Source of the DNA: Diphasiastrum complanatum
Taxonomy: Eukaryota > Streptophyta > Lycopodiopsida > Lycopodiales > Lycopodiaceae
Length of the DNA: 64,000 nucleotides
Assembly: GCA_029204225.1 (NCBI GenBank)
Contig: CM055099.1
Coordinates: 63,673,469-63,737,468 of the forward strand
Direction of reading: 5' to 3'
In this document: one piece after another, positions 1 through 64,000 of the stretch
How positions within the stretch are numbered: position 1 is the stretch's first letter
Layout of the letters: each line of letters opens with the position of its first letter
Made by a program: the position numbers and the translations under genes
The notes under the pieces: generated by a model
The model's input: the letters and a program-made list of their open reading frames with translations, nothing else
What the model was told of the DNA's origin: nothing
The model's database searches: none

Positions 1-169
1 CACCACTTTTGACATAAATTTCTTAAACAAACTGTGTCATCGCAAACCTCTACTCAATTACACATTTTCACACCTATTTTATACAAACTTTGACAAAGCA
101 AAACACAATGATGACGCCTTGCAACAATCAACTAAAATAGAATACATTTTACAAGCAAATTTCTAACAA

Positions 170-623
170 TTCCAAAAATACAGCTGGCTTACCATAATTT
201 GCAGAGTCAAACATAGTATGTTGATTAAGTTATGGGCTTCAAATCTAAACATCAATGATGGATTGGTAAATGGTGCTGAAGGATACGAAGGATACTTTGA
301 AACAAAAACAACAATAATGGCTGAAGACATTACCTGGATACAACTCTCTAGTCCAAATATAAGAGCCAAAACAAGATGCAAAAACACTCATTTTTACAAC
401 CAACAAATTGATAGAACATGGACACCTATACGATGGCTTGTCAAAAAAAGTACAAGTTGGAAACAATCCTCTAAACATCATCACTAGAAAACAATGTTCA
501 ATCCAACTCGTCGCAGCATGGACAATACATTGTACACAAGGACTCACAATGGACAAACTTGCAATTAATTCAAAAAGTATTAAAGTGCATGGTCTAACTT
601 ATACAGCACTTTCAAAGAATTAA
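170..623 (+). pseudogene. Helitron-like helicase C-terminus (PIF1/SF1), degenerate
   Basis: Conceptual translation gives the C-terminal part of a PIF1-type superfamily 1 helicase as found in Helitron transposons. Around 215-300 the reading MLIKLWASNLNINDGLVNGA matches the conserved region in which these helicases have a VMLIKN...DGLVNG stretch. After a frameshift near 440 the second frame carries AWTIHCTQGLTMDKL (motif V-like, usually TIHKSQGLT) and HGLTYTALSK (motif VI-like, usually GLTYVALSR). The usual arginine of motif VI is lysine here. The Walker A half and any Rep/HUH domain would lie upstream of the window. An endonuclease follows directly, which points to the Helentron/Helitron2 branch rather than a cellular PIF1. 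The frameshift and the altered arginine indicate a dead copy. Confidence 0.72.
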
Positions 624-699
624 GGACACTAATAATTTGTGCCTCTTACAACCATTGCAACAAGTTTACTTTGTCATTGACAAAAAAGTGAAAAAAAAA

Positions 700-1375
700 T
701 ACAAAGACTACATTACACAACTGGTTGGAAGCTCACTATTCTTGACATTAACCATTATGTAAGCACACACCTCATCATTCACTCTTTAAACATGATATCC
801 TTACAAAAATAAAACGATGACCCAAAATCTACCAACCACTTAATGAATTAAGATATACTTTGCTTACAAGAAAACAAACAATCACCTACTTCCCACACAT
901 ATTTGGAAGCTACGATAAGTTTCCGTTTGCTGGAAATGCAATATTTTACAAACCAACACAAATACTCCACAAAGACACAACATTCAGCACCAACAACATT
1001 GAAATAACACATGCGATATTCAATGAAGGCACACAATTCCACATGCACATAATCGCTACGTATAGGCATCCAAAAGCAAACATCAAATCACTACTAGAAA
1101 TTCTCCACAACATGCTCCAAACAATACCCACAAATGTTCTAATGACTATAGCATGCGACTTAAATATTGATATTCTAAAGCCAAGCTCACCTACACAATT
1201 ACTTCATAATTTCATGGCAAACATGGACTACAAATACTTTTCAAAGAAACAAAATTCTATACAACTCCCAACTTGACCACCTACGGACAAATTGCAACAA
1301 TTATGAATGTCAATCTGGTTCAACTTATGCATATTGGTCTGATAACTCTCCAATATACTTCTACTACAAAATGAA
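700..1375 (+). pseudogene. Endonuclease (EEP fold) domain of Helentron-like element, degenerate
   Basis: This is an endonuclease/exonuclease/phosphatase-type domain in several frames. The metal-binding motif DILCLQEN (usually DILCLQET) is read at 849-872. The frame then shifts into a 138-codon stretch at 860-1276 that contains YRHPKANIKSLLEIL and the CDLNIDIL motif (usually GDFNIDIL). A further shift leads to YWSDNSPIYF near 1335-1365, where the catalytic SDH has become SDN. All three signature motifs are in the right order and spacing, so the identity is sound although the protein is dead. It lies about 100 bp after the helicase, matching the Rep-Hel-EN order of Helentrons. A non-LTR endonuclease is the alternative, but no reverse transcriptase follows. 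Confidence 0.65.
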
Positions 1376-1560
1376 AGCCACCAAACAACATTCATTGCTC
1401 ATGAATGAAGAAATTATATGTTGAAACTCCAACTGCCTTTGACATTTTCTAACATCGCTCTCCAATTTATTTCTTTACACTGTGTCATAACATATTAAGC
1501 CTCTCATGTCACAAAGTCGATCACGAACTCAATAATCCCACCTATAATCCATCATGGATT

Positions 1561-1875
1561 ATGTTATCCAATATAACATAATTTTAATCATCAACAATTC
1601 TTATCAATTTGTTCTAACTTTTAAAGGTCTATTCTAAACTCATAACAAATCAATATCAAAGTCCATAAATCAAAACCAAAACATAAATCCATTACAAAAA
1701 CAAAACTCAAACAAAATCGACTACAACCATGTTGAACAAAATATACACAATCACATCTAACATAAACAATCATGAATCATGTTATCTAATACAACAAAAT
1801 TATAATCATCAACAAATCTTATCAATTTATTTTAACTTTGAAATCTATATTCAAAACTAACAACAAACTAATATC
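1561..1875. repeat. Diverged direct repeat, about 100 bp, two copies
   Basis: The segment at 1561-1665 (starting ATGTTATCCAATATAAC) recurs at 1779-1875 (ATGTTATCTAATACAAC). Both continue with AATCATCAACAA and CTTATCAATTT. The two copies are about 218 bp apart and clearly diverged. Subterminal repeats of this kind would suit a Helitron-like tail, but this is only positional inference. Confidence 0.55.
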
Positions 1876-2055
1876 CAATTTTTTTATACAATACAAACTT
1901 ATCAAGATCGTACATATATTTCAAAACCGAAATATACACTCATTGTAAGAAATTATTTTTCACGCATTTTTAAATTTTATTTTCAACTTATTATTCTCAT
2001 ATTATGTGACAAATGCCTTTACATAGTCCTAAACTTTCAGGATTTATGATATTAT

Positions 2056-2090
2056 GACATGGTAAGGCCTTTGTGGTACAGTACCATGTC
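2056..2090. other. Hairpin-forming inverted repeat (candidate transposon terminus)
   Basis: GACATGGTA at 2056-2064 is the exact reverse complement of TACCATGTC at 2082-2090, giving a 9-bp stem. A smaller nested stem TGGTA/TACCA is also possible. The following sequence GTTCTTGTTT and the preceding AAGGCCTTTGTGG recur at 52561-52600, so this is a dispersed element end and not a chance palindrome. Confidence 0.5.
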
Positions 2091-2211
2091 GTTCTTGTTT
2101 AATCTTTTAATCATTCTAAAATTCAATTTTAATTTGATCTATCAATTTTTTTAACAAATTAAAAGCCCAACTTAACAAAACAATGCTCTCACAATTTATT
2201 ATTGACTTTGT

Positions 2212-2862
2212 TGTGAAAGATTTCAGATCCTTAAGATCCAATCTACTTGAATGATCTTTGGTTGGAAAGAGAAATACACTACCAATTTCACCAATGTAGA
2301 AAAAATCAGCATCTACACACAATTTGAGATGCAAACACTAATAGAACTTGATCAAACTTGAATGAAATGATTATGTACTATTTTTGTCCGTACAAAACCA
2401 GCAAGCTACTGTATTTCACACGTGTTGATCCAAAAATAGCAAATATAGATCATTCTACACATAGAATTGCAAGCAATCACCAAGATAGTGCACCAATGGA
2501 TAGTAGAACCCAAGAGAACCATGTATAAGCATGAAATGAGATAGAGAAGAGAGAAGATAACTCTCTCCATGAGTTACATCCTTTTATAGCAGGTCCAAAT
2601 CCTATTTGGCCAGTTGGCTTTCCCACCAAAATGCTAACCCTACCAATTTTGGGTCTAGATTCAATGTACCCAACTTATTCAAATTGAATCTACTCAAACT
2701 CGCATTCTATCTTTCCCACACTTTCAAAAAGTGTTTATTGAAATGAAATTTAGACTAATGAGCTTTGAAAAGTCTACCTCTAAGTCTAAAACAAGTTTTG
2801 GCCTCAATATGCCAAATATGGAAATATTGCAAAATGTGATGAAACTAGTTGAATATTTCACA
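2212..2862 (-). repeat. Copia-A 3' LTR
   Basis: This 651-bp terminal repeat matches 7499-8149. On the plus strand it starts TGTGAAAGATTTC and ends ATATTTCACA. It includes a CACACGTGT motif near 2416 (a G-box-like core) and TTTTATAGCAGG near 2581. On the minus strand the polyprotein stop codon TGA is formed by the first bases of this LTR. Confidence 0.95.
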
Positions 2863-3455
2863 CTCCCTCTTCAACTAGTTTTAGCATAGACTTTGATAAT
2901 ACTCCAAGTGAAGTCCTATGCTTCATGAACAAGTCTTTTCCCAATGATTTGGTGAAGATATCAGCTACACATTCCCTTGAAGACACATGTTGAAGCTCTA
3001 CCTCCTTTGCAATGACTCGCTCCCTCACAAAAAGATATTGTATCTCAATATGCTTGCTCCTAGCATGAAAGATAGGATTGGATGCCATTCTTTGGGCTGA
3101 TTGATTGTCACAAAAGAGGATTGGGCTCTCTGAAAAATTTAGCAAGTGAAGATCCTTGATCATCCTCTTGATCCATACCATCTCCTTTGTGCAATGTGTA
3201 AGAGCTTTGTACTCGGCCTCACTAGATGACAATGCGATAGTGGCTTGTTTCTTTGACATCCATGATATAGCTCCATCACCTATGAAAATACAATAAGCAC
3301 TAGTGGATTTCCTATCCATTACATCTCCAGCATAGTCCGAATCTGAAAATCCAAAAAGATTAGGTGATGATCCCTCATATAATATGCCAAAATCTCGAGT
3401 TCCAATGATGTACCTCAAAACTCGCTTTCCTAGCTTCCAATGCTCCTAGCATAGT
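2858..3455 (-). pseudogene. Copia-A RNase H and C-terminal part of pol
   Basis: The open frame begins in EHWKLGKRVLRYIIGTRDFG, the typical junction between RT connection and RNase H in copia pol. It then reads SDSDYAGD, SSSEAEYKAL, CDNQSAQ and HARSKHIEI, which cover the acidic catalytic residues of copia RNase H. It ends LVEEGV at a stop that overlaps the 3' LTR by a few bases. The frame differs from the upstream integrase-containing frame, and the junction is near 3450, exactly where the foreign insert ends. RNase H therefore looks intact but is disconnected from an RT. Confidence 0.85.
2863..2872 (-). other. Copia-A polypurine tract
   Basis: The minus-strand purine run GAAGAGGGAG lies immediately upstream of the 3' LTR, where plus-strand DNA synthesis is primed in LTR retrotransposons. 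Confidence 0.8.
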
Positions 3456-4515
3456 TTTTGCCAATAGAACTTTGATCCATCATAAGAATGATCTTCTTCC
3501 TAAGAATATATCTCCTTTCAATGATCATGTAATACTCAAAATAGAAACAGCCATAATTGATATAGAGAATAGTGTCCACTTGGGATGCTTCACTATTTCT
3601 TACATCAATTTTACATGTAAAAATGTGACTAGAACATGAAGAATCAAATAGAATGTAAATGAAATGATTCCAACATGCTTCCAACTCTGAACTCTCTGGA
3701 AAAATACAGCAAACAGACAATAAATGTGAGTGATCAACTTTTGCTTGCATGTCTCCTCCTTCTTTGTCCTTTGTTGCCATGTATCCACCATGATACTCCA
3801 TGAATGAGCCTCCATCTTCATCTTGCCACAAGAAACCATCAAACCTTGGAAATCCATGAGTAGGTGAGTACATTAATGATGAGAATCCAGCACCACATGA
3901 GTCCATAAACCAAGTAGGTTGCACTAGTCCATCTTCAAGATCTACTTGACACAAGAAAATGACCATGAATTCACCAAAAACTGACAATCTCCAAGTATTG
4001 GCACCAAGTAGCTCAACACTTGAGAACTTAGCCATGGATGAGTGACATAATGAACCTCCAATAGCTTCATTTCCATCAGCAAAATCAGCCAAGAATGCTA
4101 GAACAAATCCAACATCAAAACAATGCTCACCAATGTAGCTAGTTTTACCATATCTTGACAATTTGCACCCATCCACATGAAATTGCTCAAACATGAGATA
4201 GAAAAAGTAAAGTAAACTTGAACAACACTTTCTTGCTGCTCCTTTGACCTTACTTGAGTCTTCAATATGCTGCAAAAACATATCCATAACACCTTTGCCA
4301 ATTACCTCTCCTTTGATGCTCTTGACTAGCTCCAAATTGCCAACTTCCCTTTTGACTAGTTGAAGCGCTTTGAGATCAACCTCTTGATCTTCAACTTGAC
4401 CATCAAAGTCACTGAACAAACTTTTTTTTCCATATCCATTACTTGATTTTACAGCAAGATAACATCCATCCACTTGCATAGCTCCATGTACACAAGAAGA
4501 TCCTCCAAAAGATGT
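3430..4515 (-). other. Unrelated ~1.07-kb open sequence replacing the reverse transcriptase of Copia-A
   Basis: The frame containing integrase and the pol linker runs on after WIQAMDLEYQALMKSGT for about 360 more codons without a stop, until 3430. Nothing in that stretch resembles RT. There is no LACKWIYK-type motif, no AFLNG or AFLHG, no YVDD, and no YGLKQ. It reads instead as a Cys-, Phe- and Ser-rich sequence containing QVDGCYLAVKSSNGYGKK, DGCKLSRYGKTSYIGEH and PTHGFPRFDGFLWQDEDGG. I do not recognise it. At this base composition a stop is expected about every 15-20 codons, so the open frame is unlikely to be chance. A captured gene fragment or the non-coding body of a defective family is possible. 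It has no obvious transmembrane or catalytic signature. Confidence 0.7.
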
Positions 4516-5316
4516 TCCACTCTTCATAAGAGCTTGATACTCAAGATCCATTGCTTGGATCCACTCCTTTTCTTTCCTTGCTTGATCTACACTTGTAGGC
4601 TCATCCAAAGAGGTTAGGAAAGCAACATAATTTCTAGAAACTACTTGCTTACCCTTTTGATCATATGTGAGCCTTGAAGGTACTTGTCTTTCTCTTGATG
4701 TTCTCCTTTGCTTTTGACTTGATGAAGGTCCATCATCACCACCATCCAAAGTAGGATCCTTCTCATCAACATCAAGAATGTTAGATCCATCTACTTTACC
4801 ATAGATCATGCTTGAAGACACCTTTGGAATGTTTCCCTCATTAAAAATGACATCTCTACCAACAATCACTTTGTTAGTAGAAGGAATGTAAACCTTGTAG
4901 GCTTTACTCAACTCACTATATCCAACAAAAATACCTCTTCTTGAAGATGGATCCTCCTTGGTCCTATCATCAAGAGTAATGTTGACATAGCATGTGCATC
5001 CAAAGGTTCTTAGAAAGTTGACACTCGGCCTCCTTTTGAATAGCATCTCAAAAGGTGTCCTTCCATCCAAAATAGCACTCCGCCACCTATTGCACAAGAA
5101 ATTGGCACACAACAAAGCTTGATCCCAAAATGGCTTGTCAAGGTTAGCACTTAACCTCATAGCTTTAGCACTTTCACGTAAATTTCTGTTTTTCCTTTCA
5201 GCCACTCCATTTTGTTGTGGGGTCCTTGATGTTGTATACTCCCTCTTGATCCCATGCTCATCACAAAAGGCCTTGAACTTGTTAAATATGTACTCACCAC
5301 CATTGTCACCTCTCAA
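4516..5316 (-). pseudogene. Copia-A integrase core C-terminal half and linker
   Basis: The reading opens with RGDNGGEYIFNKFKAFC and YTTSRTPQQNGVAERKNR, the third catalytic acid region of copia integrase. It continues through FWDQALLCANFLCNR, FLRTFGCTCYVNI, GIFVGYSELSKAYKVY and a DPTLDGGDDGPSSSQK linker to WIQAMDLEYQALMK, just before RT would begin. It is separated from the upstream integrase frame by a one-base shift near 5320. The sequence is otherwise well preserved, so the break is recent. Confidence 0.85.
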
Positions 5317-5765
5317 GCACTTGATCTTTGTGGAAAATTGGTTCTCCCTTGCATTCTTGAACTTGCAAAGACATCATTCACTTCATCCTTGCTCTTTAGT
5401 AGATAGATCCAACAAAATCTACTAAAATCATCAATGAATGTTACATACATCTTAGCTCCACTATTGCTAATTGTAATAAATCCATGAATATCCGAATGTA
5501 CAAGTTGAAAAGGCTTTGTAGATCTAGAAATAGATCTAGTATAAGGTAGTCTATGTGACTTAGACAAAGCACAAGACTCACAAACATGCTTGTCATTACT
5601 TAAGGAACTTGGAAGACCAATTACAACCTTCTTCTTTGCCATTACCTCCAATGACTTGAAGTTGAGGTGTCCCATCCTTTTGTGCCAAACCTCTTGAATA
5701 GAAATTTGCTCCCTTGCAACACATCCAACTTGGTTAGAAATAACACAAGCATCAAGTTTGAACAA
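5317..5765 (-). pseudogene. Copia-A integrase N-terminal zinc finger and first catalytic aspartates
   Basis: The frame carries the GAG_pre-integrase/HHCC region (VWHKRMGHLNFKSLEVM ... CESCALSKSHRLPY). It continues into LVHSDIHGF and MYVTFIDDFSRFCWIYLL, the two aspartate motifs of copia integrase. It runs out of frame after DEVNDVF, and the continuation is in the frame that starts near 5316. Upstream, the protease ends abruptly and the reading resumes at LFKLDACV, implying loss of roughly 40 residues between protease and integrase. Confidence 0.85.
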
Positions 5766-6549
5766 CTCTCACACTAAGCAAATTCTTGGTAATAGATGGA
5801 ATAAACAAGACATCCTCCAAATGAACATTCCTATTTGTAGAGAGAGAAATAGGAATTGTGCCAATCCCTTTGATTGCACACTCACCATCATTGGCCGTGT
5901 AGATCACCCTCTTGTCATCTCCATATGCCAACAAAGAAGTGAAGTACTCTTTGTGAAAGGTCATGTGTGAACTTGCTCCACTATCAATCCACCAAGGATC
6001 TAGATCTCCATCATTAGCAAGCATACATGAAGACATCACAAAAGCATCATCATTTGCATCTTGCACATCCAAACCATCCTCATCAAGAGTAAGATTACCT
6101 TGCTTGTCTCCTTGATCTCTCTTCTTCTTGTAGCACTCACTTGCAAAGTGTCCTTTGATGCCACAATAGAAGCACTTGAGCTTTGATCTATCCTTCTTTT
6201 TGCCACTTGAAGAAGCATCCACTTGATCTTGCCCTTTAGACCACTTGCTTTTGGTTTTGCCCTTGAATTTGCCCTTTGTGAACATAGCATCCTCTTGAAG
6301 TGTCGATGTAGATCCACCTCTTGCTTGAAGCCTATATTCCTCATTGATCAAGATCTCTTGAAGATCCATCAAAGTTGGCAAAGTCTTTTGAATAGCAATA
6401 CTTTGAACAATGTTAGCATGAGCATCCAACAAGCCATTAAGAATCACTTGAATAAGCTCTCCTTCCTTAATGCTTTCATCTATGCAAGCTAACTCATCAT
6501 TCAATGCTTTCATTCTCAAAACAAAAGTACTTGGACTTTCTTCATTCTT
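5752..6549 (-). pseudogene. Copia-A gag C-terminus, zinc knuckle and protease
   Basis: This frame carries the second half of gag (VLRMKALNDELA ... LIQVILNGLLDAHANIVQS). An intact CCHC knuckle CFYCGIKGHFASEC follows at about residues 115-128, and then the aspartic protease with the complete active-site motif WWIDSGASSHMTF. It ends with ITKNLLSV, after which the reading breaks. The upstream gag frame is joined by a one-base shift in a run of T near 6545. Confidence 0.88.
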
Positions 6550-6898
6550 TTGCGAAAAAAGAAAAGATTTGCCTTCTTAGAGTCAACACTCTAGAAGTAG
6601 ACTTGGATTCATAAAGCTTCTTCAATGAATTCCAAGCTTCCAAAGATGATGTGCACTTACCAACTTCCTTGAGAAGTTCATTGGTAACATTCATCTTTAT
6701 CATGTGTAGAGCCTTCTTGGCCCTCTTGTCATACCTCAATTGATCTTGTTGTGTTGCTGGTCTCTCCTCCAAACCTACAACAATATCCAAAACATCATTC
6801 ATCTCAAGAAGTGACTCCATCCTCACTTTCCATAATGAATAGCTACTTGAGGTAAGCCTATCATTGGCTTCCAACATGACTCCAATTGAGGTTGCCAT
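6542..6898 (-). pseudogene. Copia-A gag N-terminus
   Basis: The start codon at 6898 opens MATSIGVMLEANDRLTSSSY followed by LWKVRMESLLEMND, the conserved N-terminal copia gag (DUF4219/UBN2) pattern. EAWNSLKKLYESKSTSRVLTL follows. The frame stops after FFAKE because of a single-base change in a poly-T tract, and the correct continuation is in the neighbouring frame. About 590 bp of leader separate this ATG from the primer-binding site. Confidence 0.88.
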
Positions 6899-7486
6899 GT
6901 AGCAATGACCTGATCTTCTCTTTCAACTTGCTTCAATGCACAAAGCACTCCTTTGAACAACAACAAATGCTTTCAAAAGAAATCACCAAGATTTGAAACT
7001 ATCTCACAAATTCTCTTCTAGCACTTATCCAAGCAAATCAACACATAGAATCATGGAATCTTGATCAACCTATGATCTATCCTCAATCTAATGACTTTTG
7101 CCACTTCCTAAGATTGAAACACACTCAAATAAAGTCCAGCAACCTCACTATCTAGAGATCCAATCAAAATTAGGGTTTTGACAAAATCACAAAAAATTGA
7201 CTATTCCAAATCTACATGCAAATGTTGAAAATTTGATATGCAATCTATAAGCCACCACTTAGGCTGAACCAATGATCCAAAAATCGGCCAAATCCAGCAT
7301 GTGAATTCAAAAATCGGAATTGAACAAGTATATTGACCTATTTAGTGTTTTGAACTACAAAAGATCCAATCTACAAAAGCAAAAAATCCGATTTTGGTGT
7401 AGAATCCTCTCTAGCATGCTCTAGACTTGATATCCTCACCCAATCATTGATAGATATGATTTCCTCCTTCATAACCTGAAACACAA

Positions 7487-7498
7487 GCTCTGATACCA
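7487..7498 (-). other. Copia-A primer-binding site
   Basis: On the minus strand the bases after the 5' LTR read TGGTATCAGAGC, complementary to the 3' end of the initiator methionine tRNA, the standard primer of plant copia elements. There is no spacer between it and the LTR end at 7499. Confidence 0.9.
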
Positions 7499-8149
7499 TG
7501 TGAAAGATTTCAGATCCTTAAGATCCAATCTACTTGAATGATCTTTGGTTGGAAAGAGAAATACACTACCAATTTCACCAATGTAGAAAAAATTAGCATC
7601 TACACACAATTTGAGATGCAAACACTAATAGAACTTGATCAAACTTGAATGAAATGATTATGTACTGTTGTTGTCCGTACAAAACCAACAAGCTACTGTA
7701 TTTCACACGTGTTGATCCAAAAATAGCAAATATAGATCATTCTACACATAGAATTGCAAGCAATCACCAAGATAGTGCACCAATGGATAGTAGAACCCAA
7801 GAGAACCATGTATAAGCATGAAATGAGATAGAGAAGAGAGAAGATAACTCTCTCCACGAGTTACATCCTTTTATAGCAGGTCCAAACCCTATTTGGCCAC
7901 TTAGCTTTCCCACCAAAATGCTAACCCTACCAATTTTGGGTCTAGATTCAATGTACCCAACTTATTCAAATTGAACCTACTCAAACTCGCATTCTATCTT
8001 TCCCACACTTTCAAAAAGTGTTTATTCAAATGAAATTTAGACTAATGAACTTTGAAAAGTCAACCTCTAAGTCTAAAACAAGGTTTGGCCTCAATATGCC
8101 AAATATGGAAATATTGCAAAATGTGATGAAACTAGTTGAATCTTTCACA
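7499..8149 (-). repeat. Copia-A 5' LTR
   Basis: This 651-bp LTR is the partner of 2212-2862. The LTR promoter driving the minus-strand element should lie here. A CACACGTGT box near 7704 and TTTTATAGCAGG near 7869 are shared with the other copy. Confidence 0.95.
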
Positions 8150-8154
8150 TTTGT

Positions 8155-9610
8155 TTTATTTTCTAATTCCTCTAAATGCATATTTTGTTTTAAATTTTTT
8201 TGGACAATTTGAATGACATGCATAGCTCGAAGCCTCTCATGATATATCAATCACCTTGTTGTTATCTTGGCGAAACTAAACAAGGCAATTAATATATTAC
8301 AAGAAGCTTTGTTTTATAGAGGGCATTCAAATTGTTGAACATTAAAAAAACAAAGACTACATCTTAAAGGAGTTCAAAAATAAGCAAATAAAACTCATTT
8401 CAATTCTCAAACTCACCTAAGAACGACACTTCAACTTCTAGCAAATCATCACAATAGCTTATCACTATCATGGCAAAACTAAGAACAACAAGCCATTACA
8501 TGGCAAAACTAAATTAGCCTTAGTACAATAGCGATCTCATCAGTTTTGAGACAAAAGCTTATTTGTATTCAAGTTCACTTTTTTTTTTTTATGGTTACAG
8601 TTGCGTTTTCATAAAGCAAAAGTAGCAATATGGTTAAATTTGTGCAGGTTGCTTGGCACATTGGCAACAGTTTTGCGTAAAATAAACTAATCGAAACTTG
8701 AATGCAGTTGTCAAATTTGTGCAAAAAGTCCAACTTCAAGAAAACCAAGTATTTTTTCTAATTGGTTCAATTTTTTGACATTTTCTATTTGTTTGTTCTT
8801 GCATCCATTGTTTGACAATAAAATATGGTGTGATTTTTGGCCTTGCCTTGCAACGACAATACTATGTGTTAAGGTTGGTCAATGGAGTTTCAAAGAAAGT
8901 CAACGTTAAAGGATAAATTGTTTTGGGAGTCTCAATTTTTTAGGCTTTGACCTTGGCATGCAACCCACACCCCACCCAGAGTGACTTTTGGGAAATTTTG
9001 GCACAAGCAAGTTGGCTTCTAGGCATGTGAACGCGAAACTTAAATGTTATCCGACAATGTTACTTGCATATTTTCTTACAAAAATGAGAAATACTAGATT
9101 TTTTAGGTTTAGAGTTTCATTCTATTTGTGAATTAAGAATGCTCTATTTGAAGTTTGATCCTTATTTTAAAGTGACCAAGATGTTATAAGAGGATAATCG
9201 TGTGAGGTAGAGTTTCATGCGCACCTCCATCATCTGGTTTTCCAATTGCATTGGCTAATTAGTGTGATCAATTCTAAAGCCAATTACATACGATTCATGG
9301 GAGCTACTTTGAGCAAGCTGATGTGGGATCAAGCTAAGCGTTAAATTGATGAAAATGTGAATCGTCCAATACACATAAAAAGATAAACTGAAAGGTCATC
9401 TATTGATCAGGAGGGTGTATCATGTAAGTGATTAGGTAGCATATGTTGTCTTCTTTGTTGCACACCTCCATAGTCTGTTGTTCCAATTTGTGTTTAGATT
9501 ATTTGTTTGTCTAAAGTAGAGAACTATGTTTTACTCCCCTACATAGACAATATTTTGCATGTCACCAAAAACTTGTCAAATGTTTTCTAGCCCATATATT
9601 TAACTCTCAA
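8155..9610. other. Geneless stretch
   Basis: No protein family, RNA gene or element terminus was recognised on either strand. Open frames are short and without recognisable motifs. The sequence directly after 8154 is the original target site of Copia-A. Confidence 0.6.
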
Positions 9611-9615
9611 TCCAA

Positions 9616-9679
9616 GGGGTCACTCAGTTGGTTAACTTGACATCCAAAGTTTCTTTGGTCTCAGGTTCAAGCACCCCCT
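9616..9679 (+). repeat. tRNA-like sequence, probable SINE head
   Basis: GGGG at 9616 and a terminal CCCCC can pair as an acceptor-like stem. CACTCAGTTGG at 9621-9631 resembles the A box and GGTTCAAGCAC at 9664-9674 resembles the B box of RNA polymerase III promoters. At 64 bases it is too short and poorly paired for a functional tRNA. A tRNA-derived SINE head or tRNA pseudogene fits better. Confidence 0.45.
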
Positions 9680-9732
9680 AAAAACCAAGATGCATATCTT
9701 TAACTCTCTCATTGCGTACAAGCAAGGGTGAA

Positions 9733-10030
9733 AGGCAAGTCAAAGAATTAAAAAATACTTGAGCCTTAATATGTTGTTGCAAACAAGAAAAGGCTAAAGC
9801 CAAATCAAAGAATTCACAAAACCTGAGCATTATTGTTGCTGACAAGTAATGATTGAGGCTAGAGGCCAAATCAAAGAGTTCACAAAACTTGAGCAGTATT
9901 GTTGCTGACAAGCAATGGTTAAGGCCAGAGGCCAAATCAAGGAGTTCACAAAACTTGAGCCTTACTTTCTTGTTGCAGACAATAAAGACAAGCAATGGAT
10001 AAAGCCAAAGCAAAAAATTCAGAAATCTCA
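9733..10030. repeat. 66-bp minisatellite, about 4.5 copies
   Basis: The unit beginning GCCAAATCAAAG recurs at 9799, 9865 and 9931 with exact 66-bp spacing. More diverged copies lie on both sides (from about 9733, and about 9994). Each unit carries TTCACAAAACTTGAGC and TTGTTGCTGACAAG. The array keeps a reading frame open on the minus strand (9678-10031) because 66 is divisible by three; this frame is not considered a gene. Confidence 0.8.
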
Positions 10031-11340
10031 AGCTGTCGTCTAAAGTTTATTTTAGATAAGTTTGAATGAATTTTTTTCTCTCTTTAATCCATCTCTCACT
10101 AGCCCGATTGTGTCATTAGCAAATAGTATCAAATACATTCCTAGCTCTGAAACTTCTTAATGATGTACCAATATCTCTAATTGGCCTATAACTCTTTATC
10201 GTTTTTTTTGCAAACATTGTTCTATGGATTCTGATGATGTTTTTTTTGTGTGTGTTAATCCAACAGACATACTACCACAATAATATCTTGAATGCAAACA
10301 CTTAAAACTTTAATAAAAAATAATAAACTTTGATATAGGGACCATGATTGCTATATTTTATTAAGCTGTTGGAATTTTCAAACATCATGTGATAGCAATC
10401 ACTTGGGAGTTTTGCAATTATTTTGGCTCATATTATTTTGTACTCTATGTATTTTGAATATATTTAACGGTATTGATATGAGTGCTCTTGAATTGCTGAT
10501 TTGTTTGTTTTGCTGCTACTTCTATAAGGAACGTGATATTTGTTTGTGAGGTTAACAATTTAATAATAAATATCGCACTTGCCATTTTAGTGAAATTGTT
10601 GAATTAAAAAAGAAAAATCATGTAGTGTGTTTTGCTTTGTTTAAGATTTAGACAATTGCACTTATTTAGGTTTTTTGTGAAAGATATAAATGGACCAATA
10701 AGTTGTCACTAATAGTAGTTGACCTTCATCTAATTATAATTTTGTGGTTGTGTTTTCTTTTGTAGGACATATACAAAATGCCTTGAATTGGATCAAAACA
10801 TTCTAGAAACTAAAAAACATATAAACTAGTGAAAATAATTCCACCAAACTTAAAGAAAATCACCAAATCTGATGAGGAAATGATGTAATGATCTGATACC
10901 AAAATTGTCATGTGCCAATCTTAGCATTAAAGCATTTAGTCCATGCTTAAAACTCACAAATAGCCTCCTCGTGGTCATTGGTGCTTCTAATTTGCATTTG
11001 GAGCCTTATTACCTTCATTTGGGCCTTACAATTATTATTACAATTTCCACCAATACAAATATGGCGTGGTTTATTAGATTACTTAATTGACTAACTTTAT
11101 TTAATAATCCTACCTTAATTTAGCACCATGACTACATTTAGTAAACTCTTTGGTTGCACACATGGGCTAATTATACACAGGACATGATAGTTTTTGTACT
11201 GAAAAAAACTCGCCAAGAGAAGCAATGTTGGACAAAAGAAATGCACCTACCTATTATCCCATAAGCAAAAACCATCTCTCTCAACCTATGAATATATACA
11301 CAAAATTCTCAATAATTTTCAAGTTCATTAATGGGTGAGC
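10031..11340. other. Geneless stretch
   Basis: AT-rich sequence with no recognisable gene. The longest open frame (10905-11090, plus) shows no family motif. Nothing indicates an element boundary. Confidence 0.55.
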
Positions 11341-11367
11341 ACTTTGTGGCTCACATATGTGACAAGT

Positions 11368-11510
11368 CCCATTTCTAATCGACGTAACCAAAGTTGTACG
11401 GATAGGACGGCCACAACAGCCTCAGTATGTTGATAAATACAAATTTTCCCATTTCTAATCGTCGTAACCAACATAGTATGAATAGCATGGCCACAACAGC
11501 CTTAGCATGT
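11368..11510. repeat. 80-bp tandem duplication
   Basis: CCCATTTCTAATCGACGTAA at 11368 is repeated at 11448 as CCCATTTCTAATCGTCGTAA. Both continue into a GGCCACAACAGCCT segment. There are two diverged copies with an 80-bp period. Confidence 0.75.
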
Positions 11511-11742
11511 TAATATCATTAAGTAAAAAATTTAGAATAATAAATGTTTGTCACATGGAGGACATTCATTGAGCGAGGCCCAAAACGTTATCAAACTCTT
11601 GCCTCTAAGGCCCAAAGCCCAAGGATCCTTGGCTATGGAAGAACATTTTTCCTATGGTTCGAACATAATAGAGTCACGAACGTACACATAGCTTGTCCGT
11701 CCTGAATCGCTTTGCTTTGCAACATTGAGCTTGGAGTCGAGG

Positions 11743-11779
11743 ATGGCCATGGAGGACAGTGGTGCTTCAACCCCCACCG
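11743..11779 (+). CDS. Candidate isolated first coding exon (unidentified)
   Basis: A start codon at 11743 opens MAMEDSGASTPT. The frame then meets CACCG|GTTTGT, a plausible 5' splice site. The flanks have a locally higher GC content, as often seen around plant transcription starts. No downstream exon could be tied to it with confidence; candidate open sequence at 13274-13456 and 13594-13953 has no recognised motif. It may be the start of a real gene with unrecognised exons, a pseudogene, or coincidence. Confidence 0.25.
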
Positions 11780-13590
11780 GTTTGTCTCTCTGCTCACTTC
11801 CTTATAATTGACTGCTGATCTACATGCTTATATACTCATTAATATGAAGGTGTCCGATTTGCCTTCCAAAAAAACAAAAAATTCAGTTTATGATCAGGAT
11901 GCAGACCTTCGTCATAAATCCCTGTGATTTTTGTGGATCTCAAGATCAATGCGAAAATACTTCATCTGCCTTGTTACAAAGAAAGTCCGAGTTTATAAGA
12001 ATGCAGATGTTTGTCATACATTCCTGTGATTTTGGTAGATCTCGTTCTACATGATACAAGCTGTTAAGTTCGTACAAGATTCGTAGCATCGTAAAACAAA
12101 AAGACAGGCTCACATTTGTCAAAAAAACGTTTAATCTTATGTGCTTCGACGTTATGGAAGGACGTATGCTTCATTGCAACGCTGATCGGAGTAACAGTGT
12201 ATTCATCAAGTATTCTGGTTGATTCGCATGTTCTATATTGAAAGCTTGACGTGAATAGGTTCAATTATGATGCCGCCATATACAACACGATTTGTGTGGA
12301 CCGTTTTAGCTCATACATTGACATTTGACGAGACTATTGCCTTAGCGGCTATTCCATGAGTTTCAATGATATTGCTCCTAATTGGTTATTTTATGTCAAA
12401 ACTTGTTTATTACAAGTAAATCTAAAAGCAACAATTGTCTAATGTCGTGCTATGCACGTATATAGTGTAACTGATTGTTACTGCTTGCTTTGAACATTCG
12501 TCTTCAGAGCGTTCCTTTATTTATATGGTAGCGGAACATTCTCCTCGCGACTGATTTACGAAGCCCTGGTCTCCCGTACCTCAATATATGTTACATATCA
12601 TGGGATGCAGTTTTCCTTCCTTACGTTGGCTCAAAGTTTAATCCTCACAAGTTTCACATTTAGTTTCAACTGTGCTTCTCTGAACTCTAGTTATATTTCA
12701 CTAATCGAATTGGTTGCAGCTTCTTTATCCTCTAAGCCCCACATCACAGCTTGAGACAACCTTTTTTTCCTTGTACGCATCATTGTAGAGTCAACTTCAA
12801 ACTTTTGAGACGTGTCCAAACTTCTTGTATAAAGCTCCTGAAATATTGCATCTAGATCAGGGCGCATTAAGTCTCTCTAGTAGCTTCATCGCATTACCCT
12901 GTCTCAAATTTTCCCTGCATAATCAACACTTTCGTAGCACTCCATTAATCTGGAATTAACTGCCAGATAACTGCAAATTTATGCACACAAAAGTGATATT
13001 ATGTTGCTGTGGTATTAGTTGGCCGTACTTGCAAAACTACTACACCTGCTCCGTAGAACTTCTTTTTTATTGGCCTATGCCTGGAACTTTGATTTCCTAA
13101 ATACAAGGAAACTGGACTTATAAATCATTGAAATGCAGGAAATTTTTATTTGTGCAATGACTACTTTATAGCCTTTGTAGAATTATATTCTCTCTGGTTG
13201 TAGTACGAGGAGGCAAATTGTTCTTTCACCACGTTGGATCACGTTATAACGTCAAATATTCTCTGTTTTTGAAGTGAATCGTTCATGGATGGAGCACTTC
13301 AGGCCGTACTTCGGGTACAGAGTAGCTTTTCTACAACAAAATTTGACAATTTCAGAGCTTCCTGAACTGAGGACGGCTGCAGGTGCGTGCCTGTACCCAA
13401 TAGACACTGATTTTTCATGGTGCACATCTCGGAAAGTATCTTACGTTACTAGGTAGAAACACGTGAATTTGGTGATGATGATCATTCTCACAATCACTTC
13501 GTTTTGTTCATCTGCGTTAATTTTGTCTTTTTCTTTGAAATGGTGAATCGTCAATAAAGTGCTAGAATTTTGAAGGACTAATACAGAGGT
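11780..13590. other. Higher-GC geneless stretch with an internal imperfect repeat
   Basis: No protein family was recognised. TGCAGACCTTCGTCATAAAT (from about 11900) is echoed by TGCAGATGTTTGTCATACAT (about 12003), each followed by TCCCTGTGATTTT or TTCCTGTGATTTT, so two imperfect copies lie about 100 bp apart. A frame at 13274-13456 (plus, 60 codons) is unrecognised. The base composition differs from the flanking AT-rich DNA and could reflect an unresolved gene. Confidence 0.35.
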
Positions 13591-13593
13591 CCA

Positions 13594-13953
13594 TTGCATT
13601 ATCTGGCACTAATAATCTGTTATCAAAGAGTCTGTGGAAAATCTCGATTGTGTGAGATTAGGGCCCCGTATCTGTTGAAAGAGATAATCCTAAGAGGACA
13701 TGAATCAAGCTTAGTGTCAGATTTCCGAGGCAAGCTATTCTTGAACAACAAGACAAGCAGAATGGCTACAACACATCATTCCATAATGAACAAACGAATT
13801 CAGAAACAGAAAACATTTGTGCAAAGAAGATGCAAGAGAAACGGGTATACAACGAAGAACGTTAGCGAGAGCACTAGATGGAATGAAAGTATCTCCATAC
13901 AAGTTCATAGTCTTTCGCTTCATTTGATTTATAGCCTGAAGGAACGTGGTTAA
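13594..13953 (+). other. Unrecognised 119-codon open frame
   Basis: The frame encodes a basic sequence including SDFRGKLFLNNKTSRMATTH and KRIQKQKTFVQRRCKRNG. The latter runs up to a possible splice donor GG|GTATAC near 13847. No family was recognised, and a codon-like pattern cannot be demonstrated by eye. It could be an exon of the same hypothetical gene as the candidate start at 11743. Confidence 0.2.
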
Positions 13954-13959
13954 ACGCTT

Positions 13960-15417
13960 ACTATCTATTGTCAAGACTTTATTGTGACTACTCGGTCGGG
14001 AAATTATCCTGCTTGGGTAAAACAACTAATCCGTTGCGTTTGGATGTATCCCAAGGTGTATCTCAAGGTGGGAATCCAAAGGCTTGCAAGTCTCATCACA
14101 AGCATAACCTTCTTTTTGGTTTAGAGATTTCTTATTTGCTCTTGAACATCAAGTTTCATTTCACTATTGGCGACCTTTTGCTTTTGATATGGTAGCCAAT
14201 TCAAAAAGGCTTGTTACTTTAATGATCTTTATGTATTAGAGAATGGTCTTTGTAGTGACCTTTACACTAAGTTCAGCGTCCATTCTATTATGGCTCAATT
14301 TACAGCTGTTTTACCATGTGCAAAGGTCACTAAAGAGACTTTTCTCAATCATAAAGGATTGTATTGGCCATTTTACATTATGGCAAAAAATATTTTTATG
14401 GCCCATAGATTTTGCCTTTTTACGAGGTGTAGTATGTTGCCCCAAATTTTTTATAAATTGCAAAGTTTTATGGATTTCAAAATTTGTAATGTGTCATATG
14501 TCAATTTCACAAATGATAATCCACTTTAAATTTTAGTTAACGATTCTTTTTCATGAAAAAACTCAGGCACAAACTGAAACTGTAATTTCCACAATAATGA
14601 AGTTCTTTGCATGATAATTTGGTATGATACAGAATTGACTACCTACGTTAAAAGCATGATTAACTCTTTGGCTTCCTCTTGCGCTTATTGCCATGCACTT
14701 TGTTGATGATCCCTCTAGGATTCTTTTTCTATTTGCAGCATATACCTTGTTTGTTGTGAGCCATTATTCCTTCAAGGCTTGCTTAGGGATTGAGTGCATT
14801 AAATGTGCACGAATAATCGGGTTTTGTTGCCACCATGACATACTAGAGACTTTCTATATCTTGTCTATAAACTATATCACACATGTATTCCATATTTTTT
14901 TAAATGTTTTGGCCAAGTTTTATAGTTGAAACTCTCATGGGTATTAAAAGGTGCTAATAATTATGATCATTTCTTTTTTTTCATGAACCCATTTTATATG
15001 TGTATTTGTATTCTCAAACTATAGCAAAGGCAAAGCATTTGGATGTTGCTCATACTTCTTATATCAGTATGAAAACTGATAAGACAATATTTAGATGCTC
15101 GAGATTATTACGCAAACAACCGAAGTTAAATTTGTTATCCTTTCTACTTGTTTGATTTGATTTGATTGATTTGATTGCTCAGAATACGAGCACCAGATCA
15201 TTCAATCATTCAACAACTTCAACTCATATTCTTCAGTGCTTTGACTCTATGTATAAATAGGGAGTGCCATTATTGGTTTGACAAGTACGTACAGATTATG
15301 ATGGTTGCCAAGTTAAGTATTTAATACTAAAGATGGTAGTTGACATACCAAGTACTTACGATAGTTTGTACAAACAACAGATCACGATTGTTGAATAGAC
15401 TTGAATTTGTAGGGCCT
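13960..15417. other. Geneless stretch
   Basis: Several 60-97-codon open frames exist on the plus strand between 13968 and 14929 but carry no recognisable domains. No element ends were found. Confidence 0.5.
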
Positions 15418-15424
15418 AGTCATA

Positions 15425-15710
15425 AAAGTTGTGAGTAGGTGTAAAGTGTAGGCCCATAAGCAGGCATAAAAACTCGTAAGTAGTCATAAGGCATAAGCCC
15501 ACAAGCAGGCGTAAAAGCCCATAATCAATCATAAAGTGTAGGCACGTGAGCAGGCGTAAAAGCTCATAACTAGTCGTAAAGCTCATAAGCAGTTGTAAAG
15601 TGTAGGCCCATAAGAAGGCATAAAAACTCTTAACCAGTCATAAAGCTCGTAACTAGTTGTAAGGTCTTAAGTGGTGATAAGATTGTAAGTAGCTGTAAAT
15701 AGTCGAAAGG
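15425..15710. repeat. Degenerate short tandem repeat (CATAAGCAGGCGTAAA type)
   Basis: A unit of roughly 14-17 bp built on GTAAA, GCTCATAA and GCAGGC or CTAGTC recurs many times, with one larger recurring phrase GTAAAGTGTAGGCCCATAAG. The copies are diverged, which suggests an old simple-sequence expansion. Confidence 0.6.
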
Positions 15711-17093
15711 CTTGAAAACAACCATAATCATAACAAGTATATTTCTACATTGTTTTGTAGTCCTTTGTATTTATGTAGATTGTTTCAAATGCTTTGTAAT
15801 TCTTGCAAACTGTTTAAAGATATAATACAACTAGACACTTGCCAGGTCCTTATTAATATAGAATTAGATAGGAAATCTAAAAAAAGGTAGATATGATATA
15901 GTGATTGAGACAAGTTATATCAGTGGTAATGGTCAGTAATAGGTGTGGAAAGTCAAAACATGTTTCGAAAAGTCAAATTAATTGATGATTTTTTGGACAT
16001 GTTGCATTGTTGTGCACTGATGCCTTGACCTCCAAGCTTGAGGCTTCTTGGATAGTTAGCATATTTTTTAGGCTTTTTTTACTACATATCAAAGCCAACA
16101 TACCGGCATACTAGTTATCGATAGTCATGCTATTGTGTGTTTTCAACTATTTGAACTCTAATTGATATGGAATAAAACTTGACCAGTCCTATTCACAATA
16201 TATAAGCCATTATTGATTCCACATATGAGTTTTTATCATCTTGAAGCTATCATCTCGATCATAGAAAGTGTGTAATTGGTACCCATTTTTTCTATTATGC
16301 ACGGTAGAAAAGTCACAGTCATTACATTTAGAGCTACTTCTATACATGTGGCCTACCCCACCATAGAGTTAACATGTTTTGGATCGAAATTGATTTGTTG
16401 ATATTAATCAAATTGTAGCATGTTATAGCGTGATAGAAAGAAAAAATCGATAACTTTGTGATGGTGTTAATACATTTTAAAGGTCACACATGCATGTGGA
16501 GCCGCATCAAAAAGACACTTTTTATTTTATATTCAGTCATAGATATGAAAGAAAAATGTATGTTGTTTGGGCAAACTAGGCACTTTTCCAAAAATTGATC
16601 ATGTAATAGGAGCTAGAGGGGTTGGGCATACCATTAAGGAGGGGAAAAAATAAAAAAATTCATTCTTAACTCATCTCTCTTCTCCACCTACAAGTGTAGG
16701 TGAGCAAGGAGAAGGGAGATATATTATCCATTGTGCTTTCAAGTGTGCAAGGTGTGGAAATCCTTTGTTGGAGAAAGGAGAGGTTTTAGTACCATCACCA
16801 AGTGGACCCATGTGGAGAATACTACCATAATGGTAGACTTATCATAGACAAAGGATGAGTTTATGTGCCTATCTTTAATGTGGCATATGTGGTGACCTTT
16901 ATTCCTAATCATTTTCTCTTTTGGTTACTCTAGTGTCAAGTGCATGGCTTGAGGAGAAAAGAGATCTTATCCTCGAGTTTTGAACTTCCAACATGTGAAA
17001 GTAGGCTTATAAGTTTATATTCTTGAAGGCTAGATTTGAAGATTGTTAGCAAGAAAATATAAAAGAAGAAATAAAACACCGTGGCATGTGTAT
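15711..17093. other. Geneless stretch before Gypsy-B
   Basis: No intact gene. A short reading near 16555-16600 (LFGQTRHFSKN) resembles a worn CCHC zinc knuckle. Another near 16730 (FKCARCGNPLLEKGE) has a CxxC pair. Neither can be placed in a family. Confidence 0.4.
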
Positions 17094-17884
17094 TGTAAGT
17101 CCACATGTGATTAATTGTTAATAAACTTCTACCATGGCATGTGTGTTATAAGACTATGAGTAGAAGCTTTCCTTTGCTTAGTAAGTTCTAAACTTCTAAA
17201 CTTAGGAAACTTAAGTTAGCAAACTGAAGTTTAGAAATAAAAGATTCTAAGTTTAACTTGAGTTCTAAGTTTAGGAACTCAAGCTTCTAAGTTTAGAAGT
17301 TGTGAGACTTAGAATAGTGAGTTAGAAAAGTAATCCCATAAGTTAGTGGAAACTTATGAAGGCCCTCTTGCTATAAAAAGAGAGGCATTTTCTTTGTAAA
17401 CAACACATTGAGATTAACATGCTTATCTTGTGATTAATCTTACTATCTTCTTGTGTTTTCTTTGCAAGGTGAATAGCTTGAGGGAAGGTGCTCGGGCCTC
17501 CTCTTGCCTCCTTTCATAGACTTTTATATTGTGGGATGTCTTATGAATGTTCTTCTGCTTTAAAGTAGCCACAATTCTATTTCTTATATCCTTTGGGTGT
17601 TAGCTAGGTCCTAGATTGACGGGTTTTTGCTAGTTGGGCAAGCCTTAGCAAGCCTAAGCAAGCCCTAGTTTAGTTAAATCACTTGTTAGTTGGGTAAGCC
17701 TTAACAAGCCTAGTTAGATTGTTTTTAGTTCCCGAGCACCATATGGGAAGCCTTGGTGCTCTTCCTTTTTGTTTGTAAGTTTATGTAGATCTTAAAAAGT
17801 GGGCGGACCGGTCTACCACTTACTACAACCATTACATGGATAGATCTAAAATAGTCACTGCACAAATAGCGTTTACTTACAACA
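17094..17884 (+). repeat. Gypsy-B 5' LTR
   Basis: This 791-bp repeat is matched by 27924-28516. Near its middle it contains CTATAAAAAGAGAGGCATTT, a TATA-box-like motif also present in the other copy. About 200 bp around 17480-17690 (GAGGGAAGGTGCTCGGGCC onward) are absent from the right LTR. Several internal AAGTTTAGAA/TTCTAAACTT inverted segments occur at 17180-17310. Confidence 0.82.
17390..17398 (+). promoter_or_regulatory. TATA-like box in Gypsy-B LTR (approximate)
   Basis: The string CTATAAAAAGAGAGGC occurs in the left LTR just before 17400 and in the right LTR near 28199. It fits a pol II TATA element about 500 bp upstream of the LTR end. Confidence 0.4.
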
Positions 17885-17885
17885 T

Positions 17886-17898
17886 TGGCGCCGTTGCC
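17886..17898 (+). other. Gypsy-B primer-binding site
   Basis: TGGCGCCGTTGCC directly follows the left LTR end. This string is the common minus-strand primer site of many plant Ty3/gypsy elements, which supports both the LTR boundary and the element class. Confidence 0.8.
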
Positions 17899-18785
17899 AC
17901 TTTTTAAGTTTTCTTACATAGCCTACTTTTCTTCTTTTTTCTGTTGCTATATGCTTGTGTGCGTGTTTGCATGTTATCCTTTTCACACCGCGGAACCTGT
18001 CTTCTTTCCAGGTCCTAACAGAGTTGATGCGCAACCTATCAATTCGGGGCGGAGAAACAAAAAGTGTCACCTTGGGCATTTCACTGAAAGAAGTGGTCCA
18101 AGTGACATTTTTTGTCATCAAACAAGTATATCAGAATTTGTGGGCTGTCTGTAGCCATAGCATGACATCACCTTTCAGCCTATCACCTCTGCGAATTTTG
18201 ACCCTATTCAAATTTCCAGAAATCAATCTGTGTTATTGACAAATCTCTCTATTTTCTAACTAAGTCTTCATCTTAGAATTTGCCAATCCTACTAAGGCTA
18301 GATCTGTGAAAGATCAGTCCTACTAAGGCTAGATCTGTGAAAGATCAGTCCTTTGGAAGCTCTGCAAGTTCTGTCTCAGAGAGTTAGTCTGATTTCTGCA
18401 AAACAAGCATTTTTTTCCACTATTGAACTCAGCTGCTAGAAAAACATAGTTTCAGAATTCGCCGACCATCCCATGAAATCGCCCACAGTTTGAAACTTTG
18501 ACAGACACCCTCTACGAATTTCTTCCTTTACAAAAACAAATAAAAATAATAAAATATCAGTATCTTCTCAGTGAAAACTCTCTAACAGAATTTGCGAGTA
18601 CTGTATTATGCTTAATCAGTCTGTCTGTGATTCATACTCCTGCCTGCAAGTTTTGTTGCTTTAAAAAAGTCTAGATTCTTGTCAAAACTCACTATTTTGC
18701 AAAAAACTTGTCTTTTTGACCTTTTTGACAAAATATAGTATTGTACTGTTCATATCCTAATCCTCTACGTTTGGAAAGAAGAATT
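17899..18785. other. Gypsy-B leader
   Basis: Untranslated leader between primer site and gag. A short tandem duplication TCCTACTAAGGCTAGATCTG lies at about 18290-18350. No gene was recognised. Confidence 0.5.
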
Positions 18786-18789
18786 TTTT

Positions 18790-19377
18790 GAATCGATGCA
18801 CCAAAGTACGATGGAGAATCTGACCCAATTAGATTTCTCCAAGACTTTGATAACGCATGTCGCTTCTATGGAGACACTTCTGAAACTGAAAAGCTCAGAT
18901 TGTTTCCTATTGTCCTCTATGGAACCGCCAAAGAGTGGTATCTCAACCTGGAAACTCCTGATCTCATTTCTTGGGATACTGTCAAAGATGCTCTTATCAA
19001 GCACCCTAAACCATTCAAACTGACTCAAAGCCCATTCATGCAGATAACACACATCAAGATGCACCGCTAGGAGCTACATTGAGCGTTTGAAACGTCTCAA
19101 GGTAGAATGTGTCGATGAAAATATCACCAAACGTATGGCCATCAAACTGTTCTTGGTTGGACTCCCTAAAAGTATCCATCGAGAGCTGAAACTAGTTGAT
19201 CTTTATGATCAACTTAAGGATGTAATGACTGATGTCATTCACAAAAAAGATGAGGGGTCCGATGAGGACTTTGATAACTGTGAAAAGAAATCCAAGAATC
19301 CCGAACGTCTTCATAACTTGAAGCTTGAGAATACAGCCCAATCTTTAGAAATCCTACATCAGATGGAAACTTGGTAG
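18790..19377 (+). pseudogene. Gypsy-B gag
   Basis: The reading KYDGESDPIRFLQDFDNACR and GTAKEWYLNLE in the first segment is the retrotransposon gag (capsid) pattern of plant gypsy elements. A stop and frame change near 19070 interrupt it. The second segment continues SYIERLKRLKVECVDENI and IKLFLVGLPKSIHRELKLVD, then an acidic stretch. A damaged zinc knuckle (CPIC ... HTTNEC) lies near 19480-19515, with an in-frame stop. The gene is dead. Confidence 0.75.
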
Positions 19378-19684
19378 AAGACTCAACAAACCACATTGAG
19401 AAACTAACTACTGATTTTCATAAAGCTATGAAAGATATTGCTGGCAAATCCTTTCCATCAAGAGAAAATGTTTGGTGTCCTATCTGTTCATAGAACCACA
19501 CTACTAATGAGTGCCCCCTATTGAAAACCCATTACCCATTAGCACCCAGACCTATGTATCAGCTTTATTCAATCCACAACAACCCATGTCGCGGCCAGGG
19601 GCTTATCAACCATGACCAACTGCACCAAATCAGTTCCAACCATGCCACCAGTTTGTCGTTGATCAACCTGTTTCACAACCAGCT

Positions 19685-20300
19685 GTGCATTTTATTGATC
19701 CAAATTTCATAGATCCAACAACTTATTTTGTGGACAACACTACTCCACTAGGATACTTCTCTGAGCCAGTGGTATATTATCCATATGATCCTAAAACTCA
19801 AGTGATTGACCCAAATGCCCCAATATTTGATCCAAACCAAGTTGTGTTTGCAGCACAACAATTTCCTACAATACGTGGATGTTTTATCTATGCAGGTAAT
19901 CCGCTCAGTGAAAAGAGCAATATCAAGATTCCAGCTACTCATCGCCAATCCCAAGAAGTATTAACTGTGTTAGATGGTGGCTCATGCATCAATATCATCT
20001 GCACGTCTCTCATGTTGGAATGGAACCTGAAAGACAAACTCACCAAACCTACTTGTCAGCTCAAGATGGTTGATCAAATGGGTGTTCTGACCTTCAGGAT
20101 TCCTCCCACAAATTTTGGTTAATATGGGAGACTTGAAATTCACCATAGACCTGGTTGTACTCGATATTCTTAGTAATGCCTATTCTTATGAGTTATTGCT
20201 TGGTCTCACCAATGCAAAGGTCATTCATGACTGAAGCAAAGGACAAGTAACTTTTGGTAATAGGGAGAGGTCCATCACCATTGATTCATTTGGAAAGCTC
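19685..20300 (+). pseudogene. Gypsy-B aspartic-protease region
   Basis: After a proline- and aspartate-rich linker the reading gives EVLTVLDGGSCINIICTSLM. This is a retropepsin-like active site with DGGS in place of the usual DSGS or DTGA. After a frameshift near 20090 it continues as LVVLDILSNAYSYELLLGLT, resembling the VVDL..SYDILLG flap and wall region. The altered active site and the frameshift make it non-functional. The usual RT does not follow. Confidence 0.62.
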
Positions 20301-22914
20301 AAACCAACACGATACCATGATGATGATTCATCTACTACAAATTCTGTGTTTGAGCCATACCCGTCCATTCAAGAGAAAGGTCATTATGTTAAATCTATCG
20401 ATATTATAAACTGGAGCCATAGTTTGATTACGATTGATTGTGTGAATGTTGATTATTGTGCTAAAAATCATACAAAAGGATCGCCAAGTGAAGATTCGAC
20501 TAGATCCTGTTGCATGCAACCAAAAGAACACCCGTGGAGCAAAACCACTCAACCAATAGGAAATGGCTAGTCAATACCCTACCCACTCCACCACCACGCC
20601 ATGGTGAATGAATGCAAGATAAGGAGGGGATCCTAGCTCTTAGATAAGAAGATCCAATAGGGAGATGGGCGAGTTTCTACTGGTATATATTCTCTCCCAC
20701 GAGGAGAGAATATTCCTCTTAGGATTATCATGCAAACTGAATAAACAAATGACCTCCTATTCATGCATTATAGCACTCAAACACCATGCAAGTGCTCTTA
20801 TGTCCAATTATAGGTCTGGATCCTCACATGATTATTAATTATTTTATCGGCCAAGCCCGGAATGACGACGCATAACTAATAACCACAAGGATCGCCAAGT
20901 GTTGTACTTTTAGTTTCTTCCTATATTCTATCATGGCAGTCTCCCATCTAATAGAATTAGAATGATCCTAAAATGCATTGTGTAGGGTAAGTTCGGGTAA
21001 GATTCACTCAGGTCACTGTCATTGTTTGCCTAGGTATCTTTTAAGGCGGTCTCCCTACTAGAAAATGGTTCTAATTATGAAGAGAATGATTAAGTTTACT
21101 ATGGTTGTTCCCAACTAGTGATTTCCGACTAAGAAGTAAAAACAATCCTAGTTAACTCCACAAGGGTTGGAGAGTAAGATAAACTAATTATCCCATAAGC
21201 AAATACAAACAACCCAAAGGAGAAGGCCTAGTGCGGCTCGAGCACCTACCACAAAGTATTCAATCACCAATGGGAACACAAGCAAGCATAGAAGGATGAC
21301 ACATAAGTGCTTTATTATATTAATAGCTTGTACAAGTGTTGTTGAAGGTACACATCCACTTCCATATATGGCAAGAGTGGTGGGCCTATGCTCTAACATG
21401 CTTATGGGACTAAGTCTTAGCTTAATGCTAATTAACTTGTAAAGTGCCTTATCTAAACAAATGAAGTGCACTTACAATAAACTTAGAATTAAACCTGAAC
21501 TTAGGAATTAACTTTGAAGTTAGGAATTAAATCTTAAACTTAGACTTTCTAAGTTGAATCATTACAAATGATTATTTGTTATAATTAAACTTAAATAGTA
21601 TAAGGTTTTTCTAAACCTTTTATTTGAATTTACTTGTGGGCTTACAAAACACATGCCACAATATCTTGGGCTAGCACAAGGGCTAGCAATATCCCCCTAT
21701 TTATTGGATTGGCAGTCTCATGCCAATGGCAGTTGCTCTTTGCCGGGCTGTTTCATCGTAGGTCTCCTTATTGAGCGTCACATGATGGCATGCAGCTCTT
21801 TGCCAACATGCTCAAACATCTACCATTGTAGCTTATTCAAGAAGGGCCGTGGGCCATAATAATGGAGCATGTTCTAGAGAAAGCCATGCATTTGCCAAAT
21901 TTCAATCATATCGACATGAAGGGCGCTTATCATGGGGGGCCGCACGATAATAAAGCCGAGCCACATTGAGGTGATCCATCTCGGTGACTAAGGGCTTATT
22001 GAGATTTAATAGAATGGGAGGCAATGAATGATCCAATGAGACACCAAGGCTGCCAAGAAGGCGATAAGGTTGCAATTGTCAATGAAATAGCGCACATCCC
22101 TTATATAATTGACTGCAATTTGAAATGAGATCTCTGGTCGGATCTTCTATTCGTACATATTGTGTAAGAGTAGGCAAATAAATCTTGTTGGTCGTGAACT
22201 CTGGTGTGAACGATTCACGCCGTTTGAGAGGGCAATATTCTAAATTTACCCACATATATGTGGGTAGCATAGGAATGCCGACTTATTTAATAAAAACATA
22301 GCCCGTTTCCAAGCTGGTTGAGGTTCTAGTGCTTGAACTTTGGCTTTATGCATGCGACACTGCTTGAGATATTGGGTTTTGGGACCAATTACCACTAGCG
22401 GCCCAAAAGACAGTGTGATTGGTCAATGAGCTGCAATACAACATTTTTGGCACGTTAGAGTTGGATCTAGTTTTGGAGGTGGACAATCATTTGCTGCTGC
22501 TGCTGGATTTGTGCATTGAGGGTCTGGATATAACTATTGTTGATTGAGATCAACCACCAGCATTGTCTAATCCCGCTGAAGCTATGAAATGGCTCCATCT
22601 TCTACTTTCCTCCAACCTGCAAAACACCATGACAAACCTTACTACGGAGCGAGACGACACATTGGCAGCAATAATAGCAACACGTTCCACTATGAAGGAT
22701 CACTTGGAATAGGTCAAATTCATAGATTTTGCACCTCCAACTATTCTTGAGGGAACTCAGATCCTAGTGGTGGCATATCAACAATTGGCGCAGAAGCTAA
22801 AGGCCACGAAAAAACCCCATTGACACCACTAACATTCCTACCATCCAACCCCGGTTTTCTCCTAACACCTGCCTACTGAATCCAATCCCTCACCACCTTT
22901 CAGCCCTCAACCCA
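20300..22914. other. Non-coding interior of Gypsy-B
   Basis: The position where RT, RNase H and integrase would normally lie contains no matching motif. A segment near 21170-21680 looks like an LTR in reverse orientation. Readings at 22590-22900 (NLTTERDDTLAAIIATRSTM) suggest a worn coding fragment of unknown type. Confidence 0.45.
21170..21680 (-). repeat. LTR-like segment in inverted orientation inside Gypsy-B
   Basis: On the minus strand from 21680 the sequence reads GTGGCATGTGTTTTGTAAGC. This resembles the start region of the Gypsy-B left LTR (GTGGCATGTGTATTGTAAGT at 17081-17100). AACTTAGAA-type repeats, a CCATATATGG box and a stretch up to about 21170 follow. It may be a diverged solo LTR of a related family inserted backwards. 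Confidence 0.35.
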
Positions 22915-22993
22915 TATCGGTAAAACCGTAGGCCGAACAATCAGGTTGCTCTGAGGGAATCTGAGTGTTCCTAATTAGGCGACGTTTCCGGAG
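22915..22993 (-). repeat. Copia-C 3' terminal repeat (short LTR)
   Basis: Similar over about 80 bp to 27225-27301. A purine-rich AAGAGGGAGC lies between it and the RNase H stop on the minus strand, suitable as a polypurine tract. Confidence 0.6.
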
Positions 22994-23008
22994 AAACTCG
23001 ATGTTTCT

Positions 23009-23360
23009 TTAGCTCCCTCTTAAACCGTGTATTTTCCTGATTTTCAAGCTGGCTCTTTGCCTTTCAAACATTGACTTATCCAATGCCTTTATAAAGATAT
23101 CAGCTACCATCTGCTTTGTCAGTATGAAGGCAGTCTTCAACTCGTCCTTCTCAACCAAATCTATGATCAAGTGATACTTGATGGCGACGTGTTTCATTCT
23201 AGAATGAAATACTGGGTCTTTTGTTAGATGAATAGCATAGGTGTTGTCCATGTGTAGGATCAACGCTTCATCGGTGCTCTGTCCCATGTAAGCTCATTGG
23301 CCATTGTGGCTGCAACAACGTATTCTACCTCACAGGATGATTGGGTAGTTATTGTCTACT
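23009..23360 (-). pseudogene. Copia-C RNase H
   Basis: The reading LILHMDNTYAIHLTKDPVFH and SRMKHVAIKYHLIIDLVEKD corresponds to the CDNQSAI..A.NPVFHSRTKHI..R.HFIRE block of copia RNase H. VADIFIKALD (usually ADIFTKAL) follows. The upstream part containing the catalytic SSCEAEY-like region is frame-shifted near 23300. Confidence 0.75.
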
Positions 23361-24470
23361 TTATGCTGATCCAGATAATAGCCGCATCGGCTGCTATGGT
23401 ACATCCTGCTGAGATGTTTTTACCATCATCTTTCAGGAATGCCCAGCTTGCATCACTATAGGATTCAATCTTGAATTGCATTTTGACAATAGCATAGGCC
23501 CTAGTTCTTTGTGATCTACAGATATTGTAGGATCCTCTTGGCAATATTCCAGTGTGTTGGACCTGGGTTGATATTGAATTGGCGAAGTTTGAACACTGTG
23601 TAAGCAATGTCTGGCCACGTATGTTTAGCCAAGTACATCAAAGAACCGATAAGACTTCTATAAGGCTTATGCTCCATCGCTTGCCATTCTGCTTCATCTC
23701 TGGGACAATCTTCATTTGTCAACAATGTGCCAGAAATCATTGGGGTATTTACTCTCTTTCAATCCATCATGTCGAAATCATCAATGATCTTCTGAATGTA
23801 TCTTGATACAATCTCCCAACCTGAAGATCTTTGTCAATCTGTAAGCCCAGGTAGCACTCTGCTTCCTCTAGGTTAGATATTTCGAAGTGCTTCGAAATAT
23901 CTGCCTTCACCTATGCAATCAGATGTGCTTCAAAATATCTGCCTTCACCTATGCAATCAGATTGTTGTTTCGTGACAGAATCAGCGTGTCATCTATATAA
24001 ACACCGATTATGACGATCTCTCCATTTATGACTTTCACATAAATGTTGTAATCAACCATTAAAGGTTGGAAGCCCAAGGACCTTAGTGCATGATCATTCT
24101 TCTTGTACCATTGCTTGGCGGATTGTTTTAGTCCATAGATGCTTCTGTGCATTCTGAAGGCATAGTCAACAAGTGACTTGTAGGGAGAACCTGGTGGCTG
24201 GTCCATGTAGACTATTTCATTGAGCTCGCCATGTAGAAATGCTGTCTTCTCGTCTACAGATCTTCAAATCATAGGTAGCTGCGTATGCAAATAATATGTG
24301 TAGAGATTTGTGCTTCACAACAGGAGAAAAGGTCTCTGTATAGTCAATGCCATACTTCTATGAGAAACCTTTTGCAACTAGCCTAGCTTTGTATCTTAGT
24401 ACATTGCCGTTTGGTCCATACTTATGCTTGTAGACCCACTTATACTTGACAGTCTTTTTGTTGGGCGGTA
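23360..24470 (-). pseudogene. Copia-C reverse transcriptase, multiply frame-shifted
   Basis: Recognisable RT blocks on the minus strand are KTAFLHGELNEIVYMDQPPG (24180-24260), RSIYGLKQSAKQWYKK and the active-site VYIDDTLIL near 23985, where YVDD has become YIDD. YRSLIGSLMYLAKHTWPDIA (about 23630-23700) and LSADGC-like connection sequences follow. Several stops and frame changes separate the blocks. An imperfect duplication at 23880-23960 (TTCGAAATATCTGCCTTCACC type) lies within it. Confidence 0.75.
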
Positions 24471-25766
24471 GTGGCTCGAGAGTCCACACTTCGTTTTGTT
24501 TCATGGAGCTCATTTTGTTTTTCATGGCCTTGATCCATTTGTCCTTGTCTGGACATTAGATGGCTTCTTTGTAAGTTTGTGATTCACCATTGAATCCACA
24601 AAATTCTTCTTGAGTAAAAGATGAGCTGTCAAGTATATATCTGACAGGTGCTCTCATTTGTCTGGTAGATTTCCTTCGAGATAATACAGACTTAGCAACT
24701 GCTTTGCCTTTGTCCTATCTGCTAGCAGTAGAGCTTCGGTGTGTCACATATGTTTTGGACACTTCCGACATATCATTCAGTTCAGCTGAAATTTGAGTAT
24801 CTTCATCTGGATACTTAGGGTCCACTCCCTCTATTCAAATGTGGGTAGATCGTAGTACTGTCTGATGAGAACTTTGTAGCTGATTGGATCTTCCTCAACC
24901 ATTGTCCTTGTTTTATCAAATTTGATATCTCTAACAGTCTTCACTGCATTGGTTTGAGGCATGTATACTCTATAATATGTAGAATGTATATCATAGCCAA
25001 CCAAGAATCCTTGCTCTACCTTTTCGTCCAGTTTCTTCCTCTTCTTATCTGGTATGTGTGCATATGTTACACATCCAAAGACTTGAACATGAGCAAGGTT
25101 TGGCTTGCTTCTCCACCATACCTCATGTGGGGTAGTGTGAGCAACACTTGACTTCCATATCTTGTTCTATAGGTAGGAAGCTGTAGCTACTACCTCACCC
25201 CATAGTGATCTTGATGCCTTCGAGTAGGCCATCATGGATCTTGCAGCTTCCATGAGAGTTTTGTTTTTCCTCTATGCTACACCATTATGCTGTGGTGTAT
25301 AGGTTGCTGTCCTCATGTGACAGATGCCTCAACTTTTACAAAAGTCAATAAAACAGTTGGAGATATATTCTCCTCCTATGTTAGTTCTGATCTGCTTGAC
25401 TTTTCTTTTGGTCCACTTCTCAGCCTAGTTCACATATTCTGTAAACTTGTCAAGAGCTTCAGATTTGTTGTGGATGAAGTAAACAACAACAAACTTACTG
25501 TCATCATCGATAAAGGTGATGTAGTATCTTGTTTTTCTGACAAATAGTACATCAAAGGGTCCGCGAATGTCTGAGTGTATTAGCTCCAAAAGTTTCGTCG
25601 CTCTGAAGGAATCCTTTGTGAAGGGTGTATGTGAAATCTTCTCTTTGTTGCATGCATCATAGGGTGTCAAGTTTGCATCTTTGATGTTCACTCCTGTGAA
25701 TGTGTTATACTGGCTTGTCTTATATAGCACCAGTGGGTTCATGTGGCATAGTCTCTTGTGCCACAT
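24471..25766 (-). pseudogene. Copia-C integrase and linker
   Basis: The N-terminal part (25425-25766) reads MWHKRLCHMNPLVLYKTSQY, then DACNKEKISHTPF, ELIHSDIRGPF and YYITFIDDDSKFVVVYF, giving the zinc-finger region and first two catalytic aspartates. The remainder toward 24500 is interrupted by stops but retains pieces resembling VWLKSSVAHTTPHEVWW and the GYIHTYYRVYMPQTNAVKT linker. Not functional. Confidence 0.72.
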
Positions 25767-25796
25767 AACGTCTGTAGACTCACATCCTTGATGAGC

Positions 25797-26440
25797 CTAC
25801 TCTGTCGGTAGGCGTTCCTTCAAGTGATACATGTTTCCTCTTCGTCTGTCTTGCGTGATGAGTGTACCAAAGCTGGTATCAATTACATTGCATATTTGAT
25901 CTGTGAATCTCACACGCATGCCTGCATCTGCTATTCTAGCAACTGATAGCAGATCTTTCTGCAGTGTCGGCACATACAAGACGTCGTCCAATCTTATGTC
26001 TCTACCATTGGTGCTGAGCCAAATTGTGCCAATGTTGCTCACCTCATGTCGCAATCCATCTCCTAGAACAATGTATCTGGAGAAGTCAATTTGTCGAAAG
26101 TCAACGATCATCTGTCTTGTCATCACAAAGTGCGACGTGGCTCCTGAGTCAAGAACTATGTCTTGAACATCGGACATGGATGCTGCACATATATCACTGC
26201 ACAGATAAGCAGTAGGACTTTTGCTAGCTCGGTCTTCAGCCATCTTTGAGAATTCGGACTTCTCCACATATGATGTGTTGTTCGTGCTTTCCTTTCTGCT
26301 CTGCGTCTTTTTGTTTCTTGGATTGTCGTAGCAATCCATAGCTGCTTGACCTTTCCTGTGATAGTGTATGCACTCAATCTTTGGATTCAGCTAGCATTTA
26401 TCCACCGTGTGGTCATCACGTTTGCATATGTCGCATGTCT
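25797..26440 (-). pseudogene. Copia-C gag zinc knuckles and protease
   Basis: Near 26340-26430 two CCHC-like knuckles are visible: CKRDDHTVDKC and, degraded, CIHYHRKGQAAMDC. They are followed by CYDNPRNKKTQSRKES. The protease reads IVLDSGATSHFVMTRQM with an intact DSGA site, then DVLYVPTLQKDLLSVARI. It stops at 25797 just before the integrase frame. Confidence 0.8.
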
Positions 26441-26878
26441 TCTTGTCGTTGCCTTGCTACCTGTTGCTCCCTTTCGATCTGCTTTCTTGAGCTCCTTGCT
26501 TCTGTTGGTTCTGTTCTGATCTCCTTGTCGACTCCCTCTTAGGTTGAGCCTTATTTTTCTATTAGTCTCTATTGTTGTAGAGAGTTTGATTAGACTCGTT
26601 CTTGTCGTCGTAGTGCTCTCTAGCTTCGACTTCTTCCTTGATATCGATTATTGCCTTGTCGAAGGTCATAGTAGGATCTTTGGCCAACAATGTTCGGGTT
26701 GTTTGGAATGATCGTGGTAGGGAGCGCAGTATGTAACTGAGCTATTTCTCTTGTGAGATTGCATGTTCTGCTCCAGCGTTGTGTAGTGATTGAAACAGGT
26801 TCGTCATTTTCCCGATGAAGCTAGTGAGATCTTTGCCATCCCATCTTAGATAGATAACTGATCTTCTAGATGCATTAT

Positions 26879-27210
26879 CTAATTTCGTGACTTGGTCTGA
26901 AATCTGCTAATGAGAGTATCCCACATCTCTCTAGCATTAGAGATTGATACGAGGTCAAGAGTAATGTTGTCTTCAATGGAAGATGAGATGACTACTACTG
27001 TTTTGTCATTTTTCTCTTTCCATTCTTGAAGTTCTTTGCCTATGTTGGCTGGCACCTCTTCGGTGCCATCTACCCAGGGCCATAACGCTTCTCCTCTTAG
27101 GACTAGCGATGTCTTCACTTTCCAAGCAAGAAAGTTTGATCCGTTTGCTTCAAGTACTGTGCATATTTTTTACTGGATGTTGTGTATAGAGGCCATAGTC
27201 TTAGTGATGA
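26879..27210 (-). pseudogene. Copia-C gag N-terminus
   Basis: In two frames the minus strand gives LEANGSNFLAWKVKTSLVLR (upstream part near 27110-27170) and EALWPWVDGTEEVPANIGKE. ISNAREMWDTLISRFQTKSR follows, the UBN2-type gag pattern. The frame changes near 27118 and again near 26880. Confidence 0.72.
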
Positions 27211-27222
27211 GGCTCTGATACC
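27211..27222 (-). other. Copia-C primer-binding site
   Basis: GCTCTGATACCA on the plus strand is TGGTATCAGAGC on the minus strand, the initiator-Met tRNA complement. It lies two or three bases from the short terminal repeat starting at 27225. Confidence 0.8.
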
Positions 27223-27224
27223 AC

Positions 27225-27301
27225 TATTGGTAAAATTGTAGGCCGAACGATCGTCTTGCTTGAGGGAATCTGAGTGTTTTTGATTAGGTGATGTTTTGGA
27301 T
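27225..27301 (-). repeat. Copia-C 5' terminal repeat (short LTR)
   Basis: Partner of 22915-22993, about 80 bp. Differences are numerous, mostly C/T and G/A, consistent with age. Confidence 0.6.
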
Positions 27302-27923
27302 TGGAGCTCAGATGGAGCCGATCTGCCGGATAAGACTGCTACCTCATGCCGCAATCAATTATTCTCCGAACTACAAATAGCTTTTGCTAATCTGACAATG
27401 AGTTCAACTAGCATGGGCGCCATCAACTATTTCTGCAAAGCAAAACCTCAATGGCACGGTATCTTGATGCACCCGTCTATATGCGCATCAATCCATACTA
27501 TTATATGATAGGTCGCCAAGAGTCATTTTCTGCCACAAAGGTTAAAATTTAAACTTATTGGCCCATGCTGACAAGTGTGAATATCGGCAACCCGGCCAAC
27601 AACATGATCACAAATTATCGCGTCTTCTACCAACAACACGATGGCAACCCCGACCGTGACGTTCGATATTTTGCAAATAACTGCAGCCTGGTGGCATTTT
27701 GGCAGAATTAAAGGGCTATTGGGATCATGGATTACCATCAATTGCCATCGATATCAATCAGCCCCTAAAATTGAAGCTGACCACATCAATGTAGTGCGGC
27801 TTTATTACTGGGCAGCCCTCACTTCGGCGCTTCATGTTGATATGGAAAACCCATGGATTTATGTAGGGCATGGTACACTACTATGCCCCAATGACCTTCC
27901 TTAATAGATTACGCTGGCAGTAT
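27302..27923. other. Gypsy-B interior to the right of the nested copia
   Basis: Open readings such as AAWWHFGRIKGLLGSWI (27641-27904, plus) were not recognised. The stretch lies directly before the right LTR, and no clear polypurine tract is visible. Confidence 0.4.
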
Positions 27924-28516
27924 TGTAAGTCCACGTGTGAGTAATTGTTAATAAACTTCTACCATGGCATGTGTGTGTTATAAGACCATGAGTAGAAGCT
28001 TTCCTTTGCTTAATAAGTTCTAAACTTCTAAGCTTCTAAACTTAGAAAACTTAAGTTTAGAAATAAAAGATTCTAAGTTTAACTTGAGTTCTAAGTTTAG
28101 GAACTCAAGCTTCTAAGTTTAGAAGTTGTGAGACTTAGAATAGCAAGTTAGAAGAATAATCCCATAAGTTAGTGGAAACTTATGGAAGGTCTTCTTGCTA
28201 TAAAAAGAGAGGCATTTTCCTTGTAAACAACACATTGAGATTGTGCTACATGCTTATCTTATGGTTAAGCTTACTATCTTCTTGTGCTCCCTTTGGAAGG
28301 TGAATAGCAATTGCTTGCTAGTTGGGTAAGCCTTAACAAGCCTAGTTAGATTTTTTTAGTTCTTGAGCATCAGATGGGAAGCCTTGGTGCTCTTTCCTTT
28401 TTGTTTGTAAGTTTAGGTAGATCTTAAAAAGTGGATGGACCGGTCTACCAATTACTACAACCATTACATGGATAGATCTAGAATAGTCACCGCACAAATA
28501 GCGTTTACTTAGAACA
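27924..28516 (+). repeat. Gypsy-B 3' LTR
   Basis: This 593-bp partner of the left LTR starts TGTAAGTCCACGTGTGA and ends GAACA. The left LTR is about 200 bp longer because of a block missing here between GGTGAATAGC and GCTAGTTGGGTAAGCC. Confidence 0.8.
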
Positions 28517-29340
28517 AGATTTTCAGCTTCTTTAGGATACATATCACTTTGGATTTTGCAAAAAGTATTCTATGACCCAATCAACAAATCCACATGCACT
28601 TAAACTCCACTAAAATTTATATCTTTCTATCCTAAGATCTTGAAAGTAGTGCATATCTATCTCGTGATGTAGACCAATGGTTGTTATGTAGTTTGCTTAA
28701 GTGCACTCATGTAGTTGTCATTGTCATTGGATGCGTGCTGCAATTGAGCAAGATATATCTATTTCAAAGATGAATTGTGATGGAGAAAGAGCTCTATAGG
28801 CAAAGGAATACTGTAAGAAATTAGTTATCATGAATTCATAGTGAATTTTTTTTAGAAATTTGGTTGCAATTTTTTTTTTCCATTTCACAGATGTATTGCA
28901 TTGTAAAGTGAGATAGGTGGCAAGTAATGTGCTTAGCAGCCATCTTTTGTGTTAGTTCCTACTGCATTGATGGTGGATCTCATCCTACTTGTCTACTACC
29001 TTGATTGGTATCTTTAATCAATCAGCAACATATAATGAGACTCATACACTTATTCATAGTCATTATGGAGATTAACTTTTCTAGAAAGGGATGTTGGTTA
29101 CCACCCTATTATTAAGGCCTAATAGCATCAATTACATAAAAGATAATAATAAATGCCAATTATAAATAACATATCCAAGTTAGCAACATAAAAACTAATA
29201 ATGGACAAAATTTCAAGCAATTGTCTATCACATCTGTACTATTATTGAAATAAGCGTAAGTTAACATAGTAGTATTGATGCCACAAATTGAACACTACAA
29301 CCTAGGAAGCCTAGCTTTGTAATTTGACTCTTGTCTCTAT
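28517..29340. other. Geneless stretch
   Basis: No gene or element recognised on either strand. Confidence 0.5.
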
Positions 29341-29346
29341 TAATAG

Positions 29347-29477
29347 GTCGTACTTTGTCCCCACCATCAGAACACAGTATGGAACAAGCACGCCACATAT
29401 TGGATGCAACTAGAGTTTCATCTATAGTCGAGGTGCTTGATTGGTGGAGGTATTGGCAATTGCTCACTCAACTTCCT
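29347..29477 (+). other. Orphan exon-like sequence with partial tandem copy
   Basis: It is preceded by ATTAATAG (acceptor-like) and followed by CCT|GTAAGT (strong donor). One frame is open throughout and reads SEHSMEQARHILDATRVSSI then VEVLDWWRYWQLLTQLP. Its last 60 bases and the donor are duplicated at 29500-29570. The protein is not recognised. It may be an exon captured by a transposon or the remains of a host gene. Confidence 0.35.
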
Positions 29478-29570
29478 GTAAGTTTTATTCTTCTATAGCT
29501 CATCTATAGTCAAGGTGCTTGATTGGTGGAGGTATTGGCAATTGCTCACTCAAATTCTTGTAAGTAATAA
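29418..29570. repeat. 82-bp tandem duplication
   Basis: TCATCTATAGTCGAGGTGC at 29418 recurs as TCATCTATAGTCAAGGTGC at 29500, with near identity through GCAATTGCTCACTCAA and a GTAAGT donor-like end. Confidence 0.85.
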
Positions 29571-29598
29571 GCACACACTTTCCATAGAAACTTGGCAT

Positions 29599-29750
<152 letters not shown>

Positions 29751-29759
29751 AACTGCTAA

Positions 29760-31139
29760 GGTGCATGGCCAACCTACTCAAGGATGAATATGCTCACCTA
29801 CATGAAAGCTTCATTCGAATAACTTCACAATTGTTGGAAAATTGGGAGGAGCAAAGCCCAGAAATACTTCAAATAGAAGAATGATGAAGGGAAACCATGT
29901 TGTTGACTATACTTCCAAAACGTGCTAGATTCTTGACATACTTTACAACCAAAGCTATCTAAATTTCTACATTGGAATTTAATACATAATGACAAGGAAA
30001 GTTCTTATTTCATTTTACCAACACAATAATGCTATCAATAGCATGAGTTGTGACAAAATTTTGATGAATATGTGCAAACATCTAGTGATGAAAATTTTAT
30101 GAAAATAAAATCAGTATAGGAGCATTGTTGCACAAAATTATGAAGTAGATCATATGCCCAAATGTAAGTAACGTAGCCATAACAAAAGTTCTCTTTAATA
30201 TGAGGCAGGCATAGAAGGAAGCTTATGCATGACACTTAGGAAAGTATAAGCCATAGAGAATTTTTTCATATTGTAGAAAAATTTCATTCAAATGTTAAAA
30301 TGTAGTCCCACTATACAAGCTAGTGTTTTGAAGTTGTTGAGTTTTGATGATATCTTGCAATTGGTTGACACTAGGACTTTCAAAGTAGTAGGCAATTGCA
30401 TGTTGTGCCCATCACAGAGCCTAGCCCAATTTGAGTATCAAGTATTTTGAGTTTTGACCCAAAGACATTTTTTTTTAATTATGTCATTTAAGATGTTCAT
30501 ACCCAATCAATCTTAGGCCTTCAAGAGTACCTAAAACCTAAAAATGTAATCTTATAATCACAAATGTTTTATGAATTATATGCTACTCAAGGGTTTGGAG
30601 GTGAGATTTTATGTTCTACCCTTACTTGGCAAGCAATATGCTTTCAAAGCTATCAATAAAAGTGATAATCACAAGAGATTCAAAATGTCAAATGTTAATA
30701 TTGATGTGATCACGAAGTTCCTAAAGTGCTTTAGTAGCATACTTGTCCTAGAGCCAAGCCCCAATTTATTTTCTTTAAATAATTTATTTACAATAGGCCT
30801 AGAGACAAGTCTTGTGATAAATTGATGTAGCTACATGGCATATATGTAGTGATAAGATGCTCACACGAGCTATAAATCTCCACCATTTTCTTTCATACTT
30901 GCTAATGAATATTTTTGGGTCTTTAGTTTGCACTCAATGAGCTTGTGAATGTGGAAACTTTGTAAATGCCCTAGACCCCTTCGAGACATATAGAAACTTT
31001 GGTATAAAAGCCAACCAACTCATGGCAATTGAGATAGTACAAACATAATGCTATTAGTATGTAGGGATTTTCGTTGTACTCTTTGAGGAAGCTAGTAGGA
31101 CACATATGTAGTGTCTAGAGACAAATGCAACCATTTGTA
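29760..31139. other. Geneless stretch
   Basis: Only an unrecognised 84-codon frame (30571-30825, plus). No element ends recognised. Confidence 0.5.
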
Positions 31140-31399
31140 GAGAGTATTAAGGCAAGTTGTTTCTGTTGGAGGATACATGCTTGGTCACACTTTGGTGGTT
31201 TTTATTAATTACCATATATATGCTGGGAATCGCATCCGGTGAGGGAACCACTGGGATGATGGAGTAGTGGACAATTCCTTGATGCATGTGCTACGCCTAT
31301 TGAACGAACCAGGATCATGAGTCAAATGACTTGACTAATTATACTTGATTCTAACTTCGAGTCGTTAGAATTGATAATGTCAATTACGTAGGCAAACAC

Positions 31400-31944
31400 A
31401 AAGTAAGTCTTACTGATATTGCGGAAGCAAAAAGAAGCAGACAATTTAGACAAGATGGTAAGAGAAATTAGACAGAACAATTAAGAAATACATACTGATG
31501 ACACTCTAAACACAATAAGACAATAATTTAATTTTGAAAAAAATATACAAATACAAGTCGGTTGATGCTAGAGCACAATACAATTGGGGACGAAACCACG
31601 TGTTCCAAACTACCATTTGGTCAAATGGTGACATAGCTGCAATCATTGTCAAGGTGGTTGCACAATAGAAATGGCTAGTATAGGTGACTAGCTTTATTTT
31701 GAGTGGTGCCAGATCATTGGTCGAACTTGACAATTGGTCGAACTTCGAGTCAAGGTATGTCGAGGAGTTCTACTCTTTTGAGTTCGACCCCTTTTGACCC
31801 TCGGTAGTTTGAGTTTGATTGTCTCGTGGTTACCTATCTTTGAATCCCAGGTATTTTTGCAGACCGCGACGATGAGGGTAAACATGCAACAACATGATGG
31901 ATCGCGATTAACATGGGATTTAGGAGAGTAGAGGAATAAATCCA
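31400..31944 (-). repeat. Probable 3' LTR of the minus-strand copia fragment (approximate left end)
   Basis: On the minus strand, directly after the RNase H frame, the purine tract AAGGGAGGG is followed by TGTTGGATTTATTCC. That is the arrangement of a polypurine tract and LTR start. The left end is not defined because no second LTR copy was found in the window. Confidence 0.45.
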
Positions 31945-32310
31945 ACACCCTCCCTTAATCTGGATCCGTGAATGCCTTGATCCTCATACTTAGCAATGTT
32001 CAATGCCTTGGTAAATACATATGCCATTGTGTTCTGCATTTGACAATACGTTAAGCTTACCTCTCTGTTAAGAATCTTACCCCTGACATAGCGATACCAA
32101 ATTTTGATGTGCTTACACCTAGAGTGAAATCTAGGACTAACTGATAAGAAAATGGCAGTCTCATTATCACATAATATATTTGTCGGAGTGTATTGATTTA
32201 GAGTAATGTCTGACAATAAATTCCTCAACCAGATTGCTTCTTTAATAGCTTGTGAAGAAGTGATATACTCTGCTTCTGTCGAAGAGAGAGTGACAAAGGT
32301 ATGCTTTGGT
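31920..32310 (-). pseudogene. Copia RNase H fragment
   Basis: The frame reads TFVTLSSTEAEYITSSQAIK, then CDNETAIFLSVSPRFHSRCK and HIKIWYRYVRGKILNREVSL, the C-terminal RNase H region of a copia pol from a family different from Copia-A, C and D. It is cut at about 32305, where a copia piece of opposite orientation begins. Confidence 0.8.
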
Positions 32311-32640
32311 GAAAATAGCAAAGGTTATAGAGTCTTCAATCCCATCAGTAAGAAACTCACAGTGAGTAGGGATGTTATTTTTAATGAAGAACAATCTTGT
32401 AAAGTTCAGTGAAAATGCTACTAACCACCTTGATGTCAAAGAGCATGTTAGGATGGAGGAGCTTCAAAGTGATCAAGAGCTTGAGGATCCATCTCAAGAT
32501 CCAAGGACTCCAAGAAGATCCACTTGAGAAAGAGTAAAGCCATCTAGGCTCACCTTTATTGGCAAAGGTGATCAAAGGGAAGGCACCTCATCTTTCACTT
32601 CCTAAAATTTTCTTACGTCAATGCGGAAGATGAGGATATG
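32300..32640 (+). pseudogene. Copia integrase C-terminus/linker fragment (Copia-D-like)
   Basis: Plus-strand readings GENSKGYRVFNPISKKLTVS and RDVIFNEEQ match the post-integrase segment of Copia-D (GENSKGYRIYDPTSKKVKVS). An acidic linker and a VKPSRLTFIGKGDQ-type end follow in a second frame. Both flanks are unrelated to it. Confidence 0.75.
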
Positions 32641-34200
32641 AGAACACAATAGGAGAGACTATGGAATCAAACTGCCCAACCAAACCTAGACCAAAACCTA
32701 GATCTAGCCCCCAAGCCATGCCATGTGAAAGCTAGAGGAGAAGAGAGAAAATGGTAACCTAAACCAATATGTCGAGTTTTGGATTCCAGAAAATTATGAT
32801 TGACGAATCATACAAATCTAAATATTTATGAGTGATGGATCATAAATAGATACTTAATTATCGTCAGAAGATTATACGGAATTGTGATAATTCTTAAGTG
32901 TGATGATTAATTCTTGATCTAATAATTGAGTAAGAATTCAAATCAGTGTTTTGAATCTCTCTACTCTAGTATTTTTTTGAGAACCTATGGATCTCACAAA
33001 CATTATTTTATTTATCTAGTGGATGCTATTCTGCTACAGTTGATGGTCTGCAGATGCTTGAGTACAGTTATTCATTTGAACTGGATCTCTAGTTATCATA
33101 GGAGACAAACAAGTCTATTAAGTTGAATAAATGCTATTTTCTTGCATTTGGTGCTAGAAACAGGAGCATTTAACTCAAAAGAGTATCTGGGATACTCAGA
33201 GTTGAGTTTTAATCATTCTATATCTTAATGATTCTCCTAGAGATTCTAATTGAACGAATTTTCATATTTTAGAATTTGGATTTTAAGGATATTTGTACTT
33301 GAAAGCTTATGAATTATCTGTCAAAGTTGTGGATAATTTCAGACTGTAATTATAATTATTTTATTATTTTTTTATTTTTAATCTCTTAAGTTAGGTTATT
33401 TCACCCAGTGTTTCATGTAAATACTTTACATGAAGGTGATGTTACTAACTTGTGGTATATAATCCAGATGGAAAATTTATCGCTTAATGTACTTTTCAAA
33501 CCTGAGTTGTACTCCAAAACAGAGATTAACGATTGGAAATAGGTTTATCTCTGAGTACTTATTTGATATGAAAGTCAGACTAAGGATAATGGTTTTTTCG
33601 GTTAACATTAAAAGTTAAAGGAACTGTTCCTGTTATTCTTTCCTATTTAGAGAGCTTCTAAGGATAGAAGCAGTTTAAGGAGGAAAGAATGTTATGTCCA
33701 TGACCGGTACATAGGATACGTCTTGGATACACGGTACTCCAGTGAAACAAGCTGTTAGTTATGCCACGTCATACTAAACATGACCCGAAAGTAACTAATA
33801 TCCTTGTGAGGCCCAGGACACACTAAATGGAGTTTAGACAAGGTATGAGACAATGTATGCATGTGTAGAGTTATCAATAGAAATTCTATGAATAGTTGGT
33901 CCATGCTGAGGACTCTATTCTAGGTGAATCTATGTATAGAGAACTTAGAGATATGCATAGTTATGTGCCCAGGTTGCTTTTGGCTCTATATATTGAGGCC
34001 AAACTCGTCCTACTTCTCATTGTGATCATTGATTCCTTGCCAAGGTTTCACTCTACCTTCATGCTTCTTATTCCTTGGCTTGGGGGTGAAGCTTCTAGAG
34101 TTGATGGTTGCTTCTACTTGGTAAGGTGGTTTCTCCATAGTGTGTTTTCCCTTGTGTTTTGTCTTGTAAGCAGGATATTGAGGGAGCTTTCCTTATAGTT
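32641..34200. other. Geneless stretch with LTR-like character
   Basis: No coding motif. TTGCATTTGGTGCTAGAAAC near 33146 could be an LTR end followed by a primer site. TGTTATGTCCATGACC near 33691 could be an LTR start. Neither has a partner in the window, so no element is claimed. Confidence 0.35.
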
Positions 34201-34270
34201 CTGTTCTTTCTCTCTGTTCTTTCTCTCTATGCTATGGTGTATAGGTTGTTGTCCTCCTATGAAGGATGCC

Positions 34271-34620
34271 TCAAGTTTTACAAAAGTTGGTAAAATGGTT
34301 GGAGATGTCAATCACATTGCATGTCTGATTTGTGAATGTCACACGCATGCCTGCATCTACTATTCTAGCAACTAATAGCATATCTTTCTGCAGTGTCAGC
34401 ACATAAAAGATGTCGTCCAGTCTTCTATCTCTGCCATTGGTGTTGAGCCACCAAAGTGTAGCCAAAGTGCGCCAGTGTCACTCACCTTGTATCGTGATCC
34501 ATCTCCTAGAACAATGCATCTAGAGGTGTCGATTTGTCGAAAGTCATCAATCATCTGTCTTGTCGTCACAAAGTGCGACGTGGCTCCTAAGTCAAGAACT
34601 ATGTCTTGAACATCGGACAT
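34271..34620 (-). pseudogene. Copia-C2 protease fragment
   Basis: It reads IVLDLGATSHFVTTRQMIDD, where the active-site serine of DSGA is replaced by leucine. After a frameshift NGRDRRLDDIFYVLTLQKDM follows. Inactive. Confidence 0.75.
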
Positions 34621-34930
34621 GGATGTTGCACATATATCAGTGCACAGATAAGCAGTAGGACTTTGCTAATTCGGTCTTCAGCCATCTTTGAGGATTCGGA
34701 CTCCTCCACGTATGATGTGTTGTGCGTGCTTTCCTTTTTGCTTTGCGTCTTTTTGTTTCTTGGATTGTCGTAGCAATCCATGGCTGCATGACCGTTCCTG
34801 TGACAGTGTGTGCATTTGATCTTTGGATTCAACCAGTATTTATCTACCGTGTGGCCATCACGTCTGCATTTGTTGCATGTCTTCTTGTCGTTGTCTTGCT
34901 GCTTGTTCCTCCCTTTCAATCTGCTTCCTT
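34599..34930 (-). pseudogene. Copia-C2 gag zinc-knuckle region
   Basis: It reads CNKCRRDGHTVDKYWLNPKI then CTHCHRNGHAAMDC. The first knuckle has lost its last cysteine (Tyr), and the second CCHC is intact. CYDNPRNKKTQSKKES follows as in Copia-C. Confidence 0.78.
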
Positions 34931-35720
34931 GAGTTCCTTGCTTCTGTTGGTTCTGTTCTGATCTCCTTGTCGACTCCCTCTTAGGTTGAGCCTTATTTTT
35001 CTACTGGTCTCTATTGTTGTAGAGTTGATTAGACTTGTTCTTGTCGTCGTAGTGCTCTCTAGCTTCGACTTCTTCCTTGATGTCGATGACTGCCTTGTTG
35101 AAGGTCATAGTAGGATCTTTAACCAGCAATGTCCGGGTTGTCTGGAACAATCATGGTAAGGAGCGCAGCAGGTAACTGAGTTGCTTCTTGTGAGACTGCG
35201 TGTTCTGCTCCAACGTTGTGTAGCAATTGGAACAGGTTCCTCATCTTCCCAATGAGACTGGTGAGATCTTTGCCTTCCCATCTTAGATAGATAACTGATC
35301 TTCTAGATGCATTATCTGATTTCGTGACTTGGTCTGAAATCTGCTAATGAGAGTATCTCACATCTCTCTAGCATTAGAGATTGATGCGAGGTCAAGAGTG
35401 ATGTTGTCTTCAATGGAAGACGAGATGACTGCTACTGCTTTTTCATTTTCCATTCTTGAAGTTCTTTACTTGTGTTGGCTTGCATTTCTTCGGTGCCATC
35501 TATCTAGGGCCATAACGCTTCTCCTCTTAGGATTAGTGATGTCTTCACTTTCCAAGCAAGAAAGTTTGATCTGTCTGCTTCAAGTACTGTGTATATTTTT
35601 GATTGGATGTTGTGTATGGAGGCCATAGTCTCAGTGACGAGGCTCTCATTAAGCCTTGTGGCTCTGATACCACAGTTGGAAAGCGATGTCTTCTAGTGTT
35701 CCTAATTAGGCCATTTCCAA

Positions 35721-36119
35721 TCCTTATTCACCTCAGTCAAATGGGATATACGAGAGAAAGCATTAGAGGAGTTCTAAATCCAAAAAAGACCCTTTGTGAA
35801 GATTCTTTTTATATTTTTTCTCAATTTTTTCTTACACATGGACCAATCAAAACACTCAAATTTGAAATCTACGTAATGTAACTTTTTGAGTCCACATTTT
35901 GATTCCACACTAAAAATGGAATAACATTCTAGTGGTAAGTCCAAATTTAGCGGAGTTTGGTGCACTGGAAGGCGCTTGACAAAGGCTTTCCAATGATATG
36001 TTAGATGACATACTTCTAACTACGATTAAAAAGTTATGGCAAGTCAAAAGTATTAGTGTTATAATATTTTAATAAGATAAACTACATCTTGCACGAATTC
36101 TTAAAGGGTCTTTTTGGAT
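35721..36119. other. Geneless stretch
   Basis: A related phrase occurs near both ends in opposite orientation: ATTAGAGGAGTTCTAAATCC at 35761-35780 and GGATCTCAAAACTCCTCTAAT at about 36115-36135. Together they form an inverted repeat of roughly 20 bp with mismatches around a 335-bp interior, resembling a small MITE. Confidence 0.4.
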
Positions 36120-36124
36120 CTCAA

Positions 36125-37940
36125 AACTCCTCTAATGAATCATTCCCTAGTCGAATCAGCCAAGTGTATGCTTGCTCATGCATCACTGCTAAAACATTTT
36201 TTGGCTGAAGCTATTTCCACTACAACTTATATCCAAAACGGATGTTCAACTAGAGCCCTCTAAGGTAGAACTCTTGTCTTCAGTGAAGAACCTTTGAGTA
36301 TTCAGTTGTATCGCCTCTATGCGGATCCTGAAAGAGACAAGGAAGAAATTGGACTTCCAAAGTCTCAAATCCATCCATATTGGTTATACTTCTTTCAACA
36401 ACACCTACAAGCTGTACGACCTCAATACCTAGCAAAGCATTTTCGGCATGAATATTGTTTTTATTGAGGTTTAGTTTGTCGAATTCAAAGACAAGGGTAA
36501 AGTTCCATGCAAGCCTTCGGCAACTTCTGCCATCAACACAGTGATTCGAGCCTTTGATTCAGGGGTGTCAACAGTCGACAATGAGTTTGAAGAAGATGTT
36601 GTGACTACTTAGGAGCAACAAAACCAAGGACCAGATCATCAGCCAATGCCACCTCCATGAAGGTCAGGTAGAATGCACACACAACCCATGAGGTACATTC
36701 ATGAGTATGTCTGCTATTTCATTCAAGAACTGACTACAATAAAAGAAGCACCTGGCCAATTAGACTCAGATGTCTAGAGAGTGGTGACGGACAAAGAATA
36801 TGTCTCTCTGATCAAGAACCAGACATGGTCATTAGCTGAATTACCTACCAGCAGCAACCTGATCGATTGCAAACAAATACAAAGTCGGCCCGACTAGTAG
36901 CACGATGATTTTCTCAAATCTTGAATGCCAATTGCAATGGGACTTTCGATCCAAAATTCAACGCTCCTATTATATACTATTGCAGCTGATGTCAAAGTAC
37001 ATCAACTCGATGTGCTGGCAGATTATCTGAATGGAGTCATTGAAAAAGACATCTACATGGTGAAATCCAAGGGATATGTTCTCAACGATAAGAGGGATCA
37101 TGTATATAACTCCATAAGAGACTTTATGGTTTGAAGCAGTCAACGAGAGCTTGGTTTTAAAGATCAACACATTTCTCATTCATCATGGTTACAGACCAAG
37201 AACTACCGATTCAAATGTTTATTTCAAGTCAATGCAGCATTCCTTCAGTATTATTATTATATGTTGATGAAACATTAATTTCGGTAATAGTGTTGATCAG
37301 ATAAAGGATGATAAACAGATGATGTCTTTTGCATTCGACATGACCGATCTGGGTGAAGCTCACTATTGTCTGAGAATTCAAATCCACATAGATAGAGTGA
37401 GAAGGCTAATTTATATCACTCAGCAAAGATATCTTCATAATACCCTTATCAAATATAATCTGACTAATTGTAAAGAATGTCACTCACCAATGGACCCAAG
37501 CTTGTGATTGTCGAAGGTCCAATGTCCTCAGACGAAGCAAGAAAAGGAGAAAATGAAAGAGTATCCTTATTAATTGATACTTGGATCTCTCATGTATGCA
37601 ATGGTCTATACAAGACCTGATATCTCTTTTGTAGTTAGCTCACTAAGCCAATTCATGGCTAACCTCGGCGTCATCCATTGGAAGGTTCTAATTCAAGTCA
37701 TGAGATATACACGAGCTACAACGGACCTGTGCACCTGTTATGGAGATGTCAACAACGACAAACTCCACCAATTTAGTGGATATTCTGATGCAAACTGGGG
37801 CATGACTAGTGGCACAAGGATTTTCTCATATCCCAAATGTCGACTACAAAATGAATGTAGATACTTGTAAATCAACATCTGGATTTATATTTTTCTTCAA
37901 CGGCGGTCCTATCTCTTGGAACGGTCCACAAATATACCTT
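36125..37940 (+). pseudogene. Degenerate copia pol (integrase C-terminus, RT, RNase H start), plus strand
   Basis: Fragments in changing frames include VESAKCMLAHASLLKHF and FLAEAISTTTYIQNGC (integrase C-terminal region). KVHQLDVLADYLNGVIEKDI (RT, usually DVKSAFLNG) and HYCLRIQIHIDRVRRLIYIT follow. SLMYAMVYTRPDISFVVSSL (connection region) and CKSTSGFIFFFNGGPISWN (RNase H) complete it. Many stops indicate an old copy. It ends abruptly at about 37,940 against a minus-strand copia. Confidence 0.75.
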
Positions 37941-38012
37941 TGATAGAAGTGGCATCATCCTTCTTCCTTGTATCCAAGGATTGGTGTACATAGCATGTAG
38001 ATCCAAAAATTC

Positions 38013-39100
38013 TTACATCTTTGAGATTGGCTTTTTTCCAAATAGAGCCTCAAATGGTGTGATTCCTCCAATGGCTTGGTTGGGAAATCTATTGCACAAA
38101 AAGTTAGCACAAGTAATTGCCTCACCCCAAAATGGTTTTTGTAGAGAAGCATCTACCCTTATTAAGACTTTAGCACACTCACAAAGAGATCTCTTTTTCC
38201 ACTCGCCCACTTCATTTTGTTGAGGGGTATAAGGACATGATAATTCCCTCTTAATGCCATTAGAATTAAAAAACTCTATCATTCTACTGGAGATATACTG
38301 TGCTCCATTATCACATCTCAATACCTTAATCTTGGTATTAACTTGATTTTCAACTAGAATTTTGAATTTTACAAATGAATCAAACACCAAACTTTTGGAA
38401 GACAAAAGGTAAATCCAAGCATATCTTGAATGATCATCTATAAAAGACACATAATACTTTGCACCTCCATTGGATGCTTGTGAGAAGCTATGCACATCCG
38501 AATGTATGATCTCAAGAGGAGTGTTTGCTCTTTTGGTGGATCTTGAAAAAGGAATCTTATGAGTCTTTAAGACGCTACAAGCCTCACAGTGCTTGCCGCC
38601 TCTTGACAAATGCTTGGAGAGGCCGAGTGCAAGATCCTTTGCGCACATAGATTCCATTGCCTTGAAGTTGGGGTGGCCCAACCTTTTGTGCCATAGCTCC
38701 ACTTTGGTGATCTCCTCCTTTGCCATGTTTAGACTCTCCATTGCCACGTTAACATCTAATTTAAACAATGTACCTTGTTTAGATCCGTTAGCTATGCCAT
38801 CAACATTCTTAAAGATGGAACACCCTCTATGCTTAAATTGTACATCAAGGCCATTATCCATTAATTGGCCAACACTCAACAAATTCTTAGGGATAGAGTG
38901 TACGTAAAGGACATTTTCAAGATTTATCCTTTTGGATGATCCCAAGTACAATGGAATAGTACCTACACGACTTATTCTACACTCTTTGATCCTAGCTGTA
39001 CAAATAAACTTTTTAATATCATAAGCGAGTAGGGTGAAAAAGTAGTTATTTTGGAAATTCATGTGGTAGCTAGCCCCATTATCAATCTACCAAGCTTCAC
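38013..39100 (-). pseudogene. Copia-D-like protease C-terminus and integrase
   Basis: A 349-codon open frame reads ENVLYVHSIPKNLLSVGQLM (end of protease), then ELWHKRLGHPNFKAM and CEACSVLKTHK (HHCC finger). HSDVHSFSQASNGGAKYYVS, FIDDHSRYAWIYLL and PYTPQQNEVGEWKKRSL (catalytic D, D, E region) follow. The usual NGVAER is NEVGEW, keeping the glutamate. Upstream, the protease motif is DNGA instead of DSGA and the preceding W-W-I is broken by a stop, so the protease is inactive. Confidence 0.82.
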
Positions 39101-40035
39101 TTGTGTTGGATTTGGATGATGGTGTTGAGATGGATGCCATTAAGAAAGTTTCTTCTTCATCCTCCTCCTCTTGATGTGCAATGTTGCTTTGCTTGTCTTT
39201 TTGTTCCTTCTTCTTCTTAAAGCATTCTGATACCGTAGTGCCCCTTCTTTCCACAAAAGAAGCATTTGTACTTGGATTTGTATTTCTTCCCTTTGTCCTT
39301 TGAGCTTGATGGTGTATCCTCCTCCTTGGCCTCCTTTTGATGATTCTTCTTTGCTCCATTGTTACACTGTGAAGTTTATCAATTGTAGGCAAAGTGTCTT
39401 GGATGGCAAAACTTTGGACCAAATTTGTGAATTCATCACCTAGGCCATTTAGGATCATCACTTGGACAAGCTCCATATCTTGAATCTTCTCCCCAATAGA
39501 GGTTAAATCTTTGTTGAGAGACTTCATTCTAAGCACATAATTTTGTGCATTTTTCTCACCTTCTCATGCTTTGCAAAATTTGATTTCTAATCATGAAGAC
39601 TCTAGAAGTGTTATTGGATTCATAAATGGATTTGAATGAATTCCATGCCTCTTTGGCCAATGTGCAAGAAGATACTGCCTTCAAAAGGTCATTGCTAATA
39701 TCCATTTTAATGTAATGAAGTGCTATCCTAACTTTCTTCTTGTATCTAATCAACTCTTGTGCATCAAGAGGTTCATCCTCTTCTTCAAACACAAATTCAT
39801 AGAGATCTTGGAGTACAAATAGTGAATCCATTCTCACCTTCCATATGGAATAGTTTGTAGAGTTTAATCTTTCTCTAGGCTCTAGAAGGAAGGCTCCAAT
39901 TGTTCCCATCTTCCCAATGAATTCTACAGATAAATGCTCAAAAAATTGGCTTTGATTTGATCCTAGAAACTCACAAAAGCTTGTCTTGATTATCTCAAAT
40001 TTGGCTTCTAGCCCTCTCAATGGACTTCTAGCCAT
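39087..40035 (-). pseudogene. Copia-D-like gag
   Basis: The first frame (39556-40035) reads MGTIGAFLLEPRERLNSTNY then SIWKVRMDSLFVLQDLYEFV and EAWNSFKSIYESNNTSRVFM. It carries a 41-residue N-terminal extension (MARSPLRGLEAKFEI...) relative to Copia-D gag. A second frame (39087-39536) continues LRMKSLNKDLTSIGEKIQDM and then a zinc-knuckle region that is frame-shifted inside the CCHC box. Confidence 0.8.
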
Positions 40036-41388
40036 GGTTCTAACACTCCCTCACAAAGATGAAATGAAGATAATATGAGGTTCTATCCAAGATCAATCAA
40101 ATCAAGTCAATTTTGACAATTTTTGGACCAAAAAATGGCTAAAAACTCGCTCTTTCCTCTTGATAGTTTCTCAAGACCTATAGATCACCTTTAGAGGGCT
40201 TGATCCCAGCCTTAATTAATTAGATTGTTTTACACAAAGTCAAGGCATACAAACGTGGGTGCTTTTCCTAGATCTAGCACCAAAACACTCATCAAGACCA
40301 ATCACTATGTAATTCTATGGATCTAATTAAAAATGGAGATTTTTTTGAGACTCAAAGGTGCCCACATGTGTGAACAGTAAGAAAATTGATCTTGATTAGG
40401 TAGATCTACAAATTTTGACCCTATCTATCGATTTCTAGTTGGCCCTCCAGCACATATGTCACTCAACCATTAGGATTTAGAGGAGGTAAAGAAGGGGTCA
40501 AATCATGTTTCACTCCTCTCTACCTCGAGTTGATACATATATGAGTCTTAGTTCATTTGTATTAAAAAAGTTTTATGGAGTTAGTGAGATCTCTACACAT
40601 TGTGAGCAATCTTGAGTTTCTCTCTCTACCCAAGTCTTAGTACTTGGATTCTCTCTCTACCTGAGAGGAAGGGTTTTTCACATTTAGTTTTGTGTTGTAC
40701 AAGTCTCCAGACATGTGAATGTACTTGTTTGGTTGATATATGCATGTAATCAAGTGCTCTTGCCTTCTAGATTTGTGAACTAGTTCTTGATTTTCAATCT
40801 ATGTATGATCTTTTGCAATCACCCACATCTTAGGATCACAAACACACTTTTGGGCTGTCCCACACGTGTGAAATTCAACAACACTTTGGCAATCTAAAAT
40901 GGATGTTTTCCACTATTTTTCGAAGCTAGAAGTGCAATAAGACTTCTAATTTGAATTTCATTCAGATCACCAAACCAGTTCATTTTTGCAACTTTTACAG
41001 TTTGCCTATTCTTTCTTGAGCCCACATAAATTTCATGTTCCTCACCTTGCACAAGCTACAAGAAATCTTTTTCCCAAGGAATCATTGAAGTTTCGACATT
41101 TGTAGTTAAAGCTCCTAATTTATAAGGCCAATGCAATTCTTCAATTGATGATGCCTCTTCGAGGTTTTTGTTTTTCGAAATAGTCTATCCACCAATGCTA
41201 ATCAAACTCATTAAAAAACTAAGAAGCTGTTTGAATACTTGATTTTCAAATTTTTTAATGAGGCAAATGGATCAATCTCACGATGTTTTCTTTGCGCCTT
41301 TTATTCTTCTAGCATGGACTTTAAGCGAGACAATGTAACAAGCTTGATTTGAGTAGAAGACATATTGAGCAAAAAATGAACTCCTTTA
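40036..41388. other. Geneless stretch, possible leader/LTR remnants
   Basis: No coding motif. ATATATGAGTCTTAGTTCATTT and repeated TTCTCTCTCTACC near 40550-40660 look like transcription-start DNA of an LTR, and CCACACGTGTGAAATTC lies near 40862. No paired terminal repeat was found. Confidence 0.4.
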
Positions 41389-42249
41389 TGCTGAAAATTG
41401 TCACTTCTCACTTGACATTGGTTCATGTAAATATTGATCAAACATTAGAATATGTTGATGATATGATTCCACACGTGTGGAGCCTGTTCCCACGTGTGAA
41501 AGGATGTACTTTTCATGTTTGTATATATCCAAATTGATTTTGTATCATTCTAGTTAGTGTGAACATGAAATGACTAGTTTTTAGTCAAGTTGACTAGTCA
41601 CCTACAAATTAGCTTTTCCTTGCATGTGCATGAGTAGATGCTCCCACATGACAAGTGGATGTTCACACGTGTGTATAGAGTACTAGAAGATAAGAGTTGA
41701 CCATTTTCCTTAGATCCTATTTTGTAGGGAATATTCCTATATTCTAGGAGACTAGCTTTTTGGATTTTAGTCATATTCTAGAAGGTCAACTATTGGATAA
41801 GGATCAAGGATGGATAAAATGGATAGATCTGAGTGATGTGGCACTCTTCACACGTGTGAAGGCCTGCTGGACTGTACCAGACTCATGGATGTACTTGATC
41901 CATAAAAGGATCATCATTTTGCTAAGAAGATTGATGAGACTTTTGCACTCTACACTTTTGTGAGATTTCTAGTCATTTGTCTTGTGATTTTTATGCATGA
42001 TTGCTATCTAGTATCATTGTACTTGTTGTTTTAGGTGCAGGCCGTACAGTGGACAGTACTCCACACGTGTGAACCGCTCTCACTAAAAAATGATGTGTTG
42101 ATCCATTGCTCTTGCTTAAATCCAAGTGTAGTGAATCTAGATCAAGATCTAATGTGTAGAACTTGATAGACTCATTGATTAAGCAACCAATAACTCTCTA
42201 TGATTGTAAAGTACAATCATTATTGTCCTAAAAACTGTAAAATTTATCA
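41389..42249 (+). repeat. Copia-D 5' LTR
   Basis: This 861-bp LTR starts TGCTGAAAATTGTC and ends AAAATTTATCA. It holds five CACGTG cores at 41472, 41491, 41666, 41851 and 42064, four of them inside the palindrome ACACGTGT. Confidence 0.97.
41472..42069 (+). promoter_or_regulatory. Cluster of five CACGTG (G-box) cores in the Copia-D 5' LTR
   Basis: Five CACGTG hexamers are seen in 600 bp. The recurring longer phrase is CACACGTGTGAA or CACACGTGTGGA. G-boxes bind bHLH and bZIP factors in plants, including those of abscisic-acid and light responses. That these drive the LTR promoter is inference. Confidence 0.55.
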
Positions 42250-42261
42250 TGGTATCAGAGC
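42250..42261 (+). other. Copia-D primer-binding site
   Basis: TGGTATCAGAGC starts immediately after the LTR, complementary to initiator-Met tRNA. Confidence 0.95.
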
Positions 42262-42844
42262 TAAGTAAGAGAGTGATCATTGAATCATAAATCTTGTAAA
42301 GATCATTGGCAAAATTTGTTTTTTGGCCAATACTAGTGAGGGCGAGTTCTTCTAGAGTGATAGTTTGTAATCATTTGGATAAAAACAACTTGGAGGCTGT
42401 GTATGTACTTTTCACACGTGTAAAACTGTACAACAACTTTCAATTCAAGTTACTTTGTGTTTGTTGGTCCCAAAATCACAATACTAATTCATTTTTGGTG
42501 CCTTTTGAAGCATAGTATTGATCTGGATTCATTCTAACTAATGCCTATGACCAAATAGTGTTTTGGATCATTGAAGCATTTATTTTTAGAGTCTAAGAAT
42601 AGATCTTAAGAGGCTGATTTGTTCAGGTCCTTAGTTGAAGTGAAATCTCTAAAAAAAGTGTAAAGCAATTTTTTTGTGAGAGTGAAAGCTAGAAATTTTT
42701 GGTAAGATCTTTGAGTATCATTCAAGCTTGTGTGCTAGTTTGATAGAGACAAGCCTATAGGCATTCTAGTAAGCTTTAGGCCTTTTCATAGATCTTATAA
42801 AATTCAAAAATCTTTGTGATTTTTAAAAGAGCATTCATTCTAAA
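42262..42844 (+). other. Copia-D leader
   Basis: 583-bp untranslated leader before the gag start codon. One further CACACGTGT-like motif (TTCACACGTGTAAAAC) lies near 42412. No conserved open frame. Confidence 0.6.
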
Positions 42845-44398
42845 ATGTCATCCATGGGTGGATATTTGATGGAATCAAGTGAGAGACTCACTTCCACAAA
42901 TTATTCCATTTGGAAAGTGAGAATGGAATCACTCCTAGTGATCCATGATCTATATGACATAGTTCAAGAAGTAGAGGAAGAGCCTCAAACTCCCCAAGAA
43001 CAAGCCAAATACAAGAAGAGAGCAAGATTAGCTCTACATTGCATAAATTTAAATGTATGCAATGTCCTCTTGAAAGAGGTATCTTCTTGTACCTCATCCA
43101 AAGAGGCTTGGGATTCATTAAAGAGCATTTATGAATCCAACAATACTTCAAGAATCCTCATGCTAAGAAATCAAATTTTTCAAAGCATGAAAGGAAGTGG
43201 AGAGAGTGGACAAGAGTATGTTCTTAGGATCAAATCTATTAACAAGGAGTTAAGTGCAATAGGAGAGAAGATCCAAGATCAAGAACTAGTACAAATCATT
43301 TTGAATGGTCTAAGTGATGAGTTTACCAACTTAGTCCAATCATTTGCCATTCAAGACTCTCTTCCATCCATTGAAAAGTTGCACAATGTTCTTGTGGCCG
43401 AGGAGAGTAGGCTTCTACACCTCAAGACAAGAATGGATAGCATGTCACTTAATGGAGGAGAGGAGAAAGCTAACTTTACATCTAAAGGCAAGAAAAAGCA
43501 AAATCCATTCAAGAAAAATCAAGGCAAGGAGGCCGAGATGAAGAATGAAGGATCTACCTCCAAAGGCAAAGTGAAGAACAAGGCAAAACTAAAGTGTTTC
43601 TTTTGTGGAAAGAAAGGACACTTTGCCTCAGAATGCTACTTGAAGAAGAATCAACAATCCAAAAGAGATCAAGGGAACATTGCTCAAGAGGAAGAATATG
43701 AGGATGGATTCAATACATCCTTAATGGTTGCATCTACACCAACTTTAAGTCAAGACACATGGTGGATAGATAGTGGGGCTAGTTCCCACATGTCCTTTAA
43801 CAAGCATTATTTCTCTACTCTTCTATCTTGTAATGACTCTAAGAAGTCAATATACACTGCTAGTGATCAAGCATGCAAGATAGATGGCATAGGATCTATA
43901 CCTCTTTGTTTAGGCACATCTAAAAGGATAGATCTAGATAAGGTTTTGTATGTTCCTACCATTTCAAGAAACTTGCTTAGTGTAGGACAATTAATGGACA
44001 ATGGACTAGATGTACATTTCAAGAATGGAGTTTGTTCCATCTTGAAAAATGATAAGTGCATAGCTAGTGGCATTAAGCAAGGTAGACTTTTCAAGTTGAA
44101 TGCTAATGTTGCAAGTGAAAGTGTGAACTTGGCTAGGGAGGAGCTAACTCAAGTGGAGCTTTGGCATAAGAGATTAAGCCATCCTAATCTTCAATCTATG
44201 AAGTCAATGGCAAGCAAGGAACTAGCTCTCAGCCTACCAAGAACTTTCAAGAAGTGTGGAAAAATGTGTGAGGCATGTGGCCTTGCAAAGTCGCACAAAT
44301 CTTCTTACAAGAAATCTTCATCAAGATCTCTCTCTCCCTTGGATCTCATACATTCTGATGTACATAGTTTTTCACATGCAAGTAATGGAGGGCCTTGA
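42845..44398 (+). CDS. Copia-D gag-protease-integrase N-terminus
   Basis: The 517-codon open frame starts MSSMGGYLMESSERLTSTNY followed by SIWKVRMESLLVIHDLYDIV, typical copia gag. The ATG is the first in frame after the leader. CFFCGKKGHFASEC (about residues 252-265) is an intact CCHC knuckle, and WWIDSGASSHMSF (about residues 299-311) is an intact aspartic-protease site. The integrase zinc finger reads ELWHKRLSHPNLQSM ... CEACGLAKSHK, followed by LIHSDVHSFSHASNGG with the first catalytic aspartate. The frame stops at 44398 because one base is missing from a G run next to GGGCC. The rest of integrase continues in the next frame. Confidence 0.92.
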   Translation: MSSMGGYLMESSERLTSTNYSIWKVRMESLLVIHDLYDIVQEVEEEPQTPQEQAKYKKRARLALHCINLNVCNVLLKEVSSCTSSKEAWDSLKSIYESNNTSRILMLRNQIFQSMKGSGESGQEYVLRIKSINKELSAIGEKIQDQELVQIILNGLSDEFTNLVQSFAIQDSLPSIEKLHNVLVAEESRLLHLKTRMDSMSLNGGEEKANFTSKGKKKQNPFKKNQGKEAEMKNEGSTSKGKVKNKAKLKCFFCGKKGHFASECYLKKNQQSKRDQGNIAQEEEYEDGFNTSLMVASTPTLSQDTWWIDSGASSHMSFNKHYFSTLLSCNDSKKSIYTASDQACKIDGIGSIPLCLGTSKRIDLDKVLYVPTISRNLLSVGQLMDNGLDVHFKNGVCSILKNDKCIASGIKQGRLFKLNANVASESVNLAREELTQVELWHKRLSHPNLQSMKSMASKELALSLPRTFKKCGKMCEACGLAKSHKSSYKKSSSRSLSPLDLIHSDVHSFSHASNGGP

Positions 44399-44931
44399 TG
44401 TATGTAACTTTTATAGATGATTGTACTAGATTCACATGGATTGAGTTACTATCAAAGAAAAGTCTTGTTTATGAAGCTTTTATTAAGTTCAAGTCTCTAG
44501 TAGAGAAACAACTTAGTACTTCTATCAAAGCACTAAGATGTGATAATGGAGGAGAGTACACCTCCAATAAAATGAAAGACTTTTGTGAGATCAATGGTAC
44601 TAAGTTACAATACACTTGTTCCTACACCCCTCAACAAAATGGGGTGGCCGAGAGGAAAAATAGGAGTCTATGTGAGTGTGCAAAGTCCTTGAGGCTTGAT
44701 GCGTCACTTCCCATCTCATTTTGGAGAGAAGCCATAACATGTGCTAATTATTTGAGTAATAGACTTCCTAGTAGTGCTATAGATGAGATCTCACCTTATC
44801 AAGCCTTGTTTGATAAGAAACCCAATGTAAAATATTTTAAGATCTTTGGATGTACTTGTTATGTACACATTCCTTTGGAGACTAGAAGGAAAGAAGATGC
44901 TACCAATCTTTGTTGGCTATGGAGAAAATAG
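44395..44931 (+). CDS. Copia-D integrase core (second reading-frame segment)
   Basis: It overlaps the previous frame by four bases and continues with MYVTFIDDCTRFTWIELL, ALRCDNGGEYTSNKMKDFCE and YTPQQNGVAERKNRSLCECA, giving the second aspartate and the glutamate of the DDE set. The region FWREAITCANYLSNRLPSSA and YFKIFGCTCYVHIPLETR follows. A second one-base shift near 44890 ends this segment. The catalytic set is complete when the two frames are read together. Confidence 0.92.
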   Translation: MMYVTFIDDCTRFTWIELLSKKSLVYEAFIKFKSLVEKQLSTSIKALRCDNGGEYTSNKMKDFCEINGTKLQYTCSYTPQQNGVAERKNRSLCECAKSLRLDASLPISFWREAITCANYLSNRLPSSAIDEISPYQALFDKKPNVKYFKIFGCTCYVHIPLETRRKEDATNLCWLWRK

Positions 44932-46813
44932 CAAGGGATATAGGATATATGATCCTACATCCAAGAAAGTAAAGGTAAGCAAGGATGTACTTTTTGATGA
45001 GTCACAATTTGCTAAGAGCTTGTCAAATGGATCTAACCCATTGTTCATTGAAGATCTTGACAAATCCGAGGAGGATCTCGACAAACCCGAGGAGGATCAT
45101 GACAAACCCGAGGATGGAGATTTGGATCCGAGTCAAAAGGGGCCAAGAAGGTCATCAAGGAGCAAGGCCGAGCCCTCAAGGCTTACCTATGTGGAAAAGG
45201 GAAAGCAAAAGGAAGACTCTACATCTTCTACCTCTTACTCTTTTTTAGCTACATTGATTGAAGAACCATCATCTTTTGAAGAAGCATGTAAATCTAAAGT
45301 TTGGAGAGATGCAATGCAAGTAGAGTATGATGCATTAGAAGAGAATCATACTTGGAATCTTGTAAATCTTCCAAAAGGAAAGAAACCACTTGCATGTAAG
45401 TGGATTTATAAAATTAAGTACAATCAAGATGGATCTATTAGTAAATACAAAGCTAGGCTTGTTGCTAAGGGATTTCTTCAAATAAAAGGATTGGATTATG
45501 AAGAAACATTTGCACCTGTAGCTAAGCTTGTAACTATTAGATTAATCATTTGCATTGCTACTTTGTTCAAATGGGATCTCTACCAAATGGATGTGACAAA
45601 TGCCTTCTTGAATGGCTTCTTAGAAGAGGAAATCTACATGATGCAACCCGAGGGCTTCATCAAGGTTGGTGAGGAGCAAAAGGTGTGCTACTTAAGGAAG
45701 AGCCTATATGGCTTGAAGCAAGCACCTAGAGCTTGGTACTCTAGGTTGCATGATTTTCTCTATTCCCTTGGCTTTGTACTAAGTGCTTATGAACCTTCTT
45801 TATATTTCAAATGTAATGAAGGAAAGATCATCATTTTGGTTCTTTATGTTGATGACATCATTATGACAGGAAATGATGATGATGGCATAAGCAAAGTAAA
45901 AGTTGACTTATCTAGTGAGTTCAAGATGGTAGATCTAGGCTTCCTAAAGTTTATACTTGGGATAGAAGTGTCTAGAAGTAGCAATTGTACTTTCATAAGT
46001 CAATCTAATTATGCTACTTCCATTCTTAAAAGATTTGGTATGAGAGATTGTAAGGGGATTGACACCCCTATGGAGCATGTTGTGAAAGCAACTAATGAAG
46101 GTGATGAAGCATCCTTTGAGGACATCACTCTCTTTAGGAAGCTTATAGGCTCTCTAATCTATTTAACTATCACTAGACCTGACTTAAGTTTTTGTGTAAG
46201 CAAGTTGAGTCAAAGTATGCAAGCTCCTTTAGTTCATCATTGGAAAAGTGCCAAGAGAGTACTTAGATATGTTTCTAGTACTAGATTTTTTGGCATACTT
46301 TATGAAGGATCTAACTTGCACTTGAGAGCCTACTCGGATTCAGATTTTGCAGGAGACAAGATGGATAGAAAGTCCATTAGTGCATTTGCAACATTTCTTT
46401 GTGAAGGAATGATATCTTGGCTTTCCAAAAAGCAAGATACAATCTCACTATCTTCTTGTGAAGCCGAGTACAAGGCATTGACTCAAACAACCAAAGAGCT
46501 CCTATGGCTAAGAAGACTCTTGATGGAACTACATGTGCTAGAGGCCGATGAGATCCCTTACATATTTTGTGACAATCAAGCTTCTCAACAAATTGCTTCA
46601 AATCCTATCTTCCATGCTAGAACAAAGCATATTGAGATAGCTCACCACTTTGTGAGGGAGAAGGTACAATCCAAGGAAGTGCAACTACATCATGTACCAT
46701 CATCCGAATGCATAGCTGATATCTTAACCAAACCATTGTCCAAAGATCCATTTTTTAAGTTAAGACATGCTCTTGGAATTGTAGATAGATGTACACTAGA
46801 TTTGCCAAGTTAG
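44846..46813 (+). CDS. Copia-D reverse transcriptase and RNase H
   Basis: The true reading enters this frame near 44890 at LPIFVGYGENSKGYRIYDP. A linker with the repeated phrase DKPEEDHDKPED follows, then WRDAMQVEYDALEENHTWNL. RT motifs are LACKWIYKIKYNQDGSISKY, ARLVAKGFLQIKGLDYEETF, QMDVTNAFLNGFLEEEIYM, KSLYGLKQAPRAWYSRLHDF and the catalytic LVLYVDDIIMTG. RNase H follows with YSDSDFAGDKMDRKSISAF, SSCEAEYKALTQTTKELLWL, CDNQASQ and HARTKHIEIAHHFVREK, ending ADILTKPLSKD. No residue of the main catalytic motifs is lost. The stop lies next to the polypurine tract. Confidence 0.94.
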   Translation: MDVLVMYTFLWRLEGKKMLPIFVGYGENSKGYRIYDPTSKKVKVSKDVLFDESQFAKSLSNGSNPLFIEDLDKSEEDLDKPEEDHDKPEDGDLDPSQKGPRRSSRSKAEPSRLTYVEKGKQKEDSTSSTSYSFLATLIEEPSSFEEACKSKVWRDAMQVEYDALEENHTWNLVNLPKGKKPLACKWIYKIKYNQDGSISKYKARLVAKGFLQIKGLDYEETFAPVAKLVTIRLIICIATLFKWDLYQMDVTNAFLNGFLEEEIYMMQPEGFIKVGEEQKVCYLRKSLYGLKQAPRAWYSRLHDFLYSLGFVLSAYEPSLYFKCNEGKIIILVLYVDDIIMTGNDDDGISKVKVDLSSEFKMVDLGFLKFILGIEVSRSSNCTFISQSNYATSILKRFGMRDCKGIDTPMEHVVKATNEGDEASFEDITLFRKLIGSLIYLTITRPDLSFCVSKLSQSMQAPLVHHWKSAKRVLRYVSSTRFFGILYEGSNLHLRAYSDSDFAGDKMDRKSISAFATFLCEGMISWLSKKQDTISLSSCEAEYKALTQTTKELLWLRRLLMELHVLEADEIPYIFCDNQASQQIASNPIFHARTKHIEIAHHFVREKVQSKEVQLHHVPSSECIADILTKPLSKDPFFKLRHALGIVDRCTLDLPS

Positions 46814-46826
46814 AAGTGAGGAGGAG
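46813..46826 (+). other. Copia-D polypurine tract
   Basis: GAAGTGAGGAGGAG directly precedes the 3' LTR at 46827. Confidence 0.8.
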
Positions 46827-47688
46827 TGTTGAAAATTGTCACTTCTCACTTGACATTGGTTCATGTAAATATTGATCAAACATTAGAATATGTTGATGAT
46901 ATGATTTCACACGTGTGGAGCCTGTTCCCATGTGTGAAAGGATGTACTTTTCATGTTTGTATATATCCAAATTGATTTTGTATCATTCTAGTTAGTGTGA
47001 ACATGAAATGACTAGTTTTTAGTCAAGTTGACTAGTCACCTACAGATTAGCTTTTCCTTGCATGTGCATGAGTAAATGCTCCCACATGACAAGTGGATGT
47101 TCACACGTGTGTATAGAGTACTAGAAGATAAGAGTTGACCATTTTCCTTAGATCCTATTTTGTAGGGAATATTCCTATATTCTAGGAGACTAGCTTTTTG
47201 GATTTTAGTCATATTCTAGAAGGTCAACTATTGGATAAGGATCAAGGATAGATAAAATGGATAGATCTGAGTGATGTGGCACTCTTTACACGTGTGAAGG
47301 CCTGCTGGACTGTACCAGACTCATGGATGTACTTGATCCATAAAAGGATCATCATTTTGCTAAGAAGATTGATGAGACTTTTGCACTCTACACTTTTGTG
47401 AGATTTCTAGTCATTTGTCTTGTGATTTTTATGCATGATTGCTATCTAGTATCATTGTACTTGTTGTTTCAGGTGCAGGCCGTACAGTGGACAGTACTCC
47501 ACATGTGTGAAGCCGCTCTCACTAAAAAATGATGTGTTGATCCATTGCTCTTGCTTAAATCCAAGTGTAGTGAATCTAGATCAAGATCTAATGTGTAGAA
47601 CTTGATAGATTCATTGATTAAGCAACCAATAACTCTCTATGATTGTAAAGTACAATCATTATTGTCCTAAAAACTGTAAAATTTATCA
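46827..47688 (+). repeat. Copia-D 3' LTR
   Basis: The 862-bp partner of the 5' LTR. Two of the five CACGTG cores are changed to CATGTG here, the rest are kept. It has one extra G relative to the 5' copy (GAAGCCGCTC versus GAACCGCTC). Confidence 0.97.
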
Positions 47689-48049
47689 CTTTAGGAGGTA
47701 GCCATGAAACTGAATTTGAAAATTGTTTGCCCCATAACAATGTAATGCATGTTTCATTAAAGTTGATTTAAAACTGATGTTGAAAGCTAATATCATTAAT
47801 ATTAACTACACAATGCTCCGTCTCATCATGAAAATCATGTGTGTGTTTGATTAACGACACAATTGGCTTTGGCACATACAATTCATAGATAATGCTTTAA
47901 AGCACTAGTAAATAAAATGTCTTTTTGCATCTCAGTCTCTTGAGCAAACAACTAAACATTTGATCAATTTGATCGTGGGTGTGGCCCATCAACAAAAATC
48001 CCTATATTTATTTTTATTTAAAAATTTCTATTAGCATGGACAAGTATGT

Positions 48050-49190
48050 CAAGACAGTTTGATTTTTATTTTTCCTAGCAGTATCGTCAAGCTACAAATA
48101 AAGTGATTTTCACCAAATTTGTAGATTATCTTGTATACAATGCTGATTGTCAAATTTGGATCGATTTGAATGTTGGGATAACTTGGACTCCAAAGTGCCA
48201 TTAAATACAATTGATCCAATAAAATAAACTTGAATAAAATTTTCCTCATTCAAATTTTCTGACACTCTAACAAAATGAGATAACATCATTTTCTTCTGAT
48301 CCATGCCATCAATAACAAGGTCGAGATATTTTTGAGAATATTCTAAACATTTCTTTCGATGTTTGGCCAATTTTTGTCTTTCAATTATTTGTTGATCGTC
48401 GTGCACTTGAAGGGCTTTTGCAGCATCCACTAAAAACACAATTAAAATAATTATAAAAGATTCATTATAATAACATATCAAATATTTTTTCAGAATAAAA
48501 AATTGTAGAAGTTAATTAATCTTTACATTTCTCATGATTGGTCTTCATAAGTTGTTTGATAGATTCTGGCAGATTCTAATCACTCACAAGTAGAACAAAT
48601 TGTCATTCTTTATTTCTTGAAAATCCTTACCAAACCAAAATTCTTTTTTTTTTTTAAATTCTCAAAAAATATGAGTAACTCAAACATGCAACACTACTGG
48701 CTTTGGCGAACTTTTTGTAAACATAAAAAATATATCTAATTTTGTAAAATTATCAGACAAGTGAAAATATAAAGAATTAGATAATTTTTTTTCTCAATGT
48801 ACATTTACAAAATGATTAAGCCAAGTAGTTGCATTCAAAGTATCTAGCTAGACGGTTCGACCTGATAAAGATCCTTTGTAATGTTGGATCTTTTTTAAGT
48901 CGTGCCTATATTCTTTGAGGCCATGAATTTTAGATTACATGAACAGCTTTGTAAGCTTTGCGACAAACCTCCATTACATTTAGAAAATATGAATAAGAGT
49001 TTTTGTCTGGTCTCACTGTTACACACAAATAACAATTCTTTTCATTTTTGCTTCGTAAAAAGAATTTGGATCTCAATTTCAGGATTTCTTTTATACTTAG
49101 TTTCTGCAAAACAAGACGGTGAGCAGCAAATAATATTTCATACCTTTCGAATCTCGGGTCTTGTAATCAATTTTTTGACAATTTGTTAAC
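48050..49190 (-). pseudogene. Transposon-like protein of DUF7869 type, degenerate
   Basis: A minus-strand segment at 48110-48440 reads KHRKKCLEYSQKYLDLVIDG then MDQKKMMLSHFVRV, ENFIQVYFIGSIVFNGTLES and, after a frameshift, NLTISIVYKIIYKFGENH. This resembles the KYLSLIIDGMDQ..KT.LPHF ... GCLFHG pattern of a plant and protist family I associate with DUF7869, often found with transposons. Farther upstream (about 48860-48990) the minus strand reads VCRKAYKAVHVI, LKKIQHYKG and LSGRTV, like the VCR.AFLAI.GI..KRL..L segment preceding that domain. Many stops intervene. The family call is from pattern memory, not from a search. Confidence 0.5.
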
Positions 49191-49199
49191 GTGGGTGAA

Positions 49200-50050
49200 T
49201 ATCTCAAGTCCTTGTTGTATTTCTCTTTTCATTTTGAGTTTGCTTTATCAATTGACCATGTGCCACTTGCGGTTGCCTCAACCATTTGAAAAGGTATTGA
49301 AATTTCTTGATTCCAAATATCAGCTTTGACCTATATTGAGGAATTTCAGATGATAAATAGGTAAATGACGTTGAGCCGTATCCCTTGAGAGTAACATGAT
49401 GAGAATTAAAAGGAGTGGCTTTGTAAAAAAACCTCTCATTAGGCACAACTACTAGAATGGTAGAGATAGAGCTACTTGTCATAGCAACCTTTGAAAAATT
49501 ATAACTTAAGACTTATGTTGAGCATAAGCAAAAAAAAAATTCAAACAAAAAAATATAAATATAATCTATACTAGTCATAGAAGGGATTGAGAATCTATGC
49601 CAACTTCAATAGAGCTGAAAATAAAATAGTACTAAATGTAAAAACAAAAAAACTTGGAAAGGAAATAGATATTTGACATCATTAAAAGTTATGTCTTAAA
49701 TACTATAAGGAGGGAGGGATTGACCTAGGGTTAAGGTTAGGATTAGAATTGACCTAGGGTTAGATTTAGGAATGACCTAGGATGAGGGTTAGGAGTGGGG
49801 ATCTTTAGCATAGTCGCGGAGGGGTGGGACATGTAGAAAATGATCATTTTCATGGTGGGATGTTAAAAAAATTTCTACCTAAAGATCCAATGTGTAGGAC
49901 AAGTCACCTCATTTGTGAATCAGTAAGCGCACATGCTGTCATAGCCATCAGAGCTTCCAATCCCTGCTTTTCTATAGTTGTTTGCATAGCTCTCAGCCTC
50001 AACTTTTGGACTGAGGTAAAAAACAACCTTTTTTCATATTTGTTTTAAAT
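49200..50050. other. Geneless stretch
   Basis: No gene recognised. GACCTAGGGTTAAGGTTAGG and similar phrases at 49720-49800 form a short degenerate repeat. Confidence 0.45.
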
Positions 50051-50056
50051 TGTTCT

Positions 50057-50679
50057 CTATGCTAAGCATGGCCAAAATGTTACTGCAATTGTCAATTACA
50101 CATATTTCAACTTTAAATGTTTTTGAATTAAGTAAAGTGACCAATGCTAGGCATAGCATTTGGACAAAACAATCATTTTTTGCTATGCTCAGCATAGCGA
50201 CAGTGTTGAATTTCATTATGTTGAGCATAGCAAGAGGGTCACATCCTCTTTGCTTCGCTATGAACAGCATAGTGACTCCTTGCAATGTTTTTTAATTGTT
50301 ATGATGAGCATAGCAAGAGGGTCGTGTCATCTTTGCAATGCTGTGCTCAACATAGCAAGCACATATAATGTTTGTCACTTGATATGTTGAGCATAGCAAA
50401 GATGTTGGGTCCTTTTGGCTTCGCTATGCTCAACATAGCAAACACTTGCAAAGTCTATTGCTTGTTATGCTCAACATAGCAAGGAGGTCACTTCCTCTTT
50501 GCTTCACTATGCTCAACATAGCAAGCACTTACAATGTAGATCGCTTGCTATGCTCAACATAGAAGGATGTCACTTTCTCTTTGGTTCGTTATGCTCAGCA
50601 TAACAAGTGCTTACAATGTCCAGCGCTTGCTATGCTCAACATAGCAACGGAAAGTGTAACAAGTTATGCTCATCATAGA
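50057..50679. repeat. Array of 17-bp palindromes on a 41-42-bp pitch
   Basis: The palindrome GCTATGCTCAACATAGC (variants with AGC, TTG or ATG at the centre) occurs about 15 times. Starts read by eye are 50057, 50143, 50182, 50215, 50257, 50298, 50340, 50381, 50423, 50464, 50506, 50547, 50588, 50629 and 50663. From 50215 to 50629 the spacing is 41 or 42 bp without exception. Spacers alternate between type A (AAGGAGGTCACTTCCTCTTT, then GCTTC) and type B (AAGCACTTACAATGTAGATC, then GCTT), so the full unit is about 83 bp. Type A is itself an imperfect palindrome. It is not CRISPR: the spacers are repeated and the context is a plant nucleus. Confidence 0.9.
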
Positions 50680-50689
50680 GAGCTTCAAT

Positions 50690-51890
50690 TTTCTTTTTTT
50701 GAAATATATGTGTTGAGATCCCAACCAAATGTCAAAAATCTACCATTAGCTGTAAAATATCCAATTGAAAATTCAAAATTTCACTTATTTACATTTTGAA
50801 TTTTTAGTAATTCTTTTTACAAAAGGCAAATTATTTAAAAATTTTCGTAGTTTTCATATATTAATATTTAAAATGTCTTTAAAAAATCCTTTCATTTGTA
50901 GATCATATAATCTTTATTAAAAAAATCCAAGGATGTCGAAGATTTCATTCCGAATGTCCAACAAGCCACAAGATGCTCCTATGAAGGACAAAAAAAAATT
51001 CATGTATAAATTTACCAGAGGTGTCAACAATACCAAGTTAACAAAACTGTACATTCATTTAGGAGATAGGCCCATGGAAGTTAGAAAACCTAACGAAACA
51101 CAAGTACATAATTTAAAAATAAAGATTTAAAGATCATAGACAATCCATAGTTACCTCTTTTGTAGTTTTGGTCGACCCTTTTGAATACAACAATGTTGCA
51201 AATTTGACTTTTCTAGTCTAGATTCTTACCATATTTTTGTACTAAAGGGGCATACATAGTTTATAAGCTGAAAGCAATTATCCCAAGAGTATTCTCATGT
51301 AGCTTCTTTCCGAAGTGTTAGTTTCAAAGCCTTTGCTGGGTTGATAGTGGAAGAAGCTAAACTAATTGTTTGGGACCACAACATTAATCAAGATTACAAG
51401 ATGAACATAGCTGATTGCATTTTATTAAGATGATAATGTCAAGTTAGAACTTTAAAGACATGAAGATTTGGAGTAACTAAAAAATGCATACCATTACCAA
51501 TATGGTCAAATGCTTCAAATCGCTGGACACTTGAAAGTTTGGACTAGATTTGAGATTCCTAGAACTATTCTACAAATCAAGTAGGATGGATGGAACTAAT
51601 TCAATAATGGTTGATGCATGCATTGTCCAAAGCATTGTTGCTATCTTCATGCACCCTTCAACATAGTTTTTGGAATATTTGAATTTGACCTCTCTCATGC
51701 CTACATAAGTGGACATTGTTTCGTTAGTGATTTTTATAGTATTTGAGTCTTTCAAATTTTGGTAAATTCTTTGAAAATATAATTTTAGAAGTTTTATGGT
51801 GGCAAGCTATATACAAAATGTCTTCTATATTGGATGAGAAATTGATCGACTTTTCATATTTGCGTCCTAAAGACTACATAATTGATGGTG
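50690..51890. other. Geneless stretch
   Basis: Short frames only; 50933-51130 (plus) and 51570-51755 (minus) are not recognised. AT-rich. Confidence 0.45.
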
Positions 51891-51904
51891 GTGACAATTA
51901 TCGA

Positions 51905-52240
51905 AAATTGTGAATACTGAAAAGCAAATATTTTGAATATTGATCGTGATTATTGTGAATATTGATCCTCAATACTCTTCAATATTGATTGTGGATACTC
52001 CAATAATTGGTCATGGATATTGTGAGTACTATTTGTGATTATTGTGAATACTCTTGATTACTAATCGTGAATACTCTATTACTAATCATGAATATTCTGA
52101 ATACAAAAAGATAAACATTTAGAATACTCATTGTGAATACTGATTGTGAATTTCTAGAGTATTAATCATAAATGCTATTTTGAATAGTAAAATGTTATTT
52201 ATCAGATAAATATTGTAAATATTGATTTTGATTACTCGTG
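51905..52240. repeat. Degenerate AT-rich repeat (GAATATTGATCGTGAATACT type)
   Basis: Repeated phrases GAATATTGATCGTGA, TGTGAATACT and ATTACTAATCGTGAATAC recur with a period of roughly 18-25 bp. Copies are diverged and not strictly phased. Confidence 0.65.
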
Positions 52241-52560
52241 GTGATATCGTTGTGTAGATTTTAATAGTCTACAACAATAACAAAATTTGGCCCATTTTAG
52301 CACAACTGCCCCTGAAACCAATCTTCAAAACTTATGTTGGTCAATGGCAATGAAAATTTTTGCACAAGCGGTAGGAGTATGATAATTTGATTTTGGTAGA
52401 TTAAAGACACTAGCAAAAGAGATGCAAATATGATAATTAGTTTTGATAGATTAAAAATGATAACAAAATTATTCGAAAAGCTTTAACTACTTTTGTGGTA
52501 GCGAGTTTGACAGTGTAAGGTTTTGCAACTTAAAACATTAATGGATCATTACAATAATTT

Positions 52561-52605
52561 TACAAGGCCTTTGTGGCATGATACCACAATGTACTTGTTT
52601 TGAAT
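52561..52605. other. Second copy of hairpin-containing terminus
   Basis: The sequence ACAAGGCCTTTGTGGCATGA followed by TACCACAATGTACTTGTTTT aligns with GTAAGGCCTTTGTGGTACAG followed by TACCATGTCGTTCTTGTTT at 2062-2100. It can fold as TTGTGG/CCACAA. Confidence 0.5.
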
Positions 52606-53104
52606 ATTTTTTTTCCAACTAAGTTTATATAACTCGCAATGCTTGGTCATGCATTAACTATGGTCAAGGGGGAAATGTTGTCAACCATTTACACAAAAAA
52701 ACCTTATATCATAAATTAAGAATAAGGATCATGGTCTTGCACCAATCTCCGTCAAGAAACCAATACCTTAGCGTTTTCATTTAATCCTCTTAGTGGCACC
52801 CCCTCCCAAGAGTTCTTAATGCATAAAACTAACATACCTTTCATGTGCAAGGCACTCTTACAACTCACAACATTGACTTTTGCAAAAACTCTATTGACCA
52901 ACTTGAACACAATATAGTCTTTGTAAGGCAAGGCAAAAAATAGTCAAAATTTACAAGTAATTGCATCTCATCTTACTTATTATTAAGTGTGCAATTTCAC
53001 GTGCTTGCTCCTCTTGACACTTTGGTTCTTAATGTGCTTTTTTAATTGAAAGGAATATGTAGTGGATGCCACATAGTTTTGTGATTGACAATTTCAAGTG
53101 GCAG

Positions 53105-53168
<64 letters not shown>

Positions 53169-54295
53169 TCATGTTTAGAAACTCACTTTATCATTTATAA
53201 AACATCATTTCTCATGTATGACAAATCATTCATCCATATCACTTGCCAAAAATATCACTTTATGATAACTAAGTCATATTTTGTGGAACTACATTCTGTC
53301 TAGCCCAGGTCCCATCTCCTTCAAACTTTGCAATCTTATTTTAAAGCCTTTGTTCTTGTAAATTTTTATAGCTTTGCCACAGTAAGCTATTGTGACGATT
53401 TGCTAAAAGCCGAGGTGTCACTTTGAGATGAGTTTGAGCATATAAATGAGTCTATTTATTTATTTATTTTAGAATGCAATTTTTTTTATAAGTTTTTAAC
53501 AATTTAGGCCATGCATTATTAGAGAGCTTCTTGTGATGTTTAGATCAATGTATAGACAACCTTGTTTTTAAGACCTATAGAAAATGTTGGTGCTTTTTAT
53601 GTTAGGAAAATATTTCCGACCAGTCTAAATCCAAAGGGTCTAGCATTACTCAATAATCACGAGAGGGACTACATTATCACCACAATATGGGCAATATTAT
53701 GTAGGCGCTTCACCTGCGCAATGATCTTCCATTAATTATATAACATTAAGAAATCTCTCAGTGTTGAAAATTTGTCAAAGAGTGTTAACAGAAAGCTTTA
53801 TCAGCTTCTTTGTGAAATACTTCGTAAACGCATATACAACGTACATGCAACAAAATTGCACTGCAGTACCATCATATCATTTCTTTTCAAGTCTGCATGA
53901 GACACACAAGTTGTACTCTGTTTGTTTAAATCATGTCAAAACAATCTTGATGTGAAGGAATCAAGCTCTGCGCAATTGTAGATAGAATCCAGAACTGGTT
54001 CTTGGAGGAAGCTTTCCTTAAGCAATTAGTGTTGAGTTTGACTATGCAAAGAATGCCTCCACCTTCAAAATACATCAGGAGTTACTGCACAAGGTTGACC
54101 GAAAAGATTTCCCAGCACCCAAATCGAAGTTCATTTGTCAACAAATCTACTGTACAGTCACATGGGAAGCAAAAGGAAAATTGCTCGACTTCTCCAATTA
54201 GAAGACTTAAATTTAACATTTCTTGACAACAAATAAACTGCGATCCTTATAAGAAAAATTTCCAGCTGCACCTTAGCCGAGTGTCTTTGTTCAGA
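52606..54295. other. Geneless stretch between repeats and the receptor kinase gene
   Basis: No gene recognised apart from the microsatellite at 53107-53164. The right part (about 54000-54437) is probably 3' untranslated or flanking sequence of the receptor kinase on the minus strand. Confidence 0.45.
53107..53164. repeat. (GA)n microsatellite
   Basis: About 29 uninterrupted AG dinucleotides. Confidence 0.98.
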
Positions 54296-54300
54296 AAGTA

Positions 54301-54423
54301 TAGTCCCCTCCATGAAACAATTTCCAGAGAAGCCCAGAAAATATAGTCCCCTCCACGAAACAATTTCCAGAGAAGCCCAGAAAATATAGTCCCCTCCACG
54401 AAACAATTTCCAGAGAAGCCCAT
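54301..54423 (-). repeat. 43-bp tandem repeat, three copies, in the likely 3' UTR
   Basis: TAGTCCCCTCCATGAAACAA starts at 54301, 54344 and 54387 with an exact 43-bp period and almost no divergence. The array ends about 15 bp downstream of the receptor kinase stop codon in the gene's orientation. Confidence 0.9.
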
Positions 54424-54437
54424 TAAAGCAACAGCAA

Positions 54438-63988
<9,551 letters not shown>

Positions 63989-64000
63989 CTACAACAATTA

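Follow-up and report, generated by a model that had tools for sequence, protein, structure and literature searches.

An array of regularly spaced palindromes between the divergent genes of a dispersed mobile element in Diphasiastrum complanatum

The DNA analysed here, referred to below as the window, is the whole stretch of 64,000 nucleotides taken from contig C8 of the 1.74-Gb genome of the lycopod Diphasiastrum complanatum. Plant-like features of the window are its Copia elements and the N-terminal domain of an ALE2-type kinase. The window also contains a row of 17-bp palindromes, called dyads in the following, many of which succeed each other at a nearly constant distance. What such a row is for was not obvious: it could be a series of sites for a dimeric protein, a source of hairpins or an ordinary satellite. 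An earlier, sequence-only reading of the window, which had named these possibilities, is partly supported by the present analysis; it missed the mobile element in which the array is located.

The palindrome array in the window

The presence of about 15 related dyads between positions 50057 and 50679 is borne out by motif matches, by a repeat family and by autocorrelation. A search with GCTATGCTCAACATAGC allowing up to three mismatches gave 15 matches, which correspond to 12 distinct sites, three of them being matched on both strands; the mean for shuffled sequence was 0.12. The dyads are carried by a 22-nt repeat family with 15 copies at 50054-50682, the start-to-start steps of which are 90, 36, 33, 42, 41, 42, 41, 42, 41, 42, 41, 41, 41 and 34. 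Counted in the register of the dyads, the first three steps are 85, 41 and 33 and the remainder are unchanged. Eleven consecutive dyads had been reported to lie 41 or 42 bp apart, and ten such steps were indeed counted at 50215-50645. Autocorrelation of the fragment 50215-50646 gave 0.61 at 83 and 0.42 at 41, both above the highest value found in 500 single-base shuffles (0.36). No open reading frame of at least 100 amino acids covers the array, in agreement with the earlier statement that no gene does. The coordinates of the array and of the surrounding features are listed in Table 1.

Other parts of the initial description need to be corrected. The spacers do belong to two families and are arranged as direct 83-bp dimers, and Tandem Repeats Finder likewise reports an 83/166-bp array; the description of the A spacers as near-palindromic fits only some of the five, with self-complementarity ranging from 0.40 to 0.72. 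The arms of the dyads are paired in part: 7 or 8 of the 8 pairs are formed in 4 of the 15 dyads, and in 8 of the 15 the pair next to the innermost one is mismatched as C.A or T.G. The location of all dyads on one face of the helix is possible and depends on the helical repeat. At 10.4 bp per turn the vector strength is 0.92 for the 11 regular dyads and 0.83 for all 15, and at 10.5 bp per turn it falls to 0.50 and 0.57, respectively.

Table 1. Features of the element copy in the window
Feature	Position	Strand	Details
Left segment of the element copy	40883..41386	.	75-81% identity in L033, L036, L038, L044, L050
Copia LTR retrotransposon inside the element copy	41389..47688	+	LTRs 41389-42249 and 46827-47688, 98.7% identical
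Element segment right of the Copia element	47689..49313	.	Directly adjoins the left segment in L033, L036, L044, L050
DUF7869 gene remnant	47840..48445	-	61.5% identity to L044:3912-4541:-, 6 stops
Weaker matching segment, located between minus-strand gene and array	49336..49711	.	Copy comparison
GGTTAG-rich tract of degenerate telomere-like sequence, left of the array	49735..49792	+	
Dyad array (15 dyads, 17 bp each), decayed from SCTATGCTNAGCATAGS	50057..50679	.	Motif and repeat-family comparison
Dyad no. 1, TCTATGCTAAGCATGGC	50057..50073	.	
Eleven regular dyads	50215-50645		Ten steps, each 41-42 bp
Sample dyad, GCTATGCTCAACATAGC	50423..50439	.	G-C as outer pair; a single C.A mismatch (pair 2 from the centre)
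Right-hand part of the element copy, to the homology stop	50802..51408	.	Copy comparison
Plus-strand gene remnant	51023..51409	+	48.8% identity, residues 159-287 of L044:6841-7836:+, 5 stops

A dispersed element with two divergent genes

A search of the genome with the left flank of the array, in which 40 of the 1011 candidates were scored, matched at least 65 pieces; most of them are about 76-78% identical over 48510-49319. One copy, on contig C18, is 100% identical over all 1541 bases. The stretch fetched around it (L051, G000:C18:9201000-9210900) is 99.8% identical to positions 47338-57219 of the window over its whole 9.9 kb, and represents either a large segment that was duplicated recently or a duplicate due to the assembly. 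The set used for comparison comprised 20 stretches of 9.9 kb, namely 19 other copies and the C18 duplicate of the window. The copies are related, and the pairs L044/L040 and L037/L038 are nearly identical, so counts over this set are not independent.

The longest stretch in common is about 8 kb (E49 2216-10320). Eleven copies begin at a sharp left terminus, ACACGATGACATTTGTTTTGGG, with small changes in some of them, and the flanks outside it are unrelated except within the duplicate pairs L044/L040 and L037/L038. A 24-mer of this terminus has 159 and 137 exact copies in the genome, compared with 0 for the control. The array is a non-coding part of a dispersed mobile element, and such dispersed copies with a sharp terminus are in keeping with a class II DNA transposon. 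On the right side the copies break off at different points. L042 and L033 agree up to about 25 bases from the edge of L033, where they seem to diverge, and L042 continues there into another repeat. No facing inverted partner was seen near the left termini among those listed, which are a part of the 296 places. A search for the inverted left terminus with up to six edits gave no more than four hits in the extended copies, the right end lying beyond the stretches searched; two are on the left end itself (L044 and L040) and two are weak internal matches (the window and its duplicate). With respect to the class of the element, no MULE transposase domain was detected by Pfam among the element ORFs scanned (10 and 7, partly the same), nor was a Rep/helicase domain of Helitrons in the ORFs scanned. 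The left end, which is the end examined, begins with ACACGATGAC and is neither a CACTA start nor the TC of Helitrons.

The element carries two divergent genes. The product of the leftward gene contains the domain DUF7869, with E values of 1e-45 and 9e-36 in two copies. DUF7869 is a family of unknown function in Pfam, and no paper naming it was found in the literature searched. A search of the genome gave 2953 first-look candidates, 150 of which were scored and pass the cut-off; none was found in 14 control genomes, and the domain appears from these numbers to be hugely expanded in this genome. Several long open frames are present among the candidates, for example at C237:76970 and C15:15336407. 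By eye the DUF7869 protein has an RNase-H-like look and may be regarded as a putative transposase; it has no match in the PDB, and its predicted structure has a pLDDT of 37. The product of the rightward gene ends in an N6_N4_Mtase domain (L044:9192-9863, PF01555, E 1.3e-10, over the cut-off). In the PDB this domain has matches to RsrI, CcrM and MboIIA, and a DIPY motif was recognized by eye in the piece ahead of it. The AlphaFold prediction of the plus-strand protein has a pLDDT of 32, and the predictions for both proteins are of poor quality. Inspection by eye also revealed a ParB-like stretch, FFVLGGIHSLQVRKQL, in this protein. It gave no ParB-family hits in Pfam, NCBIfam, PHROGs or the PDB, and hhalign against the single ParB sequences of N15 and P1, a weak test, was not significant. 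Four phage methyltransferase genes, examined for a fusion with ParB, showed no ParB domain in Pfam at E 0.01. Every test of the ParB similarity was negative or without power, and it is not claimed here.

The copy in the window is dead: it is split by a Copia element, and both of its genes are remnants. These remnants flank the array on the expected strands, minus to the left and plus to the right, and the homology to the compared copies stops at the right end of the plus-strand remnant (about 51409). Further Copia elements are located at 2212-8149, with terminal direct repeats at 2212-2862/7499-8149 that are 97.8% identical, and at 37949-40035. The 620 bp to the left of the array are rich in TTAGG/CCTAA words, which exceed the local rate in 14 of the 15 copies compared, for example L035, L050, L039 and E47 (not in E36). 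In 12 of the 15, at least one 6-bp step gives these words a telomere-like arrangement.

Conservation and change of the dyads

Taking at least four dyads as an array, 13 of the 19 other copies have one. The six without are L032, L037, which retains three dyads, L040, L043, L044 and L046. In L044 and L040 (near oriented position 6324) the entire array has been lost at a clean junction, which shows that a copy of the element can persist without it. Even so, it is in these two copies that the plus-strand gene has its longest listed open frames (332 amino acids). According to tblastn, pieces of both genes flank the array in nine of the 13 copies (E36, E42, E47, E49, L033, L038, L041, L048 and L050), and in all nine the DUF7869 gene is to the left on the minus strand and the plus-strand gene to the right. 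Of the remaining arrays, L035 and L045 show by this test the left gene only, L039 the right gene only and L034 neither. The place of the array within the element is constant wherever it can be judged. An ordinary free satellite, which had been considered an equal possibility, does not agree with such short arrays, located in the compared copies within a dispersed element.

In total, 157 dyads were pooled from the 13 arrays and the window; they include those of three small clusters located at other places in L033 and E42. Each array contains 5 to 15 dyads, and the dyad consists of eight pairs around one free base (C in 69, G in 49, T in 26 and A in 13 cases). Among the 140 steps, 88 are of 40-42 bp and 17 of 54-56 bp, with 52 in all falling outside 40-42 bp. 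Four copies (L035, L050, L034 and L048) start with a dyad like that of the window, TCTATGCTTAGCATGGG or one base off, followed by a step of 84-85 bp. L019, another copy that is divergent (67-71% identity), carries dyads of the G-C type; a step of 42 occurs twice in it, among others that are irregular (73, 58, 83 and more). The word GCTATGNNNNNCATAGC occurs 1875 times in the genome, compared with 7 times for its reversed control, and the places listed include clusters as well as many single GCTATGAGAAACATAGC dyads. These single dyads, for example L016-L018 (C1:40905, C1:1435067 and C1:2959479) with one dyad each, seem to belong to another dispersed repeat and were set aside. The exact 17-mer was found in 3 viral and 12 bacterial stretches, one match each, which by our own estimate is about the random expectation, and these matches were likewise disregarded.

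The dyads are more conserved than the sequence between them. In six copies the first five dyads are 84-94% identical, compared with 61-88% for the four spacers and 62-87% for the left flank, and dyad identity exceeds spacer identity in all 15 pairs, in a comparison that favours conservation since the copies were selected for a shared step pattern and the dyad motif allows one mismatch in eight core bases. The array of L035 and its flanks were also aligned in a motif-blind manner with 20 other records (19 copies if the window and its C18 duplicate are taken as a single one), five of which aligned too little. In all 15 sufficiently aligned records the dyad columns exceed the spacer columns, and the flank columns are below the dyads as well, though the aligner may still favour repeated words. 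The margin ranges from 0.02 in the window (0.89 for dyads and 0.87 for spacers) to 0.18; the values are 0.93 and 0.75 in L048 and 0.94 and 0.76 in L033. The spacers differ between lineages in sequence and in arrangement, and the dyads and their step are kept. In 8 of the 13 arrays at least two spacer pairs form a nested inverted repeat, which turns the array into one large inverted repeat: the paired spacers are 0.87-1.00 identical in E36 and 1.00 in L038, compared with 0.59-0.72 for the best of 40 shuffles. E47 and E49 have one such pair each, and no inverted arrangement above shuffles was found in L034, L041 and L048. The large inverted repeat, which is also absent from the window, was accordingly rejected as an essential feature of the array.

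The outer pair of the dyad distinguishes the window from the other arrays. It is G-C in 8 and C-G in none of the 15 window dyads, and C-G in 107 and G-C in none of the 126 dyads of the 13 other arrays, from which it appears that both halves of the dyad have changed together between lineages. A test for compensatory changes in the arms, as had been proposed, gives an excess of pairing in this outer part. At pair 8, 122 dyads are paired compared with 107 expected under independence, and an excess is also present at pairs 9 and 10 just outside. Pairing at pairs 1 to 7 is not above the expectation, because they are nearly invariant or, in the case of pair 2 (109 paired, 115 expected), subject to one-sided decay. 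In dyads with an otherwise intact centre, the inner C has become T in 35 of 101 CTG contexts and in 1 of 161 other contexts (Fisher p about 1e-15, which is overstated as the copies are related). Such C-to-T change at CTG is typical of silenced plant elements with CHG methylation, and it accounts for most of the C.A mismatches. The variation of the three central bases, which had been described as varying with the arms kept paired, is thus mostly a product of this decay together with one free central base, and its interpretation as a paired code was dropped.

These observations also bear on the rival account in which the array is a passive minisatellite that arose from a palindromic seed in a non-coding part of the element, is propagated with it and binds no protein. 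The direct 83-bp dimers of the window and the Tandem Repeats Finder result would be expected of such a repeat, as would the range of dyad numbers and the steps outside 40-42 bp. Wholesale homogenisation of repeats can also keep dyads alike, and an outer pair that changed once could then have spread through gene conversion. The spacers, however, vary between copies under constant dyads and a constant step, the outer pair is altered on both sides together, and the array keeps its place in the element; we consider this account unlikely.

Proposed role of the array

The dyads are about four helical turns apart between divergent genes, the spacers have been turned over and the outer pair shows a lineage-wide two-sided change; we therefore favour a reading as cooperative sites. 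The dyads are probably docking sites for a DNA-binding protein. With moderate confidence we propose that the array serves as the cis-region between the two genes of a mobile element and that its dyads bind a dimeric, perhaps element-encoded, protein cooperatively. A dimer would sit on each dyad, with each half-site reading about eight bases, and the spacing of nearly four turns would bring many dimers side by side. The bound region would serve both divergent promoters. The binding protein would most simply be encoded by the element itself, the candidates being the DUF7869 protein and the plus-strand protein ending in the N6/N4 DNA methyltransferase domain, and once bound it would control transcription, methylation state or mobility. 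Cooperative binding of a dimer had been suggested from the window alone; the conservation of dyads over spacers, the near-constant spacing and the two-sided change of the outer pair favour it.

The dyads might instead be sites of a dimeric transcription factor of the host that drive both divergent genes, the array being a stolen bidirectional promoter. The array is intergenic with divergent genes on either side, the nested inverted spacers of 8 of the 13 arrays provide each gene with a like upstream half, and the TTAGG/CCTAA words to the left are akin to a plant promoter motif. A dyad of 17 bp is however long for a host factor, and an element-encoded partner that changes alongside would more readily account for the switch of the outer pair across a whole lineage, which makes a host factor quite improbable. 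A structural role, in which hairpins or a large cruciform of DNA or RNA act in the manner of a replication origin or as a source of small RNA, is highly improbable: dyads and nested inverted repeats (one pair in E47 and E49) could fold, but the inverted arrangement is missing from L034, L041 and L048 and replaced by direct dimers in the window, few window dyads pair well, a loop of one base makes a 17-bp dyad ill suited to form a hairpin, and no Rfam family reaches the gathering score in the window.

Rows of protein-binding sites are known from other systems. In CACTA/EnSpm elements the TnpA sites are located in subterminal repeats. These are likewise short repeated sites for an element-encoded protein, which is putative in the present case; the sites described here differ in being internal, between divergent genes, in an element with a left end other than CACTA and with no inverted partner seen. 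Bacterial and phage parS, iteron and operator arrays also consist of protein sites lined up close to the genes they act on, for example the 19-bp RepA iterons annotated in the P1 record at steps of about 31 bp. They belong to prokaryotic replicons, and the likeness is one without shown homology. The nearest functional parallel is provided by the VANC target motifs of the VANDAL transposons of Arabidopsis, which according to the sections of the article available to us are short motifs arrayed at high density in non-coding parts of the transposon, with arrays gaining and losing units and the motif changing between subfamilies (PMC5735166). The array described here is similarly non-coding, and its motif differs between subfamilies. 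Palindromes are not mentioned anywhere in that paper (PMC5735166), and the element studied here has no MULE domain in the ORFs scanned; the likeness is one of array layout and motif change, and an anti-silencing effect of the VANC type, in which an element protein binds the motif and lowers methylation, would be hypothetical here.

The nearest genetic parallel is found in algal transposons such as Sola1-1_Ec32 of Ectocarpus, which, in the available part of the source, encode a protein with ParB-like and N4/N6 DNA methyltransferase parts; its authors suggest that proteins of this kind bind the transposon encoding them and modify it (PMC12477816). In Sola1-1_Ec32, also a large element, the genes for the methyltransferase and the transposase lie on opposite strands (PMC12477816). 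This algal element is filed as Sola, whereas the putative transposase of the element described here has DUF7869; the ParB-like part is below significance here, and no target array is described for Ectocarpus in that part of the text. Fusions of ParB-CTPase folds to N6_N4 methyltransferases are reported, in the portion of the article at hand, to be frequent in phages (PMC12704722), and 66 genes of a red seaweed encode an N6_N4_Mtase domain, with no tie to transposons made in the accessible text (PMC12115072). A palindrome array of this kind in a DUF7869 element was not described in the titles and abstract openings searched.

A more specific version of the proposed role is that the array is the self-recognition site of a DNA-modifying system of the element, the protein of one divergent gene binding the dyads and methylating them or their surroundings. 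We put it forward tentatively, as a possibility with a limited chance of being correct. The dyad core reads CTNAG, its middle base being free, and is in this respect shaped like the short gapped sites recognized by methyltransferases, for example GANTC in the case of CcrM. The switch of whole arrays between C-G and G-C would be explained by self-recognition, because dyad and reader co-evolve. If this were true, N6 adenine or N4 cytosine methylation would mark the DNA of the element or shield it from CHG silencing. In the available part of the study on the algal DNA-binding and methylation accessory proteins no target is named (PMC12477816), and the conserved dyad array between the DUF7869 and methyltransferase genes would be an obvious candidate target for such a methyltransferase protein.
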